The notes under the pieces: generated by a model
What the model was told of the DNA's origin: nothing
Databases searched by the model: none
Seen by the model: the letters and a program-made list of their open reading frames with translations, nothing else
Assembly (NCBI RefSeq): GCF_902826655.1
Contig: NZ_CADEFR010000002.1
Span: forward strand, 62,001 to 126,000
Source: an uncultured Methylibium sp.
Lineage (GTDB): Bacteria; Pseudomonadota; Gammaproteobacteria; Burkholderiales; Burkholderiaceae_C
Direction: 5' to 3'
DNA length: 64,000 nt
Program-made: the position numbers and the translations under genes
In this document: positions 1 through 64,000 of the stretch, in pieces
How the letters are laid out: each line of letters opens with the position of its first letter
Position numbering within the stretch: the first letter of the stretch is position 1

Positions 1-69
1 GCCAAGCCCCCGCAAAGCGGCGAACATGAGCGATTTGGCGGCAACACCGACCAGCACCGAACACCATGA
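1..69 (+). CDS. possible 3' end of an upstream gene (partial)
   Basis: Reading frame 1 is open from the window edge and ends at a TGA at 67-69. This TGA overlaps the ATG of the next gene in an ATGA, the commonest gene junction elsewhere in this window. Only 22 codons are visible and no family can be recognised. The overlap is the sole evidence; it could be chance. Confidence 0.35.
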   Translation, partial: AKPPQSGEHERFGGNTDQHRTP

Positions 70-1721
70 GCGTCGACGAGCCTCCCGACAAGCTAGCGGC
101 CACCACGCCGTGGCGAGTGCGGCTGCGCGCAGCACTTCAACCGGGTCCGCAGGTCGGCGTCCCCGTGCTGATCGGCGCGGCCGCGCTGCTGAACGCGGCG
201 CTGTACCACGCACCGTTGTTCACCTTCGCCAGTGCGAGGCTGGATGCGCTGAGCTACGGCGGCCTGCTGACGCTGGCCACGCTCTTTGTCCTGGTGGCCT
301 TCGTCACGGCGCTGGCGCTGGCCTTCGTGGCCCTCGTGTCCCGGCGCCTCGTCAAGCCGCTGTGCATGCTCAGCGCCCTGCTCAATGCCGGCGTGCTGTA
401 CTTCATCCAGGCCTACGGCGTGCTGCTCGACAAGACCATGATGGGCAACGTGCTGAACACCGACGTGGTGGAGGTGACGACGCTGTGGCATCCGAAGCTG
501 CTGCTCTACGTGCTCGTGCTCGGCGTGGGGCCGTGCCTGCTGTTGTCCTGGGTGCGGCTGCGACCGACGCGCCGCCCGCGGCTGGCCGGATTCGCGGGAC
601 TCGTGCTCGTGTTCGGCGTGGGCTGGATCTATGCCGCCTCGAGCACCTGGCTGTGGATCGACAAACACGCCAAGTCCATCGGCGGCCTGATCCTGCCCTG
701 GTCGTACACCGTCAACCTCGCGCGCTACCAGAGCTCGCAGTGGGCCGCATCACGGCAAGCCGAGCCGCTGCCCGACGCCCATTTCGTCGGTGACGAAAGA
801 ACAGTCGTCATCCTCGTCATCGGCGAGTCGGCGCGGCGGCGCAACTTCTCACTGTACGGCTACGCGCGCGCGACAAACCCGGTGCTGTCGGCCTCCGGCG
901 CCGTGGCACTGACCAACACCGAGGCATGCGCGACCTACACCACCGAGGCCCTGCTGTGCATCCTGTCGCACGACGATCCCGGCCTGCGGCTGGCCGGTTC
1001 CACCGAGCTGCTGCCGAGCTACCTGCAGCGACACGGCGTCGACGTGATCTGGCGCAGCAACAACTGGGGTGAACCTCCGCTGAAAGTCGGGACGTACGAG
1101 CGCGCACGAGACTTGGAGCGCACCTGCACCGGCACGATGTGTTCGCATGACGACCTGCTGCTCAGCGGCCTGGCGCAGCGCATCCGCAGCTCGCCGGCCC
1201 GCAAGGTGTTCGTGGTGCTGCACCAAAGCGGCAGCCATGGGCCGGCCTACAACACCAAGGTCCCGCCTTCGTTCGAGCACTTCAAGCCCGTGTGCGATTC
1301 GGTGGAACTGGACCGGTGCACACCGGAGTCGCTGCTCAACGCCTACGACAACACCATCCTTTACACCGACCACGTGGTCGGCCGTGCCATCGACTTGCTG
1401 AAGAGCATGGACGGCATGCCGGCGACGCTGCTGTACATCTCCGATCACGGAGAATCGCTCGGCGAGCATGGCCTGTACCTGCACGGCACGCCGATGGCGC
1501 TGGCACCCGACGTGCAGAAGGAGGTGCCGTTCATCGTCTGGATGTCCGAAGGTTTCCAGCGCAAGCACCGCGTGGAGGCGTCGACGCTGACCCGCACTAC
1601 CGCGCATTCCCAGGGCCAGGTGTTCCACAGCGTCATGGGCGCGTTCGAGATGCGCAGCAGCATCTACCGGCCGCAATTGGACATCTACGCCGCGGGCGCC
1701 AGCGCGGCTGACGGACGCTGA
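66..1721 (+). CDS. phosphoethanolamine transferase (EptA/CptA-like sulfatase-fold membrane enzyme)
   Basis: This 551-residue protein has about five N-terminal membrane helices (roughly residues 30-220) and a periplasmic alkaline-phosphatase/sulfatase-fold domain. Family members move phosphoethanolamine from phosphatidylethanolamine to lipid A or LPS core, lowering negative surface charge. VIGESARRRNFSLYGY is the family's metal-site motif. The nucleophile is expected at Thr292, in a segment flanked by Cys288 and Cys298 with the same ten-residue Cys spacing as EptA/MCR enzymes. ISDHGESLGE supplies later metal ligands. The nucleophile segment (CATYTTEALLC) departs from the usual CGT-T--S-PC, so this is a more divergent member than the copy at 18774. 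It lies in a block with PAP2 phosphatases and a PmrAB-like system. Whether the acceptor is lipid A or core cannot be read from sequence. Confidence 0.88.
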   Translation: MSVDEPPDKLAATTPWRVRLRAALQPGPQVGVPVLIGAAALLNAALYHAPLFTFASARLDALSYGGLLTLATLFVLVAFVTALALAFVALVSRRLVKPLCMLSALLNAGVLYFIQAYGVLLDKTMMGNVLNTDVVEVTTLWHPKLLLYVLVLGVGPCLLLSWVRLRPTRRPRLAGFAGLVLVFGVGWIYAASSTWLWIDKHAKSIGGLILPWSYTVNLARYQSSQWAASRQAEPLPDAHFVGDERTVVILVIGESARRRNFSLYGYARATNPVLSASGAVALTNTEACATYTTEALLCILSHDDPGLRLAGSTELLPSYLQRHGVDVIWRSNNWGEPPLKVGTYERARDLERTCTGTMCSHDDLLLSGLAQRIRSSPARKVFVVLHQSGSHGPAYNTKVPPSFEHFKPVCDSVELDRCTPESLLNAYDNTILYTDHVVGRAIDLLKSMDGMPATLLYISDHGESLGEHGLYLHGTPMALAPDVQKEVPFIVWMSEGFQRKHRVEASTLTRTTAHSQGQVFHSVMGAFEMRSSIYRPQLDIYAAGASAADGR

Positions 1722-1742
1722 CCTCAGAGCGCGCACCGAGGC

Positions 1743-2696
1743 TCAGGAACCCGAAGGACGCCCGCTCGCGACGGAGGCTTCACGCACCGACGAGTCGGCG
1801 GTAGCCGACGCCGGCAACGTGCTTCGAGATCTGCCTGCCGTTAGAAGTGAGAATCCCGCCACGACGGCGCTGAGCCCGGCGACGCCGAGAACCGCAGCGC
1901 AGATCAGCGTCTGGTGCGGGCGCAGCCAGAGCAAGACGCCCCACAGGATCAGCCCTGCACCCGCGGCTGGGCGCCCGGCGCCGAAGAACAGCCAATGCCA
2001 CCAGCCAGGGTGACGCGCCAGCGCCGCGCCGCTCAGTCCGGCAAGCCAGCCGATGGCCGCTCCGGCAGCGAGGTCGAGCGGCCAGTGCGCTCCCACCGCC
2101 ACGCGCGACAACGCAATCACCGTGGCCGTCAGCACGCCGCAAGCGATCAGAACCCAGTCGCGACCGCGCTGCGGTCTCCCCACGAAGGTCGCGAGCACGG
2201 CAGCGGCGGCGGCGAACGCGCTGATGGTGTGCCCTGACGGAAAGCTGTTGTGGTGCAGGGCCGGACCGATCAGGTTGAACCATGTCTGATCGAGCACGGC
2301 CGCGGGTCGTGGCACGCCGGCCCAGTGCTTGACCGAAGTCGACAGCAGCGCGCCCGCCGGCACCGAGGCCAGAACAGCAGCCCAGATGCGGGGCCTGCCG
2401 AGCACGAACAAGGCCAGCATGGGCATGAGAACCGTCGAGTCGCCCAACAAGGTGATGGCGGACCACAACGATGGCGGCAGCGCCGCGAAGTTCGCGTTCC
2501 ACGCGATGAAGACAGCCTGCTGTTCAGGCCAGCTCGCAGTACCTGCGATGCCGCCGCCATGCCATGACACCAGCAGACCGACCAGCACCAAGGTGATGAA
2601 CGCTGGAGTGGCCCATACCCATGGGCGCCAAGCGCCGCGTTGTAAGCGAGACGCAGGGATTGAATTGCCCGATTCGGGCCGTCGATCTGCCGCCAT
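1743..2696 (-). CDS. PAP2-family membrane phosphatase
   Basis: The 317-residue protein has about six hydrophobic segments and the complete PAP2 signature: KHWAGVPRP (motif 1), PSGHTISA (motif 2) and SRVAVGAHWPLD (motif 3, catalytic His). PAP2 enzymes of this class dephosphorylate lipid phosphates at the periplasmic face, for example lipid A 1-phosphate, phosphatidylglycerol phosphate or undecaprenyl pyrophosphate. The extended hydrophobic C-terminal part is typical of LpxE/LpxT-like proteins, but the substrate is not determinable here. It is convergent with the phosphoethanolamine transferase. Its upstream region holds two PmrA-box-like repeats, one on its own strand, so co-regulation with lipid A modification is likely. 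Confidence 0.85.
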   Translation of the reverse strand: MAADRRPESGNSIPASRLQRGAWRPWVWATPAFITLVLVGLLVSWHGGGIAGTASWPEQQAVFIAWNANFAALPPSLWSAITLLGDSTVLMPMLALFVLGRPRIWAAVLASVPAGALLSTSVKHWAGVPRPAAVLDQTWFNLIGPALHHNSFPSGHTISAFAAAAAVLATFVGRPQRGRDWVLIACGVLTATVIALSRVAVGAHWPLDLAAGAAIGWLAGLSGAALARHPGWWHWLFFGAGRPAAGAGLILWGVLLWLRPHQTLICAAVLGVAGLSAVVAGFSLLTAGRSRSTLPASATADSSVREASVASGRPSGS

Positions 2697-2724
2697 GAGT
2701 GAGCGGCACTGTGTGAGCGTGCGA

Positions 2725-2740
2725 CTTAACCATCACTTAA
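2725..2740 (+). promoter_or_regulatory. PmrA-box-like direct repeat
   Basis: CTTAA at 2725-2729 and CTTAA at 2736-2740 are separated by six bases (CCATCA). This is the 11-bp-period direct repeat bound by PmrA/BasR-type regulators. It lies between the PAP2 gene (minus) and the glycosyltransferase (plus), and the repeat orientation is plus. A PmrA/QseB-like regulator is encoded at 6767-7426. TTAA is rare in this GC-rich window, so chance pairs with exact spacing are unlikely. Confidence 0.65.
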
Positions 2741-2797
2741 CCCGCACGACCGCAAAGCGAGCGCTTGGCCGCCCGCGGTCCCATCGGCGGGACGACG

Positions 2798-2814
2798 CTT
2801 AAGTCGCAGTTAAG
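2798..2814 (-). promoter_or_regulatory. second PmrA-box-like repeat
   Basis: On the minus strand this reads CTTAA, six bases (CTGCGA), CTTAA. On the plus strand it reads CTTAA-6-GTTAA. It is about 100 bases upstream of the PAP2 start on the minus strand and 33-49 bases upstream of the glycosyltransferase start on the plus strand. It shares spacing and sequence with the boxes at 2725 and 8104. Confidence 0.6.
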
Positions 2815-2846
2815 GCGCCCCAGCCGAAGCTTCGCTGACACCTTGA

Positions 2847-3725
2847 ATGCCAGTACTCGCAATGGACCAGATGCCAGAGTCTCGACGTGGGATTCGAGAC
2901 CAGTCGGCCGGTGGCTCGATGCGCGACTTCGAACCCACCATCTCCTGCGTCCTGCCCTGGCAGGGCTCTGCGGAAGCATTGAGGCACCACGTACTTCCGC
3001 TGCTCGATGACGTCAGCGCCCTGGTTCGGCTTTGGGAACTGATCCTGGTGGATGACGGTTGCTCGATGGCCGACGCTACTGCCATGGCCGCGTGGGCCCG
3101 GGAGGACGGCATACGTATCGTGCGTCTCAAACGACGCTTCGGGCGCGATGCCGCCATTGCCGCCGGGCTGCGGCTCGCGCACGGCGACTTGGTGGTTGTC
3201 CTGCAAGGTGACGACGTGAGGGCATCTGAGCTCATCGCGGGCTTGCTTGTCAGATGGCGGCAAGGTTTCGACGTCGTGCACTCCACGGAGCCGCACGCGC
3301 AGCCGACGCAATCGGTCGCGTCGCGATTCGGACGGTGGCTGCGCCCCTCCAGCGTTTCGGGCAACCGACTCGCTGCGATGCGTACTGCGCATCGCGCATT
3401 GCTCATCGATCGCAGCGCCGTGCAAGACCTGGCCTTGCCGCAGGCTCGCGCTCCCGGGTCGAGCACACGCCCAACGGATCGCCCCCTGCAGATCGCCACG
3501 GTCCCGACGCCGCCCCTGCTGGTCGCCGAGCCATCCGCCAGTGTCCCCGATGGCGGGTTCGGCGCGGCGTTGAAGAAGGCTTTGGGCATCCCGCGCGCGG
3601 CGAGTCGTTCGCTCGGCAACTGGCGTTCATCGTCGGCCATCGCTCCGGTGGTCGAGATCCAGTACGAGCTCGGCAGTGGTCTCGCGCCGAGACCACACCC
3701 CTCGGCCGCGGAGCCGCATGCCTGA
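2847..3725 (+). CDS. ArnC/Dpm-like family 2 glycosyltransferase, C-terminally divergent
   Basis: Residues about 30-150 match the GT2 fold of polyprenyl-phosphate sugar transferases: an ISCVLPW first strand, ELILVDDGCS at the nucleotide site, then LKRRFGRDAAIAAGLRLAHG and a WRQGFDVVHS segment. The expected DAD metal motif is replaced by QGD (LQGDDV), so the first Asp is missing. After residue ~160 there is no membrane domain such as ArnC and Dpm enzymes carry, only Pro/Ser/Ala-rich sequence, and the last 50 bases overlap the possible long start of the next gene. A PmrA-like box precedes it, as for arn genes in enteric bacteria. It may be a degenerate or repurposed enzyme. The start is uncertain; ATGs at 2847, 2862 and 2919 are possible. 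Confidence 0.6.
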   Translation: MPVLAMDQMPESRRGIRDQSAGGSMRDFEPTISCVLPWQGSAEALRHHVLPLLDDVSALVRLWELILVDDGCSMADATAMAAWAREDGIRIVRLKRRFGRDAAIAAGLRLAHGDLVVVLQGDDVRASELIAGLLVRWRQGFDVVHSTEPHAQPTQSVASRFGRWLRPSSVSGNRLAAMRTAHRALLIDRSAVQDLALPQARAPGSSTRPTDRPLQIATVPTPPLLVAEPSASVPDGGFGAALKKALGIPRAASRSLGNWRSSSAIAPVVEIQYELGSGLAPRPHPSAAEPHA

Positions 3726-5391
3726 AACCCGGCCTTGGACCGCCCGGCACCCACTGGTGTGCGCGGCTTGCGCCTGCGCGGCGGCGCTGTCGCCGCTGCC
3801 GGCCCTCGCCGCATCGGCCGATCCACAAACGGTTGCCGTCGCGCTGCCCACGCTGGCGGAACTGGAAGACGCCGGCACGGTGATTGGCGAGATTCGCGTC
3901 GTCACGCACGACATCTTCGATACGGACGACCCCGCCGAGGACAAGCTGCCGTTCCGCGTGGCCAACGCGCTGCACATCCGGACCCGAACCTCCGTGGTGC
4001 GGGATGCCTTGCTCTTCAAGAGTGGCGATCGCGTCAGCGTGCGCGCGTTCGACGAAACCGAGCGGGCGCTGCGCAGCACGCGCTACCTCTACGACGTGAA
4101 ATTCACGGTGCTCGCCGTGCGAGACAACATCGCCGACATCGAGGTCTCGACCCGCGACACCTGGACGCTCGACCCCGGCGGCAGCTTTGGCAGGGCTGGC
4201 GGTGCCAACTCGACGCGGGTGGGGATCAAGGAGTACAACCTGCTGGGCACCGGCACCATCGTGAGCCTCGGCCGATCGCGCAACGTCGATCGGTCCGGGA
4301 CCCAGTTCACGTTCTCGAACGGCAGCGTCTTCGGCAGCCGGACCGCGGTCAACCTCAGCCATGCCGTCAACAGCGACGGTCGCAGCAACGCGGTGTCGGT
4401 CGTGCGGCCGTTCTATGCGCTCGACTCGACCTGGGCAGCCGGCGCCATCGCATCGCGCGACGACCGCCTTGACTCGGTCTACGCCGCGGGGGTGCTCGCG
4501 AGCCAGTACCGGCACGACTCCCGCCGCGCCGAGGCGTTCGGCGGCTGGTCGGCCGGGCTGGTCGACGGCTGGGTCCGGCGCTGGACCGCGGGCGTCGAGC
4601 TCCGGCAGGACCGCTACGCGTCCGAGCCCGGGCTCGCAGCGCCCTCGAGCCTTCCGACCGACGAGAAGCTGGTTGCGCCGTTTGTCGGCTACGAGCTGAT
4701 CGAGGACCGGTTCGACCGCGAGGTCAATCGCAACCAGATCGGGCGGCCGGAGTTCTTCGCGCTCGGCCTCAAGGCCAGCGTCCGCCTCGGCTGGGCTTCG
4801 ACCGGTCTGGGTTCCACACGCGACGCCCTGCTCTATGCCGCTTCGGTGAGCCGTGGCTTCGAGCCCGCGTCGGGGCAAATCCTCTTGGGCTCTGCCGATA
4901 TCGTCGGGCGCTACGCCGAGTCGCAGGTGCAACGCCAACGTCTGGGGCTGCAAGCGCGCTGGTTCGTGCCGCACCACGGGCGATGGGTGTTCTACGCAAG
5001 CGCTGCGGGCGACCTGCTGACCCGACCGGCGCCCACGGAAAGCCTGCTGCTCGGCGGCGAGGAGGGTCTTCGGGGCTACCCGCTGCGGTACCAAAGCGGC
5101 ACACGCCGCGCCCTCTTCACGCTCGAGGAGCGCTACTTCACGGATCTCTTCGTCTGGCGGCTGTTTCGGCTGGGCGGCGCGGCTTTCGTCGATGTCGGCC
5201 GGGCCTGGGGCGGTACGGACACGAATGCACTCAACCCCGGTTGGCTGAGCGACGTCGGATTCGGACTGCGGATCGCGAACTCGCGCGCCGCCTTCGGCAA
5301 CGTGCTGCACATCGACCTCGCGTTCCCGCTCAACGCCACACCCGACATCAAGCGAACCCAGCTGCTGGTCAAGACCAAGTTCAGCTTCTGA
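3718..5391 (+). CDS. Omp85/BamA-TamA-type outer-membrane protein
   Basis: The start at 3718 gives a 557-residue protein with a signal peptide ending near ALAAS; a longer frame from 3676 exists but adds a charged leader. Residues about 40-150 look like one or two POTRA domains (VRVV/DIFDTDD...RDTWTLDP). The rest is rich in alternating beta strands with LRGYPLRYQSG-type Omp85 barrel motifs and ends in the aromatic Phe typical of outer-membrane barrels. At this length it is shorter than BamA. A close paralogue sits at 30011-31690, also beside czc genes. The role is probably insertion or passage of a partner protein at the outer membrane. The link to metal efflux is inferred from the repeated neighbourhood only. 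Confidence 0.8.
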   Translation: MPETRPWTARHPLVCAACACAAALSPLPALAASADPQTVAVALPTLAELEDAGTVIGEIRVVTHDIFDTDDPAEDKLPFRVANALHIRTRTSVVRDALLFKSGDRVSVRAFDETERALRSTRYLYDVKFTVLAVRDNIADIEVSTRDTWTLDPGGSFGRAGGANSTRVGIKEYNLLGTGTIVSLGRSRNVDRSGTQFTFSNGSVFGSRTAVNLSHAVNSDGRSNAVSVVRPFYALDSTWAAGAIASRDDRLDSVYAAGVLASQYRHDSRRAEAFGGWSAGLVDGWVRRWTAGVELRQDRYASEPGLAAPSSLPTDEKLVAPFVGYELIEDRFDREVNRNQIGRPEFFALGLKASVRLGWASTGLGSTRDALLYAASVSRGFEPASGQILLGSADIVGRYAESQVQRQRLGLQARWFVPHHGRWVFYASAAGDLLTRPAPTESLLLGGEEGLRGYPLRYQSGTRRALFTLEERYFTDLFVWRLFRLGGAAFVDVGRAWGGTDTNALNPGWLSDVGFGLRIANSRAAFGNVLHIDLAFPLNATPDIKRTQLLVKTKFSF

Positions 5392-5403
5392 CGAACGATC
5401 GCC

Positions 5404-6780
5404 TCAAGGCCGAGGGAAGCGGATGCGCACCTCGAGGCCCCGCCCCGAGACCGGAGTGCGCAGCTCGACCGTCGCGCAATGGCGCTCCGCGATCGCCTTG
5501 ACGATCGCCAAGCCAAGGCCGCTGCCCTCGCGCGACAGGCTCTGTGCCGATTCGCCGCGATGGAAGCGTTCGAACACCCGTTCCCTCTCCGCCTCCGGGA
5601 TGCCGGGGCCGTCGTCGACCACGCGTATCAGCGGCCGGCCGTCTTCGGTGCACGCCGAGACGTCGACGACACCGCCCGCGGGCGTGTACCGCAGGGCGTT
5701 CTCGATCAGGTTCTCGAGCAGCACGCCCAGCTGCGGTTCGTCGCCCACGGCCGGTACGGGTTGCGGCGTGTCCGCACCGAGGTCGAGGCCAGCCTGCTCC
5801 GCCTTGACGCTTAGCGCGGCGACCTGCGCGCGCACCAGGGCCGCAAGGTCAAGCGGCGCCAGCTTGGTCGCCTCGCCGTCCGGCTCGGTGCGCGCAACCT
5901 GGAGCAACTGCTGAACCAGGCGCTGCGAGCGATCGACGCCGCTGTGGAGTTCGGTCAGCGCGCGCTGCCGCTCTCCATCGTCCGTTGTCCGCTCGAGCAA
6001 CTGCAACTGCAGACGCAAGGCGGTGATCGGCGTTCGCAACTCGTGGGCGGCGTCGGCGAAGAACCGGCGCTGCGCGGTGAAGGCGACGCCAAGTCGCTGC
6101 ATCAGCCCGTTGATCGAGTTCACGAGCGGCACGATCTCGGCCGGCGCGTCGTCGGTGGAAATGGCGTCCAGCGACCCAGCGCTGCGGCGTGCGATGTCGC
6201 CCGCCGCCGCATCCAGTGGCTCCAGGCCCCGGCGCAGTGCGAATACGAGCAGAACCCCGATCAGCAGAACCAGCCCGATCAGCGGCGGAAACACCTTGCC
6301 CGCCGACTCACCGGCCATCTCCTTGCGCGACGCCACCCGCTGCGCGGCCTGCGCCACGCCGGCGGGGCGCACGCTCGAATACACGATCCACTCCTCGCCA
6401 GCCACGACGGGGCGCGACAGGCCCTCGGTGGTGGTGAAGGGCAGGTTCACGCGCGGGTCGGACGAGTACACACGCTCGCCTCGCGCCGTCCACGTCAGCG
6501 TGACGATCTCGGTGTCTTCGGGCTCGTCGGTCCGCACCGGCAGTTCGAGCGGCGCGTCACCTTCTTCGTGATGACCGGCATGGTGGTAGCTGGCCACCGC
6601 CTCGGCCACGTTGCGCAGGTCGCCGTCGAAGACCTCGTTCATCTCCTCGAGCGTGACCAGATAGGTCACGAGCGCCACCAGCAGAGCACCCAGCGACAAG
6701 GCACCGAGTATCCAGATCAGCAGCGTACGGCGGATGGATCGCAACGGTTTCGCCCCTGTTTGCCGATCAGACGTCGGCAA
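5404..6780 (-). CDS. sensor histidine kinase, PmrB/QseC-like
   Basis: The 458-residue protein has two membrane helices (about 20-42 and 190-210) that bracket a ~145-residue periplasmic sensor domain. A HAMP-like linker follows, then a DHp domain with the H-box FFADAAHELRTPITALRLQL and a HATPase domain with N, G1 and G2 boxes (NLIENALRYTP, DDGPGIP, GSGLGLAIV). It should autophosphorylate on the H-box His and pass phosphate to the neighbouring regulator. The periplasmic domain carries a His/Glu-rich patch (HHAGHHEEGD), a plausible metal or cation-sensing feature. The gene overlaps the end of the regulator gene by 14 bases, so the two are co-transcribed, regulator first. Confidence 0.93.
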   Translation of the reverse strand: MPTSDRQTGAKPLRSIRRTLLIWILGALSLGALLVALVTYLVTLEEMNEVFDGDLRNVAEAVASYHHAGHHEEGDAPLELPVRTDEPEDTEIVTLTWTARGERVYSSDPRVNLPFTTTEGLSRPVVAGEEWIVYSSVRPAGVAQAAQRVASRKEMAGESAGKVFPPLIGLVLLIGVLLVFALRRGLEPLDAAAGDIARRSAGSLDAISTDDAPAEIVPLVNSINGLMQRLGVAFTAQRRFFADAAHELRTPITALRLQLQLLERTTDDGERQRALTELHSGVDRSQRLVQQLLQVARTEPDGEATKLAPLDLAALVRAQVAALSVKAEQAGLDLGADTPQPVPAVGDEPQLGVLLENLIENALRYTPAGGVVDVSACTEDGRPLIRVVDDGPGIPEAERERVFERFHRGESAQSLSREGSGLGLAIVKAIAERHCATVELRTPVSGRGLEVRIRFPRP

Positions 6781-7426
6781 TGCGATAGCCGACGCCGCGA
6801 ACGTTCTTGATCAGGCCGCCGCCGAGCTTCTTGCGGAGGTGATGAAGGTGGACCTCGATCGCGTTGCTTCCCACCTCCTGGCCCCAGCCGTACACCGACT
6901 CCTCGAGCTTCTCGCGCGACAGCACCGCGCCCGGCCGCTGGAGCAGCGCCTCCAGCACCGCGAACTCCCGGGCGGACAGATCGACCGGCGCTCCATCGCG
7001 CGTCACGGTCTTGCGCAGCGGGTCAAGCATCAGGGGGCCGTGGCTCAGCACCGGAGAACCACTGCCCGCATGGCGGCGCAGCAGCGCGCGGACCCGGGCC
7101 ACCAGTTCGTCCAGATCGAAAGGCTTGAGCAGGTAGTCGTCAGCGCCTGCGTCGAGCCCGCCGATGCGGTCCTTGACCGTGTCGCGTGCCGAAGCGATCA
7201 GCACCGGCATCGAGTTGCCCAGCGCGCGCAGGCTGGCCAGGATGGCCATGCCGTCCTTCTTGGGCAGTCCCAGGTCGAGGATCGCCAGGTCGTACACGCC
7301 ATTGCCCAGGGCCAGTTCGGCGGCGCGTCCGTCGGTCACCCAGTCGACGGCGAATCCGGCCGAACTCAAGCCCTGCCGGACGGCCTTGCCGATCATCGAG
7401 TCATCTTCAATCAGGAGAATGCGCAT
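6767..7426 (-). CDS. OmpR-family response regulator, PmrA/QseB-like
   Basis: The 219-residue regulator has a receiver domain (phospho-acceptor Asp51 in ILDLGLPKKDG, acidic pocket EDD at 8-10, Lys in LLKPFD) and a winged-helix DNA-binding domain ending in HHLRKKL and VRGVGYRI. It is the first gene of a two-gene operon with the sensor kinase. Regulators of the PmrA/QseB branch bind CTTAA direct repeats with 11-bp period. Three such sites lie within this 8-kb block (2725, 2798, 8104), which makes PmrA-type control of the phosphatases and glycosyltransferase the simplest reading. The gene is only 12 bases downstream of the PAP2 gene at 7439 on the same strand and may share its promoter. Confidence 0.93.
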   Translation of the reverse strand: MRILLIEDDSMIGKAVRQGLSSAGFAVDWVTDGRAAELALGNGVYDLAILDLGLPKKDGMAILASLRALGNSMPVLIASARDTVKDRIGGLDAGADDYLLKPFDLDELVARVRALLRRHAGSGSPVLSHGPLMLDPLRKTVTRDGAPVDLSAREFAVLEALLQRPGAVLSREKLEESVYGWGQEVGSNAIEVHLHHLRKKLGGGLIKNVRGVGYRIADV

Positions 7427-7438
7427 GTCTCAGACACT

Positions 7439-8032
7439 TCAAGGGCGGCGCAGACGCCGAAACCAGCCACCGACGGCCGACCGCCACCGGTCATCGTAGT
7501 CCAGCAGCCGCGTGAACCCGGCCGCAGCCCGGCGCCGCAACCCGTGCGCCGCCAACGCGCCAGCCAGCGCCACCGGCAGCGCCGCGAAAATGTCGTAGGG
7601 GAAGTGAACGCCCAGGTAGACCCGGCTCCACCCAACGGTCAGACCGACGGCGAGCAACGGGAATCCCCACGGTGCAAAGCGCCGCGTCAACAACGCGGAC
7701 AGCGCCAGACTCCAGAAGACGGTCACATGGTCGCTGGGCAGACCCGGATCGTCGGCATGCGCCAGGTACTGCGTGCCGAGGTGCAACGTGAAGGGCCTGG
7801 GTTGCGGCCACACCAAGGCAACGATCTGTGCCACAGCCAGTGCGAGCAGCACGGCGAGCAGGATCTCCAGCAGTTCGGCGCGCGCCGAGAGCGAACCGCA
7901 CACCCACGCCCAAGCCATGACCACGGGCACGGCCACGATCAGCCACTTTGCCAGCAGCACGGCGAGCAGAAGTTGGGTCGGCGCCAGACCAGGCCCGGCG
8001 TTGAGCAGTTCGAACAGGTGAGTGTTGTCCAT
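7439..8032 (-). CDS. PAP2 phosphatase, BcrC-like undecaprenyl-diphosphatase
   Basis: The start at 8032 (MDNTHLFELLNAGP) gives 197 residues, the usual length for BcrC-type enzymes; the open frame extends further upstream but has basic, non-family sequence. Motifs are WPQPRP, PSDH (the BcrC form of motif 2) and SRVYLGVHFPYD. BcrC enzymes remove a phosphate from undecaprenyl pyrophosphate in the periplasm, recycling the lipid carrier and releasing inorganic phosphate. A PmrA-box-like repeat lies 72-87 bases upstream. The response regulator and sensor follow on the same strand, so this may be the first gene of a three-gene operon. In the C. metallidurans pbr system a phosphatase of this class (PbrB) supplies phosphate for lead precipitation; that role here is only a possibility. 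Confidence 0.83.
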   Translation of the reverse strand: MDNTHLFELLNAGPGLAPTQLLLAVLLAKWLIVAVPVVMAWAWVCGSLSARAELLEILLAVLLALAVAQIVALVWPQPRPFTLHLGTQYLAHADDPGLPSDHVTVFWSLALSALLTRRFAPWGFPLLAVGLTVGWSRVYLGVHFPYDIFAALPVALAGALAAHGLRRRAAAGFTRLLDYDDRWRSAVGGWFRRLRRP

Positions 8033-8103
8033 GGACCGGCACGCCGCAGGCGTGCGAGCGGTTTGCGACCGGGAGCGGCACACGGGATGCTTTCGGCATC
8101 GGA

Positions 8104-8119
8104 CTTAACTCGCACTTAA
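8104..8119 (-). promoter_or_regulatory. third PmrA-box-like repeat
   Basis: The plus strand reads CTTAA, six bases (CTCGCA), CTTAA. The minus strand reads CTTAA-6-GTTAA. It is 72 bases upstream of the BcrC-like gene and of the two-component genes behind it, so autoregulation of the system is possible. Confidence 0.62.
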
Positions 8120-8344
8120 GCCGGCGCACCCCGTGGTTTGACCGCAACGGCTGGGACCATCGTTCCGACTTGCACGCGAGCGCCGATGAGTTTTCCAGCG
8201 CCGCATGAGCGCATGGCGGGATCCACAGGTCGACCGACGAGACCACTGCACAGGCCGGAAGCATGAGCGGCCGGACGACCGAAACGCGGCGCTGCAGAAC
8301 GCGCAAGATAGCCAGTCACGAAGCCTCGGCGGTGTTCCGACGAA

Positions 8345-8364
8345 ACATGACAGGCCTGTCATGT
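8345..8364 (+). promoter_or_regulatory. 20-bp palindrome shared with the czcE promoter region
   Basis: ACATGACAGGCCTGTCATGT is a perfect inverted repeat starting 131 bases before the ATG of the small repeat protein. The same arms (ACATGAC/GTCATGT) occur at 44801-44820, 126 bases before czcE. Both are followed by TCCCG and then by CTGTTG and GCGG in nearly fixed register. It is a likely operator for a metal-responsive regulator; its identity is unknown. Confidence 0.6.
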
Positions 8365-8475
8365 TCCCGACAGACTTCTGTTGATTGCGGCTCCGTAGAT
8401 TGCGGCCGGTCTCCAAACCCGACGCGGGTTCGGCACCGTCGCGTGTCGGCGCCCCGTCCTGCCGGACCGATCACC

Positions 8476-8763
8476 ATGCAATCCACTGCCCTCATTCTGA
8501 CCCTTGCCCTGCCCCTGACGCTGGGTACCTACGCGCACGCAGCGCCTGCGGCGTCGGACGCGCCGTTCACCGGCGTCTCGATGAACGTCGCCAAACGGCT
8601 CGACGCCCGCACGCCTTTCAACACCCTGACGCAGCCGACGACGCTGTCGGGGGTGCCGATGGCGACGGCAACACGTCACGGCATTTCGACGCGGTCCGAC
8701 CCGACAGCAGCGCCCGATCGCGCGTTGTCCGGCATCCCGATGGCGTTCGCCAAGCGCCTGTGA
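8476..8763 (+). CDS. small secreted protein with three Met-containing repeats
   Basis: The start at 8476 gives 95 residues with a clean signal peptide (MQSTALILTLALPLTLGTYAHA). The mature part holds three copies of a motif of form (F/L)(T/S)G(V/I)(S/P)M--A-R(L/H): FTGVSMNVAKRL, LSGVPMATATRH and LSGIPMAFAKRL, the last at the very C terminus. I do not recognise a family. The Met in each repeat and the promoter palindrome shared with czcE suggest a periplasmic protein of the copper/heavy-metal response, possibly metal-binding. It precedes the first czc operon on the same strand. Confidence 0.7.
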   Translation: MQSTALILTLALPLTLGTYAHAAPAASDAPFTGVSMNVAKRLDARTPFNTLTQPTTLSGVPMATATRHGISTRSDPTAAPDRALSGIPMAFAKRL

Positions 8764-8858
8764 ACCACGGCCGCTCCTCCGCCTGACCGGCTTCGGAGCG
8801 CTCGGCTCAACCAAGCTCGAAGCAGCAGTTCATGCTGAATCGAAAAATGTCGCGGTTT

Positions 8859-8883
8859 GCCCGGCCAGTACCTGGGGCCGGGC
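8859..8883 (+). terminator. GC-rich hairpin before czcI
   Basis: GCCCGGCC (8859-8866) pairs with GGCCGGGC (8876-8883) across a nine-base loop. It follows the small repeat gene by about 95 bases and precedes czcI. There is no T tract, so it may be a weak terminator or a leader hairpin. Confidence 0.35.
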
Positions 8884-8911
8884 CCGACACTGCCAGTCTA
8901 GAATCTGAATC

Positions 8912-9322
8912 ATGCGTCGTTGGGTGTTCGCATTTCTGTTGTTCGTCGTGCCGTTCCAGATGGTCTGGGGCGCGGCGGCACCGTATTGCGCGCACGAAAC
9001 CGGTGCCTCGACCAAGAAGCACTTCGGCCACCATGAACACAAGCATCAGGCCGATGGCGAGATCGCATCGGCCGCCCAAGATGCTGACGACACTGCGGGC
9101 GCATATCACACGGACTGCGAAACCTGCCATCTGGGCTGTTCCGCCTTCATGCCTGCTGCAACCTCCGCTGTCGACGCTCTGCCCCACGGCGACGCCATGA
9201 GGCAGCCGGAACCTCGTTACGACTCCCACATTCCGGCCAGCCCCCTGCGCCCGGATCGAGCCCACTCCACCCCCGCCGCGCGATCCGGCGGCGACGTGGT
9301 GATGGTCTCGCTCGCGGACTGA
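8912..9322 (+). CDS. czcI: CzcI-like periplasmic protein
   Basis: The 136-residue protein has a signal peptide (RRWVFAFLLFVVPFQMVWGAAA) and the CzcI hallmark: a Cys followed by a His-rich stretch (KKHFGHHEHKHQ), then a DC-TCHLGC cluster. CzcI proteins head czcICBA operons in Cupriavidus and relatives and are thought to modulate their expression; the mechanism is not settled. The His and Cys clusters imply metal binding in the periplasm. czcC begins 61 bases downstream, and a hairpin with CTTCTG/CAGAAG arms lies in the gap near 9354-9374. Paralogues are at 26806 and 31790. Confidence 0.82.
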   Translation: MRRWVFAFLLFVVPFQMVWGAAAPYCAHETGASTKKHFGHHEHKHQADGEIASAAQDADDTAGAYHTDCETCHLGCSAFMPAATSAVDALPHGDAMRQPEPRYDSHIPASPLRPDRAHSTPAARSGGDVVMVSLAD

Positions 9323-9383
9323 CTGACGACACCTCCACATCGCCGGCGAATCGCTTCTGTCGTGAGACCAGAAGGATGATTCG

Positions 9384-10658
9384 ATGCGATTCCCACTCCT
9401 GGCGCTGGCCTTCGTGCTGGCTGCCTCGACCGTTCCCGCGAGTGCGCAGACCGCGGGCTCGGGCCCGCTGACACTTGCCGAGGCGCTGCGGCTGGCCGAA
9501 ACCGCCAGTCCTGCCGTACGTGCGCGCGAGGCTCAGTTGGCGGCCGCCGAAGGCAGCCGCCGCGAAGCCGCGTCACTGCTCTTCAACAATCCCGAACTCA
9601 GCGTCGAGCGCACGCGACGCAGCGCCGCGACTCCCGATGGCAATGCCCGCGAGTGGGGCCTGGGCATCGCGCAGCCGATCGAGATCGGGGGCCAACAGGC
9701 GCGCCGCCGCGAGGCCGCGTCCGCATCGCTGGAGGCCTTGCGCGCTGAGATCGAGGATGCACGGCGCCAGGCACGCGCCGAAGCGTCCCTGCGATTCCAC
9801 GCGGTGCTTGCCGCGCAGCGGCGGGTGCGGCTCGAACAACGTTCGGTCGAGCTGTTCGACGGCACCGCGCAGGCGGTCGCCAAGCGGCGCAGCGCCGGCG
9901 AGGACACGCGTCTGGATGCCAACGTCGCCCTGATCGAGGCCGAACGCGCCCGCAACGCGCTGGCGGTGTCGCAGGAGCATCTGCAGGACGCAAAGGCCGA
10001 ACTTGCCACCGCCCTGCAGTTGCCGCCGTCCGCCGTGCCGGAGGTGATCGGTGACCTCGGCGTGCCGAATGGCGCGCCCCTGCCCTACGGCCTCGATCAA
10101 CTGCTGGCATCGGCGCAGGCCTTGCCCAGGCAGCGCGCGCTGGCGGCACGCGAAGACGCCGCCCGGGCCCGGGTCGGCGTCGAACGGGCCAGCCGCTACC
10201 CGGACGTGACGGTCGGGCTGAACGTCGGCCGCGAGGGTCCGGCCGACGGCCGCGAGCGCGTCACGACGCTGACGCTTTCCGTGCCGCTGCCGCTGTTCAA
10301 GCGCAACGACGCGGCCATCGGCCAAGCCATGAGCGATGCGACGCAGGCAGAGATCGAGCGTGCCGCCGCGACGCGCGACGGCCAAGCCCAGGTGCGCCGC
10401 CTCTGGAGCCGCCTGGACAGCCAGCGCGAGCGTGTGGCGCGCCTGCAGCGCGCGATCGTCGCCGCCTCGGCTGACAACCAGCAGCTCGCCGCGAAGTCGC
10501 GGCAGGCCGGCCAGATCGGCCTGCTCGACCAGCTGCTCGTCAATCGCCAGGCGCTCGACGCCGAACGCGATCTGAACGACGCGCTGGCCGAATTCCACAC
10601 CACCCGAATCGAACTCGAAAACGCGGCCGGCTGGTCGCAGGAAGGAAGTGCACGATGA
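9384..10658 (+). CDS. czcC: CzcC-type outer-membrane factor of RND metal efflux
   Basis: The 424-residue TolC-like protein has a signal peptide ending at ASAQ and two OEP repeats. Long amphipathic helices (LAEALRLAETASPAVRAREAQL and similar) alternate with short beta strands such as YPDVTVGLNVGREGP. It forms the outer-membrane exit duct for CzcBA. Its end overlaps the czcB start by four bases (ATGA), so the two are translationally coupled. It closely resembles the paralogue at 25407 in motif order. Confidence 0.9.
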   Translation: MRFPLLALAFVLAASTVPASAQTAGSGPLTLAEALRLAETASPAVRAREAQLAAAEGSRREAASLLFNNPELSVERTRRSAATPDGNAREWGLGIAQPIEIGGQQARRREAASASLEALRAEIEDARRQARAEASLRFHAVLAAQRRVRLEQRSVELFDGTAQAVAKRRSAGEDTRLDANVALIEAERARNALAVSQEHLQDAKAELATALQLPPSAVPEVIGDLGVPNGAPLPYGLDQLLASAQALPRQRALAAREDAARARVGVERASRYPDVTVGLNVGREGPADGRERVTTLTLSVPLPLFKRNDAAIGQAMSDATQAEIERAAATRDGQAQVRRLWSRLDSQRERVARLQRAIVAASADNQQLAAKSRQAGQIGLLDQLLVNRQALDAERDLNDALAEFHTTRIELENAAGWSQEGSAR

Positions 10659-11887
10659 TCACGCTGCAAGACGACGCGGGGCGTCCGAAGCGCCTGGCTG
10701 GGCTGGCGACGAACGTCGCCCTGGCGCTGGCCGTCGCTCTCTCGCTCGCCGCCTGCGGCAAGGGCGGAGCCAAGGACGAACATGCCGCCGAAGGCGACAA
10801 ACATGCCGAGCATGCCGGCGAAAAGAAGGACGAGCACAAGGAAGGCGCCGAGGAACTGACCCTCACCGCCGAGGAGGCGGAACGCGCGGGTGTGAAGGTC
10901 GAGGCGATCAAGGCCGAAGCGCTCGGCGAGACCATCCAGGTGACCGCGACGATCCGGCCCGACCAGGACCGTCTGGCCCGCGTCGCGCCGCGCATCGAAG
11001 GCCGCATCACCTCGGCCCCAGCGAAGCTCGGTGACCGCGTGCGCGCCGGGCAGACGCTGGCCACGCTCGACAGCGTCGATGTCGCCGAGGCGCACGCCAC
11101 CTGGGTTCAGTCCCAGGCCGAGCTGCGCATCGCCGAGGCCGATTTCAAGCGCGCCGAGTCGCTGAATGCCGAGGAGATCATCCCGCGCAAGGACTTCCTG
11201 CGCGCCCAGGCCGACCGCGACAAGGCGGCCGCCGCCGTGCGCAACGCCGCAGACCGGCTGCGTCTGCTCGGCGGCGCGCAAGCGGCCAGCGGCAGCGGCG
11301 TCGCCGGCTTCGCCGTCACGGCGCCGTTTGCCGGCACCGTGATCGAGAAGAAGGTGACGCTGGGCGAACTGGGCAGCCCGAGCGAGGCGATGTTCGCCAT
11401 CGCCGACCTGAGCCGCGTGTGGATCCAGGCCGACCTGCCCGAGGCCGCGCTGGCCAAGGTCCGGCTGGGGGCCAACGCCAAGGTGACGGTGCCGGCCTAC
11501 CCCGGCGAGACCTTCAGCGGGCGTGTCGGCCACATCGGCGCGATGCTCGACAAGGACACCCGCACGATCGCGGCTCGCATCGAGGTCGCCAATGCGGATG
11601 GCCGCCTGAAGCCCGAGATGTTCGCCACCGCGACCATCGAGGCCGGTGGCGACAAGCGCGATGTCATCAGCTTGCCGGATGCGGCCATCGTGCTGCTGGA
11701 GGGCCAGCCCACCGTTTTCGTCTATGAGCAGGGGGCGTACGAGGCGCGCCAGGTCGAGCCGGGCGAGCGTGTAGGTGGCCGCACGTTGCTCAAGTCAGGC
11801 ATCAAGGCAGGCGACCAGGTCGTCACCTCCGGGGCCTACGCGCTCAAGGCACGCAAGCTGAAATCCCAGCTCGGCCACGGGCATTGA
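10655..11887 (+). CDS. czcB: CzcB-type periplasmic adaptor (membrane fusion protein)
   Basis: The 410-residue HlyD/CusB-fold protein has a lipoprotein-type signal (LAACGKGG lipobox near residue 33) followed by a His/Lys/Glu-rich linker (HAEHAGEKKDEHKEG) that probably binds metal. Next come a barrel-sandwich (lipoyl) region with a coiled-coil hairpin (about residues 120-220) and the beta-barrel domain (FAGTVIEKKVTLGELG). It bridges CzcA and CzcC across the periplasm. It overlaps czcC by four bases and czcA follows after 15 bases. Confidence 0.9.
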   Translation: MITLQDDAGRPKRLAGLATNVALALAVALSLAACGKGGAKDEHAAEGDKHAEHAGEKKDEHKEGAEELTLTAEEAERAGVKVEAIKAEALGETIQVTATIRPDQDRLARVAPRIEGRITSAPAKLGDRVRAGQTLATLDSVDVAEAHATWVQSQAELRIAEADFKRAESLNAEEIIPRKDFLRAQADRDKAAAAVRNAADRLRLLGGAQAASGSGVAGFAVTAPFAGTVIEKKVTLGELGSPSEAMFAIADLSRVWIQADLPEAALAKVRLGANAKVTVPAYPGETFSGRVGHIGAMLDKDTRTIAARIEVANADGRLKPEMFATATIEAGGDKRDVISLPDAAIVLLEGQPTVFVYEQGAYEARQVEPGERVGGRTLLKSGIKAGDQVVTSGAYALKARKLKSQLGHGH

Positions 11888-11902
11888 GAAGGACCACGGA
11901 CC

Positions 11903-14900
11903 ATGCTCAATGCAATCGTTGATGCCAGCCTGCGCTACAAAGTGCTGGTGCTGGTGGCCTTCGCCGTGCTGATCGGTCTCGGGGCCATGGCCTACCGGCA
12001 GGTGCCGGTGGACGCCTTCCCCGACGTGACGCCGGCCCAGGTGAACATCTATACCGAGTCCCCCGGCGTCGCCGCCGAGGACATCGAAAAGCTGCTCACC
12101 GTTCCGATCGAAGCCGCGATGGCAGGCCTGGCGGACGTGGAAGTCGTCCGCTCGGTGTCGCTGTTCGGCCTGTCCTACGTCGGCGTGTACTTCAAGGACA
12201 ACGTCGACATCTACTTCGCGCGCCGGCTGGTGGGCGAGAAGCTGCAGGAGGTGAAGGGCCGTTTGCCCGCGGGCTATGGCGAGCCGGAACTCGGCCCCAA
12301 CAGCTCGGGCCTGGGCCAGGTGTTCTGGTACACGATCGAGGACGCCGACAAGAAGCTCAGCGCGATGGACCTGCGCACGCTGCAGGACTGGACCGTGCGG
12401 CTGATCCTTCGCACGGCGGCGGGCGTCGACGACGTGACGACCTGGGGCGGACTGGAGAAGCAGTACCAGGTGCAGATCGACCCTCGGCGCCTGGTCAAGT
12501 ACGGGCTGTCCTTCAAGGAGGTGATGGAGCGGCTGGCCGCCAACAACAAGCAGGTCGGCGGCCAGTTCCTCAACATCGGCGTCGAGCAGTACCTGGTGCG
12601 CGGTCTGGGCCTGGTCAGCAACGCGGCCGACATCGGCACCATCGTCGTGGCCGAGCGCAACGGCGCGCCGATCTACGTGCGCGACATCGCCGACGTGAAG
12701 GAGGCGCCGGCCGTGCGCTTCGGCGCCGTCACGCGCAACGGTCAGGAGACGGTGCTTGGCATCGCGCTGGCGCGCATCAACGAAAACGCCGCGACGGTGG
12801 TCAAGGCGGTCAAGGACAAGCTGGCCATCGCGCAGGCCGCGCTGCCCAAGGGCATCGAGCTGAAGGCGGTCTACGACCGCACCGAGATCGTCGACAAGGC
12901 GCTGGCGACCTCGACCAACGCGCTGATCGAAGGCTCGATCCTGGTCGCGGTGATCCTGTTCCTCTTTCTCGGCGAGTTCCGCTCCGCGATCGTCGTGATC
13001 GTCACGCTGCCGCTGGCGATGCTGTTCGCCTTCATCTGCATGCAGCGCGTGGGCATGTCGGCCAACCTGATGTCTCTCGCCGGTCTGGCCATCGGCATCG
13101 GGATGATGGTCGACGGCGCGGTGGTGATGGTCGAAAACGCCTTCCGCCTGCTGTCGCACGCACGCGAGTCGGGCCGGCCGATCAACCGCACGCACGTGGT
13201 GCTCGAAGCGGCGCGCGAGGTGGCGAACCCGATCGCCTTCGCGATCATGATCATCATCGTCGTGTTCCTGCCGCTGTTCTCGCTGACGGGGCTGGAAGGC
13301 AAGCTGTTCAAGCCGATGGCCCTGACCATCACCTTCGCGATGGCCGGCTCGCTGCTGCTGTCGCTGACCCTGGTGCCGGTGCTGGCGGCGCTGATCCTCA
13401 AGCCCAAGGAGGAGAAGGACACCTGGCTTGTACGCGGCGCGAAGAGGCTGTACCTGCCGATGCTGGACTGGGCGCTCGACCGCAAGAAAACGGTGATCGG
13501 CGCGGCGGTCGCGCTGCTGGTCGGCGCGCTTGCCCTCTTCCCGCTGCTCGGCAAGGAGTTCATGCCGACGCTGCAGGAGGACGCGATCATGTTCCGCGTC
13601 GTTGGCATCCCTTCGACCTCGCTGGACGAATCGATCCGCGTGGCGAACGTGATGGATGCCGCCCTGCGCAAGAAGTACCCGCAGGTGAACTCGGTGCTGG
13701 CCACCATCGGCCGCGCCGAGAAAGGCGAGACCGCCGACGTGAACTACATGGAAGTCCTGCTCGACATGAAGCCCAAGGACGAGTGGCCGACGAAACAGTC
13801 GTATGCCGCGCTCGGACGGGAGATGCAGGAGTTCCTCGAAGGCGAGGTACAGACCGCGGTGTTCGGCGCCACCCAGCCGATCCAGATGCGCGTGGAGGAA
13901 CTGATCTCCGGCGTTCGAGCGACGCTGGCGCTGAAGGTCTACGGCGAGGACCTGGACAAGCTCGAGGAACTGTCCGCGCAGCTCAAGGGCGTGGTCGGCG
14001 CCGTGCCCGGCGTGGCGGACCTGTCGGCCGAGGCCAACAAGGGCAAGCCGCAGATGGTCATCAAGGTGGACCGCCAGGCGGCGGCCCGCTACGGCCTGAA
14101 CGCCGACGACATCCTCGCCATCGTGCAGGCCGGCATCGGCGGCGAATCGGTCTCGACGCTGATCGAAGGTACGCGCCGCTTCGAGATCGCGGTGCGGCTG
14201 CCCGAGGAGTTCCGCAACAGCCCGTCGGCCATCGCGGCGATCCCGATCCGCACCTCCGAAGGCGCGATCGTGCCGTTTGCCCAGGTCGCGAAGATCGAGC
14301 TCGCCGAGGGCTACACCTTCGTGCGGCGCGAAGCGCTGCAGCGCTACGCCGTGCTGCAGATGGACGTGCAGGGCCGCGACGTGGACAGCTTCGTCAAGGA
14401 CGCCAATGCCGCGATCCAGGCGAAGGTGAAGATGCCCACCGGCTACTGGGTGGAATGGGGTGGTGCCTTCGAGAACCAGCAGCGCGCGATGGAGCGCCTG
14501 GGTGTGATCGTGCCGCTGACCATCGGCCTGATCTTCATCCTGCTGTACACCGCGTTCAACTCGGTGCGCCATGCCACGCTGATCATCGCCAACGTGCCGT
14601 TCGCGATCATCGGCGGCATCGTCGGGCTGTTCATCACCGGGCAGTATCTGTCGGTGCCGTCGGCGATCGGCTTCATCGCGGTGTTCGGTGTGGCCATGCT
14701 CAACGGCATCGTGCTGGTCTCGTTCCTCAACGACCAGCGCAAGCACGGCCTGTCGATCCGCGACGCCGTGCGCCAGGGCGCCGCGCTGCGCCTGCGGCCG
14801 GTGCTGATGACGGCGTCGGTGGCGATCCTCGGCCTCGTGCCGATGCTCCTGTCCTCCGGCGTCGGCGCCGAGACCCAGCGCCCGCTGGCCACCGTGGTGA

Positions 14901-15067
14901 TCGGCGGCCTGATCACCTCGACGCTGCTGACGCTGCTGCTGCTGCCGCTGATCTACGAATGGTCGGAGTCACGCGCGGACGCAAAGCAACGCGTGCGTGA
15001 TGCAGCCGAGAACGCAGAGCAGGATCGACCCGTCGCCGCACAACAACCGAACGAGGAAGCGCCATGA
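11903..15067 (+). CDS. czcA: CzcA-type heavy-metal RND efflux pump
   Basis: The 1054-residue protein has the HME-RND layout: 12 membrane helices, two large periplasmic loops, N-terminal LRYKVLVLVAF and VPVDAFPDVTPAQVNIYT signatures, and QMRVEELISGVRATLALKVYG in the porter domain. It drives proton-coupled export of divalent metals. The TM4 region reads AIGIGMMVDGAVVMVEN: the second Asp and the Glu of the CzcA proton-relay triad are kept but the DFG Asp is not. This resembles CusA-type TM4, so substrate range should not be assumed to be Co/Zn/Cd. Its stop overlaps the start of the PII-like gene (ATGA). Confidence 0.92.
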   Translation: MLNAIVDASLRYKVLVLVAFAVLIGLGAMAYRQVPVDAFPDVTPAQVNIYTESPGVAAEDIEKLLTVPIEAAMAGLADVEVVRSVSLFGLSYVGVYFKDNVDIYFARRLVGEKLQEVKGRLPAGYGEPELGPNSSGLGQVFWYTIEDADKKLSAMDLRTLQDWTVRLILRTAAGVDDVTTWGGLEKQYQVQIDPRRLVKYGLSFKEVMERLAANNKQVGGQFLNIGVEQYLVRGLGLVSNAADIGTIVVAERNGAPIYVRDIADVKEAPAVRFGAVTRNGQETVLGIALARINENAATVVKAVKDKLAIAQAALPKGIELKAVYDRTEIVDKALATSTNALIEGSILVAVILFLFLGEFRSAIVVIVTLPLAMLFAFICMQRVGMSANLMSLAGLAIGIGMMVDGAVVMVENAFRLLSHARESGRPINRTHVVLEAAREVANPIAFAIMIIIVVFLPLFSLTGLEGKLFKPMALTITFAMAGSLLLSLTLVPVLAALILKPKEEKDTWLVRGAKRLYLPMLDWALDRKKTVIGAAVALLVGALALFPLLGKEFMPTLQEDAIMFRVVGIPSTSLDESIRVANVMDAALRKKYPQVNSVLATIGRAEKGETADVNYMEVLLDMKPKDEWPTKQSYAALGREMQEFLEGEVQTAVFGATQPIQMRVEELISGVRATLALKVYGEDLDKLEELSAQLKGVVGAVPGVADLSAEANKGKPQMVIKVDRQAAARYGLNADDILAIVQAGIGGESVSTLIEGTRRFEIAVRLPEEFRNSPSAIAAIPIRTSEGAIVPFAQVAKIELAEGYTFVRREALQRYAVLQMDVQGRDVDSFVKDANAAIQAKVKMPTGYWVEWGGAFENQQRAMERLGVIVPLTIGLIFILLYTAFNSVRHATLIIANVPFAIIGGIVGLFITGQYLSVPSAIGFIAVFGVAMLNGIVLVSFLNDQRKHGLSIRDAVRQGAALRLRPVLMTASVAILGLVPMLLSSGVGAETQRPLATVVIGGLITSTLLTLLLLPLIYEWSESRADAKQRVRDAAENAEQDRPVAAQQPNEEAP

Positions 15068-15402
15068 AGGAGATCAAGGCCTATGTGCACGGCAGCCGCA
15101 TCGCTGACGTGATCGCAGCACTCAAGAGCAGCCCCGCATGGGGTGGCGAGCATGGTGGCCGCCGCCATAACCTGGCCGTCTATGTCGTCAAGGGCTCGCT
15201 GCTGCCCCAAGACAGCGACGAGAAACGCTACTCGATGGCCCTCGGCGACGAAGTCGTCAACGAATACAAGCTGGAACTGCTGTGCGAGGACAGCGAGGTC
15301 GAAACCCTCTCGGCCGCGCTCATGACCGCAGCCCGGACCGGCCAGTCCGTCGCGGGCTGGATCACCGTCATCGACGTGGTCAGCGCGACGCCCATTCACT
15401 GA
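15064..15402 (+). CDS. PII-like protein of the czc operon (PII-NG type)
   Basis: The 112-residue protein starts MKEIKAYVHGSRIADVI, as PII signalling proteins do (MK-I-A-I-P-R---V). It keeps the ferredoxin-like length but lacks the GlnB T-loop uridylylation Tyr motif. A branch of the PII superfamily is known to occur next to heavy-metal RND genes, and this fits it. The expected role is metal- or nucleotide-dependent modulation of the pump from the cytoplasm; no ligand site can be assigned. It is translationally coupled to czcA. A paralogue at 20726 is coupled to the second czcA in the same way. Confidence 0.78.
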   Translation: MKEIKAYVHGSRIADVIAALKSSPAWGGEHGGRRHNLAVYVVKGSLLPQDSDEKRYSMALGDEVVNEYKLELLCEDSEVETLSAALMTAARTGQSVAGWITVIDVVSATPIH

Positions 15403-15437
15403 CGCCCACTGCTCATTCAACCCACCAAGGAAGCACC

Positions 15438-15806
15438 ATGAAGCACCTCTTCACGACCCTCCTGTTCGCCGCCGCCGCTGCTGGGCCCGCCTTCGCCGCC
15501 GAAGACCACAAGCCCAAGCATGGCGGCGTCGTCGTCGAAACCAAGGCCGGTGACATGGAACTCGTCGCCAAGCCCGAGCTGATCGTCATCCACGTCAGCG
15601 ACCACGGCAAGGCGATGAAGCTGAGCAGTGCCACCGGCAAGGTCACGGTGTTCAACGGCAACGACAAGACCGAAGCGCCGCTGGCCCTGGCCGGCGACAA
15701 GCTCGAAGCCAAGGGCAGCTTCAAGGTCGGCGCCGGCACCAAGGTGCTCGCCGATGTGGCACTGAACGGCAAGCCGGCCGTCGCGGCGCGGTTCACGCTG
15801 AAGTAG
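15438..15806 (+). CDS. small periplasmic protein of the czc operon
   Basis: The start at 15438, with AAGGAAG upstream, gives 122 residues with a signal peptide (KHLFTTLLFAAAAAGPAFA). The mature protein begins EDHKPKHGGVV and appears all-beta (ELVAKPELIVIHVSDHGK). The frame extends further upstream but without a signal sequence. Such small secreted proteins with a His-containing N terminus recur in czc operons of beta-proteobacteria. I do not know a characterised function. It sits between the PII-like gene and czcD on the same strand. Confidence 0.75.
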   Translation: MKHLFTTLLFAAAAAGPAFAAEDHKPKHGGVVVETKAGDMELVAKPELIVIHVSDHGKAMKLSSATGKVTVFNGNDKTEAPLALAGDKLEAKGSFKVGAGTKVLADVALNGKPAVAARFTLK

Positions 15807-15819
15807 GCCACCTCCGAGC

Positions 15820-16755
15820 ATGAGCGCCGCCCACAACCACGCTCTGCCCTCGACGGGCAACGAACGTGCGTTGTGGGCGGCGCTGGCGCTGACCACCACG
15901 TTCCTCGTCGCCGAGATCGTCGCGGGGGTGGTCTTCAACAGCCTGGCACTGATTGCCGACGCCGCGCACATGTTCACCGACGCAGCCGCGCTCGCGATCG
16001 CTCTGGCTGCGATCCGGGTCGGCCGCAGACCGGCGGACGCCAAGCGGAGCTACGGCTATCACCGCTTCGAGATTCTCGCCGCCGCCTTCAATGCGCTGCT
16101 GCTGTTCGGCGTCGCGTTCTACATCCTCTTCGAAGCCTGGCAGCGATTCAGGTCGCCGAGCGAGGTGCAGTCGCTGCCGATGCTGGTGGTGGCGGCGCTG
16201 GGGCTGGTGATCAACCTGATCAGCATGCGGCTGCTGCGTGCCGGCAGCACCGAAAGCCTCAACATGAAGGGTGCCTACCTCGAAGTGTGGTCGGACATGC
16301 TCGGCTCGCTGGGCGTGATCGTCGCGGCGCTCGTGATCCAGGTCACCGGCTGGGCCTGGGTCGATGCCGCGACCGCAGTGGCGATCGGGCTGTGGGTGCT
16401 GCCGCGTACCTGGCTGCTGCTGAAAGAGAGCCTCAACATCCTTCTGGAAGGCACGCCGGAAGGAATCGATATCGACGAAGTCGCCCGCACGATGCGCTCG
16501 GTCGATGGCGTCGAGGACATCCACGACCTGCATGTCTGGCCGCTGACCAGCGGCAAGAACAGCCTGACCGCGCATGTGGTTCACGCCGAAGGCATTGAAA
16601 CCGCCGCACTGATCGGCCGCTTGCAGTCAGTTCTGGCCGAGCGCTTCCGCGTCCGTCACACGACCCTGCAAGTCGAGCGGCCAGCATGCCGGCACGCCGC
16701 GGACGGCTGCAACTTCGTCGAGGCTCGCCTCCACGCCGACCCCCGGGTGTGCTAG
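15820..16755 (+). CDS. czcD: CDF-family zinc/cobalt/cadmium exporter CzcD
   Basis: The 311-residue cation diffusion facilitator has six membrane helices. The TM2 site is HMFTDAAAL (HxxxD). The TM5 site is EVWSDMLGS (ExxxD), with Glu in place of the His found in ZitB-type proteins. A C-terminal cytoplasmic dimerisation domain contains DGVEDIHDLHVWPL. It exports divalent metal from cytoplasm to periplasm in exchange for protons, feeding the Czc pump. It starts 13 bases after the small periplasmic gene, so it belongs to the same operon. Confidence 0.92.
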   Translation: MSAAHNHALPSTGNERALWAALALTTTFLVAEIVAGVVFNSLALIADAAHMFTDAAALAIALAAIRVGRRPADAKRSYGYHRFEILAAAFNALLLFGVAFYILFEAWQRFRSPSEVQSLPMLVVAALGLVINLISMRLLRAGSTESLNMKGAYLEVWSDMLGSLGVIVAALVIQVTGWAWVDAATAVAIGLWVLPRTWLLLKESLNILLEGTPEGIDIDEVARTMRSVDGVEDIHDLHVWPLTSGKNSLTAHVVHAEGIETAALIGRLQSVLAERFRVRHTTLQVERPACRHAADGCNFVEARLHADPRVC

Positions 16756-16788
16756 AACATCCCCACTGAATCGATCACGGAGAACCTG

Positions 16789-17340
16789 ATGCTCTCTCGC
16801 AGACAAGTCTTGCTCGGAGCCGCTGCCTCGTCCGTCGCTCTGGCCGGCTGCGCCAGCGCACCCGAACCGCGCCCCGCCGACAGCCGCAGCTACTGCCTGT
16901 CGACGCTGCGCACGAGGCGCACGGTGTGCACACCCGAGCCGGTGCCCTCGGCGGCGGCGGAAGCCGACGCCAAGCGTTTCGAGGCGACGCCCGGCGTGCT
17001 CACGGTGTACGTGGTGCGCTCCGCCTGGGTGGACGCGGTTCGGCCGCTCACCGTCAGCGTCGATGGAGGCTCGCAGATCGGAACGCTGCCGCGCTCGCTC
17101 ATCCGGCTGCGCCTGGCGCCCGGCACGCACCAGCTCGCTTTCGAGTGGAACGAGCGGGTCCACGGCTTCGCGGTCGGGGGCGAGGCCGGGGAGCTGCGCA
17201 TCGTCGAACTCGCGGGGTCGTCGATACCTCTGGACCGCCCCTACCACTGGTCGGACGCCGATCCCGCTGGGGCGAAGTTGCGCGCGCGCACGACGAGGCT
17301 GATCGCAGACACGCCATGGACCGCCTCCGCGCCGCAATGA
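16789..17340 (+). CDS. predicted lipoprotein with twin-arginine-like signal
   Basis: The 183-residue protein opens LSRRQVLLGAAASSVALAGC, combining an SRR-VLL motif with a lipobox Cys. The mature part contains beta-rich sequence (LTVSVDGGSQIGTLPRS, RLRLAPGTHQLAFEWNE), which resembles the DUF2846-type fold that displays or binds small ligands at the membrane. It begins 33 bases after czcD. No function is known. Placement suggests envelope stress or metal response. Confidence 0.65.
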   Translation: MLSRRQVLLGAAASSVALAGCASAPEPRPADSRSYCLSTLRTRRTVCTPEPVPSAAAEADAKRFEATPGVLTVYVVRSAWVDAVRPLTVSVDGGSQIGTLPRSLIRLRLAPGTHQLAFEWNERVHGFAVGGEAGELRIVELAGSSIPLDRPYHWSDADPAGAKLRARTTRLIADTPWTASAPQ

Positions 17341-17379
17341 GCCGACGACCGAGAGCGACTGAACCAGAGGGACAACGCC

Positions 17380-17820
17380 ATGAAACTCCCAAGCCGCCGC
17401 GCCCTGCTCCTCGTCGTGGGCGGTTCCGCATTGCTGACGACAGGCTACATGCTCGGCGGCTGCGCCGTACTGGCGGACGTCTCCGAGGGTCGGCGCGAGT
17501 ACGAAGCCGGCTGGCGCAGCGGAACCGTGTCGAAGGTTGAAAGTGCCGGTGCCCTGCCCTCGCGGCAGCATTGGGCCACGGATTGCCGCGCCAGCGAGCC
17601 GGCTGCTTCTGCGCAGCAACCGTACGCCTTGGTCGAATACTACCGGCATCACTCGCGCTGGTCGCGGATCGTGCCGGTGCCGAGCGGCATGTCGCTCGCG
17701 GCCGGCGATCTGGTGCGCGTCAATGTCAAGCGCTGCGACAGCGCCATCAAGCCCCTGACGAGCACTGAACGGTCCGCGCGAGGCGTCATCGTCGTCCAGG
17801 CGGCGGCGCGCAGCCAGTAA
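17380..17820 (+). CDS. small predicted lipoprotein or membrane-anchored protein
   Basis: The 146-residue protein has a basic leader and hydrophobic stretch ending GYMLGGC, a plausible lipobox or signal anchor. The rest is soluble (YALVEYYRHHSRWSRIVPVP, then a short SH3-like strand region GDLVRVNVKRCDS). I do not recognise the family. It follows the twin-arginine-signal lipoprotein by 39 bases with an AGGGACAAC-type ribosome site. A short GC stem (17822-17837) lies right after its stop. Confidence 0.6.
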   Translation: MKLPSRRALLLVVGGSALLTTGYMLGGCAVLADVSEGRREYEAGWRSGTVSKVESAGALPSRQHWATDCRASEPAASAQQPYALVEYYRHHSRWSRIVPVPSGMSLAAGDLVRVNVKRCDSAIKPLTSTERSARGVIVVQAAARSQ

Positions 17821-18213
17821 GCCCGCCGCTTCGCGGGAGCACCCATGGCCGCTCTGATCATCGGTGTATGGATCGTCAGGATCAGCAGCCATCGCGCATC
17901 CGGCGTCGACGCCGCGCCCGAGTCCTTTGCACGCTGGCGGTTTTGTGCTGGCGACCACCGCGTCGCGGTGAACCGGCCGGGCCCGAGGGCAGCAGCTATC
18001 GGTTTCAACGCGCCGGCGCCGCGGAATCCCTCCGACATGCGCTGCCGTTGCGACCGGTGATCGCCGTCGGCTGAAGCGCGGCGCCACGGGCTGTCGCCGA
18101 CATCTGACCCGCTGTGCCGTCGAACCCGGCGCCAGGAGGCGGCATGAAGAACTCTTCCAAGGAAATCGACTCCAATCCCATGTCGGAGCAACGACAAAGT
18201 CGAGAGGGCAATC
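17821..18213. other. intergenic stretch without a supported gene
   Basis: This 393-base gap holds a weak GC-rich stem at 17822-17837 just after the lipoprotein stop. Short open frames exist on both strands but none has a ribosome site, signal or recognisable domain. A purine-rich AGAGGG precedes the next gene. Confidence 0.5.
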
Positions 18214-18705
18214 ATGAGCATGATCCGGGTTTGTGCGTCGATGTCCGCGCTGTTGCTCGCCACCGCTTGCGCTTCGGCACCGCCGGCTCAGCCCACGCCG
18301 CCGCCGGTGCGGCTGGACGAGCTGGTCGCGCTGTCGAAGCAGCAGCCGGACGACGATGCGATGGTCGCGCAACTGGCGCAGCGGGGCGTCGCCTTCGTGC
18401 TTTCGCCGCAGGACGCCGTGTCCTTGCGCGAGGCCGGCGTGAGCGACGGTGTGGTTCGCTACTTGCAAGGGCGCGCCGATGGCGACGCGGCGCTCGCCGC
18501 GCGCATCCAGCGGGGTCGCTACCCGGTGTCGGGGTACTACGGCGTCGCGTACCTGGGGTATCCGTACCTGGGCTATGCAGGAGGCCTGCACTACTACGGC
18601 GAACCTGGCTATCGGTTCTTGCTGCACGGCGGGTACCACGGCGGCCACGGCTGGCATGGGGGGCACGGCGGACATGGGCGCGGCCACGGGCGCGGCCACC
18701 ACTGA
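18214..18705 (+). CDS. lipoprotein with a Gly/His-rich C-terminal tail
   Basis: The 163-residue protein has a lipobox (LLLATAC) and a helical middle part (VRLDELVALSKQQPDDDAMVAQLAQRGVAF, abbreviated, then LREAGVSDGVVRYL). A Tyr/Gly-rich segment follows, and a C-terminal run is dominated by HGG, GHG and HH repeats. The middle resembles helical repeats seen in other proteobacterial lipoproteins of unknown role. The His tail (about ten His in the last 30 residues) is a probable metal-binding appendage. It is the last + strand gene of the first czc region and converges on eptA. Confidence 0.68.
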   Translation: MSMIRVCASMSALLLATACASAPPAQPTPPPVRLDELVALSKQQPDDDAMVAQLAQRGVAFVLSPQDAVSLREAGVSDGVVRYLQGRADGDAALAARIQRGRYPVSGYYGVAYLGYPYLGYAGGLHYYGEPGYRFLLHGGYHGGHGWHGGHGGHGRGHGRGHH

Positions 18706-18773
18706 CGCCGCGTTCGGGCCCGTGTGCTGGCGCGCAAAGGCAGCGAAGCCCTTGCCGTCATGCTCCCCCGCCG

Positions 18774-20465
18774 CTATCTCGCGGCGGCGCTCGGCCCGGC
18801 GGCCGGACGGGCATTCGCGAAGATGTCGCCGGCTGGCGCGTAGAGTGAACTGCGCACCGCGAACAGGCCAAGCAGCGTCGGTACCAGGTCGTCGTGCGAC
18901 CACGCGCGGCCGGCCACATGCCGCAGATCCGCAGCGCCGACGCCCAGGCGCCGCGCCGCGCCATCGGACAGCCAGGCGATCATCGGTACCTGCTTCTGCT
19001 CGGCCGGCGCCAGCAGCCACGGCAGCCCGTGCAGGTAGACGTTGCCCTCGCCGAGCGATTCGCCATGGTCCGAGACGTACAGCAGCACGCTGTCCTGGTT
19101 TTCCGACCGGGCTTCGAGCCGGTCGATCATGCCCGCCAGCACCTCGCTCGTGTAGCCGATGCCGTTGTCGTAGGTGTTGCGCAGCGCCTCGCTGCTGCAG
19201 CGCTGGATCTCGCGCGTGTCGCAGGTGGGTTGCCAGCGGCGCAGCTGCGGCGGATAGCGCCGGTAGTACGCCGGCCCGTGGCTGCCCTTCATGTGCAGCA
19301 CGACGAGGCCGTCGCCCGCGGCGGGCCGTTCCAGCGCGTCGTCCAGCCCGCGCAGCAGCACGCCGTCGAGACATTCGCCACCCTCGCACAGGGCCGGGTC
19401 GGCCGCCGACGACAGGTCCAGCGTTTCGATGCGCGCGCACACGCCCTTGCAGCCGGAGTTGTTGTCGATCCAGCGCACCGCGACGCCGGCGCGCTTCACG
19501 ACGTCGAGCACGTTCTCCCGGCGCGCTGCGGCGGCGGCCGAGAAGCGTTCGCGCCCGAGGTCGGAGAACATGCAGGGCAGCGAGGTCGCGGTGTCGGTGC
19601 CGCAGGCACTGACGTTGTTGAAGTACACGACCGGCTTGCCGTCGAGCGCCTGGTTGGTCGGCCGCGCGTAGCCGCCGAGCGAGAAGTTGGCGGCGCGTGC
19701 CGTCTCGCCGACCACCAGCACCACCTGCAGCGGACGGGCGGCCGCCGGGGCCGGATCGCGCCGCGCGTCGATGCCGACCCGCTCGAGCGTCGTCGGCGCG
19801 GCGCGCTGTTCGCGCCACAGGCCATGCAGGCCGTTGAACACGTTGGTCGGCGTCAGCAGATGGCGCAGCTCGCGGTGGTTGCGGGCGGCGGCGGCGTAGT
19901 CGGCGTAGAACGCGGCGATAGCGCCGGCACCGAAGGCGACGAGCAGCAGAACGTGGGCCCCGAGCGTCGCCGCGCCGCGGCGCCAGCGGCCGAACTCGAC
20001 GCGCAGCGCAAGAACCAGCGCCGCCGGCAGCAGGCCGCGCAGCGTCACGTCCGCCAGGAACGATGCCGTCATCAGGTCGCCCGCTTCTCGCCAGTCGGTC
20101 TGCAGCACATTGCGCAGCATGCCCCGGTCGACGACGATGCCGTAGCGGTCGATGAAGCTCGCCGTCACCGCCGCCAGCACCAGCAGCAGCGCGACGACGG
20201 GCTTGCCCACGCGCGGCCAGCACAGCAGCCGGATCAACAGCGCGAACAGCGTCCACAGCAGCAGGGCCAGGGCACCGAGCGCGAGCGCGCCGCGCAGCGA
20301 GGAGTCGTCGCGCACGGACCACAGCGTGCGCCAGAAGGCCAGGTTGTCGACGGCCACGATCCACAACGCGACGGCCCACGCCAGCGCCGTCGCGGACAGC
20401 ACCCACCGCCGCGATCGCGGCGGCGCACCTCGCTCAGCGAACTCGATCGCTCGGGTCTTTGGCAT
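18774..20465 (-). CDS. eptA: lipid A phosphoethanolamine transferase EptA
   Basis: The start at 20465 (MPKTRAIEF) gives 563 residues; a longer frame adds an Arg-rich leader. Five N-terminal membrane helices are followed by the sulfatase-fold periplasmic domain. It has VVGETARAANFSLGGY (metal site), the textbook nucleophile segment NVSACGTDTATSLPCMFSDL with the Thr between paired Cys, KGSHGPAYYRRYP, and YVSDHGESLGE. It adds phosphoethanolamine to lipid A, which reduces binding of cations and cationic peptides. It follows the second czc operon and overlaps the small membrane gene by 32 bases. It may therefore be co-expressed with metal efflux. Confidence 0.93.
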   Translation of the reverse strand: MPKTRAIEFAERGAPPRSRRWVLSATALAWAVALWIVAVDNLAFWRTLWSVRDDSSLRGALALGALALLLWTLFALLIRLLCWPRVGKPVVALLLVLAAVTASFIDRYGIVVDRGMLRNVLQTDWREAGDLMTASFLADVTLRGLLPAALVLALRVEFGRWRRGAATLGAHVLLLVAFGAGAIAAFYADYAAAARNHRELRHLLTPTNVFNGLHGLWREQRAAPTTLERVGIDARRDPAPAAARPLQVVLVVGETARAANFSLGGYARPTNQALDGKPVVYFNNVSACGTDTATSLPCMFSDLGRERFSAAAAARRENVLDVVKRAGVAVRWIDNNSGCKGVCARIETLDLSSAADPALCEGGECLDGVLLRGLDDALERPAAGDGLVVLHMKGSHGPAYYRRYPPQLRRWQPTCDTREIQRCSSEALRNTYDNGIGYTSEVLAGMIDRLEARSENQDSVLLYVSDHGESLGEGNVYLHGLPWLLAPAEQKQVPMIAWLSDGAARRLGVGAADLRHVAGRAWSHDDLVPTLLGLFAVRSSLYAPAGDIFANARPAAGPSAAAR

Positions 20466-20664
20466 CCGCGGTCTCCTTCTTCTTCTGGCGCTGTCCCCGG
20501 TAGCGCTGTTCGAGCCGCTGCGCATACGTCGGCGGCGGCCGCTCGGGCTTTTTCGGCGGCTTGTGGCTCAACCACCACCAGAAGCCCAGCATCGCCACGA
20601 CGATGCCCAGCCCGATCAGCAGCAGCGGCAGGGCCAGCGGCCCGTGCATCGGGTGGCGAAACAT
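20434..20664 (-). CDS. small single-pass membrane protein
   Basis: Seventy-six residues start MFRHPMHGPLALPLLLIGLG; one membrane helix spans about residues 9-31 and ends in FWWWL. A basic, Pro/Lys-rich cytoplasmic tail follows (SHKPPKKPERPPPTYAQRLE). Its end overlaps the eptA start, so it is coupled to eptA. No family is recognised. A long perfect palindrome lies just upstream. Confidence 0.6.
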   Translation of the reverse strand: MFRHPMHGPLALPLLLIGLGIVVAMLGFWWWLSHKPPKKPERPPPTYAQRLEQRYRGQRQKKKETADAKDPSDRVR

Positions 20665-20695
20665 CCGCAACTCCGGTCCAGGCGACACCGATCGA

Positions 20696-20720
20696 CGCGA
20701 CGCGCAACTTGCGCGTCGCG
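20696..20720 (-). terminator. perfect 12-bp inverted repeat after the second PII-like gene
   Basis: CGCGACGCGCAA (20696-20707) and TTGCGCGTCGCG (20709-20720) are perfectly complementary around a single central C. The repeat starts six bases past the stop of the PII-like gene on the minus strand. Position and stem strength suggest an operon terminator or a processing/attenuation hairpin separating czc from eptA. There is no T run, and a one-base centre means the inner pairs must open to form a loop. Confidence 0.5.
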
Positions 20721-20725
20721 CCTGC

Positions 20726-21061
20726 TCAGTCCGCCTGCACCGCCTGATCGACGGGATTGACGTAGATCCAGCCCGCACCGGGCCGGCCGGTGCGCGCCTC
20801 GCGGCGGATGATCGCGACCAGCTCGTCGACATGCTCTTCGCTGCAATGCAGCTCGAGCTTGTATTCCTCGACGACTTCGTCGCCCAGGTCCAGCGAGTAG
20901 TGGCGCTCGGCGTCGTCGAGCGGCAGCAGCGAGCCTTTCACCACATACGCGGTCAGGTTGTGCTCGGCACCGCCGGGCGCATTCCAGGCGTCTGACGCCT
21001 TCAGCGCCGCGATCACGCCGGCAATGCGGTTGGCATGCACGTAAGCCTTGATTTCCTTCAT
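20726..21061 (-). CDS. PII-like protein of the second czc operon
   Basis: The 111-residue protein begins MKEIKAYVHANRIAGVI and matches the copy at 15064 across its length (LTAYVVKGSLLPLDDAERHY, abbreviated; DEVVEEYKLELHC; ARTGRPGAGWIYV). It overlaps the czcA stop in an ATGA at 21058-21061. PII-superfamily proteins of this branch are associated with metal RND pumps. Retention of both gene and coupling in a diverged second locus implies a functional link with the pump. Confidence 0.78.
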   Translation of the reverse strand: MKEIKAYVHANRIAGVIAALKASDAWNAPGGAEHNLTAYVVKGSLLPLDDAERHYSLDLGDEVVEEYKLELHCSEEHVDELVAIIRREARTGRPGAGWIYVNPVDQAVQAD

Positions 21062-24000
21062 GTCGTGGCTCCTTCGAGGACGGGTGCGGCCTGCAGGCGG
21101 CGCTCGGCGCGCGCCTCGGCCCATTCGTAGATCAGCGGCAGCAGCAGCAGCGTCAGCGCGGTCGAGGTGAACAGGCCGCCGACCACCACAGTGGCGAGCG
21201 GGCGCTGCGTCTCGGCGCCGACGCCGGTGGAGATCAGCATCGGGATCAGGCCAAGGATCGCGACCGACGCCGTCATCAGTACCGGCCGCAGCCGCAGCGC
21301 CGCGCCCTGGCGCACCGCGTCGCGGATCGACAGGCCCTGCCGGCGCTGGTCGTTGAGGAACGAGACCAGCACGATGCCGTTGAGCATCGCAACGCCGAAC
21401 ACCGCGATGAAGCCGATCGCCGACGGCACCGACACGTACTGCCCGGTGACGAACAGCCCGACGATGCCGCCGATCACCGCGAAGGGCACGTTGGCGATGA
21501 TGATCGTGGCGTGCCGCAGCGAGTTGAAGGCGGTGTACAGCAGCAGGAAGATGAGCCCGATCGTCAGCGGCACGATCACCGCCAGCCGCGCCAACGCGCG
21601 CTGCTGGTTCTCGAACGCGCCGCCCCACTCGAACCAGTAGCCAGTCGGCAGCGGCACCGCCTCCTTGATGCGCGCGCCGGCCTCCTGCACGAAGCTGTCC
21701 ACGTCGCGGCCCTTCACGTCCATCTGCAGCACCGCATAACGCTGCAGCGACTCGCGGCGCACGAACGAGTAGCCCTCGTCGAGTTCGATGTCGGCCACCT
21801 GCGAGAACGGCACCAGCGCGCCTTCGCGGGTGCGGATCGGGATCGCACCGATCGCCTCGGGGCTAGTGCGGAAGTCGTCCTTCAGTCGCACCGCGATGTC
21901 GAAGCGCTTGGTGCCGTCGATCAGCGTCGACACCGCCGCACCGCCGATACCGGCCTGCACCACCTCGAGGATCTCGTCGGCATTGATGCCGAAGCGTGAC
22001 GCGGCCTCGCGGTTGACCTTCACCACCAGCTGCGGCTTGCCCTTGTTCGCCTCGGCCGACAGGTCGGCCACGCCGGGCACCTTCTCCAGCACTTCCTTGA
22101 TCTGCGCCGTCAGGCGGTCCAGCGTCGCCAGGTCTTCGCCGTAGATCTTCACCGCCAGCGTTGCGCGCACGCCGGAGATCAACTCCTCGACGCGCATCTG
22201 GATCGGCTGCGTGGCGCCGAACACCGAGGTCGGGATGCTGTTCTCGAGCACCTCCTGCATCTCCGAGGCGAGCGCCGAGTAGCTGATCTTGGCCGGCCAC
22301 TCGCTCTGCGGCTTCATGTCGACCAACACCTCCATGTAGTTGACGTCGGAGGTCTCACCCTTCTCGGCACGGCCGATGGTGGCGAGCACCGAGCGCACCT
22401 GCGGAAACTTGCCGCGCAGCTCGGCGTCGAGCACCTGCGACACCTGCAGCGACTCGTCGAGCGAGGTCGATGGGATGCCGGTGACGCGGAACATGATCGC
22501 GCCCTCCTGCAGTTGTGGCATGAACTCCTTGCCCAGCAGCGGAAACAGCGCCAGCGTGCCGACCAGCAGCGCGACCGCGCTGCCGAGCACCAGCTTCTTG
22601 CGCTCCAGCGCCCAGTCCAGCAGCGGCACGTAGGCGCGCTTGGCCCAGCGGATGAGGAAGGTGTCCTTCTCCTCCTTGGGCTTCAGGATCAGCGCCGCCA
22701 GCACCGGCACCAGCGTCAGCGACAGCACCAGCGAGCCGGCCATCGCGAAGGTGATGGTCAGCGCCATCGGCTTGAACAGCTTGCCCTCCAGGCCGGTGAG
22801 CGAGAACAGCGGCAGGAAGACGACGATGATGATGATGATCGCGAAGGCGATCGGGTTCACCACCTCGCGCGCCGCTTCGAGGATGACGTGGGTGCGGTTG
22901 ACCGGCTTGCCCGACTCGCGCGCGTGCGCCAGCAGCCGGAACGCGTTCTCGACCATCACCACCGCGCCGTCGACCATCATGCCGGTGCCGATGGCCAGGC
23001 CCGCCAGCGACATCAGGTTGGCCGACAGGCCGAAGCGCTGCATCAGGATGAAGGCGATCAGCATCGACAGCGGCAGCGTCACGATGACGACGATCGCCGA
23101 GCGGAACTCGCCGAGGAAGAGGAACAGGATCACCGCCACCAGAAGCGCGCCTTCGACCAGCGAGCGCTCCGCGGTCGCGAGCGCCTTCTGGACGATCTCG
23201 GTGCGGTCGTAGATCGGCTTGAGCGTCACGCCCTTGGGCAGCGCCGCCTGCGCGACCGCGATCTTGGCCTTGACGGCATCGACCACGTTCTGCGCGTTCT
23301 CGCCCACCCGCGACAGCGCCATGCCGAGCACGGCTTCCTTGCCATCGCGCGTGACCGCGCCGAAGCGCGGCGCCGGCGCCTCGACCACCCGCGCCACGTC
23401 GCGGATGCGGATCGGCGCGCCGCCGCGCTCGGCCACCACGATGCCTTCGATGTCGGCGACGCTGCCCACCAGCCCGAGGCCGCGCACCAGGTACTGCTCG
23501 CGGCCGAGGTTGATCGACTGGCCGCCGACCTGCTTGTTGTTGGCCGCCAGCGTCTCCATCACCTGCTTGAACGACAGGCCGTACTTGACCAGCGCGTTGG
23601 GATCGATCTGCACCTGGAACTGCTTCTCGTCGCCGCCCCAGGAAATGACGTCGTCGACCCCCGGTGCGGTGCGCAGGATCAGGCGCACGGTCCAGTCATG
23701 CAGCGTGCGCAGGTCCATGGTGCCAAGCTTCTCGTCGGCCGACTCCACCGTGTACCAGAACACCTGGCCGAGGCCGGAACTGTTGGGGCCGAGCACCGGC
23801 TCGCCGTAACCCTGCGGCAGCCGGCCCTTCACGTCCTGCAGCTTCTCGCCGACGAGCCGGCGCGCGAAGTAGATGTCGACGTCGTCGTTGAAGTACACGC
23901 CGACGTAGGACAGGCCGAAGAGAGAAACCGAGCGCACCTCCTGCACGCCGGCCAGGCCCGCCAGCGCGCCTTCGATCGGCGCGGTGAGCAGCTTCTCGAC

Positions 24001-24180
24001 GTCCTCGGCGGCGAGGCCCGGCGACTCGGTATAGACGTTGACCTGGATCGGCGTCACGTCGGGGAAGGCGTCCACGGGCACCTGGCGGAAGGCCTGCACA
24101 CCCAGGCCGATCACGATCGCGAAAGCGACCAGGACCAGCACCTTGTAGCGCAGCGAGGCATCGACAATGGCATTGAGCAT
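21058..24180 (-). CDS. czcA: CzcA-type heavy-metal RND pump, second copy
   Basis: The 1040-residue HME-RND protein has the same domain order as the copy at 11903 and is strongly similar but not identical (for example IQVNVYTESPGLAAEDVEKL here). TM4 reads AIGTGMMVDGAVVMVEN, again lacking the DFG Asp of classical CzcA. It pairs with the adaptor and outer-membrane factor immediately upstream on the minus strand and with a PII-like gene downstream. Divergence of the two pumps could reflect different metals; sequence alone does not say which. Confidence 0.92.
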   Translation of the reverse strand: MLNAIVDASLRYKVLVLVAFAIVIGLGVQAFRQVPVDAFPDVTPIQVNVYTESPGLAAEDVEKLLTAPIEGALAGLAGVQEVRSVSLFGLSYVGVYFNDDVDIYFARRLVGEKLQDVKGRLPQGYGEPVLGPNSSGLGQVFWYTVESADEKLGTMDLRTLHDWTVRLILRTAPGVDDVISWGGDEKQFQVQIDPNALVKYGLSFKQVMETLAANNKQVGGQSINLGREQYLVRGLGLVGSVADIEGIVVAERGGAPIRIRDVARVVEAPAPRFGAVTRDGKEAVLGMALSRVGENAQNVVDAVKAKIAVAQAALPKGVTLKPIYDRTEIVQKALATAERSLVEGALLVAVILFLFLGEFRSAIVVIVTLPLSMLIAFILMQRFGLSANLMSLAGLAIGTGMMVDGAVVMVENAFRLLAHARESGKPVNRTHVILEAAREVVNPIAFAIIIIIVVFLPLFSLTGLEGKLFKPMALTITFAMAGSLVLSLTLVPVLAALILKPKEEKDTFLIRWAKRAYVPLLDWALERKKLVLGSAVALLVGTLALFPLLGKEFMPQLQEGAIMFRVTGIPSTSLDESLQVSQVLDAELRGKFPQVRSVLATIGRAEKGETSDVNYMEVLVDMKPQSEWPAKISYSALASEMQEVLENSIPTSVFGATQPIQMRVEELISGVRATLAVKIYGEDLATLDRLTAQIKEVLEKVPGVADLSAEANKGKPQLVVKVNREAASRFGINADEILEVVQAGIGGAAVSTLIDGTKRFDIAVRLKDDFRTSPEAIGAIPIRTREGALVPFSQVADIELDEGYSFVRRESLQRYAVLQMDVKGRDVDSFVQEAGARIKEAVPLPTGYWFEWGGAFENQQRALARLAVIVPLTIGLIFLLLYTAFNSLRHATIIIANVPFAVIGGIVGLFVTGQYVSVPSAIGFIAVFGVAMLNGIVLVSFLNDQRRQGLSIRDAVRQGAALRLRPVLMTASVAILGLIPMLISTGVGAETQRPLATVVVGGLFTSTALTLLLLPLIYEWAEARAERRLQAAPVLEGATT

Positions 24181-24195
24181 GATGGGGTGTTCCTC

Positions 24196-25410
24196 TCAAT
24201 GGCCTTCGCCGATCTGCGACTTCAGCAGCCGGGCCTTGAGCGCATAGGCGCCTTCGGCCACCACCTGGTCACCCGCCTTCAGGCCGGAGGTGACGACAGT
24301 GCGGCCGCCGCTCTTCTCGCCGGTCTCCACCGGCCGCGGCTGGTAGCCGCCGTTCTCGGCCAGAAACACCGTGGGCTGGCCCTGCAGCAGCATCACGGCG
24401 CCACTCGGCACCGACAGTGCGGGCGCGCGCGCCTGGCCGGTCTCGATGGTGGCGCTGGCGAACATCTCGGGCTTGAGCCGGCCGTCCTTGTTCGGCACCT
24501 CGATACGCGCCGGCGTCGTGCGGCTGTCCTTGTCGAGCATGCTCGCCACGTAGGTCACGCGGCCGGCGAAGCGCTCGTTCGGATAGGCGCCGACCGTCAC
24601 CGTCGCCGCGGCGCCCTTGCGCACGCGCGCCAGCTTGTCCTCGGTAAGGTTGGCCTCGATCCACAGCGTGGACAGGTCGGCCACCTGGAACAGCGGCTGC
24701 GCCGGCGAGCCGAGTTCGCCGATGTTGGCCTTTCTCATGACCACCGTGCCGGCCAGTGGCGCCACGACCGGAAAGGTCGACTCGGCATGCCGGCCGGCCG
24801 CTGCCGTACCGCCGAGCAGCCGCAGCCGGTCCGCGGCAGCGCGCAGCTCAGCGCCTGCCGTCTCGAGCGCGGCCCGGGCGCGCTGCAACTCGCGCTGCGG
24901 AATGATCTCCTCGGCGCTCAGCGACTCGGCACGCTGGTAGTCGGCCTGCGCGACCCGCTGCGCGGCCTGCGCGCGCTGCAAGGCGGAGTGCGCCTCGCCG
25001 AGCGCGAAGCTGTCGAGCACGGCCAGCACCTGGCCCGCGCGCACCTCCTGCCCGAGCGTGGCGGCCACCGAGACGATGCGCCCTTCGACGCGCGGCGCCA
25101 CCTGGGCGATGCGGTCCTGGTTGGGCCGGATCGTCGCCGTCACGGTCACGGTGTCGGCGTAGGCCTTCTCGGCCAGCGTCTCGAGCTTGATGCCGGCACG
25201 CTGGGCTTCGTCGGCGCTGAGCTTCAGGCCGCCTTCTTCCTTGCCCTTGGGTTCGCTCGCCGCTGCGGCGGCGCTCGGGGCGGCGCCCGATTGCGCGCCG
25301 CCGCAGGCGGCCAGGGACAGAGCCAGCGGCAGGGCCAGCAGGGTCAGCGCAAGAGCGACCCCGGACGGGCGCCGCCGGCCGCGGGCCGGGGCGATGGAGT
25401 GATGGTTCAT
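24196..25410 (-). CDS. czcB: CzcB-type periplasmic adaptor, second copy
   Basis: The start at 25410 overlaps the czcC stop (ATGA, 25407-25410) and gives 404 residues. A lipobox (SLAACGG) follows a long hydrophobic leader, then an Ala/Ser/Lys-rich linker that lacks the His cluster of the first copy. Lipoyl, coiled-coil and beta-barrel domains follow in order (VTATIRPNQDRIAQVAPRVE; GTVVMRKANIGELGSPAQP). The frame stays open far upstream inside czcC, but that part is antisense-like filler and not coding. Confidence 0.9.
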   Translation of the reverse strand: MNHHSIAPARGRRRPSGVALALTLLALPLALSLAACGGAQSGAAPSAAAAASEPKGKEEGGLKLSADEAQRAGIKLETLAEKAYADTVTVTATIRPNQDRIAQVAPRVEGRIVSVAATLGQEVRAGQVLAVLDSFALGEAHSALQRAQAAQRVAQADYQRAESLSAEEIIPQRELQRARAALETAGAELRAAADRLRLLGGTAAAGRHAESTFPVVAPLAGTVVMRKANIGELGSPAQPLFQVADLSTLWIEANLTEDKLARVRKGAAATVTVGAYPNERFAGRVTYVASMLDKDSRTTPARIEVPNKDGRLKPEMFASATIETGQARAPALSVPSGAVMLLQGQPTVFLAENGGYQPRPVETGEKSGGRTVVTSGLKAGDQVVAEGAYALKARLLKSQIGEGH

Positions 25411-26705
25411 GGTTGTCCTTCCTGCGGCCAGCCGGCCGCCAGTTCGAGCGCGATGCGGGTGCTTTGAAACTCGGCCAGCGCCTCGATGAGGTCGCGCCGG
25501 GCATCCAGGCCTTGGCGGTTGACGACGATCAGCTCGAGCAGCCCGATCTGGCCGGCCTGCCGTGACCTGAGCGACAGCTGCTGGTTGTCCTCGAGCGAGG
25601 GCAGCACGGACTCCTGCAGGCGCCGCACCCGCGTTTCGAGGCTGGCCAGGCGCGACCACAGCGCCTGCACGTTGGCACGCGCGTCGCGCGTGGCCGCCTG
25701 GCGCTCGACCTGCACCTGCGTCAGCTCGGTGCTCGCCTGGCCGATGCCCGCGGCATTGCGGCGGAACAGCGGCAGCGGCACCGACACGGTCAGCGCCGTC
25801 AGCCGCTCGCGGGCCACGCCCGGGCCTTCGCGGCCGACGTTCATGCCCACCGTCACGTCGGGGTAGACGCTGGCCCGTTCCAGCCGCAGCCTGGCGTCGG
25901 CACTGGCCTCGCGCGCGGCCAGCGCGCCCAGGCGCGGCTGCGCCTGAACCGCGGCGAGCAGAGCGTCCAGCGTGTACGGCACCGCTTGCAGCGCCAGTGT
26001 GCCGATGGCCTGCGGCAGCCCGTCCGGCGGCAGTTGCAGCACGGCGGCAAGCGCGGCACGGGCGTCGATCAACTGCTCCTGCGCGAGCGCCAGCTGGTTG
26101 CGTGCGCGCTCGGCCTCGACTTGCGCGACGTTGGCGTCGAGCCGCGTGTCCTCGCCCGCCTGGCGGCGGCGCTGCACCACCGCGGCGGTGTCCTCGAACA
26201 GGCGCAGCGCCTGCGTCTCGGTCTCGACCCGCCGCTGCAGCGCCAGCACGCGCGTGAAGCGCTCGGCGACCTCGGCGCGCACCTGGCGCCGCGTGTCGGC
26301 GATCTCGAGCCTCAAGGCCGAGAGAGCTGCCTCCGCGGATTCGCGCCGGTAGCCGCGCTGGCCGGCGATCTCGAAGGTCTGCGAGACGCCCGCGCCCCAC
26401 TCGCGTTGGCGCTCGGTCGCCCCGGCCTGCGGCACCGAACGGCGGCGCTGATCGACCGCCAGCTGGGGGTTGTTGTACAGCAGGGCCGAGGCGTCGGTCC
26501 GCAGACCTTCGGCCGCCGCCAACTGTGCGCTCTTGGCACGAAGTGCCGGGTTGGCCTGCTCGGCCCGCGCCAGCGCCTCCGGCAGGGTCAAGGGCGGCAG
26601 CGGCGCGGCCTGGGGTGGCGTTGGAACGGCGGTCTGCGCGGCTGCCGGCACTACGGCCGCGAGCCACCACAACGCGCCGGCCATGGCCAGCGTCTTCTTG
26701 CGCAT
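25407..26705 (-). CDS. czcC: CzcC-type outer-membrane factor, second copy
   Basis: The 432-residue TolC-family protein has a signal peptide (AGALWWLAAVVPAAAQ) and a Pro-rich N terminus before LPEALARAEQANPALRAKSA. Two OEP repeats are present, with YPDVTVGMNVGREGPG matching the first copy. It is coupled to czcB by a four-base overlap. A hairpin with 11-bp arms separates it from the czcI-like gene upstream. Confidence 0.9.
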   Translation of the reverse strand: MRKKTLAMAGALWWLAAVVPAAAQTAVPTPPQAAPLPPLTLPEALARAEQANPALRAKSAQLAAAEGLRTDASALLYNNPQLAVDQRRRSVPQAGATERQREWGAGVSQTFEIAGQRGYRRESAEAALSALRLEIADTRRQVRAEVAERFTRVLALQRRVETETQALRLFEDTAAVVQRRRQAGEDTRLDANVAQVEAERARNQLALAQEQLIDARAALAAVLQLPPDGLPQAIGTLALQAVPYTLDALLAAVQAQPRLGALAAREASADARLRLERASVYPDVTVGMNVGREGPGVARERLTALTVSVPLPLFRRNAAGIGQASTELTQVQVERQAATRDARANVQALWSRLASLETRVRRLQESVLPSLEDNQQLSLRSRQAGQIGLLELIVVNRQGLDARRDLIEALAEFQSTRIALELAAGWPQEGQP

Positions 26706-26745
26706 CGAATTCTCCTGAACGTCAAAACGTCAACGGGACGGAAGA

Positions 26746-26806
26746 ATTCGGCGAGGAGTCAGTGCTTGGGGAAAGCCTTGGATGGATTGAACCAACCTCG
26801 CCGAAT
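26746..26806 (-). promoter_or_regulatory. 11-bp inverted repeat between czcI-like and czcC
   Basis: ATTCGGCGAGG (26746-26756) pairs with CCTCGCCGAAT (26796-26806) around a 39-base loop. The distal arm touches the stop codon of the czcI-like gene. A related repeat with eight-base arms follows the third czcI-like gene at 31732-31787. It could set relative expression of czcI and czcCBA by attenuation or RNA processing. Confidence 0.5.
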
Positions 26807-27180
26807 CAGACGGCGAGGTGCCACTGCGGGCGTTCGATGCGGGACGGCAGAGACGCCGTGGAAGCGGGCGGCTCCAGCAGGCCCGGGGGTTGAGCCGGCG
26901 CGGCGGCAGGCACGACCTGGGCGGCCGAGATCGGCCGCACGCAACTCAGGTGGCATACGCCGCAATCGGGGTCGTCGGCGATCGGATCGCTTTGACCGCC
27001 CTGATCTCCAGGCGCCGCAGCGCTGGCTTCGGCCGTCCCACTGGCTTGATGCCGGTGCGAATGGTGGCCGAAGTGACCGGCCGCCGCGCTTTGCTCATGC
27101 TGGCAATAGGCTGCCGCCGCACCCCAGACGAACTGGAAGGGCAGCAGGACCAGCAGGAAGACGAACACGACTTTGCGCAC
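26806..27180 (-). CDS. czcI: CzcI-like periplasmic protein, second copy
   Basis: A GTG start at 27180 gives 124 residues; the family-typical leader RKVVFVFLLVLLPFQFVWGAAA begins exactly there, while the upstream continuation of the frame is unrelated. It has the His-rich GHFGHHSHRHQ segment and the DCGVCHLSC cluster. It ends IERPQWHLAV, as the third copy does (IERPQWRLRA). It heads the second czcCBA operon. Confidence 0.8.
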   Translation of the reverse strand: MRKVVFVFLLVLLPFQFVWGAAAAYCQHEQSAAAGHFGHHSHRHQASGTAEASAAAPGDQGGQSDPIADDPDCGVCHLSCVRPISAAQVVPAAAPAQPPGLLEPPASTASLPSRIERPQWHLAV

Positions 27181-27209
27181 GGGCAGAATCCTAGCAGAGC
27201 CGCGATGAC

Positions 27210-27725
27210 CTACTGCAGCGCGGCCCGTTCGGCCCGCAAGGCATCCAGCTGCAGCCGAGCGCGCGCGACCGCCTGCGCCAGGAACTGCTGGCGCTGCCAG
27301 TAGCTCGGCGCGAAGCGCCGGCCCTGGCGGTCGCCTTCGACGACAGTCTGACCGTCGGTTTGCGCGGACTGCGCCACCGAAAGCTCCCGCTGCGCGACGG
27401 CGATACCGCGGTCGAGTTCGGCAAGCTTCAGCGAGCGGGCCTGCCCTTGCTGCAGCAGCCGCGCACGGGTGCCCTCCAGCGCGCGCTGTGCCGCGAGGGC
27501 CTGCGCCGGGTCGCCGGGATGAGGCTCGACGAGCAGCCGCGCCGAGCGCACCGCGCCCGCGGCCGGCTCGTCGGCATAGACCACGCGCCCGTCCGGCATC
27601 TGCGAGCGGAACACGGCGCGCTCGCCCGCGGCGGCGATCGATGACGCCCCGAGGCCACACAGAGCCAGCAAGGCAGGCAACCACCAGCGGGCGGGCCGGC
27701 GCAGGTCGATCAAACATCGCGTCAT
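27210..27725 (-). CDS. DUF4124-type periplasmic protein with helical tail
   Basis: The start at 27725 gives 171 residues with a signal peptide (WLPALLALCGLGASSIAAAG). The segment AVFRSQMPDGRVVYADEPAAG matches the small DUF4124 domain. The C-terminal two thirds are a Gln/Arg/Ala-rich predicted coiled coil. Function is unknown. It lies upstream of the second czcI-like gene on the same strand, ending about 30 bases from its start codon, so it may share the transcript. Confidence 0.65.
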   Translation of the reverse strand: MTRCLIDLRRPARWWLPALLALCGLGASSIAAAGERAVFRSQMPDGRVVYADEPAAGAVRSARLLVEPHPGDPAQALAAQRALEGTRARLLQQGQARSLKLAELDRGIAVAQRELSVAQSAQTDGQTVVEGDRQGRRFAPSYWQRQQFLAQAVARARLQLDALRAERAALQ

Positions 27726-27878
27726 CGCTGCACCTCCTTGATCGTCAGGCAATGGGTTCGATGGCGCCGAGTTGCGCAGGTTCCCGCGGCACTCGCCGCT
27801 TTCGCCGGCTCGGGGGTGACGTGGCCGAGGCGGCCCCGACCGTGCCACGGCCAGTGCACGCCGTGCGGTTAGGGGCGA

Positions 27879-28769
27879 TCAGAAGCGCTTGCTGATGCCG
27901 GCGGCCCAGAAGACCCGCGCTGGCGTGACGCCGGCGACTCGTGCCCCAACGCTGAAGTCGAGTTGCACGTCACGTCCGACGATGTAGGCGATGCCGCCAT
28001 CGACGACGGCCGAGCCGCGGCCGTTTCTGGTTTCGGGATACTGGCCGCCGATGTCGATGAAGACGTTCACGACCTTGCTCGGGTTGTAGTTGAGCGTCGC
28101 GGCGAACAACGCTGCGGTGTAGAGGCGCCCGCCGTCGCCCTCGTAGGCGCCCACGCCGAGGTTCGGGTTGAGCGACCATTGCGGCGCGAAATCCCAGTCT
28201 GCGGCGATGCGCAAGTCGCCCGTCGCGCGGCGGGTCTTGTAGTTACCCGTGCCCGAACGCGGAAAGAGTCGAACGATCACCGCCATCGAAGGCCGCTGCG
28301 AATCCGTGGCCTCGGCGAACCGATATTTGAAACCGACGGAGACCGGCTGGATGTCTTCGCTTCGCGTCGGCCCCTGCGCGCTGTCCCGCGCCCGGGTCGA
28401 GGTGTACGTGTTGCTCTCGACGCGCAATTCCAGGTTCCCGCCGACGCCCAGGCGCAGCAAGGCCGGCACGTAGTCGGTGCGCGAACGGCTGCTGCCGTCG
28501 CTGCGCCTGTCCTGCTGCAAGCCGGCCTCGATCTGGAAGCGGCCCGCGCCGACGACACCGCTGCCGTCGGCGGTGCCGGGACGGTCCGGGTTGATGATGT
28601 CCTGATCCGGGTCGCCCGGGCTCTGGGCCCGGGCCGCGGCAGCAGCCAGCAAGACGGCAGCCAGCGCGACCATCGGCAGCGGCCACAGGGACGAAGAACG
28701 GCAGCGTGTGCGCAAGTGGAACCTCGGCAGGTTGTGTGGGGAGGTCGGCTCAATGCGGCGCCGGCGCAA
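27879..28769 (-). CDS. MetA-pathway-type outer-membrane protein (putative transporter)
   Basis: Up to 296 residues. A long basic leader precedes the hydrophobic signal VALAAVLLAAAAARAQ, so the true start may be as late as 28673. The mature part is beta-barrel-like with alternating strands (GRFQIEAGLQQDRR, NLELRVESNTYTSTRA) and ends ISKRF with a terminal Phe. It resembles the family annotated as transporter / phenol MetA degradation outer-membrane proteins. The substrate is unknown. It follows the cation exchanger gene by about 20 bases. Confidence 0.62.
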   Translation of the reverse strand: MRRRRIEPTSPHNLPRFHLRTRCRSSSLWPLPMVALAAVLLAAAAARAQSPGDPDQDIINPDRPGTADGSGVVGAGRFQIEAGLQQDRRSDGSSRSRTDYVPALLRLGVGGNLELRVESNTYTSTRARDSAQGPTRSEDIQPVSVGFKYRFAEATDSQRPSMAVIVRLFPRSGTGNYKTRRATGDLRIAADWDFAPQWSLNPNLGVGAYEGDGGRLYTAALFAATLNYNPSKVVNVFIDIGGQYPETRNGRGSAVVDGGIAYIVGRDVQLDFSVGARVAGVTPARVFWAAGISKRF

Positions 28770-29988
28770 CGGCGCCGCCGCGCAGCTTCTGCACGCTGCG
28801 CCAGGCGGCCGGCCCGTTGCGGGCGAACAGCACCAGCGCCAGCGCCAGGTAGACCCAGGCCAGCCAGGTCAACGACGCGATGGCGCGCGGCGCGTCGTCG
28901 CGGTAGACGAAGGCCAGCGCGATCTGCACCCCGAACAGCGCCGCCAGCGCGAGCGCGCCGCCGACGCCGAAGCGCAACTTCAGCAGCAGCGCCACGCCGA
29001 ACAGCGACTGCGCCGCGGTGAGGAAGAACTCCTCGTGCTGGCGCGCGTCCAGCGGCAGCGCGGTGATGCCGCCGGCACCGATGCTCATCGCCAGCGGCAG
29101 CATCCCCACCAGCAGCGTCCACTGGTTGATCTTGTCGCTGATCATCGTCGTCAGGCCGCCCTCCGAGCGGCCCGAGAGCACGAACAGCACCGCGATGACG
29201 ACCGCGGGCGCTTCGCTCGCCAGCGGTGCGAGCCACTGGATGAGCAGGAACTCGTCGATGCCGAGCACGCGGCCCGAGGCCACCAGCGACTCGGCGAACG
29301 GCTCGGCCGAGGCGAGGATCACCACCGCCGCCACCGCCGCGAGCCCGCCGGCCCAGGCCCACAGCCGGCGCGGCGGCAGCGTCGCCAGCGCCGCGGCGGG
29401 GCCCGGCTCGTCGTCGGCGGCGAGGCTCTCGTCCGCCTTGGGCATGCGCCCGGCGACCCAGAGGTAGCTGCCGAAGACGGCCACCAGCACCACGCTGTCG
29501 AGCAGGCTGATCCGGTTCGTCAGCACGATCACGAACGCGTACAGGCTGGCCAGCAGCAGGAAGCCGATCTCGACCAGGTTGGCCTCGGCGAGCTGGATGC
29601 CGCGGTTGCGCGTGCGCGCCCAGTAAAGCAGCGCCATCAGCGGCCAGGCCACGCCCACCAGCAGCCGGTTGGCGCCGGTCATGTTGGCGGCGGCGTAGTG
29701 GACGTAGTTGGAGTCCGGCGCCTTGCCGGCCTGGTAAGCGTAGTACATGTCGACCGCGTACTCGGGCAGCACCGTCACCAGCGCGACGAGGGCGAGGATG
29801 AGGCCCTGGGCGATGCGCTTCTCGGCCGCCTCCGCGCCCCAGGACAGCATGAAGCCGGCGGCGAGCACCGCGACGCCGAACACCGCCGTGTCGATCACCG
29901 GGCCCGGGCGCCAGCCGGTCAGGCGCAGCACCACGGCCGGCACGATGACGGCGACGGCGAGCGCGAGGTAGGCAAGAAAACGCTGCAT
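28750..29988 (-). CDS. Na+/Ca2+ exchanger-family cation antiporter
   Basis: The 412-residue protein has about 11 membrane helices and two internally repeated alpha motifs. The first is around GAEAAEKRIAQGLILALVAL with LPEYAVDMYYA. The second is around EAPAVVIAVLFVLSGRSEGG with MISDKINQWTLLVGM. Glu and Asp in these helices are the cation ligands of CaCA-superfamily antiporters, which exchange Ca2+ or other divalent cations for Na+ or H+. A negatively charged cytoplasmic loop (MPKADESLAADDEPG) separates the halves. Placement between an Omp85-type protein and the czc genes suggests a part in divalent metal homeostasis. Confidence 0.85.
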   Translation of the reverse strand: MQRFLAYLALAVAVIVPAVVLRLTGWRPGPVIDTAVFGVAVLAAGFMLSWGAEAAEKRIAQGLILALVALVTVLPEYAVDMYYAYQAGKAPDSNYVHYAAANMTGANRLLVGVAWPLMALLYWARTRNRGIQLAEANLVEIGFLLLASLYAFVIVLTNRISLLDSVVLVAVFGSYLWVAGRMPKADESLAADDEPGPAAALATLPPRRLWAWAGGLAAVAAVVILASAEPFAESLVASGRVLGIDEFLLIQWLAPLASEAPAVVIAVLFVLSGRSEGGLTTMISDKINQWTLLVGMLPLAMSIGAGGITALPLDARQHEEFFLTAAQSLFGVALLLKLRFGVGGALALAALFGVQIALAFVYRDDAPRAIASLTWLAWVYLALALVLFARNGPAAWRSVQKLRGGAVAPAPH

Positions 29989-30010
29989 GACAAAGACTCC
30001 CGTGTGCGGG

Positions 30011-31690
30011 TCAGAAGCTGGCCCGGGTCTTGACGATCAACTGCACTCGCTTGACGCCAGCATCGGTATCGAGCGGAAAGGCAAGGTCTACGTGCAGCAC
30101 ATTGGTGAACGCGGTGCGCACGCTGAAAAAACGCAGTCCGAAGCCGACGTTGCGCTGCCACGGCGGATCGGCACTGCCGGCGCCGCTGCCGCCCCAGGCC
30201 CGCCCGATGTCGAAGAACGCCGCACCGCCGACACGGAACAGCCGCAGCGGGAACAGGTCGGTGTAGAAGCGCTCCTCCAGCGTGAACAACGCGCGCCGCG
30301 TACCGCTCTGCCAGCGCAGCGGGTAACCGCGCAAGCCATTGTCGCCGCCGAGCGGCAGCGACTCGGTGGGCTCGGCGTTGCGCAGCGCATCGGCCGAAGC
30401 CCCGGCGTAGAACAGCCAGCGCGCCGACTGCGGCAGGTAGTAGCGGGCCTGCACACCCAACTGCTGGCGGTGCGCGCGCCCGTCCTCCTGGTGGCCCTGC
30501 GCCGAGGCGGTCAGCGTCAGCAGTTGCCCCGCCGCCAGCTCGAAGCCGCGGCCGACGGTTCCCGTATAGACCCACGCAGAGCGGCTCGAGCCGAGGGCCG
30601 GCATGGCCCGGCCCAACTGCACCTTGGCCGCCAGCCCGAGCGCGAAGAACTCGGGGCGCCCGATCAGGTTGCGGTTGTCGAGCTTCTCGAACCGGTCTTC
30701 GATCAGTTCGTAGCGCACGAACGGGGCGACGAGCTTCTCGTCGGCCGGCAGGCGCGCAGGCGGCACGCGCCCTGGCTCTGGCGCATAGCCGTCGTCCTGC
30801 AGGCTGGCGCCGAGCGACCAGCGCTGCACCCAGCCGTCCACGAGCCCGGCGGACCAGCCGCCGAAGACCTCGCCGCGGTTCTCGCGGCGGCGGTATTCGG
30901 CCACCGGCCGGCCCGCGTCGTACACGGGGTCGATGCGGTCGTCGCGCGAGAAGCTGGCGCCGGCCGCCCAGCGCGCGTCGAGGGCGTAGAACGGCCGCGC
31001 CACCGCCAGCGCGTCGCGCCGGCCGTCGCCGTTGCGCGCCCGGCTCAGGCTCACCGAGGTCCAGCTGCCGAAGGCGCGGTCCACGCCGAGATCGACCTGC
31101 GTGCCCGAGCGGTCGACGCCGTTGACGCGGCTCACCCCGAGCGCCACGCCGGTGCCGAGCAGGTTGTCTTCCTTCAGGCTGATGCTGCTCGTGTTCGTGC
31201 CCCCCGAGCGGCCGGCCTTGAGGCTCGGATCGAGCGTCCAGGTGTCGCGCGTGGCGACCTCGATGTCGACCACGCCGTCGCGCACCGCGAGCGGACGGAT
31301 GCACACGTCGTAGAGGTAGGTCGTGCTGCGCAGCAGGCGTTCGGTTTCCTCGATCAGCCGCGCGGAAACCGGCTCGCCGCCCTTGAACAGCAAGGCGCGT
31401 TCGATGACCTCGGGCCGGGTCTTCACATGCAACGCGTTGGCCCAGCGGAAGAGCAGGCGGTTCTCGGCGAGGTCGTCGGTGTCGAAGATGTCCCGCGTCA
31501 CCACGCGCACTTCGCCGATGCGCGCCTGCGCGGCCTCGAGCTCGGCGAACGTGGGCAGCGCGTCAGCGGGGCGCGGCGCGCCAGGCGCGGGTGCCTCGTG
31601 CGCCGGTTCGACCGCCGGGTCGGGTGGAACCTGAGCTGCGGCCGGGCCGGCCATCAGCAGCACCAGGAGAAAGGACTCGTACTTCGCCAT
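30011..31690 (-). CDS. Omp85/BamA-TamA-type outer-membrane protein, second copy
   Basis: The start at 31690 (MAKYESFLLVLLMAGPAAAQ) gives a signal peptide and a 559-residue protein. It shares long stretches with the copy at 3718: IGEVRVVTRDIFDTDDLAEN, RDTWTLDP, FGGWSAGLVDGWVQRW, NGLRGYPLRWQSGTRRALFT (abbreviated) and a C-terminal Phe. It has an N-terminal POTRA-like region of about 100 residues, then a 16-strand-type barrel. Its presence beside czcI-like genes in both loci argues for a shared task in the envelope under metal load. Confidence 0.8.
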   Translation of the reverse strand: MAKYESFLLVLLMAGPAAAQVPPDPAVEPAHEAPAPGAPRPADALPTFAELEAAQARIGEVRVVTRDIFDTDDLAENRLLFRWANALHVKTRPEVIERALLFKGGEPVSARLIEETERLLRSTTYLYDVCIRPLAVRDGVVDIEVATRDTWTLDPSLKAGRSGGTNTSSISLKEDNLLGTGVALGVSRVNGVDRSGTQVDLGVDRAFGSWTSVSLSRARNGDGRRDALAVARPFYALDARWAAGASFSRDDRIDPVYDAGRPVAEYRRRENRGEVFGGWSAGLVDGWVQRWSLGASLQDDGYAPEPGRVPPARLPADEKLVAPFVRYELIEDRFEKLDNRNLIGRPEFFALGLAAKVQLGRAMPALGSSRSAWVYTGTVGRGFELAAGQLLTLTASAQGHQEDGRAHRQQLGVQARYYLPQSARWLFYAGASADALRNAEPTESLPLGGDNGLRGYPLRWQSGTRRALFTLEERFYTDLFPLRLFRVGGAAFFDIGRAWGGSGAGSADPPWQRNVGFGLRFFSVRTAFTNVLHVDLAFPLDTDAGVKRVQLIVKTRASF

Positions 31691-31731
31691 CGAACTCTCC
31701 AGGCCGTCTCGAACGGCAGGATGGGAGATGT

Positions 31732-31787
31732 CGGCGAGGAGTCGGGGGTGTCGAGACGGACGTGTGAGTGGCAGCAGCACCTCGCCG
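31732..31787 (-). promoter_or_regulatory. inverted repeat after the third czcI-like gene
   Basis: CGGCGAGG (31732-31739) pairs with CCTCGCCG (31780-31787). The arms are the same sequence as the inner arms at 26748-26804, again directly downstream of a czcI-like gene. This supports a conserved RNA or DNA element tied to czcI. Confidence 0.45.
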
Positions 31788-31789
31788 GG

Positions 31790-32149
31790 TCAGGCCCGAA
31801 GGCGCCACTGCGGGCGTTCGATGGCGGAGGGCGGCGCGGCCGTGTCGGGCGGACGTGCCTGCGCGAAGCGCGGTGGCGCGAACGGCCCGACCGGCACTGG
31901 CCGGGCATCGCTGACCGGCCGCGCGCAACTCAGATGGCAGGCGCCGCAGTCGACGTCGTCCGTCGGCGCAGAGCCGGCGCCGTGGTCGACCGGCGAGGCG
32001 GTCTCGGACTGGGCCGCGTGCCGGTGCTCGTGGTGCCCGAAGTGCGCCGCGCCGGTGCCCTGCTCGTGCCGGCAAACGCTGGCCGCCGCGCCCCAGACGA
32101 ACTGGACCGCCAACACGACCACGAGCACGATGCCGAGTACCCCACGCAT
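31790..32149 (-). CDS. CzcI-like periplasmic protein, third copy
   Basis: The 119-residue protein has a signal peptide (GIVLVVVLAVQFVWGAAA), the His block AAHFGHHEHRHA and the DCGACHLSC cluster, ending IERPQWRLRA. Unlike the other two copies it is followed not by czcC but by the Omp85-type gene, 99 bases further on. It may be what remains of a third czc operon or a regulator that now serves the Omp85-type gene. Confidence 0.75.
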   Translation of the reverse strand: MRGVLGIVLVVVLAVQFVWGAAASVCRHEQGTGAAHFGHHEHRHAAQSETASPVDHGAGSAPTDDVDCGACHLSCARPVSDARPVPVGPFAPPRFAQARPPDTAAPPSAIERPQWRLRA

Positions 32150-32243
32150 CGGGTCAGTGTACGGAACTGCCGGCGCGCGACGCCACCGCGGCGCGCCGGC
32201 CGCTCGCCGCGCAGGGCGCGGCTTGGAGGATCATCGCCGCTAT

Positions 32244-32639
32244 GTGCGATCCATCGAAACCGACGCGGACCTCAGCCCGGCCCCCTTCAAGAGCCGGCCC
32301 GGCTTCGTGCGCCTCTGGCGTGCCTTGGTCTACTCGCGCGATGGCCTGCGGGCCGCGTTGCGGCACGAGGCTGCGTTCCGCCAAAAGTTGGCCATCGGCG
32401 TTCCGCTCATCGTGCTGGCCTGGTGGATCGCGCCCGGACGCTGGGCGGCGTTGGCGATGACGGTGTCGATCGTGGCGGTCTTCGTCGTTGAATTGCTGAA
32501 CTCGGCGCTGGAGGCGCTGGCCGACGCGGCGTGCCGCGATGCGCACCCGCTGATCAAGCGCGCCAAGGACATGGGCAGCGCGGCGGTGATGCTGAGCATC
32601 GTCGCAGCGGCAGCGGTGTGGGTGGTGGCGCTCCTGTAG
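32244..32639 (+). CDS. dgkA: diacylglycerol kinase family membrane protein
   Basis: A GTG start at 32244 after GGAGGA gives 131 residues. The sequence FVRLWRALVYSRDGLRAALRHEAAFRQ is the N-terminal amphipathic region of DgkA. VVELLNSALEAL(A)D is the catalytic E-N-A-E-D motif, followed by AKDMGSAAV. Three membrane helices are predicted. DgkA phosphorylates diacylglycerol, recycling the by-product of phosphoethanolamine transfer to lipid A, which fits the two EptA-like enzymes here. A nearby ATG at 32242 is in the wrong frame. Confidence 0.85.
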   Translation: MRSIETDADLSPAPFKSRPGFVRLWRALVYSRDGLRAALRHEAAFRQKLAIGVPLIVLAWWIAPGRWAALAMTVSIVAVFVVELLNSALEALADAACRDAHPLIKRAKDMGSAAVMLSIVAAAAVWVVALL

Positions 32640-32750
32640 AGCGGCCCTTCACACGCCGGGTGTGTCGGGCCGGCTGCTCACTGCGCGGGCCATCCGCATC
32701 CGGTAGGCAGGCAGTCCACCCGGCCAAGCGGCACGCGCCAGCCGCCGCGT

Positions 32751-33044
32751 TCAGTCGAACAGCCGCTTCAGAAAGCTGCCGTGACGGCTCCCGCCATGCC
32801 CGGAGCCACCGTGGTGCCCGCCACGGCCACGCCCGTGGTCGCCGCGCCAGCCGTCGCCCATCGCATCAGCCGCCGCGTTCGTCGCCGATGGCGTCGTGTC
32901 GGCCTCGCGCTGGCTGCGCTCGATGATCTTGTCGAGTTCGCCGCGGTCGAGCCACACGCCACGGCACTTGGGGCAGTAGTCGATCTCGATGTCCTGGCGC
33001 GTGTTCATCAGCAGTTGCTGGTCCTTGCAGACGGGGCATTGCAT
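32751..33044 (-). CDS. zf-TFIIB zinc-ribbon protein with Gly/His tail
   Basis: The start at 33044 gives 97 residues beginning MQCPVCKDQQLL. Paired CPVC and CPKCRGVWLDRGEL match the TFIIB-type zinc ribbon, with Zn bound by four Cys. A Gly/His/Arg-rich segment follows (HGRGRGGHHGGSGHGG), then FLKRLFD. Family members are small cytoplasmic proteins of unknown function. The His-rich insertion may add metal buffering. It converges on dgkA. Confidence 0.75.
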   Translation of the reverse strand: MQCPVCKDQQLLMNTRQDIEIDYCPKCRGVWLDRGELDKIIERSQREADTTPSATNAAADAMGDGWRGDHGRGRGGHHGGSGHGGSRHGSFLKRLFD

Positions 33045-33200
33045 GGGCAATCCTTCTTGTTGGTGGCTCGATGCGGCTTGGAGCGTCGGGCGGCCGTCGC
33101 GGTTCCCGGAAGTGTCGAACAAGCGTACCTATCACCCGCTGTTTCGCGCCTCGCACGTGCTTCTCGCCAGACAGACTACCGCAGCATTCACGCCGCACCG

Positions 33201-33635
33201 ATGGAGCCCCTTCGCCTTTCCTCGGACATCGCCGGGCAGGACGACGAGTTCAAGGCCAAGGCGCTGATCTTCCGCGGCCGACGGCAGGCGCTGCTCGCAT
33301 CCAACATCGCCAACGCGGACACGCCCGGCTATCGGGCGATGGACGTTAGCTTTGCCGACAGCCTGCGCCGCGAGATGCGCGCACAGGAATGGTCCCTCGC
33401 AACGGCGCCGACGAGCGAAAGCGCAGCACCCACGATGCAGCCGCTGACCCGAAGCACGCTCGAATTCGCCCGCTACGTCGTTCCGGCGCAAAGCAACCTG
33501 GACGGCAACAGCGTCGACATGGACCGCGAGCGGTCCGCTTTCGCGCAAAACACCATCCTCTACCAACTCGCGATTGCGTCGCTCGATGACGAGTGGAAGG
33601 AGTTCAAGATGGCCTCATCCGACCCGCGCCGCTGA
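33201..33635 (+). CDS. flgB: orphan flagellar basal-body rod protein FlgB-like
   Basis: The 144-residue protein has the rod-protein signature RRQALLASNIANADTPGYRAMD and the C-terminal DGNSVDMDRERSAFAQNTILY, both characteristic of FlgB. FlgB builds the proximal flagellar rod after export by the flagellar type III apparatus. No flgC, fliE or other flagellar gene is nearby, so it is an isolated copy. Its last 21 bases overlap the antiparallel ATPase remnant. It could be a relic carried with the island or an extra copy of a chromosomal gene. Confidence 0.8.
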   Translation: MEPLRLSSDIAGQDDEFKAKALIFRGRRQALLASNIANADTPGYRAMDVSFADSLRREMRAQEWSLATAPTSESAAPTMQPLTRSTLEFARYVVPAQSNLDGNSVDMDRERSAFAQNTILYQLAIASLDDEWKEFKMASSDPRR

Positions 33636-33959
33636 GGCGGCTGAGGCCGCTGAGGCCGTTGTCGGCGCGCGGTAGGCCAGCAGGCGCAGCGCGTTGATCA
33701 TCACGACGAGGGTCGAGCCCTCGTGAAACAGCACCGCGGTGCCGATACCGAGCCCGAGGATCGTGGCCGGGATCAGCATCGCCACGACGCCGAGGCTAAC
33801 CCACAGGTTCTGCTTGATCACGCGGCTGGTGCTGCGCGACAGGCACACCGCGGACGGCAGCGGCGAGCCGCTCGTCGACCACAACCCGCGCGAGCAGCAC
33901 CACCACGGGCACGCGAAACTGCGATCGAACTTGGTCTTGGTTTTGGTCTTGGTGACCAT
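33615..33959 (-). pseudogene. C-terminal remnant of a CadA/ZntA-type P-type ATPase
   Basis: From about 33857 to 33640 (minus strand) the translation (AVCLSRSTSRVIKQNLWVSL, then GIGTAVLFHEGSTLVVMINA, LRLLAYR) is the last two membrane helices and the LSR-T-R-I-QN stretch of P1B ATPases. The preceding 35 residues (KTKTKTK...) are unrelated, and no ATP-binding, phosphorylation or CPC region is present. About 90% of the gene is missing. It ends in an Ala/Ser-rich repeat (GGCTGAGGC units). It is probably the scar of a deletion. Confidence 0.75.
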
Positions 33960-33966
33960 GGCCCGA

Positions 33967-33989
33967 CGCCGCCGATCCTAGCGGCGGCG
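33967..33989. repeat. GC-rich hairpin next to the ATPase remnant
   Basis: CGCCGCCG (33967-33974) pairs with CGGCGGCG (33982-33989) across a seven-base loop. It lies between the ATPase remnant and the inverted-repeat copy. Direction and role are unclear; a terminator is possible. Confidence 0.35.
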
Positions 33990-34014
33990 GTACGCGCCCG
34001 TATAGCGTATCGTT

Positions 34015-34392
34015 AGTGGCGGTGTTGCGAGCTGCGCCACCCGATACTGGCGTCCATCGCCTCGGCCTTGCGAACCGTCGTGTCCTGCGCCATGTCGCCG
34101 AAGTCCGCGGCATCGATGCGCAGGTAGTCCGCCCCGCGAACGCCGGGTTGCGGCCACTCGGCGGGGGCCCGCGAGGCGGACTGCTTGAGGACGAGTCGCA
34201 CACGGCTGCCGTCGGCCTCCCGGCGCTCGGCGAGCGCGGGCAGCTGCAGATCCGGCATCCAATGCACGCGCAGCGTGGCTGCGCCTACCTTGCCTACCAA
34301 AACCGGCGCGGCGCACAAGTCGCTCCCGCGAGTGGCCATCGGCTTGAGAAGCGCCAGTTCACGAGCATCGATGAAGGTGGCGATCGGCTGCC
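34015..34392 (-). repeat. left copy of a 378-bp inverted repeat (truncated gene copy)
   Basis: This stretch is the reverse complement of 38989-39366. Reading both copies base by base I find only two differences near its low-coordinate end, both synonymous in the encoded 108 residues. It keeps the last third of the secreted protein encoded at 38586, with TAA in place of TGA as stop. The flanking 34397-34457 is the reverse complement of 38453-38513 (end of the alkaline phosphatase gene) at lower identity, so the intervening ~475 bases were deleted from this copy. Confidence 0.85.
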
Positions 34393-34545
34393 CGTCGTGC
34401 GTCGATCAGTCTCGGTCCCGGCCACGGTGGTGCCCACCGTGGCGGAACGCTTCCATCTATGGCTTCGTGATACCCTTCAAAATGCAGCCAGCCAACCTTC
34501 TCGGGTTCAGCCAGCCATGGCAGATCAACCACGAGAAGGAATCTT

Positions 34546-36654
34546 ATGTACGCTGCAAGACTCCGGCCGCTGACTTCAGCGGCATTCGCTTTTCTCACCC
34601 CGCTCACACAGGCGCAGCCCAGCGCTCCTGAGGTGGTCATGCCGAGGGTCGAGGTGATCGGCAACGCCGAAAGGCTGACCACCGTTCCCGGCAGCGCCGA
34701 GGTGATCGACTCGCGCACGCTCGAAAGCAGCCGTGTGTTCACGGTCAACGAAGCTCTGCGCAAGGTGCCCGGCATCAACGTGCGTGACGAAGAGGGTTTC
34801 GGTCTGCGTCCGAACATCGGCATACGCGGCCTCAATCCGACCCGCTCCACCAAGGTCACGCTGCTGGAAGACGGCATTCCGCTCGCCTACGCACCCTATG
34901 GCGACAACGCGAGCTATTACCACCCGCCGATCGATCGGTTCGAGCGGATCGAGGTGCTCAAGGGTGCGGGACAGATCCTGTTCGGCCCGCAGACGATCGG
35001 CGGCGTCATCAACTACATCACCCCCACTCCACCTCAGGAGTTCGGCGGCTTCGTCTCCGGCACGCTCGGCAATCGAGACTTCTTCAACGGCAAGGTCCGC
35101 CTCGGCGGACGCGGGATGCTGCTCGATTTCACGCGCAAGCAGGGCGACGGCGCGCGCGACAACATCAACTCGGAGATCAACGATATCAACTTCAAGTGGG
35201 TGCTCGCCCTGGGCAACAGCCAGGCGCTCACGCTGCGCGCGAACGCTTACTCGGAGGACTCCACCGTCACCTACAGCGGCCTCACCGATGCCGAATTCGC
35301 CAATCTGGGCCCGCGCTACAACCCGTTCAAGAACGACGATTTCCAGGTCCGGCGTTACGGCGCCTCGGCTACGCACGAGATCGACATCGGCGAGAGCGCG
35401 GTGGTCCTGACGAACCTGTACTTCTCCTATTTCGACCGCAACTGGTGGCGCCAGTCGAGTACCACGACCGATGCGCAGTGCGGTGCCAGCTTCACCAACG
35501 CGCGGCTCGCGGGACAACGGGTCGATGTCGATAACTGCAATTCAGTCCAGGGAAGGCTTCGCAACTACGACACCTGGGGGATCGAGCCGCGGCTGCGGCT
35601 GGCGCACGCGGCGTTCGGCATCGACAGCGAGTTTCAGGCCGGGGTCAAGGCGCACTACGAGACGCAGAAGCGCAGGCAGGTGAACGGCGCGTCGCCGACG
35701 GCTCGCAGCGGAATCGAGGTGGAGAACAGCCGCCGCGAGACCGACGCCTATTCGTTCTTCGCCCAGAACCGTTTCGATCTCGAGCGCTGGACCGTGACAC
35801 CGGGCGTGCGTTACGAGCGCATCAAGAACAGGCGCATCGAGAACCTCACCGGCCGCACGGGAACCGACTCGATCGCGCAATGGATCCCGAGCCTGGGTGC
35901 GACCTACAACCCAACGAAGACCATGACCGTCTTCGCCGGCGTGCACCGCGGCTTCGCTCCGCCGCGCACCGAGGACGTGATCACCGGCACCGGCACCAGC
36001 ACCGAGGTGGGTGCGGAGCTGTCCACCAACTGGGAAGTCGGGCTGCGCGCCGAGCCGGCCGCCGGGACCAGCGTCCAAGCGACGGTGTTCCGCAACGACT
36101 TCAAGCGCCTGATCGCCGTGGGTTCGATCGCCGGTGGCAGCACGCCGCTCGCCCAGGGCGAGGCGCTTTTCCAGGGCGCGGAGCTTTCCGGGCGCCTCGG
36201 ACGCACGAGCGGCGTCTATCTGCGCGGTGCCCTCACCTATTTGCCGACGGCGGAGCAGCGCACGCCTTTCCGCCAGGTCGTCAACGACGCCGTCGTCGCC
36301 GGCAGCGCCGCGGGCAACCGGCAGCCGTACGCGCCCAAGCGCACGCTGACCGCGGCCGTCGGATATGCGGCCGGCGGCTTCGACACCCAGTTCGAGGCGG
36401 TGTACGTCAGCGAGCAGTTCGGCGATTTCGCCAACACGCAGGCCGCGTCCACCACCGGCAACGGCCAGACCGGCCGGCTCGCGGGCTTCACGGTCTGGAA
36501 CGCCGCGCTGAACTACTACCTCGAGCCGCAGAGGACCGCGCTGTTCATGGCCATCAAGAACCTGGGCGACAAGACATACATCGTCGACCGGACGCGCGGC
36601 ATTCAGGTGGGGGTGCCGCGGCTGATCCAGGCGGGCATCAGGTACGCCTTCTGA
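34546..36654 (+). CDS. TonB-dependent outer-membrane receptor, FecA-like
   Basis: The 702-residue protein has a signal peptide ending TQAQ and a plug domain (about 45-155: VNEALRKVPGINVRDEEGFG, RPNIGIRGLNPTRSTKVTLL, FERIEVLKGAGQILFGPQTI). A 22-strand barrel follows, ending GIRYAF with a terminal Phe. Such receptors import ferric siderophores, ferric citrate or other metal chelates with TonB energy. The plug most resembles FecA-type proteins, but no N-terminal signalling extension is present, so sigma-factor coupling is unlikely. The ligand is unknown. A ribosome site (GAAGGAATCTT) precedes the ATG. Confidence 0.88.
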   Translation: MYAARLRPLTSAAFAFLTPLTQAQPSAPEVVMPRVEVIGNAERLTTVPGSAEVIDSRTLESSRVFTVNEALRKVPGINVRDEEGFGLRPNIGIRGLNPTRSTKVTLLEDGIPLAYAPYGDNASYYHPPIDRFERIEVLKGAGQILFGPQTIGGVINYITPTPPQEFGGFVSGTLGNRDFFNGKVRLGGRGMLLDFTRKQGDGARDNINSEINDINFKWVLALGNSQALTLRANAYSEDSTVTYSGLTDAEFANLGPRYNPFKNDDFQVRRYGASATHEIDIGESAVVLTNLYFSYFDRNWWRQSSTTTDAQCGASFTNARLAGQRVDVDNCNSVQGRLRNYDTWGIEPRLRLAHAAFGIDSEFQAGVKAHYETQKRRQVNGASPTARSGIEVENSRRETDAYSFFAQNRFDLERWTVTPGVRYERIKNRRIENLTGRTGTDSIAQWIPSLGATYNPTKTMTVFAGVHRGFAPPRTEDVITGTGTSTEVGAELSTNWEVGLRAEPAAGTSVQATVFRNDFKRLIAVGSIAGGSTPLAQGEALFQGAELSGRLGRTSGVYLRGALTYLPTAEQRTPFRQVVNDAVVAGSAAGNRQPYAPKRTLTAAVGYAAGGFDTQFEAVYVSEQFGDFANTQAASTTGNGQTGRLAGFTVWNAALNYYLEPQRTALFMAIKNLGDKTYIVDRTRGIQVGVPRLIQAGIRYAF

Positions 36655-36887
36655 ACCTCCCGGTCGATGACTGCGCGGGGCTTTCGCGGAGGAGCGACTG
36701 CGCCTCGGCGCCCGCAGACGAACGCCCGCGCCGTCATGGCCGGGTGAGCTGACCGGCAAAAGGGTTTGGCCTGTGACTGTCATGACGCGGACATACCGCG
36801 TTGCAACCATCCTGGATGGGAGTCGCTCTCGCGGCATCTCTGCCGTTGCGCGGTTTCCAGACGTCAAACTTACAGCCAGGAGTGGAC

Positions 36888-38504
36888 ATGCACCTTCAGA
36901 TACTTCGTCGATCCGCCGCGACCGCGGCGGCATTGATTGCTGGCGTCGCCACCGCCCAGCAGCCTCCGGTCGTGCAAGGCCCCGAGTCGGTCAACGACTG
37001 GTTCAAGGCCGGCCAGCAGTTCATCCACGACAGCAAGTCGGTGCGTGAGTTCAACCGGCCGGCCAAGAACGTGATCCTGTTCGTCGGCGACGGTATGGGC
37101 GTCAGTACCGTCACGGCGGCGCGCATCCTGGAGGGCCAGCTCGCCGGCAAACCGGGCGAGGAGAACCGCCTGTCGTTCGAGAACTTCCGCGACTTCCCGT
37201 ACCTCGCGCTGTCGAAGACCTACTCCTGGGATCAGCAGACATCCGACTCCGCGCCGACGATGACCGCGATGTCGACCGGCTACAAGACCCGCGAGGGCAT
37301 GCTGTCGGTCAACCACAGCACGGCGCGCGGCGAATGCAACGCCTCGGTGATCGATGCCAACAGCGTCAAGACGGTGTTGGAATACGCGGCCGCGATGGGC
37401 AAGTCGACGGGCATCGTCTCGACGGCACGCATCACACACGCCACGCCCGCGGCGCTGTACGCGCACACCGCCGTGCGCGATTGGGAGGCCGACGCGAACC
37501 TGCCGCTGACCGACGTCAACACGGGCGCAACGTGCCGTGGATCCGCCTCTGCGGTCAAGGACATCGCGCGCCAGCTGATCGAGCTGTCGCCTACCGTCCG
37601 CTCCAGCCTCAAGGTCGCCCTCGGCGGCGGCCGCACCTACTTTCTCCCGAACACGGTGACTGACCCCGAGTATCCGACGCAGAAGGGGCGTCGCGCCGAT
37701 GGCCGCAACCTCGCCGCCGAGTGGGTCGGCACGCGCGGCACGATGGGCGCAGCAGCCTACGCATGGAACAAGGCGCAGTTCGACGCCTTCGAGCCCGCCT
37801 ACGGCAGCTATTTGCTGGGCCTGTTCGAGCCGTCGCATGTGCAGTTCGAAGCCGACCGCGCGCGCGACCCGGCCGGCGAACCGTCGTTGACCGAGATGAC
37901 CGACAAGGCGCTGCGCATGCTCACCAAGGATCATCACGGGTTCTTCCTGCATGTCGAAGCGGGCCGCATCGACCATGCGCACCACGGCGGCAACGCGAAG
38001 CGGGCGCTGCTCGAAACCGTCGAGTTCTCCAAGACGATCCGACGCACGCTCGAGATTCTGAAGGCGACGGGCCAGCTCGACGACACGCTCATCATCGTGA
38101 CGGCCGATCACAGCCACACCTTCACGATCGCCGGCTACCCGAGCCGGGGCAACAACATCCTCGGATTGGTGCGCGAGGTTCCTGAGCGCGATGGTGCCCC
38201 GCTGGCCAACGCCTCCGATGCGAACGGCCTGCCGTACACGACGCTGGGCTACATCAACGGCCCCGGCTACCGGAGCGGCGCCCGCCCGAACCTGACAAGC
38301 GTCGACACGACCGACCTCAACTTCTTGCAGGAAGCCGCCGTGCCGACGGGCTCCGAGACGCATGCTGGCGAGGACGTGCCGATCTATGCCCGCGGCCCCA
38401 AGGCGCACCTCGTGGGCGGATCGATGGAACAGAACTGGATCTTCCACGTGATGATGGAAGCGCTACGCAACGGTGGGCATCACCGTGGTCGGGACCGAGA
38501 TTGA
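36888..38504 (+). CDS. periplasmic alkaline phosphatase (PhoA superfamily)
   Basis: The start at 36888 follows CAGGAGTGGAC and gives 538 residues with a signal peptide (RRSAATAAALIAGVATAQ). Active-site elements are in order: ILFVGDGMGVST (metal Asp), SDSAPTMTAMSTGYKT (Ser nucleophile after Asp), FFLHVEAGRIDHAHHGGN (metal Glu, Asp, His), IVTADHSHTF (Asp-His) and GSETHAGEDVPIYARGP (last His). It hydrolyses phosphomonoesters and binds two Zn and one Mg. It follows the TonB receptor. A CTGTCAT element lies about 110 bases upstream, but no convincing second Pho-box half was found. Released phosphate could precipitate metals; that is speculation. Confidence 0.92.
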   Translation: MHLQILRRSAATAAALIAGVATAQQPPVVQGPESVNDWFKAGQQFIHDSKSVREFNRPAKNVILFVGDGMGVSTVTAARILEGQLAGKPGEENRLSFENFRDFPYLALSKTYSWDQQTSDSAPTMTAMSTGYKTREGMLSVNHSTARGECNASVIDANSVKTVLEYAAAMGKSTGIVSTARITHATPAALYAHTAVRDWEADANLPLTDVNTGATCRGSASAVKDIARQLIELSPTVRSSLKVALGGGRTYFLPNTVTDPEYPTQKGRRADGRNLAAEWVGTRGTMGAAAYAWNKAQFDAFEPAYGSYLLGLFEPSHVQFEADRARDPAGEPSLTEMTDKALRMLTKDHHGFFLHVEAGRIDHAHHGGNAKRALLETVEFSKTIRRTLEILKATGQLDDTLIIVTADHSHTFTIAGYPSRGNNILGLVREVPERDGAPLANASDANGLPYTTLGYINGPGYRSGARPNLTSVDTTDLNFLQEAAVPTGSETHAGEDVPIYARGPKAHLVGGSMEQNWIFHVMMEALRNGGHHRGRDRD

Positions 38505-38585
38505 TCGATGCGCGAACCTCGGCCGACCGGGCTCGTACCGCCCGACCGGCCGCAATCTCAGCGACCAGTCTTCCCGCTTGAAAAG

Positions 38586-39368
38586 ATGAACAGCACGACG
38601 ATGATGGGCTGTGCTGCGGCGGCGTTCATGGCGCTGCTGGGTTCGTTTCAGCCATTCGCTGTTGCCGCCCACGAAGTACAGCGCGCTCCGACGGGTGTTG
38701 CCGCGGCCACGCCGCGAACGATCCTGTGGCGTGACCCGCAGCCGGTGATCGCCGCGCGCTACGAGGTGCAGGTGCTGCCTGCGAAGGGCTCCGCGAAGGC
38801 GACACGAACGCATACCTGGTACTTCTTCCGCGATGCGCAACGTGTCGCCGTGATCAAGGGCGACATCGAGGAAGCCTGGCATCGCGACGCGCAGGACCGC
38901 GTTCGCTTCGAGCGGACCTTCCACGACGAGCAGCGTGTCGTGGAGTACAGCACCGGGGAACTGGCCACGCTCGGCGTGGCCACCGATTGGCAGCCGATCG
39001 CCACCTTCATCGATGCTCGTGAACTGGCGCTTCTCAAGCCGATGGCCACTCGCGGGAGCGACTTGTGCGCCGCGCCGGTTTTGGTAGGCAAGGTAGGCGC
39101 AGCCACGCTGCGCGTGCATTGGATGCCGGATCTGCAGCTGCCCGCGCTCGCCGAGCGCCGGGAGGCCGACGGCAGCCGTGTGCGACTCGTCCTCAAGCAG
39201 TCCGCCTCGCGGGCCCCCGCCGAGTGGCCGCAACCCGGCGTTCGCGGGGCGGACTACCTGCGCATCGATGCCGCGGACTTCGGCGACATGGCGCAGGACA
39301 CGACGGTTCGCAAGGCCGAGGCGATGGACGCCAGTATCGGTTGGCGCAGCTCGCAGCACCGCCACTGA
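38586..39368 (+). CDS. secreted protein of unknown function
   Basis: The start at 38586 gives 260 residues with a signal peptide (MMGCAAAAFMALLGSFQPFAVAA). The mature part looks beta-rich (RYEVQVLPAKGSAKATRTHT, TWYFFRDAQRVAVIKGDIEE) and contains RFERTFHDEQRVVEYSTGEL and a C-terminal region with paired basic/acidic segments. No family is recognised. It starts 82 bases after the alkaline phosphatase and is probably co-transcribed. Its last 126 codons are duplicated in inverted orientation at 34015-34392. Confidence 0.7.
   Translation: MNSTTMMGCAAAAFMALLGSFQPFAVAAHEVQRAPTGVAAATPRTILWRDPQPVIAARYEVQVLPAKGSAKATRTHTWYFFRDAQRVAVIKGDIEEAWHRDAQDRVRFERTFHDEQRVVEYSTGELATLGVATDWQPIATFIDARELALLKPMATRGSDLCAAPVLVGKVGAATLRVHWMPDLQLPALAERREADGSRVRLVLKQSASRAPAEWPQPGVRGADYLRIDAADFGDMAQDTTVRKAEAMDASIGWRSSQHRH
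38989..39366 (+). repeat. right copy of the 378-bp inverted repeat
   Basis: It is identical, in inverted orientation, to 34015-34392 except for two synonymous changes. It lies inside the intact secreted-protein gene. The two copies face each other across about 4.6 kb that contains the TonB receptor and alkaline phosphatase, an arrangement that allows inversion by homologous recombination. Confidence 0.85.
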
Positions 39369-39473
39369 CGCCCGCTCGGGAACGTGCCCCCAAGAAGCAT
39401 CAAGGCCCGAACAGCCACGTCGCTACGGCCGAGTTCGAACAGCTGAGCATGACTCTGCGAATCACGCCATTGT

Positions 39474-40130
39474 TCAGGGCGTACTAGCCTTCTTGAGCTC
39501 CTGCTCGACGAGCGCCTTCAACTGCGCCTCGCTGAACTCACGCAGCGGCATGCCGTTGACGAAGAAGCCGGGGGTCCGGTCGACCTTCAGCGCTTGCATG
39601 TCGGCAACGTCCTGCCGCAACACCTGGGCCACGGCCGGGCCGTCGGCATCCGCCCTGGCCTTTGCCATGTCGAGCCCGATGTCACCGATGAGGTCCCAGA
39701 TCATCTGCGGCTGCGGGCGATCATGCGCGGCCCACTGCGGCTGCGCGGCCAGGGCACGCTCGAGCGCCTCCCAGTACTTGCCCTGCTGCCGCGCCGCCTC
39801 GAGGATCTTGACTGCCGTGTCCGACCCGTGGTGCAGCGGTGCATAACGCACCACCAGCCTGACCTGGCCGAAGCTCGCGTTGACCATGCGCTTGACGATT
39901 GGATAGAAGGCCCGGCAGGTCTCGCAGGACGGGTCGAAGAACTCGACGATCGTCACCTTGGCCGCCGGATTGCCGAAGACGGGCGAGTGCGGCCTGACCA
40001 GCGCATCGCTGTGGGTCTGCGCCGCCTGCTTCACTTCCTGGTTCGAGCGGTTCGTGAAGACCACGACGCCCGCCACGAAAGCCAGAACCACCGCCGCGAC
40101 AGTGCCCAGCACGATCCATTTCCTGCTCAT
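39474..40130 (-). CDS. membrane-anchored DsbA-like thioredoxin-fold protein
   Basis: The start at 40130 gives 218 residues: one N-terminal membrane anchor (about 6-26) and a DsbA-fold domain with an unusual active site C69-E-T-C72 (FFDPSCETCRAFYP) and the cis-Pro segment DRTPGFFVNG. It probably oxidises or isomerises Cys pairs in periplasmic proteins with the DsbB encoded just upstream, which it overlaps by four bases (ATGA at 40127). It is the last gene of the cadA operon. The CETC motif and close DsbB suggest a dedicated DsbAB pair rather than the housekeeping one. Confidence 0.85.
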   Translation of the reverse strand: MSRKWIVLGTVAAVVLAFVAGVVVFTNRSNQEVKQAAQTHSDALVRPHSPVFGNPAAKVTIVEFFDPSCETCRAFYPIVKRMVNASFGQVRLVVRYAPLHHGSDTAVKILEAARQQGKYWEALERALAAQPQWAAHDRPQPQMIWDLIGDIGLDMAKARADADGPAVAQVLRQDVADMQALKVDRTPGFFVNGMPLREFSEAQLKALVEQELKKASTP

Positions 40131-40585
40131 GTTCTTGCCCTCGCTCTTGCCACCCACAACGTAACCAGGATTCCCGTGAACGCCGCCAGCGACAGCAAAG
40201 GAATCGGCACCACGCCGGCCACCTGGACGTCGGCGTCGGCGCAGGACGATCCCTTGCCGCACGGCACCAGCCCTTCGGACACCACGCTCCAGAAGACCAG
40301 CAGGTGGTAGGCGGCGATCCCCCATCCCACGCCGGCCAGCGGCAGTGCGTAGCGAACGCAGCGCGCATCCGACGCGAACAGGCCCATGCCGAGCACTAGC
40401 ACCAGCGGGAACATCGCGATGCGCTGGTACCAGCACAGTACGCACGGCGTCTTGCCCATCACCTCGCCCAGGAACAACGCGCCGGCCGTGGCCAGCAGCG
40501 CCAGCAGCCAGGCCAGGAACAGCGGCGTCCAGAACGCGGCGTTCCGGCTGTTGCCATGCCGGGCAACCGGCTGTTCTTCGCTCAT
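40127..40585 (-). CDS. dsbB: disulfide bond formation protein DsbB
   Basis: The 152-residue protein has four membrane helices and the first Cys pair in TPCVLCWYQRIAMFP. The second periplasmic loop has VPCGKGSSC, the DsbB/DsbI arrangement. It re-oxidises its DsbA partner and passes electrons to quinone. Start and stop overlap its neighbours by four bases (ATGA at both ends), so it is translationally coupled to the PCuAC gene before it and the DsbA-like gene after it. Confidence 0.88.
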   Translation of the reverse strand: MSEEQPVARHGNSRNAAFWTPLFLAWLLALLATAGALFLGEVMGKTPCVLCWYQRIAMFPLVLVLGMGLFASDARCVRYALPLAGVGWGIAAYHLLVFWSVVSEGLVPCGKGSSCADADVQVAGVVPIPLLSLAAFTGILVTLWVARARART

Positions 40586-41043
40586 CGTGTCGGTGGCGCG
40601 AAGCCAGCCGTCGCGTTCACCTCGACCTTCGACACGCTGCCGTCGGCCGCCGTGAACGAGAGCGTCAGGGGCACGCGCTCGCCCGCCTTGAGCTGCTTCT
40701 TCAAGTCCATCATCATGACGTGCAGGCCGCCCGACTTCAGCTCGACGGTCTGGCCGGCCTTCAAGGGCACGCGATCGGCGGGCCGCATCCGCATGATGTC
40801 CTTGTCCAGCCACATCTCGTGCACTTCGACGATGTCGGCGACCGGCGAACTGGCGCCCGTCAGCACGACGTCCTTCTGGGATGTCAGCCGCATGAAGGCG
40901 CCGGTGGCCGACTGGTTCGGCACGGTGGCGCGCGCCCACGCGCCATCGACGGTCACCTGCGCATGTACCGCCGACGCCGCACCCGCAGCCAGCAGCGCGG
41001 CGAGGCAGCGGGACAACACACGCTTCGGAAGAAGAAAGCTCAT
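40582..41043 (-). CDS. PCu(A)C-type periplasmic copper chaperone
   Basis: The start at 41043 gives 153 residues with a signal peptide ending AVHAQ. The copper site H-M-x-M-x-H-x-M is complete: HEMWLDKDIMRMRP then LKSGGLHVMMMDL. PCuAC proteins carry Cu(I) in the periplasm to cytochrome oxidase or other acceptors. It sits between lspA (43 bases upstream) and dsbB (overlap) in the cadA operon, an uncommon partnership linking copper handling to disulfide chemistry. Confidence 0.88.
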   Translation of the reverse strand: MSFLLPKRVLSRCLAALLAAGAASAVHAQVTVDGAWARATVPNQSATGAFMRLTSQKDVVLTGASSPVADIVEVHEMWLDKDIMRMRPADRVPLKAGQTVELKSGGLHVMMMDLKKQLKAGERVPLTLSFTAADGSVSKVEVNATAGFAPPTR

Positions 41044-41086
41044 CTCGACATTCTCGCCCCGGGATCCGTTGCTGGCGCTTGCGGAC

Positions 41087-41638
41087 TCACGTCGCACCTC
41101 CTCGGCCGGCTTCGCGCGAATCGGCCCTTGGCCGGAACGAGGCCAGCACGAGCAGCACCGCGCTGCCGACGATGAAGATGTCGGCCAGATTGAAGGCGGG
41201 CCAGTGCATGCCGCGCCAATGCAGGTCGAGGTAGTCGACCACCGCGCCGATGCGCAGCCGGTCGACGACATTGCCGAGCGCGCCGCCGATCAGGCCGACG
41301 TAGGCGGCCGTTTCGAGTCGGCTGCGAACGCCGCGCCACAGCAGCACGGCGAGCGCCACGCTGACGGCCAGGCCGACCGCGGTGAGCGCGTGGCGCTGCC
41401 AGCCGCCCGCGTCGGCGAGGAACGAGAACGACGCGCCGGGGTTGAGGACATGGACAAGATTGAACCAGGCGGTGACGGTGATGCCTTCGCCCAGAGGCAG
41501 ATTCGCGGCGACCACCCACTTGATGCCCTGATCCAGCACGAGGAGCAAGGCGGCGACGCCCATCAGCAGCCACCAGCGGCCCCGCGACGCGGCGGCCGCC
41601 GCGCGTGGTTCGACAAGGCCGACGGATGCGGGAGTCAT
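41087..41638 (-). CDS. lspA: lipoprotein signal peptidase LspA, first copy
   Basis: The 183-residue protein has four membrane helices and the two catalytic Asp regions NVVDRLRIGAVVDYLDLHW and FNLADIFIV. LspA cleaves prolipoprotein signal peptides before the lipidated Cys. Paralogous lspA genes are common next to Pb/Cd/Zn P-type ATPases (pbrC in the pbr operon). It overlaps the DUF3703 gene by four bases and precedes the PCuAC gene. A second lspA is at 56467, also behind an ATPase. Its client lipoproteins here could include CzcB and the small lipoproteins. Confidence 0.9.
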   Translation of the reverse strand: MTPASVGLVEPRAAAAASRGRWWLLMGVAALLLVLDQGIKWVVAANLPLGEGITVTAWFNLVHVLNPGASFSFLADAGGWQRHALTAVGLAVSVALAVLLWRGVRSRLETAAYVGLIGGALGNVVDRLRIGAVVDYLDLHWRGMHWPAFNLADIFIVGSAVLLVLASFRPRADSREAGRGGAT

Positions 41639-41997
41639 CGGTCGCGGTCCTCGATCAGCCGCTCGAGATCGGGCGGGATTGCCATCGGCTTGAACGCACT
41701 GACGTTCGAACCGCCGGTGTTGCCGACCGGCAGGCGGCCGACCAGATGGCCCACCGGCACCAACGCGATGCGCATCAACTGGCCGGTCACTTCGCGCCGG
41801 TCGCCTGCCGCCCAGCCGATCCGAAGCATCTGCCAGTGCACCCGCACATGCGGCACGAAGTCGAGTTGCCCGAGCACATGCGCGCGCTCGAGGGCCGCGA
41901 ACGCGCTCTTGGCGTCGCCGGCGGACCGGTGCCGGGCAGCCTCGGCCATTGCGGCCTCGAAGGCCTCGATGTGCGGTGATCCTGTCGTTGTCGTCAC
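41635..41997 (-). CDS. DUF3703 family protein
   Basis: A GTG start at 41997 overlaps the cadA stop as GTGA and gives 120 residues; the frame continues upstream but only with antisense-type sequence. The helical N-terminal half (FEAAMAEAARHRSAGDAKSA, then LERAHVLGQLDFVPHVRVHW) and the C-terminal LPVGNTGGSNVSAFKPMAIP are the DUF3703 pattern. These small cytoplasmic proteins accompany metal-efflux genes; their function is unknown. A frameshifted relative is at 51341-51735. Confidence 0.8.
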   Translation of the reverse strand: MTTTTGSPHIEAFEAAMAEAARHRSAGDAKSAFAALERAHVLGQLDFVPHVRVHWQMLRIGWAAGDRREVTGQLMRIALVPVGHLVGRLPVGNTGGSNVSAFKPMAIPPDLERLIEDRDR

Positions 41998-44255
41998 TTG
42001 CCCTCCCCTTTCTTCAACAGCCGCAGGCCGTTCAGCACGACCAGCAGGCTCGCGCCCATGTCGGCAAACACCGCCATCCACATCGACGCGTTGCCGAATA
42101 CCGCGAGCACCAGGAACACCGCCTTGATGCCCAGCGCCAGCGTGATGTTCTGCCACAGCACGGCATGCGTCGACCGCGACAGCCGCACGGTCTCGGCGAT
42201 GCGGCGCAGATCGTCGTTCATCACCACCACGTCGGCCGCTTCCATCGCGGTGTCGGTGCCGGCGGCGCCCATCGCCACGCCAATGTCGGCCTGCGCCAGC
42301 GCCGGCGCGTCGTTGATGCCGTCACCGGTCATCGCGGTCAGGCCATGTTCTGCCTGCAGCGCCTTGATCGCTTCGAGCTTGTCCTCGGGCAGCAGGTTCC
42401 CGCGCGCTACGTCGATCCCGGCCTCGTGCGCAATGGCGGTGGCCGTGGCCTGATTGTCGCCGGTCAGCATCACCGGCGTGATGCCGAGTGCCTTGAGCGA
42501 TGCCACCGCATCGCGCGACGACGGCTTGATCGTGTCGGCAACAGCGAACAAGGCGACGGGGCCTGCGTCGGAGGCCAGCAGGCTGACGGTGCGACCCGCT
42601 TCCTCGTGCGTGCGCAAGGTGGTCTCCAGCGCCGGGGAGCATTGGCCACGCTCCTCGATCAACCGGTGGTTGCCGAGCACGTAGACCGTTCCGTCGATGT
42701 CGGCCTGGACACCGCGACCGGCGATGGCCTTGAAGTCCTTCGCTTCGACGCTGTTGGGCCGCAGGCCCGCAGCGATGGCACGGGACACCGGATGGTCGGA
42801 GTGCCCTGCCAGCGCCGCGGCGATGTGCTCGGCGGCGGCAGCATCGGTCCCCGGACCGAGCACCTCCCAAGCCACCAGCTTGGGCTTGCCCTCGGTGATC
42901 GTGCCGGTCTTGTCCAGCGCGATGGCCTTGAGCTTGCGCGCCTCTTCCAGATAGATCCCGCCCTTGATCAGAATGCCGCGCCGCGCAGCGGCGGCCAGGC
43001 CGCTGACGATCGTCACGGGGGTCGAGATCACCAGCGCGCAGGGGCAGGCGATGACCAGCAGCACCAGCGCCTTGTAGACCGCCTGCATCCAGGTCCAGCC
43101 GAGCAGCCAGGGGCCGAGCAGCGCCACGGCCAGCGCGATGACGAAGACCGCCGGCGTGTAGACGGCGGCGAAGCGGTCGACGAAGCCCTGCGTGGGCGCG
43201 CGCGTGCCCTGCGCCTCTTCCACGGCGTGGATGATGCGCGCGAGCGTCGAGTTCGACGCCAGCGCGTTGACCTCGAACTCGAAGGTGCCGGTCTCGTTGA
43301 TCGTGCCGGCGAACACTGGATCGCCGACCGCTTTGTCCACCGGGATGCTCTCGCCGGTCACCGGCGCCTGGTTGATGCTGGAACTGCCGGCGGATACCAC
43401 GCCGTCCATCGGCACGCGCTCGCCGGGCCGCACCCGCGCGACGGCACCCAGCGCCACGGATGCGACCGGCACGGTCGCCCAGCTGCCGTCGGCCTGCCGC
43501 ACCGAGGCTTCCTCGGGCGCCATGGCCAGCAAGCCCTTGATCGCGTTGCGGGCGCGATCGACAGCACGCGCCTCGATCGCCTCCGCAATGGCGTACAGCG
43601 CCATCACCATGGCGGCCTCCGGCCACTGGCCGATGGCGAACGCGCCTGTCACAGCCACGGTCATCAGGGCATTGATGTTCAACCGCCCACGGCGCAGCGC
43701 GGTCAGGCCCTTCTTGTAGACGTCGAACCCGGCCAGCCAGATCGCCGCGGCCGCCACGGCGAGCCCCGCGGCCTTCCAGACCTGCGTGTCCGGGGCGAAG
43801 AAGCCGAGCACCTCCGCGCCCAAGGCCAGCAGCAGGGCACCACCGAGCCGCCACGCCCCTTCCGATCCGGCGCCGTGCTCATGGTCCTCCGATTCGGTTC
43901 CCGCTTCGCTGGTCGAGCCAGCGCCCTTCTCCGACACCGGCTGCGGATCGAATCCGGCCATGCGGATGGCGGCCACGGCCTGTTCGACGGAAGCAAGCGG
44001 CGCGTCGATGGCCAGCGTGCGCTGACCGAGCTGAAAGCTCATCGCGCGGATGTCGGCGATGTGCTCGACCGCGCGTCGGATCTCCGACTCCTCGCTGGCA
44101 CAGTCCATCGTCGGCACGCGGAACCGGGCCCAACCGGCGGGTGCGGCGGCGCCCGGCGGCACTGGCGCGGCGCAGGCGGGCCCGTGGCAGGCGCCGCAGG
44201 CGTCGGCGGGCTCGCTGGCGGCAGCGGATTTGGCGTGGGTATGTGTGGTGCTCAC
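41994..44255 (-). CDS. cadA: Cd/Zn/Pb-exporting P1B-type ATPase
   Basis: The 753-residue ATPase opens with a Cys/His-rich leader (ADACGACHGPACAAP) and one HMA domain (about 45-110, TMDCASEESEI, a single Cys followed by Glu). It has eight membrane helices, the CPC motif VIACPCALVISTPV, phosphorylation site LDKTGTITEGKP, the SDHP motif (HSDHPVSRA), and GDGINDAPALAQADIGVAMG. It exports divalent soft metals from the cytoplasm. A His/Glu patch (EDHEHGAGSEG) follows the HMA domain. It is the first gene of a coupled six-gene operon, transcribed from a MerR-type promoter shared with the divergent cadR. Confidence 0.93.
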   Translation of the reverse strand: MSTTHTHAKSAAASEPADACGACHGPACAAPVPPGAAAPAGWARFRVPTMDCASEESEIRRAVEHIADIRAMSFQLGQRTLAIDAPLASVEQAVAAIRMAGFDPQPVSEKGAGSTSEAGTESEDHEHGAGSEGAWRLGGALLLALGAEVLGFFAPDTQVWKAAGLAVAAAAIWLAGFDVYKKGLTALRRGRLNINALMTVAVTGAFAIGQWPEAAMVMALYAIAEAIEARAVDRARNAIKGLLAMAPEEASVRQADGSWATVPVASVALGAVARVRPGERVPMDGVVSAGSSSINQAPVTGESIPVDKAVGDPVFAGTINETGTFEFEVNALASNSTLARIIHAVEEAQGTRAPTQGFVDRFAAVYTPAVFVIALAVALLGPWLLGWTWMQAVYKALVLLVIACPCALVISTPVTIVSGLAAAARRGILIKGGIYLEEARKLKAIALDKTGTITEGKPKLVAWEVLGPGTDAAAAEHIAAALAGHSDHPVSRAIAAGLRPNSVEAKDFKAIAGRGVQADIDGTVYVLGNHRLIEERGQCSPALETTLRTHEEAGRTVSLLASDAGPVALFAVADTIKPSSRDAVASLKALGITPVMLTGDNQATATAIAHEAGIDVARGNLLPEDKLEAIKALQAEHGLTAMTGDGINDAPALAQADIGVAMGAAGTDTAMEAADVVVMNDDLRRIAETVRLSRSTHAVLWQNITLALGIKAVFLVLAVFGNASMWMAVFADMGASLLVVLNGLRLLKKGEGK

Positions 44256-44282
44256 GGGTGCGTTCCTTGACTCATGGCCGCC

Positions 44283-44313
44283 ATTGAAAACCCTGAAGTC
44301 GGTGTAGAGTCAA
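44283..44313 (-). promoter_or_regulatory. MerR-type promoter of the cadA operon
   Basis: On the minus strand the -35 TTGACT (44313-44308) and -10 TTCAAT (44288-44283) are separated by 19 bp, the long spacer typical of MerR-activated promoters. The dyad at 44290-44310 (arms ACCCT and AGAGT) fills the spacer. It lies between cadA and the divergent cadR. Confidence 0.82.
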
Positions 44314-44340
44314 GATCCTCGATCCACCACGGAAAAGACG

Positions 44341-44784
44341 ATGCGCATCGGCGACCTGGCCGAATCGACCGGCACGGCGGTCGAGACCATCCGCTTCTAC
44401 GAGCGCGAGGGCCTGATCCCCGCGGCGCAGCGCGCCGACAACAACTACCGCGTGTACACGGCTGCCCATGCCGAGCGGCTGGCGTTCATCCGCCATTACC
44501 GCAACCTGGACATGACGCTGGACGAGATCCGGACGCTGCTGCGGCTGCGCGATGCGCCCTCGCAGGATTGCGGCGAGGTCAACGCACTGCTCGACGAGCA
44601 CATCGGGCACGTCACCCACCGCATCCACGAACTGCGGACGCTGCAAAAGGAGCTAAAGGCTCTGCGCGCAAGGTGCGGCACGCCGCATGCGATCGAGCAG
44701 TGCGGCATCCTCAACGAGCTCGACACCGCGGCCGCCCAGTCGACCTCCGCGTCACCACATCGCCACATCCGCGGTACGCACTGA
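44341..44784 (+). CDS. cadR: CadR/PbrR-type MerR-family regulator
   Basis: The 147-residue regulator has the MerR winged helix (RIGDLAESTGTAVETIRFYE), a dimerisation helix, and metal-site Cys in DCGEV, ARCGTPH and EQCGIL. It has a His-containing tail (SPHRHIRGTH), as CadR proteins have. On binding Cd, Pb or Zn it would untwist 19-bp-spacer promoters to activate transcription. It is divergent from cadA with the operator between them. Four further promoters of the same architecture occur in the window (47345, 51279, 52685, 53416), so it may control a dispersed regulon; no second MerR gene was seen. Confidence 0.92.
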   Translation: MRIGDLAESTGTAVETIRFYEREGLIPAAQRADNNYRVYTAAHAERLAFIRHYRNLDMTLDEIRTLLRLRDAPSQDCGEVNALLDEHIGHVTHRIHELRTLQKELKALRARCGTPHAIEQCGILNELDTAAAQSTSASPHRHIRGTH

Positions 44785-44800
44785 GCCCCTGCCGCGGCGA

Positions 44801-44820
44801 ACATGACGAAGCTGTCATGT
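44801..44820 (+). promoter_or_regulatory. palindrome upstream of czcE
   Basis: ACATGAC (44801-44807) and GTCATGT (44814-44820) form an inverted repeat with a six-base centre, 126 bases before the czcE ATG. The downstream sequence TCCCG, CTGTTG, GCGG and a TAC/TAG element align with the region after 8345-8364. It is a probable operator for the same regulator. Confidence 0.6.
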
Positions 44821-44926
44821 TCCCGTTCAGCGGCTGTTGGAAAGCGGTTTCTACAGTCCCTTTCGATGCCAGCCCAGCGCGCGATCGCGCGCCGGCGGCA
44901 CCCCTCCCACATCGAAAGGACTGAAC

Positions 44927-45271
44927 ATGCAATCGACCCTCCGACTCCGCGCCGCTGCCCTCGTTGCCTTGAGCGTGCTTCCCCTCGCGGGCTTCGCCGC
45001 CAACGGCAACACGTTCATGAACGGCCAGTCGATCTACGGGCAGCCGGCGGCGCAGGGTGTGCCGGTGCGTTTCGTCGACCTGGCGTCCACCGACCGGCTC
45101 AACGTCGCCTATGGCGAGAGCGTGACCTTCCGCAGCGGCGCCAAGCAGTTTTCGTGGACCTTCGACGGGCTCGACCGCAGGTCCGTCGATGTGAACCAGA
45201 TCGCACCGGCAGGCTTCGCTGGCACGCCCTTCGTCGTGTACGTCGGCCGCAACCCGTCGAATCGCCGATAA
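44927..45271 (+). CDS. czcE: CzcE-family periplasmic copper/heavy-metal protein
   Basis: The start at 44927 gives 114 residues with a signal peptide (LRLRAAALVALSVLPLAGFA). The mature part contains YGQP, LNVAYGESVTFRSGAKQFSW and VVYVGRNPSNRR, matching the CzcE family, whose founding member is a periplasmic copper-binding dimer in Cupriavidus. A role as sink or sensor for Cu in the periplasm is expected. It carries its own promoter region with the ACATGAC palindrome and lies 142 bases after cadR. Confidence 0.82.
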   Translation: MQSTLRLRAAALVALSVLPLAGFAANGNTFMNGQSIYGQPAAQGVPVRFVDLASTDRLNVAYGESVTFRSGAKQFSWTFDGLDRRSVDVNQIAPAGFAGTPFVVYVGRNPSNRR

Positions 45272-45288
45272 GCAGCGCTACGCAACGC

Positions 45289-45648
45289 TCAGACCAGTTC
45301 CTGCACCAGGCTCGCCATGGTGGGTCGGGCACGCGGAAACTGCTCGCGCACCGCGCTGCGTTCGCTGATGCCCAGCACCAGGCCGACCTGCTCCTCGTCG
45401 GCGCCGCGGTCGTACAGGCGCGCCACCACCGTGCGGCGGATCGACAGTGGCGTCGCCCACTCCAGCTCCGCGTAGCGGAACAGCTTGCGGTAGGTCTCGA
45501 GGATCGGGCGGCAGAGGCAGCGCCGCCGACCCTCGGCGCCGTACTGCGTGATGCGGAAGCCCTCGCCCGTTGCACTCAGGAACAAGGGTCCGTCCGGATC
45601 GAGACCTCGGTAGGCGCCGCCGTCCGCGATGCCATGGCCCCGAGCCAC
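45289..45648 (-). pseudogene. C-terminal fragment of a tyrosine recombinase/integrase
   Basis: Over 119 residues, PLSIRRTVVARLYDRGADEE and VGLVLGISERSAVREQFP resemble the R-x-x-R box and following helix of tyrosine integrases (LRRT-A--L---GA-----LLGHS). The upstream catalytic Arg and core-binding domain are missing and no intact nearby gene completes it. It is a likely scar of a mobile element that brought in part of this region. It converges on czcE. Confidence 0.6.
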
Positions 45649-45702
45649 TCGTTCCGCGAGATAGGCGCCATGGGCGCAGCGCTATCTCATGCCGCGCGCC
45701 CT

Positions 45703-46206
45703 CTACTTCCGATCCGATTCGCTCGAAGCGTAGCGCGAGAAGACCGTGGTCGTGCCATCTGCGCCAACCAGGAGCACGTCGTAGGCCTCCCTCTGTTTGC
45801 CGTACTTCGGGCCGTCCATGCCAGGCGAACCCACCGGCATGCCGGGCACCGCCAGCCCCACGGCGTCGGTGCGCAGCTTGATGACCCGGTGCACGTCAGC
45901 GGCCGGAACGTGGCCTTCGATCACGAAGCCACGCACGACCGCCGTGTGGCATGCGCCCACCGATTCCGGCATCTTCAGCCGCCGACGTGCCTCTTTGTTG
46001 CCTTCGTTATGTACCCGCACGACGACGAAGCCGTTCTTCTCCATGTGGTCCAACCAATCCTGGCAGCAATCGCATCGGGCACCCTTCCACACTTGCATTC
46101 CGATAGGCGAATCCTGCGCCTGTGTGACTAGCGGCGAGGCCAGGGCCAGCGACAGAACCGAACGTCTCGTCAAAAACACGTTTCGATTGACGCTCATCCG
46201 ATCCAT
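45703..46206 (-). CDS. DUF411 secreted metal-binding protein
   Basis: The 167-residue protein has a leader with a twin-arginine-like start (LTRRSVLSLALASPLVTQAQ). Its DUF411 core has WKGARCDCCQDWLDHMEKNG, with three closely spaced Cys, then VGACHTAVVRGFVIEGHVPA and GLAVPGMPVGSPGMDG. The CxCC site, conserved His and Met-rich PGM repeats indicate copper or other soft-metal binding in the periplasm. Start could be the first Met or the fifth residue. A Cys-rich small gene lies upstream on the same strand. Confidence 0.82.
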   Translation of the reverse strand: MDRMSVNRNVFLTRRSVLSLALASPLVTQAQDSPIGMQVWKGARCDCCQDWLDHMEKNGFVVVRVHNEGNKEARRRLKMPESVGACHTAVVRGFVIEGHVPAADVHRVIKLRTDAVGLAVPGMPVGSPGMDGPKYGKQREAYDVLLVGADGTTTVFSRYASSESDRK

Positions 46207-46282
46207 TTGTCGTCCCTTTCGTGGCGCCCCGGGGCTCGGGCGGTGCTTCTCATCTTACCGATCGAGGTTGGCCTATAGGCGG

Positions 46283-46606
46283 TCACGGCGCAACAGAAGG
46301 TACACGGCCGACGGGCACCAGCACGAACAACAGTGCCAAGGCCGGAGCGACAGCGGCAGAAGACGGCGTCAGGTCCGGTGCCGGCTGCGCCGCTTCGCGT
46401 TGGCAGTACTCGGCACAGAGCGCTGGCTGGTCGGGATCCATGCCGGCGCCCGGCGTCATCACTCCTTCCTCGCACGGCATGGGAGCGCTGGCGAGGGCGG
46501 CCGCTTCTACCGGACAGGCATAGGCCGCGCGAGCCATCTGCGCGAACAGCTGGCAAGCAGCGGCCAAGGCTGCGGGCCATCGTCGTGTGGATGCCGTCCG
46601 CGTCAT
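46283..46606 (-). CDS. small Cys-rich secreted protein
   Basis: The 107-residue protein has an N-terminal hydrophobic signal, a middle part with spaced Cys (YACPVEA, MPCEEGV, ALCAEYCQRE) and a hydrophobic C-terminal helix (APALALLFVLVPVG). The layout of periplasmic Cys between two hydrophobic ends is seen in small proteins of copper-resistance loci, but I cannot name a family. It precedes the DUF411 gene by about 80 bases on the minus strand and may be co-transcribed. Confidence 0.6.
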   Translation of the reverse strand: MTRTASTRRWPAALAAACQLFAQMARAAYACPVEAAALASAPMPCEEGVMTPGAGMDPDQPALCAEYCQREAAQPAPDLTPSSAAVAPALALLFVLVPVGRVPSVAP

Positions 46607-46676
46607 GTGTCTAGGCTAGCCGATGGCCAGCACAGCGGCTGCTGGTTGCCAACGCCGCGCGGCGGTTGCGGGTCGC

Positions 46677-47315
46677 TCAGGCGCCCCTTCGAGCTAAACC
46701 CACCAGGTACTCCGTCACCACCAACGAGCGTTCGTTCGTCCCCGCCATCGAGCCAGTGGTCAGCCAGCTGCCGTCGACACCGATCGAAGGTGTGCCTTCG
46801 ATCTTGTACCCAGTGGCCAGCGCGGTGGCTTGCTTCGCTTTGGTGGCAACCGCGAAGGAGTTGAGCGCGTCCAGGAAGCGGGTCCGGTCAACGCCGTTCC
46901 TTGCCGCGAAGTCGGCGATCTCCTCGGCTTTCTCCAGGCGCTGGCGCTCAGCGTGAAGGGCCGCGAAAACCTTGCGGTGCAGCTGCTCGACCAGACCGAG
47001 CGTTTCGATCGCGAAATACACCTTCTGGTGCATCACGAACGGGACTTCGCGGAAGGCAACCGGTATGCGACGGAACAGCACGTCGGAGGGCAGCTTCTTC
47101 TGCCAGGCGTCGATCGCCGGTTCGAATGCGTTGCAGTGCGAGCAACCGTAGGCGAAGAACTCAAGCACCTCGACCTGCTTAGGATCGCGGGTAGGCTGAC
47201 GCGGCGAGATCGTCACGAAGTGCTTGCCCTCCGTGAATCTCTCCTGCGCAGCGGCGAGCAACGGCGAGGTGGCAAGCGAAGCGGCGGCGATCTTGACGAA
47301 ATGGCGGCGATCCAT
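46677..47315 (-). CDS. dsbA: DsbA-family thiol:disulfide oxidoreductase
   Basis: The start at 47315 gives 212 residues with a leader containing DRRHFVKIAAASL, which resembles a twin-arginine signal. Active site FFAYGCSHCNAFEP (CSHC) and cis-Pro IEGTPSIGVDG define a DsbA/DsbL-type oxidase. The long helical insertion (LHRKVFAALHAERQRLEKAE) is standard. A MerR-type promoter at 47345-47375 lies 30 bases upstream, suggesting metal-induced expression. It is the second DsbA-like gene in the window. Confidence 0.88.
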   Translation of the reverse strand: MDRRHFVKIAAASLATSPLLAAAQERFTEGKHFVTISPRQPTRDPKQVEVLEFFAYGCSHCNAFEPAIDAWQKKLPSDVLFRRIPVAFREVPFVMHQKVYFAIETLGLVEQLHRKVFAALHAERQRLEKAEEIADFAARNGVDRTRFLDALNSFAVATKAKQATALATGYKIEGTPSIGVDGSWLTTGSMAGTNERSLVVTEYLVGLARRGA

Positions 47316-47344
47316 GATGAACAACAGAAGTTCGGTGAACCGAC

Positions 47345-47375
47345 ATTCTTGAGCCTGCACCAACTACAGAGTCAA
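47345..47375 (-). promoter_or_regulatory. MerR-type promoter of dsbA
   Basis: On the minus strand, -35 TTGACT (47375-47370), 19 bp containing CTGTAG...GCAGG, then -10-like AAGAAT (47350-47345). Spacing and -35 match the cadA promoter. The -10 is weaker. Confidence 0.62.
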
Positions 47376-47454
47376 GTGCCCCAACATGGACGGACCCTGT
47401 CTGACGGGCCCATCGCTCTCGCTGCGCCGCCGTAGCAGCGCCGCCGCCTCGACC

Positions 47455-48732
47455 TCAAGGGCGCACGCGATCGATCACGACAGCGAGCTCGCCGTGCGGC
47501 GGCGCCGGCACGTCTCGCGCTTCAAGGTCACCGGAATCGGGTGCGGCAGTGCCCGAACGTGAAATGCGCGCGGCGACGACGACGCGGCTCGCCGTCGACA
47601 GCTTCGCCTGCGGCGTCATCGCCAGTGAATCGTCGAGCTGCACCTGGATCGGCGCTTTCGGCGCTGACGACAGCGTCTGACGCGACACGGCCAGCGGCAC
47701 CCGTGGGCCTTCTGCGGCACGCGCGAAAACGAACAGCGTGTCGCCGCTATGCACTTTGGCGGCGAGTTCAGGCGCGACGGTGACGGTGACGCGCAGCGCG
47801 CCGCGGTCGGCGGCGGCCGCGGCCGGTGCCGCCGGCGCTCTTGACGCGGACTGTTCTGCCAGCGGTGGCAAGCCCTTGGCCGCACGAGCACGGTCGATCG
47901 CTGTATCGAGGTCTTGAACCATCGGCGTGTCCGGCGGCAGGCGCGCACGCAGTCGCGTCCAGTGCGCGAGCGCGGCGTCATGGTCCTTCCGCGCCATCGC
48001 CGCCGCACCAGCCAAGGCCAATGCCTTGCCGTGGTCGGGATCGATCGCGAGCGCGCGCTGCAGCAGCGTCTCCGGCTCACCGGCGAGGTTGCGGCCCTGC
48101 ACGCGCGCGAGCGCGTCGGCATAGTCGACGAGCAGACCGGCATCGTTGTCGCGGTGCCGCAGCGCTTGCGCGAATGCGTCGCGCGCGGGCTCGGCCCGAT
48201 CGAGCTGCAGCAGCGATCTACCAAGCAGCGCCCAGCCCTCGACGTTGTCCGGCTCGGCCTTCAAGCGCTCAGCCAGGGTTTGCAGCGCGGCCTCCATGTC
48301 GACCGGCAAGGCTGGCATCGCTGGCGTCGGCGCGGCGCTGCCGGCAACAACGGCGGGGTTCAGTGCGTCGCGGCTGCCCAGATGCGCATACAGCACCGTG
48401 GCCGCGAGCGGCAACGCGAGCGCCAGCGCAATCGCGCTCTTGCGGCCACGCGTGGCGCGCGGCGCAGTCGAAGGCACGGCGGTCTCGTCGAGCACGCGCC
48501 GCTCGAGCTCGGTGCGCGCCGCGGCATGCTGCGGTGTGTCGAGGCTGCCGGCGGCCAGTTCGTCGTCGAGCTCGCGCAACTGCGCGCGAAGGATGTGCAG
48601 ATTGCTCTGCACAGAGTCGTCGGCCAGTGGCGCAGCACTGCCGCCGCGCAACAGCGACCGTAGCAGCACCCCGAGTGCCATGACGACGAGCAGCGCCGCA
48701 ACGACGACAAACGCCGCGAGTTGACCGGTCAT
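47455..48732 (-). CDS. ccmI: cytochrome c biogenesis protein CcmI
   Basis: The start at 48732 overlaps the ccmH stop (ATGA) and gives 425 residues. Two N-terminal membrane helices flank a coiled-coil segment (LRAQLRELDDELAAGSLDTP). TPR repeats follow (WALLGRSLLQLDRAEPARDA), then a C-terminal beta domain (LRVTVTVAPELAAKVHSGDT). CcmI presents apocytochrome c to CcmF/CcmH for haem ligation. It is the last gene of a ccmF-ccmH-ccmI operon that lacks ccmABCDE and ccmG. Confidence 0.88.
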   Translation of the reverse strand: MTGQLAAFVVVAALLVVMALGVLLRSLLRGGSAAPLADDSVQSNLHILRAQLRELDDELAAGSLDTPQHAAARTELERRVLDETAVPSTAPRATRGRKSAIALALALPLAATVLYAHLGSRDALNPAVVAGSAAPTPAMPALPVDMEAALQTLAERLKAEPDNVEGWALLGRSLLQLDRAEPARDAFAQALRHRDNDAGLLVDYADALARVQGRNLAGEPETLLQRALAIDPDHGKALALAGAAAMARKDHDAALAHWTRLRARLPPDTPMVQDLDTAIDRARAAKGLPPLAEQSASRAPAAPAAAAADRGALRVTVTVAPELAAKVHSGDTLFVFARAAEGPRVPLAVSRQTLSSAPKAPIQVQLDDSLAMTPQAKLSTASRVVVAARISRSGTAAPDSGDLEARDVPAPPHGELAVVIDRVRP

Positions 48733-49250
48733 CGCGGCGGCTCCCCATCCTCGCCCAGAAGCTTGCGTGCGCGCTCGTGCTCGGCCTCGGTCAGCGGCGC
48801 GGGCAGGGTCAGCGCGCGGCGTTGCCGCAGCACGCGTGCCAGCACGAACGCCATCACCGCCAGCATCACGAACGGCCCGGCCCACAGCAGCCAGGTCGTC
48901 GGCTTGACCGGCGGGGTGTAGAGCACAAAGTCGCCGTAGCGCTGCACCATGAAGTCGAGGATCTCGCGCTCGCTGCGGCCGGCGCGCAACTGCTCGCGCA
49001 CCTGGTTGCGCAGGTCTTTGGCCAGGCCGGCGTTGGACGCGGCGATGGTTTCGTTTTGGCAGACCAAGCAGCGCAGGTTGGCGGCGACGGCCTGCACGCG
49101 CGCCTCGAGCGCCGGGTCGGCGGCCAAGGGGCGGGCTTCCTGGGCGTGTATCGATGCCGCCGCGAACACCGCGACCAAGCTGACGAATGAGCCAGCCAGC
49201 GAGCGCGTCGAGCCGGCCAAGAGTCCGGTGACGAAAAATCCAATGGTCAT
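48729..49250 (-). CDS. ccmH: cytochrome c biogenesis protein CcmH
   Basis: The start at 49250 overlaps the ccmF stop and gives 173 residues. It has a signal peptide, the redox motif LRCLVCQNETI (C-x-x-C), a helical stretch REQLRAGRSEREILDFMVQR with YGDFVLYTPP, then a membrane helix. CcmH reduces the CXXCH Cys of apocytochromes. Normally ccmG precedes it; here it does not, though a CcmG/DsbE-like gene exists at 59384. Confidence 0.9.
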   Translation of the reverse strand: MTIGFFVTGLLAGSTRSLAGSFVSLVAVFAAASIHAQEARPLAADPALEARVQAVAANLRCLVCQNETIAASNAGLAKDLRNQVREQLRAGRSEREILDFMVQRYGDFVLYTPPVKPTTWLLWAGPFVMLAVMAFVLARVLRQRRALTLPAPLTEAEHERARKLLGEDGEPPR

Positions 49251-51241
49251 GCGCTGGCTGAGCGAGCGCCGCCGGCGGACGCACCTTCGTTCTGATGCTG
49301 CCTGCTCGTCACGCGATAGCGACGGTCCGCCACCGCGAGCAACCCGCCCAAGGCCATCAGCACGCAACCGCCCCAGATCCAGTTGACGAAGGGCTTGACG
49401 TACAGCCGCACGACCCAGGCACGGCCGTCGTCGAGCGGCTCCCCCATCGAGACATAGAGGTCGCGCGTGACGCCGCGGTCGATCGCCACTTCGGTCGTCG
49501 GACTGCGACTCACGCTGTAGAGGCGCTTGTCGGGGTACAGCTTGTCGACCAGCCGGCCGTCCTTCGACACTTCGAAGGTCGCCTGTACCGCCTGGTAGTT
49601 CGGGCCGGGCAACTCGCGCAAGCCGACGAGCTTGAAGTCGTAGCCGCCGACGCGCGCCGTGCTGCCCACCTCCATGCGCAAATCCTGCTCGGTCTGGAAG
49701 CCGCCGACGATGGTCACGCCGATCACGAACACCGCCACGCCGGCATGAGCGAGCAGCATTCCGTACCAGCTCCCGGTCTGCGTGGCGAGCCGCTGGCCCC
49801 ACAGCGCCAGCGGCTGCCCCTGCACACGCAGCCACAGCGTGTTCGCGGTCGTGGCCAGGATCCATGCGGCAACGAAGAGGAAGAAGCCGATCAGCGGCGT
49901 GAACTTGCCGAGCACGAAAGGCGCGATCACTGCGGCGACAAACGCCGCCGCTGCCGCCCAGCGCAGTTGCACCGCCAACTCAGGCAGCGTCGCTTTCTTC
50001 CAGCGCGAGATCGGGCCGACGCCCATCAGGAACAGCGCCGGCACCATCAACGGTACGAACACGGCGTTGTAGTACGCCGGACCGACCGAGATCTTGCCCA
50101 GGTTGAGCGCATCAAGCGCCAGCGGGTACAGCGTGCCGAGCATCACCGCCGCGGTCGCCACCATCAGCAGCAGGTTGTTGGCCAGGAGCATGCCTTCGCG
50201 TGAGACCGGCTCGAAGGCGCCGCCGATGCCCACGCGTGGGCCGCGCCAGGCAAACAGGGCGAGCGAGCCGCCGACGACGAGCACGAGAAAGCCGAGAATG
50301 AAGACACCGCGCGTCGGGTCGGTGGCAAAGGCGTGCACCGAGGTCAGCACGCCGGAGCGAACGAGGAAGGTGCCCAGCAGGCTCAACGCGAAAGCCAGAA
50401 TCGCCAGCAGCACCGTCCACATCTTGAAGCCGCCGCGCTTTTCCGTGACCGCCAGCGAGTGGATGAGCGCCGTGCCGACGAGCCACGGCATGAACGACGC
50501 GTTCTCCACAGGATCCCAGAACCACCAGCCGCCCCAGCCGAGTTCGTAGTAGGCCCAGGCGCTGCCCAGCGCGATGCCCAACGTGAGAAAGACCCACGCC
50601 ACTGTAGTCCACGGGCGGGACCATCGGGCCCACGTGCTGTCGAGTCGCCCGGAGATGAGCGCGGCGATGGCGAAGGCGAAAGCGACCGAGAAACCGACGT
50701 AGCCCATGTAGAGCAACGGCGGGTGGAAGATCATCCCTGGGTCCTGAAGCAGCGGGTTGAGGTCACGCCCGTTCTCGGCCGCGGGCAGCAGCCGCTCGAA
50801 CGGGTTGCTCGTGAACAGCGTGAACAGCAGAAAGCCGGTTGAGACGAGCCCCATCACCGCGATCACGCGGGCCACCATGACCGTGGGCAATTGGCGGGAG
50901 AACAGCGCCACCGCCACCGTCCAGCCTGCCAGGATCAACGTCCACAGCAGGATCGAACCCTCGTGGTTGCCCCAGGTCGCTGCCACGCGAAGCGGCAGGG
51001 GCAGCGCAGTGTTCGAGTTCTCCGCGACCAGTTGAACCGAGAAGTCGTTGTCGATGAAGGCCGAAGTCAGCGCGCCGTAGGCCAGCAGCACGAGCGCAAA
51101 CTGCACCAGCGCCGCGGGCCGCGCCAGCGCTACCCAGGAGGCTTGGCCGTTGAACGAGCCCGCAAGTGGCAGCACGCTTTGCGCGAGCATCACCACCGCG
51201 AGCGCCAGGATCAATGCGAAGTGGCCGATCTCTGGAATCAT
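49247..51241 (-). CDS. ccmF: cytochrome c haem lyase CcmF
   Basis: The 664-residue protein has about 14-15 membrane helices, WGNHEGSILLW near residue 90, and the haem-handling WWD region GWGGWWFWDPVENASFMPWL. Conserved periplasmic His are also present, as in CcmF. It joins haem from CcmE to apocytochrome c. Full length for the family. A weak MerR-type promoter lies just upstream (51279-51309). Its presence in a metal island suggests either a duplicate ccm set or repair of cytochrome maturation under metal stress. Confidence 0.92.
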   Translation of the reverse strand: MIPEIGHFALILALAVVMLAQSVLPLAGSFNGQASWVALARPAALVQFALVLLAYGALTSAFIDNDFSVQLVAENSNTALPLPLRVAATWGNHEGSILLWTLILAGWTVAVALFSRQLPTVMVARVIAVMGLVSTGFLLFTLFTSNPFERLLPAAENGRDLNPLLQDPGMIFHPPLLYMGYVGFSVAFAFAIAALISGRLDSTWARWSRPWTTVAWVFLTLGIALGSAWAYYELGWGGWWFWDPVENASFMPWLVGTALIHSLAVTEKRGGFKMWTVLLAILAFALSLLGTFLVRSGVLTSVHAFATDPTRGVFILGFLVLVVGGSLALFAWRGPRVGIGGAFEPVSREGMLLANNLLLMVATAAVMLGTLYPLALDALNLGKISVGPAYYNAVFVPLMVPALFLMGVGPISRWKKATLPELAVQLRWAAAAAFVAAVIAPFVLGKFTPLIGFFLFVAAWILATTANTLWLRVQGQPLALWGQRLATQTGSWYGMLLAHAGVAVFVIGVTIVGGFQTEQDLRMEVGSTARVGGYDFKLVGLRELPGPNYQAVQATFEVSKDGRLVDKLYPDKRLYSVSRSPTTEVAIDRGVTRDLYVSMGEPLDDGRAWVVRLYVKPFVNWIWGGCVLMALGGLLAVADRRYRVTSRQHQNEGASAGGARSASA

Positions 51242-51278
51242 TTGGGCGTGCCCTGCGCGTTGGAAGTCAACGCGGAGG

Positions 51279-51309
51279 AGTCTCGGGCCTAAAGTGGGTA
51301 CAGAGTCAA
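51279..51309 (-). promoter_or_regulatory. weak MerR-type promoter before ccmF
   Basis: On the minus strand, -35 TTGACT (51309-51304), 19 bp beginning CTGTACCCACT as in the promoter at 53416, then GAGACT (51284-51279) at the -10 position. The -35 and left dyad arm match the other sites; the -10 and right arm are poor, so it may be a decayed copy. Confidence 0.35.
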
Positions 51310-51340
51310 GCGCCGCGACGACCAGTTCTGTGCGCTGGGG

Positions 51341-51735
51341 TCAGACCTTTCGTTGAGCGATTTGCCGCGCGCTTGCGATCGACTCCGCCAGATCAGCCGG
51401 AATGGGTAGGGGCTTGGCCGGGCTCACGTTGGAGCCGGCGGTGTTGCCGGTGGGCACCAAATCGAACGGCGATCTCGTCGCCGCACCGACGATGCGGAGC
51501 AACTGGCCGCGGCCACTTCGCGAGGAACGCGGGTGCGCAGCGCCCAAGCCAGCATGCTTAGATGAACGCGGACGTGATGGAGTGTCGATGATTGGCCCAG
51601 AACATAGGCCCGTTCAAGATGAAGGAAACTGCTCGCGCGCTCGCCTCTGCGCAGGGCGCACCAAGCCTCGGTCAGCTCGGCGCTGACGTACGGGCGGATT
51701 GTCTGGTTGAAGGACGGCATCGACTGTCTCCTCAT
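51341..51735 (-). pseudogene. DUF3703 gene with a frameshift
   Basis: The 5' part encodes RPYVSAELTEAWCALRRGER, LERAYVLGQSSTLHHVRVHL and SMLAWALRTRVPREVA. The 3' part, in another frame, encodes GQLLRIVGAATRSPFDLVPT and GNTAGSNVSPAKPLPIPADL. Together they match the DUF3703 protein at 41635. The break is near 51510, where a two-base insertion in GGCCGCGGCC (an extra GC) shifts frame. It starts directly after the sterol-desaturase-like stop. A sequencing or assembly error at this GC-rich spot is the main alternative. Confidence 0.7.
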
Positions 51736-52596
51736 TCATGCACGGTCCGCGTGGGGTGGGTCCGGGAGGAACGGGTACACGAGTTGTTCACGGTAGCGGT
51801 GTGGGACCGGGTCGCCCTCGATGCCGATCGGCCCGAGCAGCGCACTGGGTCGATGGAACGTGCCGAACCAGTGATCCCACAACATCCAGAACTCGCCGAA
51901 GTTCACCTGGGCATCCGCAAAGCGCTCCCGGTGGTGCCAGCGGTGGACTTCCGCGACACCGACGAGGTAGCGTAGCGGCCCCAACCGGTAATCGAGATTC
52001 GCATGCTGGAACGCTAAGTGGACGGCGAGGATCACGAACCACCCGCCCACTACGTCCGCGGGCGTGCCGAGCACGCCGAGCGCCACCAGCCCGGGACCGG
52101 CCATCAGCACCGCGTGGACCGGATGCCGACGCTCCCCGTTCAGCCAATAGAGCCGCCGCGATGAGTGGTGGATGCTGTGCAGCCGCCACAGAAAGTCGTA
52201 ACGGTGGCTCATTCGGTGCACGGCGTACAGCGACAGGTCCAGCGGCACCCCTGCCAAGAACACCTGTGCGAGGAAGGGCCAGTCGCTGGGCCACCACACG
52301 CCCTCCCAGCCCACCCAGCCGCGCAAGAAGACGAAGCCGAGCACCGCCGCGTGCATGACCAGGAGATTGACAACTGCGTGGGCAACGTCGGCCGGAAAGT
52401 CGCGGTCCGGCGCCTGCCAGCGCGGATTGAACGGGAACCAGCGCTCGAGCAGTGCCACGGCCGCCAGCCCGCAGGCCACCAGCCCAGCCAGCCACGCCAG
52501 AGGCATGCTCCGGGACGGCGCCCACGCGACGCCGCTGATCACCAACGCCATCACTGCCGGAAAGGTCCCGTACCGGACCAGAGAAGGTACTGTCAT
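51736..52596 (-). CDS. sterol desaturase/fatty acid hydroxylase family membrane protein
   Basis: The 286-residue protein has four to five membrane helices and the three His boxes of the diiron hydroxylase superfamily: HRMSH, HSIHHSSRR and HRWHHRE, with HANLDYR between. Such enzymes use a diiron centre for O2-dependent hydroxylation or desaturation of lipids. The substrate is unknown. Members of this family occasionally lie in Burkholderiales metal loci. It is divergent from the CDF gene and 166 bases from it. Confidence 0.85.
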   Translation of the reverse strand: MTVPSLVRYGTFPAVMALVISGVAWAPSRSMPLAWLAGLVACGLAAVALLERWFPFNPRWQAPDRDFPADVAHAVVNLLVMHAAVLGFVFLRGWVGWEGVWWPSDWPFLAQVFLAGVPLDLSLYAVHRMSHRYDFLWRLHSIHHSSRRLYWLNGERRHPVHAVLMAGPGLVALGVLGTPADVVGGWFVILAVHLAFQHANLDYRLGPLRYLVGVAEVHRWHHRERFADAQVNFGEFWMLWDHWFGTFHRPSALLGPIGIEGDPVPHRYREQLVYPFLPDPPHADRA

Positions 52597-52684
52597 CGCA
52601 ACTCCGTACTTGTTGACCTCAGTGTTGCGAAGCGCTCACGGGCGCGCTTGAACAAACGTGCTGTTGGCCGAGAAAGTCGAGAGC

Positions 52685-52715
52685 TTGACTCTGTACTGGT
52701 TGCAGGGTTTTCAAT
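52685..52715 (+). promoter_or_regulatory. MerR-type promoter of the CDF exporter gene
   Basis: -35 TTGACT (52685-52690), 19 bp (CTGTACTGGTTGCAGGGTT), -10 TTCAAT (52710-52715). The -35, -10 and GGGTT arm are the same as at cadA. It is 47 bases upstream of the ATG. Confidence 0.82.
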
Positions 52716-52762
52716 ACGCACTGGGATATGGTCTGCCGTCTGCAGGCGATTGAGGGAACCGA

Positions 52763-53383
52763 ATGAGCGACGACGAAACACACGACCTCGACGCCAGCCA
52801 GGCCGCTGATCGCCGCATCCTGTGGCTGGTGCTGCTGATCAATGTCGGCCAATGCCTGGTTGGCGCGGTTGTGGGCCTCTGGGCGGCGTCCACCGCAGTG
52901 ATCGGCGCCGCGCTCGACAACCTGGCTGACGCGTCGGTCTACGGGGTCAGCCTCTACGCGGTCGGCCGCGCGGCGTCGATCAAGGTGCGGGCCGCCCGCC
53001 TGTCAGGATGGCTCCTCATCGGGCTGGCAGCGATGCTGGCAGTGGAGGTGCTGCGCCGCTTTTTTGGCGGCGAAGCGCCGGTGGGCCCCGCCATGATGGC
53101 CATGGCTGCCATCAACGCCGCGCTGAACATAGTCTGCCTGCGCCTGCTCAAGCGTCACCGCGCGGAAGACGTGAACTTCAAGGCATCTGCCATCTTTACC
53201 AATAACGATTCGATCGTGAACCTGGCGATCGTGCTATCGGGCGCGCTCGTGATGTGGTGGGGCTCGAACCTGCCGGACCTCGTCCTCGGCCTGATGGTGG
53301 CCGGCATCGCCGGCAACGGCGGCCGAGAGATCCTGGCCGAGGCCCGCGAGGCCGCGGAAAAGGCGAACTCCGAAACGACCTGA
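52763..53383 (+). CDS. short CDF-family cation exporter
   Basis: The 206-residue protein has about five to six membrane helices. The TM2 site lies in ALDNLADASVYGVSL and the TM5 site in IFTNNDSIVNLAIV. It ends after TM6, so the C-terminal cytoplasmic metal-sensing dimer domain of CzcD-like proteins is absent. Such short CDF proteins lie beside Cd/Pb ATPase genes. It should export a divalent cation. It is preceded by a strong MerR-type promoter and followed 86 bases later by the four-HMA ATPase. Confidence 0.85.
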   Translation: MSDDETHDLDASQAADRRILWLVLLINVGQCLVGAVVGLWAASTAVIGAALDNLADASVYGVSLYAVGRAASIKVRAARLSGWLLIGLAAMLAVEVLRRFFGGEAPVGPAMMAMAAINAALNIVCLRLLKRHRAEDVNFKASAIFTNNDSIVNLAIVLSGALVMWWGSNLPDLVLGLMVAGIAGNGGREILAEAREAAEKANSETT

Positions 53384-53415
53384 CCCTCGCACGGACCCGG
53401 CAACCCGAGTCGCGC

Positions 53416-53446
53416 TTGACCCCGTACCCACTACAGGCCGTCAAAT
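53416..53446 (+). promoter_or_regulatory. MerR-type promoter of the four-HMA ATPase gene
   Basis: -35 TTGACC (53416-53421), 19 bp (CCGTACCCACTACAGGCCG), -10 TCAAAT (53441-53446). The spacer has a CTGTAG-like right arm read on the opposite strand. It is 23 bases before the ATG. Confidence 0.72.
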
Positions 53447-53468
53447 CGGCGTATAGCAAAGGTGAAAC

Positions 53469-56400
53469 GTGCAAACCAACCACCCTCATGACACAGGTGC
53501 GCCACCACGCGCCGACGATCGCGATCCCACGTCCCCGCTGACTTTGCAAAGGTCGGCCTTCCGCATCGCCAACATGGACTGCCGCAACGAGGAAGCGGCG
53601 ATCCGGTCCCGGTTGTCCCAAGTTTCCCAGGTCGGGTCGCTCTCGTTCGACCTGCCCGCTCGGCGACTTCTGGTCGAACACCAGTTGCCCGATCCCCAAC
53701 CACTGCTTCAAGCCTTGACCGAGATCGGCATGTCTGCGTCGTTGGAAGCTGACGGCCCAGGCGCGGACGGCGCCGCATGCGGATCCGCGTGTTCTTCGGC
53801 CTGTAGCGGCAGCAAGAGCGTGCCGTCGACCGACGTCTTCACCATCCCCGACATGGACTGCCGCAACGAAGAGGCGGCCATCCGTGCCCGTCTCGAGCCG
53901 CTGGACGGGGTGAACTCGCTGGCATTCGACCTGCGCGCGCACCGGCTGTCGGTCGTGCACACCTTGCCGTCAGTTGATCCGATCCTGCAGGAGTTGCAGG
54001 CGATCGGGATGCCGGCGCACCTTGGCGACGCGATGAAGGCGGCACCACCCGCGAGACCCGACGCGGACGCCAGCTGCGGCCCCTGCGGCAAGCCCGAGAT
54101 ATCGCTGGCGCAGGCGGAGAGCGGCAACACCACACAGTTCCTGATTACGAACATGGACTGCCCGACGGAGGAAGCGCTGATCCGCAAGCGCCTGGGCAAG
54201 GTCGACGCGATCGACCGACTCGACTTCGACCTGATGAACCGCCGCCTGGCCGTGCAGCACCGCCTGGGCGATCCGGCACCCGTGCTCGATGCGCTGCGCG
54301 AGATCGGCATGAAAGCTACCGTTGAGCGCGAGGCCGGGGCGAGCCCCCAGGGACAGGCGACCTACCTGATCGAGAAGATGGACTGCCCCACGGAGGAGGC
54401 GCTGCTGCGCAAGGCCCTCGAGGGCCTGCCCGGCGTCGCAGCGCTGCAGTTCGACCTGATGAGCCGCACGCTGACCGTCAGCCACTCGCTGCACGACGTG
54501 TCGCCGATCACCGCGGCGATCGAGCGCCTTGGCATGGCGCCGGTCCTGCGGGACAGCAGCCAGCCCGTGCCGGCGGTGACCCGCGAGTTCGGTAGCGGCA
54601 TCTCGAAGAGCCAGTGGCTGCGCATGGCGGCCGCGGGCGTGCTGGCGATCGGAGCCGAAGTGATGGCGTTCTCCGGCATGGGCGAATCGTCGCTGCCGGT
54701 GGTGGGCGCCTCGCTCGCGGCCATCGCTCTGGGCGGGATCGAGACGCTAAAGAAGGGCTGGATCGCGCTGCGCACGCGGTCGCTCAACATGAACCTGCTG
54801 ATGACGGTCGCCGTCATCGGCGCCGCGCTGATCGGCCAATGGCCGGAGGCCGCGGTGGTGATCTGGCTGTTCGGCATCGCCGAAATGATCGAGGCGCTGA
54901 GCCTGGACCGCGCCCGCAACGCGATCCGCAAGCTGATGGACCTGGCGCCGGAAACGGCACTCGTGAAACAGGCCGACGGACGCTGGGACGAGGTCAAGGC
55001 GGAGACAGTGCCGCTCGGCGCCCTGGTCCGCGTGCGGCCCGGCGAACGCATCGCGCTCGACGGCGTGGTCGTCTCCGGTGCCTCGGCGGTCAACCAGGCG
55101 CCCATCACCGGCGAAAGCATGCCGGTGGAGAAGAACCCGGGCGACACGGTCTTTGCCGGCACGATCAACGAGCGCGGCACGCTCGAGTTCGAAGTGCGCT
55201 CGCGCAAGGGCGAGACCACGCTTGACCGCATCGCCCGCTCGGTGCAGGACGCGCAGGGCCAGCGCGCGCCGACGCAGCGCTTCGTGGACCGCTTCGCCAG
55301 CGTCTACACACCCGTCGTCTTCGCGCTGGCGATCGGCATCGCCGTGATCCCGCCGCTGTTCTTCGGCGGCGCCTGGTTCGATTGGGTCTACAAGGCGCTG
55401 GTGATGCTGGTGATCGCGTGCCCCTGCGCGCTGGTGATCTCGACGCCGGTCACCGTGGTCAGCGGCCTGGCCGCAGCGGCACGGCGCGGCATCCTCGTCA
55501 AGGGTGGCCTGTACCTGGAACAGGGGCGCATGCTGCGCGCGGTGGCGCTGGACAAGACCGGCACATTGACACACGGCCGACCGGCACTGACCGAGACGGT
55601 GCCCGTGGCCTCGATGTCACGCGAAGAGGTTCTGCGGGTCGCAGCGAGCCTCGACGCATTGTCGGAGCACCCGGTTGCGACCGCCATCGTCAACGGCTAC
55701 GGCGACCGGCCGCACGCCACCGTGCAGCGCTTCGAAGCCTTGGCCGGGCGTGGCGTCAAGGGCGACATCGACGGCCAGACCTACTACATCGGAAACCAGC
55801 GGCTGGCTACCGAACTGGGCGTTGCGAGCGAGCCGGTGCGCGCGCTGCTGGAGCAGTTCGAAGCGCAGGCCAAGACCGCCGTGGTCCTTGCCACGGGCCA
55901 GCAGGCGCTGGCCGTGCTGGCGGTGGCCGACACGGTGCGCGACAGCAGCAAGCTGGCGGTGGCCGAGCTGAAGCGTCTCGGCGTCGAGCCGGTGATGCTG
56001 ACCGGCGACAACAGCAAGACGGCGCAGGCCGTGGCGGCGCAGGTCGGCATCACGGACGCGCGCGGTGACCTGCTGCCGCACGACAAGCTGGACGCCATCG
56101 AGAAGTTGGCGGCCCGGGGCGCCGTGGGCATGGTCGGCGACGGCGTCAACGACGCACCGGCGCTGGCGAAGTCGAACATCGGGTTCGCCATGGGCGCTGC
56201 CGGCACCGACACCGCGATCGAGACTGCCGACGTGGCGCTGATGCAGGACGACCTGCGCAAGCTGCCCGAGTTCATCACGCTGTCGCGCCGGGTCGGCGGC
56301 ATCCTGAAGGCCAACATCGCGTTCGCCATCGGCACCAAGGCATTGTTCATGGTGCTCGCGTTCACGGGCCATGCGAGCCTGTGGCTGGCCATCCTCGCGG

Positions 56401-56486
56401 ACATGGGCGCGAGTCTGGTCGTCGTCTTCAACGGGCTGCGCCTGCTGGGCCGTACGGCACCCACCGATGGCCGTCATGCCGACTGA
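53469..56486 (+). CDS. P1B-type ATPase with four N-terminal HMA domains (PbrA/CadA-like)
   Basis: The 1005-residue ATPase has four tandem HMA folds (about 30-95, 124-186, 223-285, 298-360). Each has MDC followed by Glu in place of the CxxC copper site: MDCRNEE, MDCRNEE, MDCPTEE, MDCPTEE. Linkers between repeats carry clustered Cys (CGSACSSAC; CGPC). The core has CPC (VIACPCALVISTPVTVVSGL), DKTGTLTH, SEHP and GDGVNDAPALAKSNIGFAMG. It exports Pb, Cd or Zn. Four HMA repeats of this single-Cys type are unusual. lspA overlaps its end, and AraC and uppP genes follow, resembling pbrABC. Confidence 0.92.
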   Translation: MQTNHPHDTGAPPRADDRDPTSPLTLQRSAFRIANMDCRNEEAAIRSRLSQVSQVGSLSFDLPARRLLVEHQLPDPQPLLQALTEIGMSASLEADGPGADGAACGSACSSACSGSKSVPSTDVFTIPDMDCRNEEAAIRARLEPLDGVNSLAFDLRAHRLSVVHTLPSVDPILQELQAIGMPAHLGDAMKAAPPARPDADASCGPCGKPEISLAQAESGNTTQFLITNMDCPTEEALIRKRLGKVDAIDRLDFDLMNRRLAVQHRLGDPAPVLDALREIGMKATVEREAGASPQGQATYLIEKMDCPTEEALLRKALEGLPGVAALQFDLMSRTLTVSHSLHDVSPITAAIERLGMAPVLRDSSQPVPAVTREFGSGISKSQWLRMAAAGVLAIGAEVMAFSGMGESSLPVVGASLAAIALGGIETLKKGWIALRTRSLNMNLLMTVAVIGAALIGQWPEAAVVIWLFGIAEMIEALSLDRARNAIRKLMDLAPETALVKQADGRWDEVKAETVPLGALVRVRPGERIALDGVVVSGASAVNQAPITGESMPVEKNPGDTVFAGTINERGTLEFEVRSRKGETTLDRIARSVQDAQGQRAPTQRFVDRFASVYTPVVFALAIGIAVIPPLFFGGAWFDWVYKALVMLVIACPCALVISTPVTVVSGLAAAARRGILVKGGLYLEQGRMLRAVALDKTGTLTHGRPALTETVPVASMSREEVLRVAASLDALSEHPVATAIVNGYGDRPHATVQRFEALAGRGVKGDIDGQTYYIGNQRLATELGVASEPVRALLEQFEAQAKTAVVLATGQQALAVLAVADTVRDSSKLAVAELKRLGVEPVMLTGDNSKTAQAVAAQVGITDARGDLLPHDKLDAIEKLAARGAVGMVGDGVNDAPALAKSNIGFAMGAAGTDTAIETADVALMQDDLRKLPEFITLSRRVGGILKANIAFAIGTKALFMVLAFTGHASLWLAILADMGASLVVVFNGLRLLGRTAPTDGRHAD

Positions 56487-56970
56487 GCGCGGCGTGCGCC
56501 TGGGCTTCGCGCTGGCGGGCCTGGTTCTGGCAGCCGACGTGGCGACGAAGGCCGCGATCGTCGCGTGGGTCGAGTACGGCACGGCTCACGAGTGGCTGCC
56601 GATTCTCAACATCGTGCACGTGCTCAACCGCGGCGCGGCGTTCAGCTTCCTGCACGATGCGGGCGGCTGGCAGCGCTACTTCTTCATCGCGATCGCCCTG
56701 GCTGCGTCGGTCTTCCTGGTCGTCATGATCCGGCGCCCCGGGATGTCGATGATGGAGCGGACGAGCTTCGGACTCATCCTTGGCGGCGCTTTGGCGAACA
56801 TGGTCGACCGCCTCGTGCGCGGCGCCGTGGTGGATTGGATCGACGTGCACTGGGGTCCGCATCACTGGCCGGCGTTCAACATTGCGGACGTCGGCATCAG
56901 CATCGGCGCGGTGTTGATCGTGGTCCACGAGGTCTTCGGCAGGAAGCGGCTGCGCGAAGCGAATGGATGA
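56467..56970 (+). CDS. lspA: lipoprotein signal peptidase LspA, second copy
   Basis: The start at 56467 (or 56476) overlaps the ATPase stop by about 20 bases and gives 167 residues. It has four membrane helices, NMVDRLVRGAVVDWIDVHW and FNIADVGIS with the two catalytic Asp, and an HVLNRGAAFSF loop. In the pbr operon the matching gene is pbrC, proposed to process the phosphatase PbrB. Here uppP follows two genes later. The AraC gene overlaps its end by eight bases. Confidence 0.9.
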   Translation: MAVMPTERGVRLGFALAGLVLAADVATKAAIVAWVEYGTAHEWLPILNIVHVLNRGAAFSFLHDAGGWQRYFFIAIALAASVFLVVMIRRPGMSMMERTSFGLILGGALANMVDRLVRGAVVDWIDVHWGPHHWPAFNIADVGISIGAVLIVVHEVFGRKRLREANG

Positions 56971-57745
56971 ACTCGACGCATCCAGCCGGCCGTTGTTGGT
57001 CATGGGCCGAGGTTGGGCCGTCTACGCCGGCCCGGTGGAGCCCGGCCGGCTGCACCGGCACCGGGCGACGCAGCTGGCATGGTGTTCGCACGGCACCTTG
57101 AGGCTGGAAGGCGCGTGGGGTGTGCTGGACGCCCCGGGGCACTTCCTGCCCGCCTCCGTACCGCATCGGCTCGTGGCCGCCCAGCCCTTGCGCATGGTGT
57201 TCCTCGATCCGACCGTGCTGGGGCACGAGCCTGCCCGGAGCCTCCCCGCAGGCGCGGCGTCGCTGACCGCCCTGCAGGTCGACGTCCTGGAAGACGCGCT
57301 TGACCGCTGGTTGGAAGGCGAGGACTTGGCCGGCGTGCACCAGCCGCCGGACTCTCGCACCGACGACGATCCGCGCTGGGCGACCATCCTCGCTTGGCTC
57401 GAGCAGGCGCTCGACACGTCAGTGCGCGTCGAGGACGCAGCCGAAGCGGTGGGCCTGTCGTCCTCGCGTTTCATGCACTGGTTCGCCGAAGCTTCCGGCC
57501 TCACGTTTCGCGCCTACATACGTTGGCTGCGCCTGCAACGTGCCGTGCGCACCCTCTCCGATGGGTCAACACTCACCGAAGCAGCGCACTTGGCCGGCTT
57601 CGCCGACAGCGCCCATCTGACACGCACCTTCGTCGCCACGTTTGGCGTGCGCCCGGCGCCATTGCGCGGGGCACGCATCGTTTGCGCGGACCACGTCACG
57701 CCGCCGCTCACGCCGCACGGGCTGGCACTTGTCGAAACCTCCTGA
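56963..57745 (+). CDS. AraC-family transcriptional regulator
   Basis: The 260-residue protein has an N-terminal cupin-like sensor domain (GPVEPGRLHRHRATQLAWCS, with paired His) and a C-terminal double helix-turn-helix (DAAEAVGLSSSRFMHWFAEA; TLTEAAHLAGFADSAHLTRT). It overlaps lspA by eight bases, so it is made with the resistance proteins and may act in feedback. The ligand is unknown; the His pair and Cys could bind metal. AraC regulators are not part of known pbr operons, which use MerR-type PbrR. Confidence 0.88.
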   Translation: MDELDASSRPLLVMGRGWAVYAGPVEPGRLHRHRATQLAWCSHGTLRLEGAWGVLDAPGHFLPASVPHRLVAAQPLRMVFLDPTVLGHEPARSLPAGAASLTALQVDVLEDALDRWLEGEDLAGVHQPPDSRTDDDPRWATILAWLEQALDTSVRVEDAAEAVGLSSSRFMHWFAEASGLTFRAYIRWLRLQRAVRTLSDGSTLTEAAHLAGFADSAHLTRTFVATFGVRPAPLRGARIVCADHVTPPLTPHGLALVETS

Positions 57746-57763
57746 GCATCGCTCGAACTGAAC

Positions 57764-58609
57764 ATGGATGTGATGCTGTTGGCCAAGGCGATCGTGCTCG
57801 GCATCGTGGAAGGTCTGACCGAGTTCCTTCCAATCTCTTCGACCGGTCATCTGATCCTCGCGTCGTCGTTGCTGCGCTTTGATCACCATGCCGCGCAGGT
57901 GTTCGAGATCACGATTCAGGCCGGCGCCATGCTCGCGGTCGTCTGGCACTACCGGACGCCGTTGGCGGCCACAGTTCTCGGCCTCACCTCCGATCCGGCG
58001 CGTCAACGGTTCGCGCTGAACTTGTTGGTGGCCTTCGTGCCCGCGGCGATGCTCGGTCTGCTGTCCGGTTCGTTCATCAAGGCCCACCTGTTCAACCCCA
58101 CCACAGTCGCCGTCGCGTTCCTGCTCGGAGGCGTGGTGATCCTGCTGGTCGAGCGTTCGCAGCGAAAGCGTTCTCCGGGCACCTGTCGCCGCCCGGATAT
58201 CGGCACGGTGGACGATCTGACTCCGAAAGACGCGCTGCGCATCGGTCTAGTCCAATGTGCGGCACTGGTTCCGGGCACCAGCCGATCGGGAGCGACGATC
58301 ATCGGTTCGATGATGCTCGGGCTGCCGAGGCACGTGGCCACCGAGTTCAGCTTCTACCTCGGCATCCCCACCCTGTTCGCGGCGGCTGCCTACTCGACAT
58401 GGCAGCACCGCGGCGCGCTGAGGATCGAGGACGCGCCGCTGTTCGCCACGGGTACCGTGGTGGCCTTTGTCAGTGCGCTCACGTGCATCCGCTGGCTCAT
58501 CCGTTATGTCTCGACGCACGACTTCAGCCCCTTCGGCTGGTACCGGATTGCCTTCGGTGCGCTGATCCTGCTGAGCTCGGGCACCGGCTGGATGTCCTGG
58601 CCTGCCTGA
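57764..58609 (+). CDS. uppP: undecaprenyl-diphosphatase UppP (BacA type)
   Basis: The 281-residue membrane protein has the two BacA signatures EGLTEFLPISSTGH and PGTSRSGATI in inverted-topology repeats. It dephosphorylates undecaprenyl pyrophosphate, releasing inorganic phosphate on the outer face. In Pb-resistance operons the corresponding job is done by PbrB, a PAP2 enzyme that supplies phosphate to precipitate exported lead. Here a BacA-type enzyme occupies that place, 18 bases after the AraC gene. Confidence 0.9.
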   Translation: MDVMLLAKAIVLGIVEGLTEFLPISSTGHLILASSLLRFDHHAAQVFEITIQAGAMLAVVWHYRTPLAATVLGLTSDPARQRFALNLLVAFVPAAMLGLLSGSFIKAHLFNPTTVAVAFLLGGVVILLVERSQRKRSPGTCRRPDIGTVDDLTPKDALRIGLVQCAALVPGTSRSGATIIGSMMLGLPRHVATEFSFYLGIPTLFAAAAYSTWQHRGALRIEDAPLFATGTVVAFVSALTCIRWLIRYVSTHDFSPFGWYRIAFGALILLSSGTGWMSWPA

Positions 58610-58747
58610 TGTGGACGCTTGCCAGCACGAGTTCCAGACGGGCATGGTGTTGCTCGCAGCAGCGGGCCGTCGCGCAGCGCATGTTGTGCGTCCGGCACGC
58701 AGGGCAGAACGCTTTACCAACAAACTCTTTCGCCGCCAGGAGGCCGA

Positions 58748-59254
58748 ATGTCAGTGACGCGTACGTTTGTAATTGCACTTGGTTTCTGTGCGCTGATGGC
58801 TGCGTCCGGCGCCGGGGCGCAGGAAGTCGGAAGCAGCGCGCCCGCCTTCGAGCTGCCCACCGACGACAAGCCGGTCCGTCTGGCCGACCTGAAGGGTCAA
58901 GTCGTGTACGTCGACTTTTGGGCCTCATGGTGCGTACCGTGCAAGTTGTCGTTCCCGTTCATGAACGAAATGCATTCCAAGTACCGTTCGTCGGGCTTGA
59001 CGATCGTCGCGATTTCGCTCGACCGCAAACGCGAGGATGCCGACAGGTTCCTGAGGTCGACGCCCGCCAAGTTCCTCATCGCATACGACCCGGAAAACAA
59101 GGTCGCGCAGTCGTACCAGCCGAAGGGCATGCCAACGTCCTACCTGATCGGGACCGACGGCAAGGTCCGCGCCGTTCACGTTGGCTTTCGCCAGGACGAT
59201 CGTGAAAAGATCGAAAAGGAGATTCGGGCGGCCCTTGGTGTTGCTCGCAGATAG
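58748..59254 (+). CDS. TlpA/ResA-type periplasmic thioredoxin-like protein
   Basis: The start at 58748 follows CAGGAGGCCGA and gives 168 residues with a signal peptide ending GAGAQ. It has a redoxin fold with WASWCVPCKLSFPF, KGMPTSYLIG (cis-Pro) and the TlpA central insertion. It likely keeps periplasmic Cys reduced or serves cytochrome maturation. It follows uppP after 138 bases on the same strand; the gap holds no gene. Confidence 0.85.
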   Translation: MSVTRTFVIALGFCALMAASGAGAQEVGSSAPAFELPTDDKPVRLADLKGQVVYVDFWASWCVPCKLSFPFMNEMHSKYRSSGLTIVAISLDRKREDADRFLRSTPAKFLIAYDPENKVAQSYQPKGMPTSYLIGTDGKVRAVHVGFRQDDREKIEKEIRAALGVARR

Positions 59255-59383
59255 GCAGCGGCTAATGAACGCGCGTCGTGCGGTCCTCGCTGCGTCTTCG
59301 CCAGTGGGGCCGACCGGAGCTGCCAGCAGCCTGTCACTGCCTCCCGTCGACGTCGGACATGAACGCTCGGCGCGCGATCCACT

Positions 59384-59908
59384 TCACTGGTTGAGCTTGC
59401 TCAGCGTCGGCAGGATCGTCTCCGTCAGCGTCTGCGGCGTGATCGGTCCGATCTGCTTGTGGCGGATGACGCCTTGCTTGTCGATCAGATAGGTTTCAGG
59501 CACGCCGTAGACGCCGTAGTCGATGCCGACGCGGCCTTCGGCATCGACAGCGATCTTCGCGTAGGGGTCGCCGTGCTTGCGCAGCCAGCCCTTGGCATCC
59601 TCCGGCCGGTCCTTGTAGTTGAGCCCGATCACCGTGATGCCGGGCTGCCTGGCCAGCTGCGTCACATACGGGTGCTCCGCCAGGCAGGGCGTGCACCACG
59701 ACGCGAAGACATTGAGCACCCAGACCCGACCCTTCATCTGCTCGGCCGTGAGCCTCGCCGCCGGGTCGTGCAACTGCGGCAGGTCGAACGCCGGTGCCGG
59801 CTTGTCGACGAGCGGCGAAGGCACCTCACGCGGATTGCGCTGCAGACCCACGGCGAGGAAGCCGGCCATCACCACGAAAGTGAACAGCGGAACGAGGTAC
59901 CGCTTCAT
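59384..59908 (-). CDS. dsbE: CcmG/DsbE-like membrane-anchored thioredoxin
   Basis: The 174-residue protein has an N-terminal membrane anchor (KRYLVPLFTFVVMAGFLAVG) and the redox site NVFASWCTPCLAEHP. Its Y-Y-V-GVPETYLID segment matches CcmG/DsbE proteins, which hand electrons to CcmH and apocytochromes. Four-base overlap with the dsbD gene (ATGA at 59905) couples it to its expected electron source. It could supply the CcmG function missing from the ccmFHI cluster at 47455-51241. Confidence 0.88.
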   Translation of the reverse strand: MKRYLVPLFTFVVMAGFLAVGLQRNPREVPSPLVDKPAPAFDLPQLHDPAARLTAEQMKGRVWVLNVFASWCTPCLAEHPYVTQLARQPGITVIGLNYKDRPEDAKGWLRKHGDPYAKIAVDAEGRVGIDYGVYGVPETYLIDKQGVIRHKQIGPITPQTLTETILPTLSKLNQ

Positions 59909-62055
59909 TGCGGCAGGCCCGAGAGGGCGGAGGTCAGCTCGGCGCTGGTCAGCAGCTCGGACAGCACCTGCGGAGGCTTGCCAGGCGAGTACAGCACGTA
60001 CAACGGCACGCCGGTCCTGCCGAAGCTGGCCAGCGCCGCCGTGATGCTCGCGTCGCGCCGGGTCCAGTCGGCGCGCAACAGCGCGACGTTCCGCGCCTGA
60101 AACGACGCCAGTACGGCCGGGTCGGAAAGCGTCATCTTCTTGTTGTACTGGCAGGTGACGCACCACGCCGCCGTGAAGTCGACGAACACCGGCCTGCCCG
60201 TGGCCAGGATCGAGTCGACCTTGCCGGCGTTCCAGGCTTCCCAGCCAGCGACTTGAGCGTCTACCTGCGGAACGACCACGCCTGCCTGGATCTCGCGAAA
60301 CGCCAGCGTCGCCGTCGATGCGAGGGCTGCCACGGCGAGCAGCCCGACGCTCGCGCGCGCGGTGCCGCGCAGACTTGCCGCCCACGCCAGTAGGCTCGTC
60401 GCGACCAGCAGCGCCAAGGTGGCGATCAGCGCATCGACGCCGGTCTGCTTGCCCAGCACCCAGAGCAGCCACACGACGGTGGCGAACATCGGGAATGCCA
60501 GCAGCCGCTGGAACGTGTCCATCCAGGCGCCTGGCCGGGGCAGCAGCCTTGCCGCCGCCGGCGTCCAACTGGCAACTAGATAGGGCATCGCCATCCCGAA
60601 CCCCAGAGCGGCGAAAGTGGCGAGAGCTTGCGGGGTGGGCATGGCAACTGCGAAGCCCAGTGCCGCCCCCATGAACGGCGCCGTGCACGGCGACGCGACT
60701 GCCACGGCCAGGACGCCGGAGAGGAACGCGTTGACCGACCGGTGACGGGCCTGATACGCCAGCCATGACGCCGGCAGCAAGCGCCCGAAGGTGACCACGC
60801 CCGCCAGGTTCAAGCCGATGATCGTGAACAGCACTGCCAACGCGGCTACCGTAGGCGGGCTCTGGAGTTGGAAGCCCCAGCCGACCTGCTCGCCGGCCGC
60901 GCGCAGCGCGACGAGCAGACCACCGAGTGCGACGAAGGACAAGATGACGCCCGCCGCATAGGCCACGCCATCAAAGCGCCGTCCCGTTGCATCCTGGCCA
61001 TGCCGGGCGAAGCCGAACACCTTGATCGCGAGCACGGGAAACACGCAAGGCATCAGGTTGAGGATGAGCCCCCCCAGGAACGCTCCGAGGAGCGCCAGGC
61101 CGAAGGTCAGGCGCGGCCCCCCGGGCTGCGGCGCGACCTCGGCTTCGCCAAGCGCAGGTGCTGCGGTGCTGCCCGCGTTCGGCGTCACCGCGGGCCAGAC
61201 ACCGGAGACCCTGGGCTCCGTGCGCCAAGCGCCTTGAGGGCTGGTCAGCACGATCGGCAAGGTCTGCGGACTCTCCAGGCGTTGCGGCGACAACGGCACC
61301 CGCGCCGTCCAGTCGCCGCCGTCCCACTTCTGGGACCAGGGTGCCGAGGCATCGATGACGCCCGCTGTCTCCGGAAAGAAGTCGAGCTTCTGCCCGACGA
61401 GCGAAGCGGCCAGCCCGGTGACACGGACGACGAGCGAAGTGCTATCGATGTCGATGCGGCTGCTGCCCGTGTGCTCACGCGGTTGCGCGGCCCGGCTTGC
61501 CTCGAACGCGCCGGCGTTCGATGCATGGCTGCTGCGGGCGGCGATGCGCAAACTGAACTCACCCTCTTCGGGTATGCAAACATCGCTGCACACGAGCCAT
61601 TGGGCCTTCAGCTTCACCTCGAGGTCGGAACGCGCGTAGTCGTCGAGCGAGAACTCGGGTGAGAAGCTCACCGGGGCCGGAAGCAGCACGCTGCCCGCAT
61701 AGCCGTAGTTGACGAGCGGGCCCAACAGGAACTTGCTCGGCACCGGCCAGCGAATCTCGCCGGCCGTCACGCCGCGGGGAAGGCTCCACTCCAGGCGCGT
61801 CGGCAGGCCGGCGTCGCCGGGGTTAAGCCAGTACGACTTCCACCCGCGTTGATGCGTCAGCCGCAGTCCCAGCCAGACCTGCTTGTCCGGTCCTAGCCCA
61901 TCCGGAGCGTGCGCCAGCAGTTCCGCGCGCGTGCGCTCGGTGGTGACGACGCTCGAGGTATCCGCAGCACTTTTGAACAGCTGAGCTTGAGCGATGGTTG
62001 CGCAGAAACCGAGGGCGATCGCGGGGATCGCGTGAAGCAGAGATCGATGTGTCAT
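59905..62055 (-). CDS. dsbD: thiol:disulfide interchange protein DsbD/ScsB-like
   Basis: The start at 62055 gives 716 residues. A signal peptide precedes a large N-terminal domain with CSDVCIPEEGEF. An eight-helix core has Cys in LMPCVFPVLA and ASPCTAPFMG, and a C-terminal thioredoxin domain has FTAAWCVTCQYNKK. It carries reducing power from cytoplasmic thioredoxin to periplasmic DsbE/TlpA partners. The N-terminal domain is longer than in E. coli DsbD and resembles the ScsB type linked to copper tolerance. It is coupled to the thioredoxin genes on both sides by ATGA overlaps. Confidence 0.9.
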   Translation of the reverse strand: MTHRSLLHAIPAIALGFCATIAQAQLFKSAADTSSVVTTERTRAELLAHAPDGLGPDKQVWLGLRLTHQRGWKSYWLNPGDAGLPTRLEWSLPRGVTAGEIRWPVPSKFLLGPLVNYGYAGSVLLPAPVSFSPEFSLDDYARSDLEVKLKAQWLVCSDVCIPEEGEFSLRIAARSSHASNAGAFEASRAAQPREHTGSSRIDIDSTSLVVRVTGLAASLVGQKLDFFPETAGVIDASAPWSQKWDGGDWTARVPLSPQRLESPQTLPIVLTSPQGAWRTEPRVSGVWPAVTPNAGSTAAPALGEAEVAPQPGGPRLTFGLALLGAFLGGLILNLMPCVFPVLAIKVFGFARHGQDATGRRFDGVAYAAGVILSFVALGGLLVALRAAGEQVGWGFQLQSPPTVAALAVLFTIIGLNLAGVVTFGRLLPASWLAYQARHRSVNAFLSGVLAVAVASPCTAPFMGAALGFAVAMPTPQALATFAALGFGMAMPYLVASWTPAAARLLPRPGAWMDTFQRLLAFPMFATVVWLLWVLGKQTGVDALIATLALLVATSLLAWAASLRGTARASVGLLAVAALASTATLAFREIQAGVVVPQVDAQVAGWEAWNAGKVDSILATGRPVFVDFTAAWCVTCQYNKKMTLSDPAVLASFQARNVALLRADWTRRDASITAALASFGRTGVPLYVLYSPGKPPQVLSELLTSAELTSALSGLPQ

Positions 62056-62627
62056 GGAGAAATGGTCCTGCGGACAAGCTTGATCGCATCCTCGCTGTCC
62101 CACTCGGCCGCGCCGGCGAGACGCCCGAGTTCGCGACCTTGCCGATCGATCAACAGGGTCGTCGGCACGCCGGCCGTTCCGAGATTGAAGCCGGCGCTCG
62201 CGGTCGGATCCTGGAAAATGCGCAGGTGACGGATGCCGACCTGCGAATAGAACGCCTTGACCTGGGCAAGGCCCTTGGCGTCATTGTCGATGGACAACGC
62301 CACCACCTCGAAATCGGGCCCGCCGAGCCGGGCTTGCAAGCGATCGAGCGAGGGCATCTCTTCCCTGCAAGGCGCACACCAGGTCGCCCAGATGTTCAGC
62401 AGCAACACCTTGCCCCGGAGGTGGTCGAGTTGCATCGGAGCACCGTTGCTGTCGACGAACGAAACGGGGGGCGTCTGCTTCGGTTGAGCGTGCAAGACGA
62501 ACCGCTTCTGGCCGATGGCGGCGCTGCCCGGTCCGTCTAGGAGTCCGCGGAGGACGGCGCCTGCGGCCAGCGCGGCGACCACAACCGCGAGCACGGCCCA
62601 CCGTTGGCGTCTGGTTGTCACGGCCAT
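62052..62627 (-). CDS. TlpA-like membrane-anchored thioredoxin
   Basis: The start at 62627 gives 191 residues: one membrane anchor (AVLAVVVAALAAGAVLRGLL) and a redoxin domain with NIWATWCAPCREEMPSL and GVPTTLLIDRQG. It overlaps the dsbD start by four bases. Together tlpA-like, dsbD and dsbE form a three-gene reducing module. An in-frame ATG at 62657 would add ten residues that overlap the TRAP gene. Confidence 0.86.
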   Translation of the reverse strand: MAVTTRRQRWAVLAVVVAALAAGAVLRGLLDGPGSAAIGQKRFVLHAQPKQTPPVSFVDSNGAPMQLDHLRGKVLLLNIWATWCAPCREEMPSLDRLQARLGGPDFEVVALSIDNDAKGLAQVKAFYSQVGIRHLRIFQDPTASAGFNLGTAGVPTTLLIDRQGRELGRLAGAAEWDSEDAIKLVRRTISP

Positions 62628-62634
62628 GCGTCCA

Positions 62635-63999
62635 TCACTTGCGCTCGAGGGCTCCATCGTCCTTCGGCGGCATTGGGATCTCGACGTTGTCAATGTTCAC
62701 CGGGGCGGTCGGCGTCTTCAGCACGATAGAAGGGAAGGCGATCAGCAGCGCCACGAGGGCCAGCTGCAGGAGCAAGAAGGGAATCGCGCCCCGGTAGATC
62801 TGCGACGTCGGCACGGCCACCGGCGTCACGCTGCGCAGGTTGTAGAGCGCGATGCCGAACGGCGGGTGCATGAACGACGTCTGCAGGTTCACCGCGAGCA
62901 GCACTGCGAGCCAGGTCATGTCGATGCCCAGCTTGAGAGCGACGGGAGCGATAAGCGGCAGGACAATGAACGCGATCTCGAAGAAGTCGAGGAAGAACGC
63001 GATGAAGAAGATCGCGATGTTGATGAAGACGAGGAATCCGAGCTGTCCCGCCGGCAGGTGCTGGAACATCGACTCGATCCACACTTGGCCGTCGATGCCT
63101 CGGAAAACGAGCGTGAAGAACGACGCGCCGAACAGCAGGAACAGCAACCCCGAACACAGCACGCCGGCCGCCATCATGGCTTGTCGCAGCCGCGCCAGAT
63201 CCAGCTTGCGACGCACGAGCCCCAACACGAAGGCACCGGTCACGCCCACGGCGCCTCCCTCGCTGGGCGTGGCCCAGCCGAAGTACACCGATGCGAGCAC
63301 GAGAAGAATGAGACCGATCGGAAAGCCGGCAGCGACCAGTGCCGCCCTCCCGCGCTGACCGATGGGGCGCAGGAGTTCCCGGCTCGGCAGCGGGGGCACT
63401 CGCGACGGCCACCAGCGCGCGGCGAAGAAGATGTACAGCAGGTACATCAGCACCAGCAAGGCGCTTGGCAACATCGCACCACGAAAAATGTCCATCAGCG
63501 GCACTTCGAGCTGCTCGGCGAGCACGATCAGAACCAGGCTCGGCGGCAGGATCTGCGCGAGCGTCCCTGACGCAGCCACTACGCCGGTCGCCAGGCGCGC
63601 GTCGTAGCCTTGGCGCAGCATGGCGGGCAGCGCGATCAGCCCGAGGCCGATGACGGCCGCCGAGACGAACCCCGTGAGGGCCGACAGGCTGGCGCCGACC
63701 AGGACCACGGTGTATGCCATCCCGCCACGCACGGCGGCGAGCAGTTCGTCGAGCGCGCGCAGCATGTCGGCGGCAAGCCCCGTGCGCTCGAGCAACAACC
63801 CCATGAAGACGAACAAGGGGATCGCGAGCAGGTTGTCGTTGTGGAAGAAGCCTTCGATGCGCAGCGTGCCGGCCAGCAGGAAGGCCGGCTGGAAGTGACC
63901 CCCTGCGATACCCAGCACACCGAAGACCGCCGCCACCGCGGCAACCGAGAACGCAACCGGAAACCCCAGCAGCAGCGCGACGGCGAACGCCGCGAACAT
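62635..63999 (-). CDS. TRAP transporter large permease (DctM), cut by window edge
   Basis: The 454 visible residues begin at the window edge (FAAFAVALLLGFPVAFSVAA), so a few N-terminal residues are probably missing. About 12 membrane helices are present, with SALTGFVSAAVIGLGLIALP, SGTLAQILPPSLVLIVLAEQ and MHPPFGIALYNLRSV as in DctM/SiaM permeases. It imports organic acids or related solutes with a periplasmic binding protein and DctQ, which would lie outside the window. It is not obviously part of the metal system and may mark the island edge. Confidence 0.88.
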   Translation of the reverse strand: MFAAFAVALLLGFPVAFSVAAVAAVFGVLGIAGGHFQPAFLLAGTLRIEGFFHNDNLLAIPLFVFMGLLLERTGLAADMLRALDELLAAVRGGMAYTVVLVGASLSALTGFVSAAVIGLGLIALPAMLRQGYDARLATGVVAASGTLAQILPPSLVLIVLAEQLEVPLMDIFRGAMLPSALLVLMYLLYIFFAARWWPSRVPPLPSRELLRPIGQRGRAALVAAGFPIGLILLVLASVYFGWATPSEGGAVGVTGAFVLGLVRRKLDLARLRQAMMAAGVLCSGLLFLLFGASFFTLVFRGIDGQVWIESMFQHLPAGQLGFLVFINIAIFFIAFFLDFFEIAFIVLPLIAPVALKLGIDMTWLAVLLAVNLQTSFMHPPFGIALYNLRSVTPVAVPTSQIYRGAIPFLLLQLALVALLIAFPSIVLKTPTAPVNIDNVEIPMPPKDDGALERK

Positions 64000-64000
64000 C

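Follow-up and report, generated by a model that had tools for sequence, protein, structure and literature searches.

The closest described counterparts of the locus analyzed here are the pbr genes of plasmid pMOL30 from C. metallidurans and the cadR-cadA-cadC genes of CMGI-1 in which, according to the available parts of the respective reports (PMC1526738, PMC11580412), a regulator of the TIGR02047 family is encoded divergently from a Cd-type ATPase. The promoters of CadR/PbrR regulons contain a 19-bp spacer, and LspA is a partner. The terms 'dsb' and 'disulfide' are absent from the available portions of the main text of two publications on such systems (PMC1526738, PMC5045206), and 'dsb' and 'cytochrome c' are similarly absent from the available portion of a third (PMC3384475). 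A different type of module, ScsABCD, combines DsbD-like, DsbA-like and thioredoxin-like proteins with a link to metals, as described in the part of the source that is available (PMC3672137). ScsABCD is controlled by a copper or envelope-stress system.

The window (the entire analyzed stretch of DNA, 64,000 nucleotides) encompasses most of an island that shares with the known CadR/PbrR regulons the divergent arrangement of the regulator and the ATPase, the 19-bp spacer and LspA, whereas the combination of thiol proteins resembles that in ScsABCD (Table 1). UppP of the island presumably corresponds to that in PbrB. The locus differs from the known regulons in that eight promoters and two CadR paralogues are contained in one island and the putative targets include dsbA, dsbB, dsbD, tlpA, dsbE and dctQM; in contrast to ScsABCD, the promoters are of the CadR type. 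Comparison of the sequences makes it probable that the island is a CadR/PbrR regulon, under predicted CadR control, that has been extended from metal export to periplasmic thiol maintenance of the Dsb/Scs type. The earlier proposal of one CadR-type regulon joining metal export to thiol chemistry is well supported at the promoter level, given the confinement of the sites within the genome, the dsbA sites in nine genomes and the varied operon orders, whereas the extension to cytochrome c maturation is not supported.

Table 1. Genes and promoter sites of the island (window coordinates)
Feature	Position	Strand	Evidence or remark
dsbA1, DsbA-like, CETC active site (5' end approximate)	39474..40208	-	Pfam Thioredoxin_4, DSBA
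dsbB	40127..40588	-	Pfam PF02600
PCuAC-type copper chaperone (5' end approximate)	40582..41064	-	Pfam PF04314
lspA1, lipoprotein signal peptidase	41087..41638	-	TIGR00077 above cut-off
DUF3703 protein, 3' of cadA	41635..42156	-	Pfam PF12487
cadA, P1B-type ATPase, one HMA domain	41994..44255	-	Pfam E1-E2_ATPase, HMA
CadR-type promoter, cadA run	44283..44313	-	TTGACT - 19 bp - TTCAAT; matrix score 52.3 (site in training set)
cadR1, Cd(II)/Pb(II)-type MerR regulator	44341..44784	+	divergent from cadA; TIGR02047 179.8 bits, cut-off 151.45
dsbA2, CSHC active site	46677..47317	-	likely start ATG 47315; Pfam DSBA; non-CPHC clade
CadR-type promoter, dsbA2	47345..47375	-	TTGACT - 19 bp - AAGAAT; kept before related dsbA genes
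ccmF-ccmH-ccmI block	47455..51241	-	Pfam CcmF_C, CcmH, CcmI; judged lineage-specific passenger
Weak CadR-type site before ccmF	51279..51309	-	TTGACT - 19 bp - GAGACT; probably captured dsbA promoter
CadR-type promoter, CDF gene	52685..52715	+	TTGACT - 19 bp - TTCAAT
CDF-family exporter, 206 aa	52763..53383	+	Pfam Cation_efflux; TIGR01297 62.5, below cut-off 82.35
CadR-type promoter, four-HMA ATPase	53416..53446	+	TTGACC - 19 bp - TCAAAT
P1B ATPase, several N-terminal HMA domains	53469..56486	+	Pfam; TIGR01512 503.3, cut-off 313.5
lspA2	56467..56970	+	Pfam Peptidase_A8
AraC-family regulator	56963..57745	+	Pfam HTH_18
uppP, undecaprenyl-diphosphatase	57764..58609	+	TIGR00753 above cut-off
TlpA/ResA-like thioredoxin-fold protein	58748..59254	+	Pfam Redoxin
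DsbE/CcmG-type protein	59387..59896	-	TIGR00385 173.8 bits, cut-off 123.15; last gene of dctQM run
DsbD-type protein, perhaps ScsB-like	59905..62058	-	Pfam DsbD_N, DsbD_TM, Thioredoxin_7
TlpA-type protein	62052..62657	-	Pfam Redoxin; best NCBIfam model TlpA, under its cut-off
dctM, TRAP large permease (5' end approximate)	62635..63915	-	Pfam DctM
dctQ, beyond window	64016-64582		Pfam DctQ

The earlier note listed five promoter sites in the window, and all five are genuine: the coordinates are correct, each site is on the strand of the gene assigned to it, the hexamers are separated by exactly 19 bp, and the sites end 22-47 nt upstream of the start codon. The GGGT arm and both hexamers are indeed common to the cadA and CDF sites; the right arm is imperfect at the dsbA2, dsbA3, ATPase and ccmF sites. 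The count, however, was too low: the genome contains eight sites, each with a 19-bp spacer, three of them just beyond the window end. When up to three mismatches were allowed, the 31-nt pattern matched the 4.22-Mb genome eight times, always within 22 kb (contig C2, 106284-128165), compared to a single match for the reversed control; accordingly, equal frequency of the motif in unrelated promoters, which according to the earlier note would refute the proposal, is not observed, with zero genome matches outside the island. The 22-nt core with the same tolerance yielded six matches in the window (the sixth, with three mismatches, is on the opposite strand inside the dsbA2 site), whereas 100 shuffled versions gave 0.32 matches on average and never more than 2; with at most one mismatch, the counts were 8 against 0 in the genome itself; none of 16.8 million simulated positions reached a matrix score of 13. 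The genome confinement, shuffles, reversed control and simulated positions rule out chance occurrence of the motif, and the sites with the 19-bp spacer are real.

CadA scores above the cut-off of the cadmium family (TIGR01512, 494.7 vs 313.5), and both ATPases of the island also slightly exceed the cut-off of the copper family (for CadA, TIGR01511, 411.6 vs 397); in the second ATPase, three HMA stretches are individually above the Pfam limit. Across the family, exporters head the site-bearing runs at 23 of the 30 loci included in a census of downstream genes, which covered 30 of the 85 site-bearing genomes, with one site per genome.

With a matrix derived from 24 sites, none of which precedes dsbA (three, those of cadA, CDF and the ATPase, come from the genome analyzed here), a site was detected 57-81 bp upstream of 11 dsbA genes in nine genomes, two of these sites being weak (scores of 13.4 and 15.1). 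All 11 genes fall into one DsbA clade, in which the active site reads CSHC, CEHC or CGHC, whereas none of the 18 CPHC DsbAs examined is preceded by a site. This clade of 17 members (support 100/99) is separate from the CPHC DsbAs, and six of the 17 lack a direct site. The tree consists of 35 rows, after removal of L078, L080 and L085 as duplicates; a DsbA match at 1e-60 was found in 118 of 399 family genomes, and the loci examined comprise 30 listed and four named ones, the genes of the genome itself and one further copy. The island DsbAs are of the same fold family as the housekeeping DsbA and DsbB, and their best solved matches are named DsbA; the housekeeping DsbA, however, is CPHC and lies outside the island clade, unlike dsbA2 (CSHC) and dsbA3, the third DsbA, which is past the window and has a CEHC active site and a CadR-type site of its own. 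The island DsbAs appear closer to classical DsbA than to ScsC. The best matches of dsbA2 are classical DsbA chains; dsbA1 best matches 3gyk, with copper or metal resistance or DsbA-like entries being hit only weakly (E-values 3.9e-5 to 5.8e-4). The class-wide search for the island DsbA (369 genomes, 1e-75) recovered only its own genome, and the 52 plasmid records obtained in the tblastn search with dsbA2 are all below 60% identity.

Other thiol genes are located behind sites as well. Past the window, a site at 64640-64669 heads the run that consists of the TRAP genes dctQM, TlpA, DsbD and DsbE. The DsbD-type protein of this run scores 120 against the NCBIfam DsbD cut-off of 330, and residues 31-131 weakly match 6c29, a 'Putative metal resistance protein' (E-value 2.4e-6), a structure that we take to be Proteus ScsB. 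Among the genomes for which the context was mapped, a non-random sample chosen for sites or island-type DsbAs, thiol genes follow sites in varied orders in eight (G200, G105, G344, G056, G055, G183, G077 and G255), and the site-headed runs in relatives include dsbA-CDF, dsbA-dsbD-dsbE, tlpA-dsbD-dsbE and dsbB-dsbA-dsbD.

These sites could be CadR operators that the thiol genes gained through promoter duplication and gene capture, with the regulation being either real or a relic and without any selected connection between metals and disulfides. Such a capture appears to have occurred at ccmF (see below), and a plasmid of C. gilardii carries the metal core, namely, CDF, ATPase, lspA, araC and cadR with sites, but no dsb gene is annotated across the 20.6 kb inspected, which indicates that the thiol part is not obligatory. 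However, the retention of sites by the DsbA clade in nine genomes and the presence of dsbA, dsbB, dsbD and tlpA behind sites in several orders are not predicted by chance capture alone, so we regard this scenario as unlikely. Plasmid matches do not establish the idea of a CMGI-1/PAGI-2-type island either: the coverage of a 14.5-kb query was at most 18% in the best 20 of 146 records, and none covered 80%.

The earlier note also tentatively extended the regulon to cytochrome c maturation through the site before ccmF. Of all eight sites, this one is the weakest (matrix score 14.4, compared to 20.2-52.3 for the other seven), with an intact -35 hexamer and left arm but a decayed -10 (GAGACT). The segment from 46698 to 51255 is 92% identical to a relative (G056) in which no site precedes ccmF, although the CcmF proteins are 99% identical; instead, frames for an ABC transporter, a CcmC-type protein and CcmE are found upstream. 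Given the missing site in this relative and the decayed -10, ccmF was rejected as a conserved target of the regulon. Probably, ccmF stands behind a captured dsbA promoter, and we judge the ccmFHI block to be a recent passenger. More broadly, a real regulon could serve cytochrome c maturation or the assembly of copper enzymes, with DsbD, DsbE, CcmFHI and PCuAC supplying the biogenesis of haem and copper proteins under metal stress. The DsbE-type protein passes its cut-off, DsbD-DsbE runs follow sites also in G056 and G344, and PCuAC and DsbB are encoded 3' of cadA both here and in G183, as such a role would have it. Against it, apart from the state of the ccmF site here and in G056, a second CcmF_C match is present elsewhere in the genome (contig C47), and a DsbE-type protein would also fit an Scs-like module; we therefore consider this possibility improbable.

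As the earlier note stated, cadR1 is the only MerR-type gene in the window; however, another gene of the CadR type, cadR2, begins 1,266 bp beyond the window end. The best solved match of the cadR1 product is CadR (E-value 2.7e-47), the cadR2 product scores 172.1 bits against the TIGR02047 cut-off, and in both proteins three cysteines of CadR are aligned, which are presumably its metal ligands. These two are the only proteins in the genome that pass the CadR-PbrR cut-off. In C. metallidurans, cdfX, a neighboring CDF gene, is mainly controlled by ZntR, and CadR might act as a repressor, as stated in the available part of PMC11580412; by analogy, ZntR was considered as the regulator here and rejected given that, in the whole genome, no protein scores above the ZntR cut-off. 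Activation of the thiol promoters by another MerR-family protein or metal (for example, a mercury- or copper-type MerR), with CadR controlling cadA only, appears very unlikely despite the 10 MerR-type domains in the genome and such cross-control of cdfX, because the next best protein after the two island regulators reaches only 97.6 of the 151.45 bits required and the dsbA sites match the cadA site in arms and spacing.

Under the regulon interpretation favored here, binding of a soft metal such as Cd(II) or Pb(II) by CadR would untwist the 19-bp spacer, allowing RNA polymerase to start at the eight promoters. The two P1B ATPases and the CDF protein would then pump the metal out of the cytoplasm, while the other products would keep periplasmic cysteines in order as the metal arrives there: DsbA and DsbB would oxidize exposed thiols, the DsbD-type (perhaps ScsB-like) protein, with its TlpA and DsbE-type partners, would reduce wrong disulfides, and LspA and UppP would act on the envelope. 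In this scheme, the binding by CadR, the inducing metal, the co-transcription and the protective role are what we infer. The more specific proposition, to which we would give an even chance, is that a Cd/Pb sensor has recruited a dedicated non-CPHC DsbA clade and a DsbD/ScsB-type reductase, such that one switch covers both export and periplasmic disulfide remodeling and has been put together repeatedly, with the genes in varying order, in these betaproteobacteria.

Soft metals reach the periplasm via P1B ATPases and CDF pumps, and the cysteines there are a prime target. To our knowledge, descriptions of metal-resistance regulons are mostly limited to pumps and regulators, and a literature search over mostly open-access texts identified no description of a metal-triggered periplasmic thiol program. 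If the sensor also commands disulfide formation and reduction, periplasmic thiol damage would be a major part of Cd/Pb toxicity, and the same wiring in several relatives suggests that metal export and periplasmic sulfur protection are one response. According to the available part of PMC8708908, E. coli lacking DsbA is Cd-sensitive, whereas C. jejuni dsbA mutants show no Cd sensitivity. The dsbA site is also present in Ideonella (Piscinibacter) sakaiensis 201-F6, a named, culturable bacterium in which this idea is testable.

The five promoter-like sites that the earlier note had placed before cadA, dsbA2 (active site CSHC), ccmF, the CDF gene and the four-HMA ATPase gene are present at the positions claimed, on the strand of the named gene and with 19 bp between the hexamers. 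They are alike beyond the hexamers and share a common core, TTGACYCYRTASNNRNTNCAGG, which, with up to 3 mismatches, matches the window 6 times; shuffled sequence gave 0.32 matches on average and never more than 2. The window corresponds to C2:62001-126000 of an assembly of 4,221,868 bases in 142 contigs. Scanning this whole genome with a 31-nt pattern, 3 mismatches being tolerated, yielded 8 matches, all within 22 kb of contig C2 (C2:106284-128165), against a single match for the reversed pattern. Five of the 8 are the original sites and the other three are located directly beyond the window end (see the table); the observation is confirmed, and its extent is larger than originally described. 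The 76-aa protein encoded behind one of the additional sites has no Pfam match.

Additional predicted CadR/PbrR-type sites and the associated genes (window numbering continued beyond 64000)
Feature	Position	Context
Site before dctQ	64640-64669	Heads the run dctQ-dctM-TlpA-DsbD-DsbE
dctQ	64016-64582	First gene of the same-strand run dctQ-dctM-TlpA-DsbD-DsbE, which ends at 59387 inside the window
Site before the 76-aa protein gene	65212-65241	Divergent from the second MerR-type gene
Second MerR-type gene (cadR2)	65266-65766	Divergent from the site at 65212-65241
Site before the third dsbA	66136-66165	
dsbA3 (third dsbA)	66197-66835	

In the family of CadR, MerR-type regulators are known to activate promoters whose spacer is over-long. 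The products of cadR1, the regulator gene inside the window, and cadR2 (179.8 and 172.1 bits, respectively) are the only proteins of this genome above the CadR-PbrR cut-off of 151.45 bits, and none passes the ZntR cut-off; both align with the solved CadR, including its three cysteines. Thus, both the sites and their likely regulators occur only within the same 22 kb, which contains two CadR genes rather than the one noted earlier. A CzcE-type gene follows cadR1 (44927-45271), and a further CadR-type site is found after a CzcE-type gene in Ideonella (Piscinibacter) sakaiensis 201-F6 (L057:16923) and in the relative G183 (L064:10599).

Among 200 genomes of the family, 85 contain the core with at most 1 mismatch (137 matches vs 19 for the reversed pattern). 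In a census of 30 loci, each from a different one of these 85 genomes, the frame that comes first after the site encodes a P1B ATPase in 17 cases and a CDF exporter in 6, the remainder being an FTR1-type permease, a DUF3703 protein and a DsbA (one each) and 4 unrelated or unassigned frames. Given this prevalence of exporters, the motif is a predicted CadR/PbrR promoter, with dsbA among its predicted targets as a real, if uncommon, one. In G052 (L055:12150), a CadR-type site heads a gene for a cytochrome c/FTR1-type permease, a type of gene also annotated beside cadR on a Cupriavidus gilardii plasmid.

To score the DNA before dsbA genes, located by protein similarity, we used a matrix trained on 24 sites, none of them before a dsbA; the training set includes three from the window (those of cadA, CDF and the ATPase). 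In 9 genomes, 11 dsbA genes have a site, at a distance of 57-81 bp from where the matched protein begins: the own dsbA2 and dsbA3, those of an Aquabacterium MAG, I. sakaiensis, G056, G344, G105 and G200, two copies in G387 (one weak, 15.1) and one in a Burkholderiales MAG (weak, 13.4). Among 16.8 million simulated first-order positions, none reached a score of 13 (maximum, 11.5). In a tree of 35 DsbAs, all 11 belong to one clade of 17 (support 100/99) with the active sites CSHC, CEHC or CGHC; none of the remaining 18, which are all CPHC and among which is the own DsbA encoded on contig C8, has a site (best score, -10.0). Six clade members lack a direct site: those of G255 and G077 belong to same-strand runs with a site at the head, the G220 gene and the G055 run are cut by contig ends, and Azohydromonas lata and G393 have no site within the stretch examined. 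CGHC, the active site of protein disulfide isomerase, occurs in two island DsbAs, from G200 (L088) and G387 (L129).

Thiol genes, named in the relatives by tblastn with the window's proteins, recur behind sites in varied orders: dsbA-CDF (G200, G105), dsbA-dsbD-dsbE (G344), tlpA-dsbD-dsbE divergent from cadR2 (G056), tlpA-dsbB-dsbA1 (G055), dsbB-dsbA1-dsbD (G200), ATPase-dctQM-lspA-cadR-tlpA-dsbB-dsbA1 (G105) and, in the same order as in the window, cadA-lspA-PCuAC-dsbB-dsbA1 (G183). Judging from strand and spacing, these runs are probably co-transcribed. Together with the dsbA sites in 9 genomes, this recurrence supports, at promoter level, the proposed joining of metal export to thiol chemistry; on comparative-genomic grounds, a metal-thiol regulon is a well supported prediction. 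No other observation argues as strongly as this recurrence that the association has been selected for. Weighing against such selection, the C. gilardii plasmid, with a CDF-ATPase-lspA-araC-cadR core and sites before CDF and the ATPase, lacks any annotated dsb gene across the 20.6 kb inspected, as does an Aquincola plasmid with a site before cadA (20.7 kb inspected). The TRAP-type DctQ-DctM pair (62635-63915, continued at 64016-64582) lies among metal and thiol genes here and also in G105, G200, G055 and I. sakaiensis (L110, L111, L122, L057).

Exporters deliver metal into the periplasm, where extra DsbA and DsbB, together with a DsbD-type reductase, would leave fewer free thiols exposed to metal and correct wrongly formed disulfides, a putative protective role of the island Dsb proteins. 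In a 1999 study by Stafford, E. coli mutants in dsbA and dsbB were reportedly sensitive to Hg and Cd. According to PMC8708908, E. coli without DsbA is Cd-sensitive, which serves as an assay of DsbA activity, and dsbA mutants of Campylobacter jejuni were not. CadR/PbrR regulons, as outlined in PMC1526738, comprise the regulator and pumps, with pbr adding signal-peptidase and other membrane genes; 'dsb' and 'disulfide' are absent from the main text of this article and of PMC5045206, and in the literature searched, CadR and DsbA are named jointly in just two papers, DsbA appearing in a reference title alone in one and in a gene table in the other. The nearest known metal-linked Dsb-like system appears to be ScsABCD (PMC3672137); the window DsbD is a weak match to 6c29. 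Neighbourhood is not to be taken for regulation, mainly because cdfX of C. metallidurans is mainly ZntR-controlled, with CadR possibly a repressor (PMC11580412).

The suggested inclusion of cytochrome c maturation in the regulon is not supported. The segment 46698-51255 (dsbA2 through ccmI, ccmH and ccmF) is 92% identical to G056, the identity ending 14 bp before the ccmF start; G056 has no site upstream of ccmF, and the frames found there resemble CcmE, a CcmC-type protein and, at the position of ccmA, an ABC transporter. The order FA_hydroxylase-DUF3703-site-dsbA in the Aquabacterium MAG corresponds to FA_hydroxylase-DUF3703-site-ccmFHI-site-dsbA2 in the window. When the 34-nt stretch behind the ccmF site is aligned with dsbA leaders, the scores for G056 and G344 are each equalled in 1 of 2,000 shuffles; for ten other leaders, the shuffle fraction ranges from 0.029 (own dsbA3) to 0.76 (own dsbA2). 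In the simplest history, the ccm block would have been inserted behind a pre-existing dsbA promoter, the -10 of which has since turned into GAGACT. The involvement of cytochrome c genes has the appearance of an accident specific to this lineage. A second CcmF match is located on C47, and hence the ccm block need not be the cell's sole one.

The DUF3703 gene beside FA_hydroxylase (51424-51735) covers model positions 2-66 of 109 and appears truncated, and the copy after cadA covers positions 5-108. In G056 (L054:16667-16858), the FA_hydroxylase gene is broken near the start of the ccm block, as if the block had been inserted there. In the left part of the window, 3676-31780 carries putative RND-type efflux genes, such as 11903-15067 and 21058-24180, with near-identical starts, and 5404-7426 has the look of a two-component pair.
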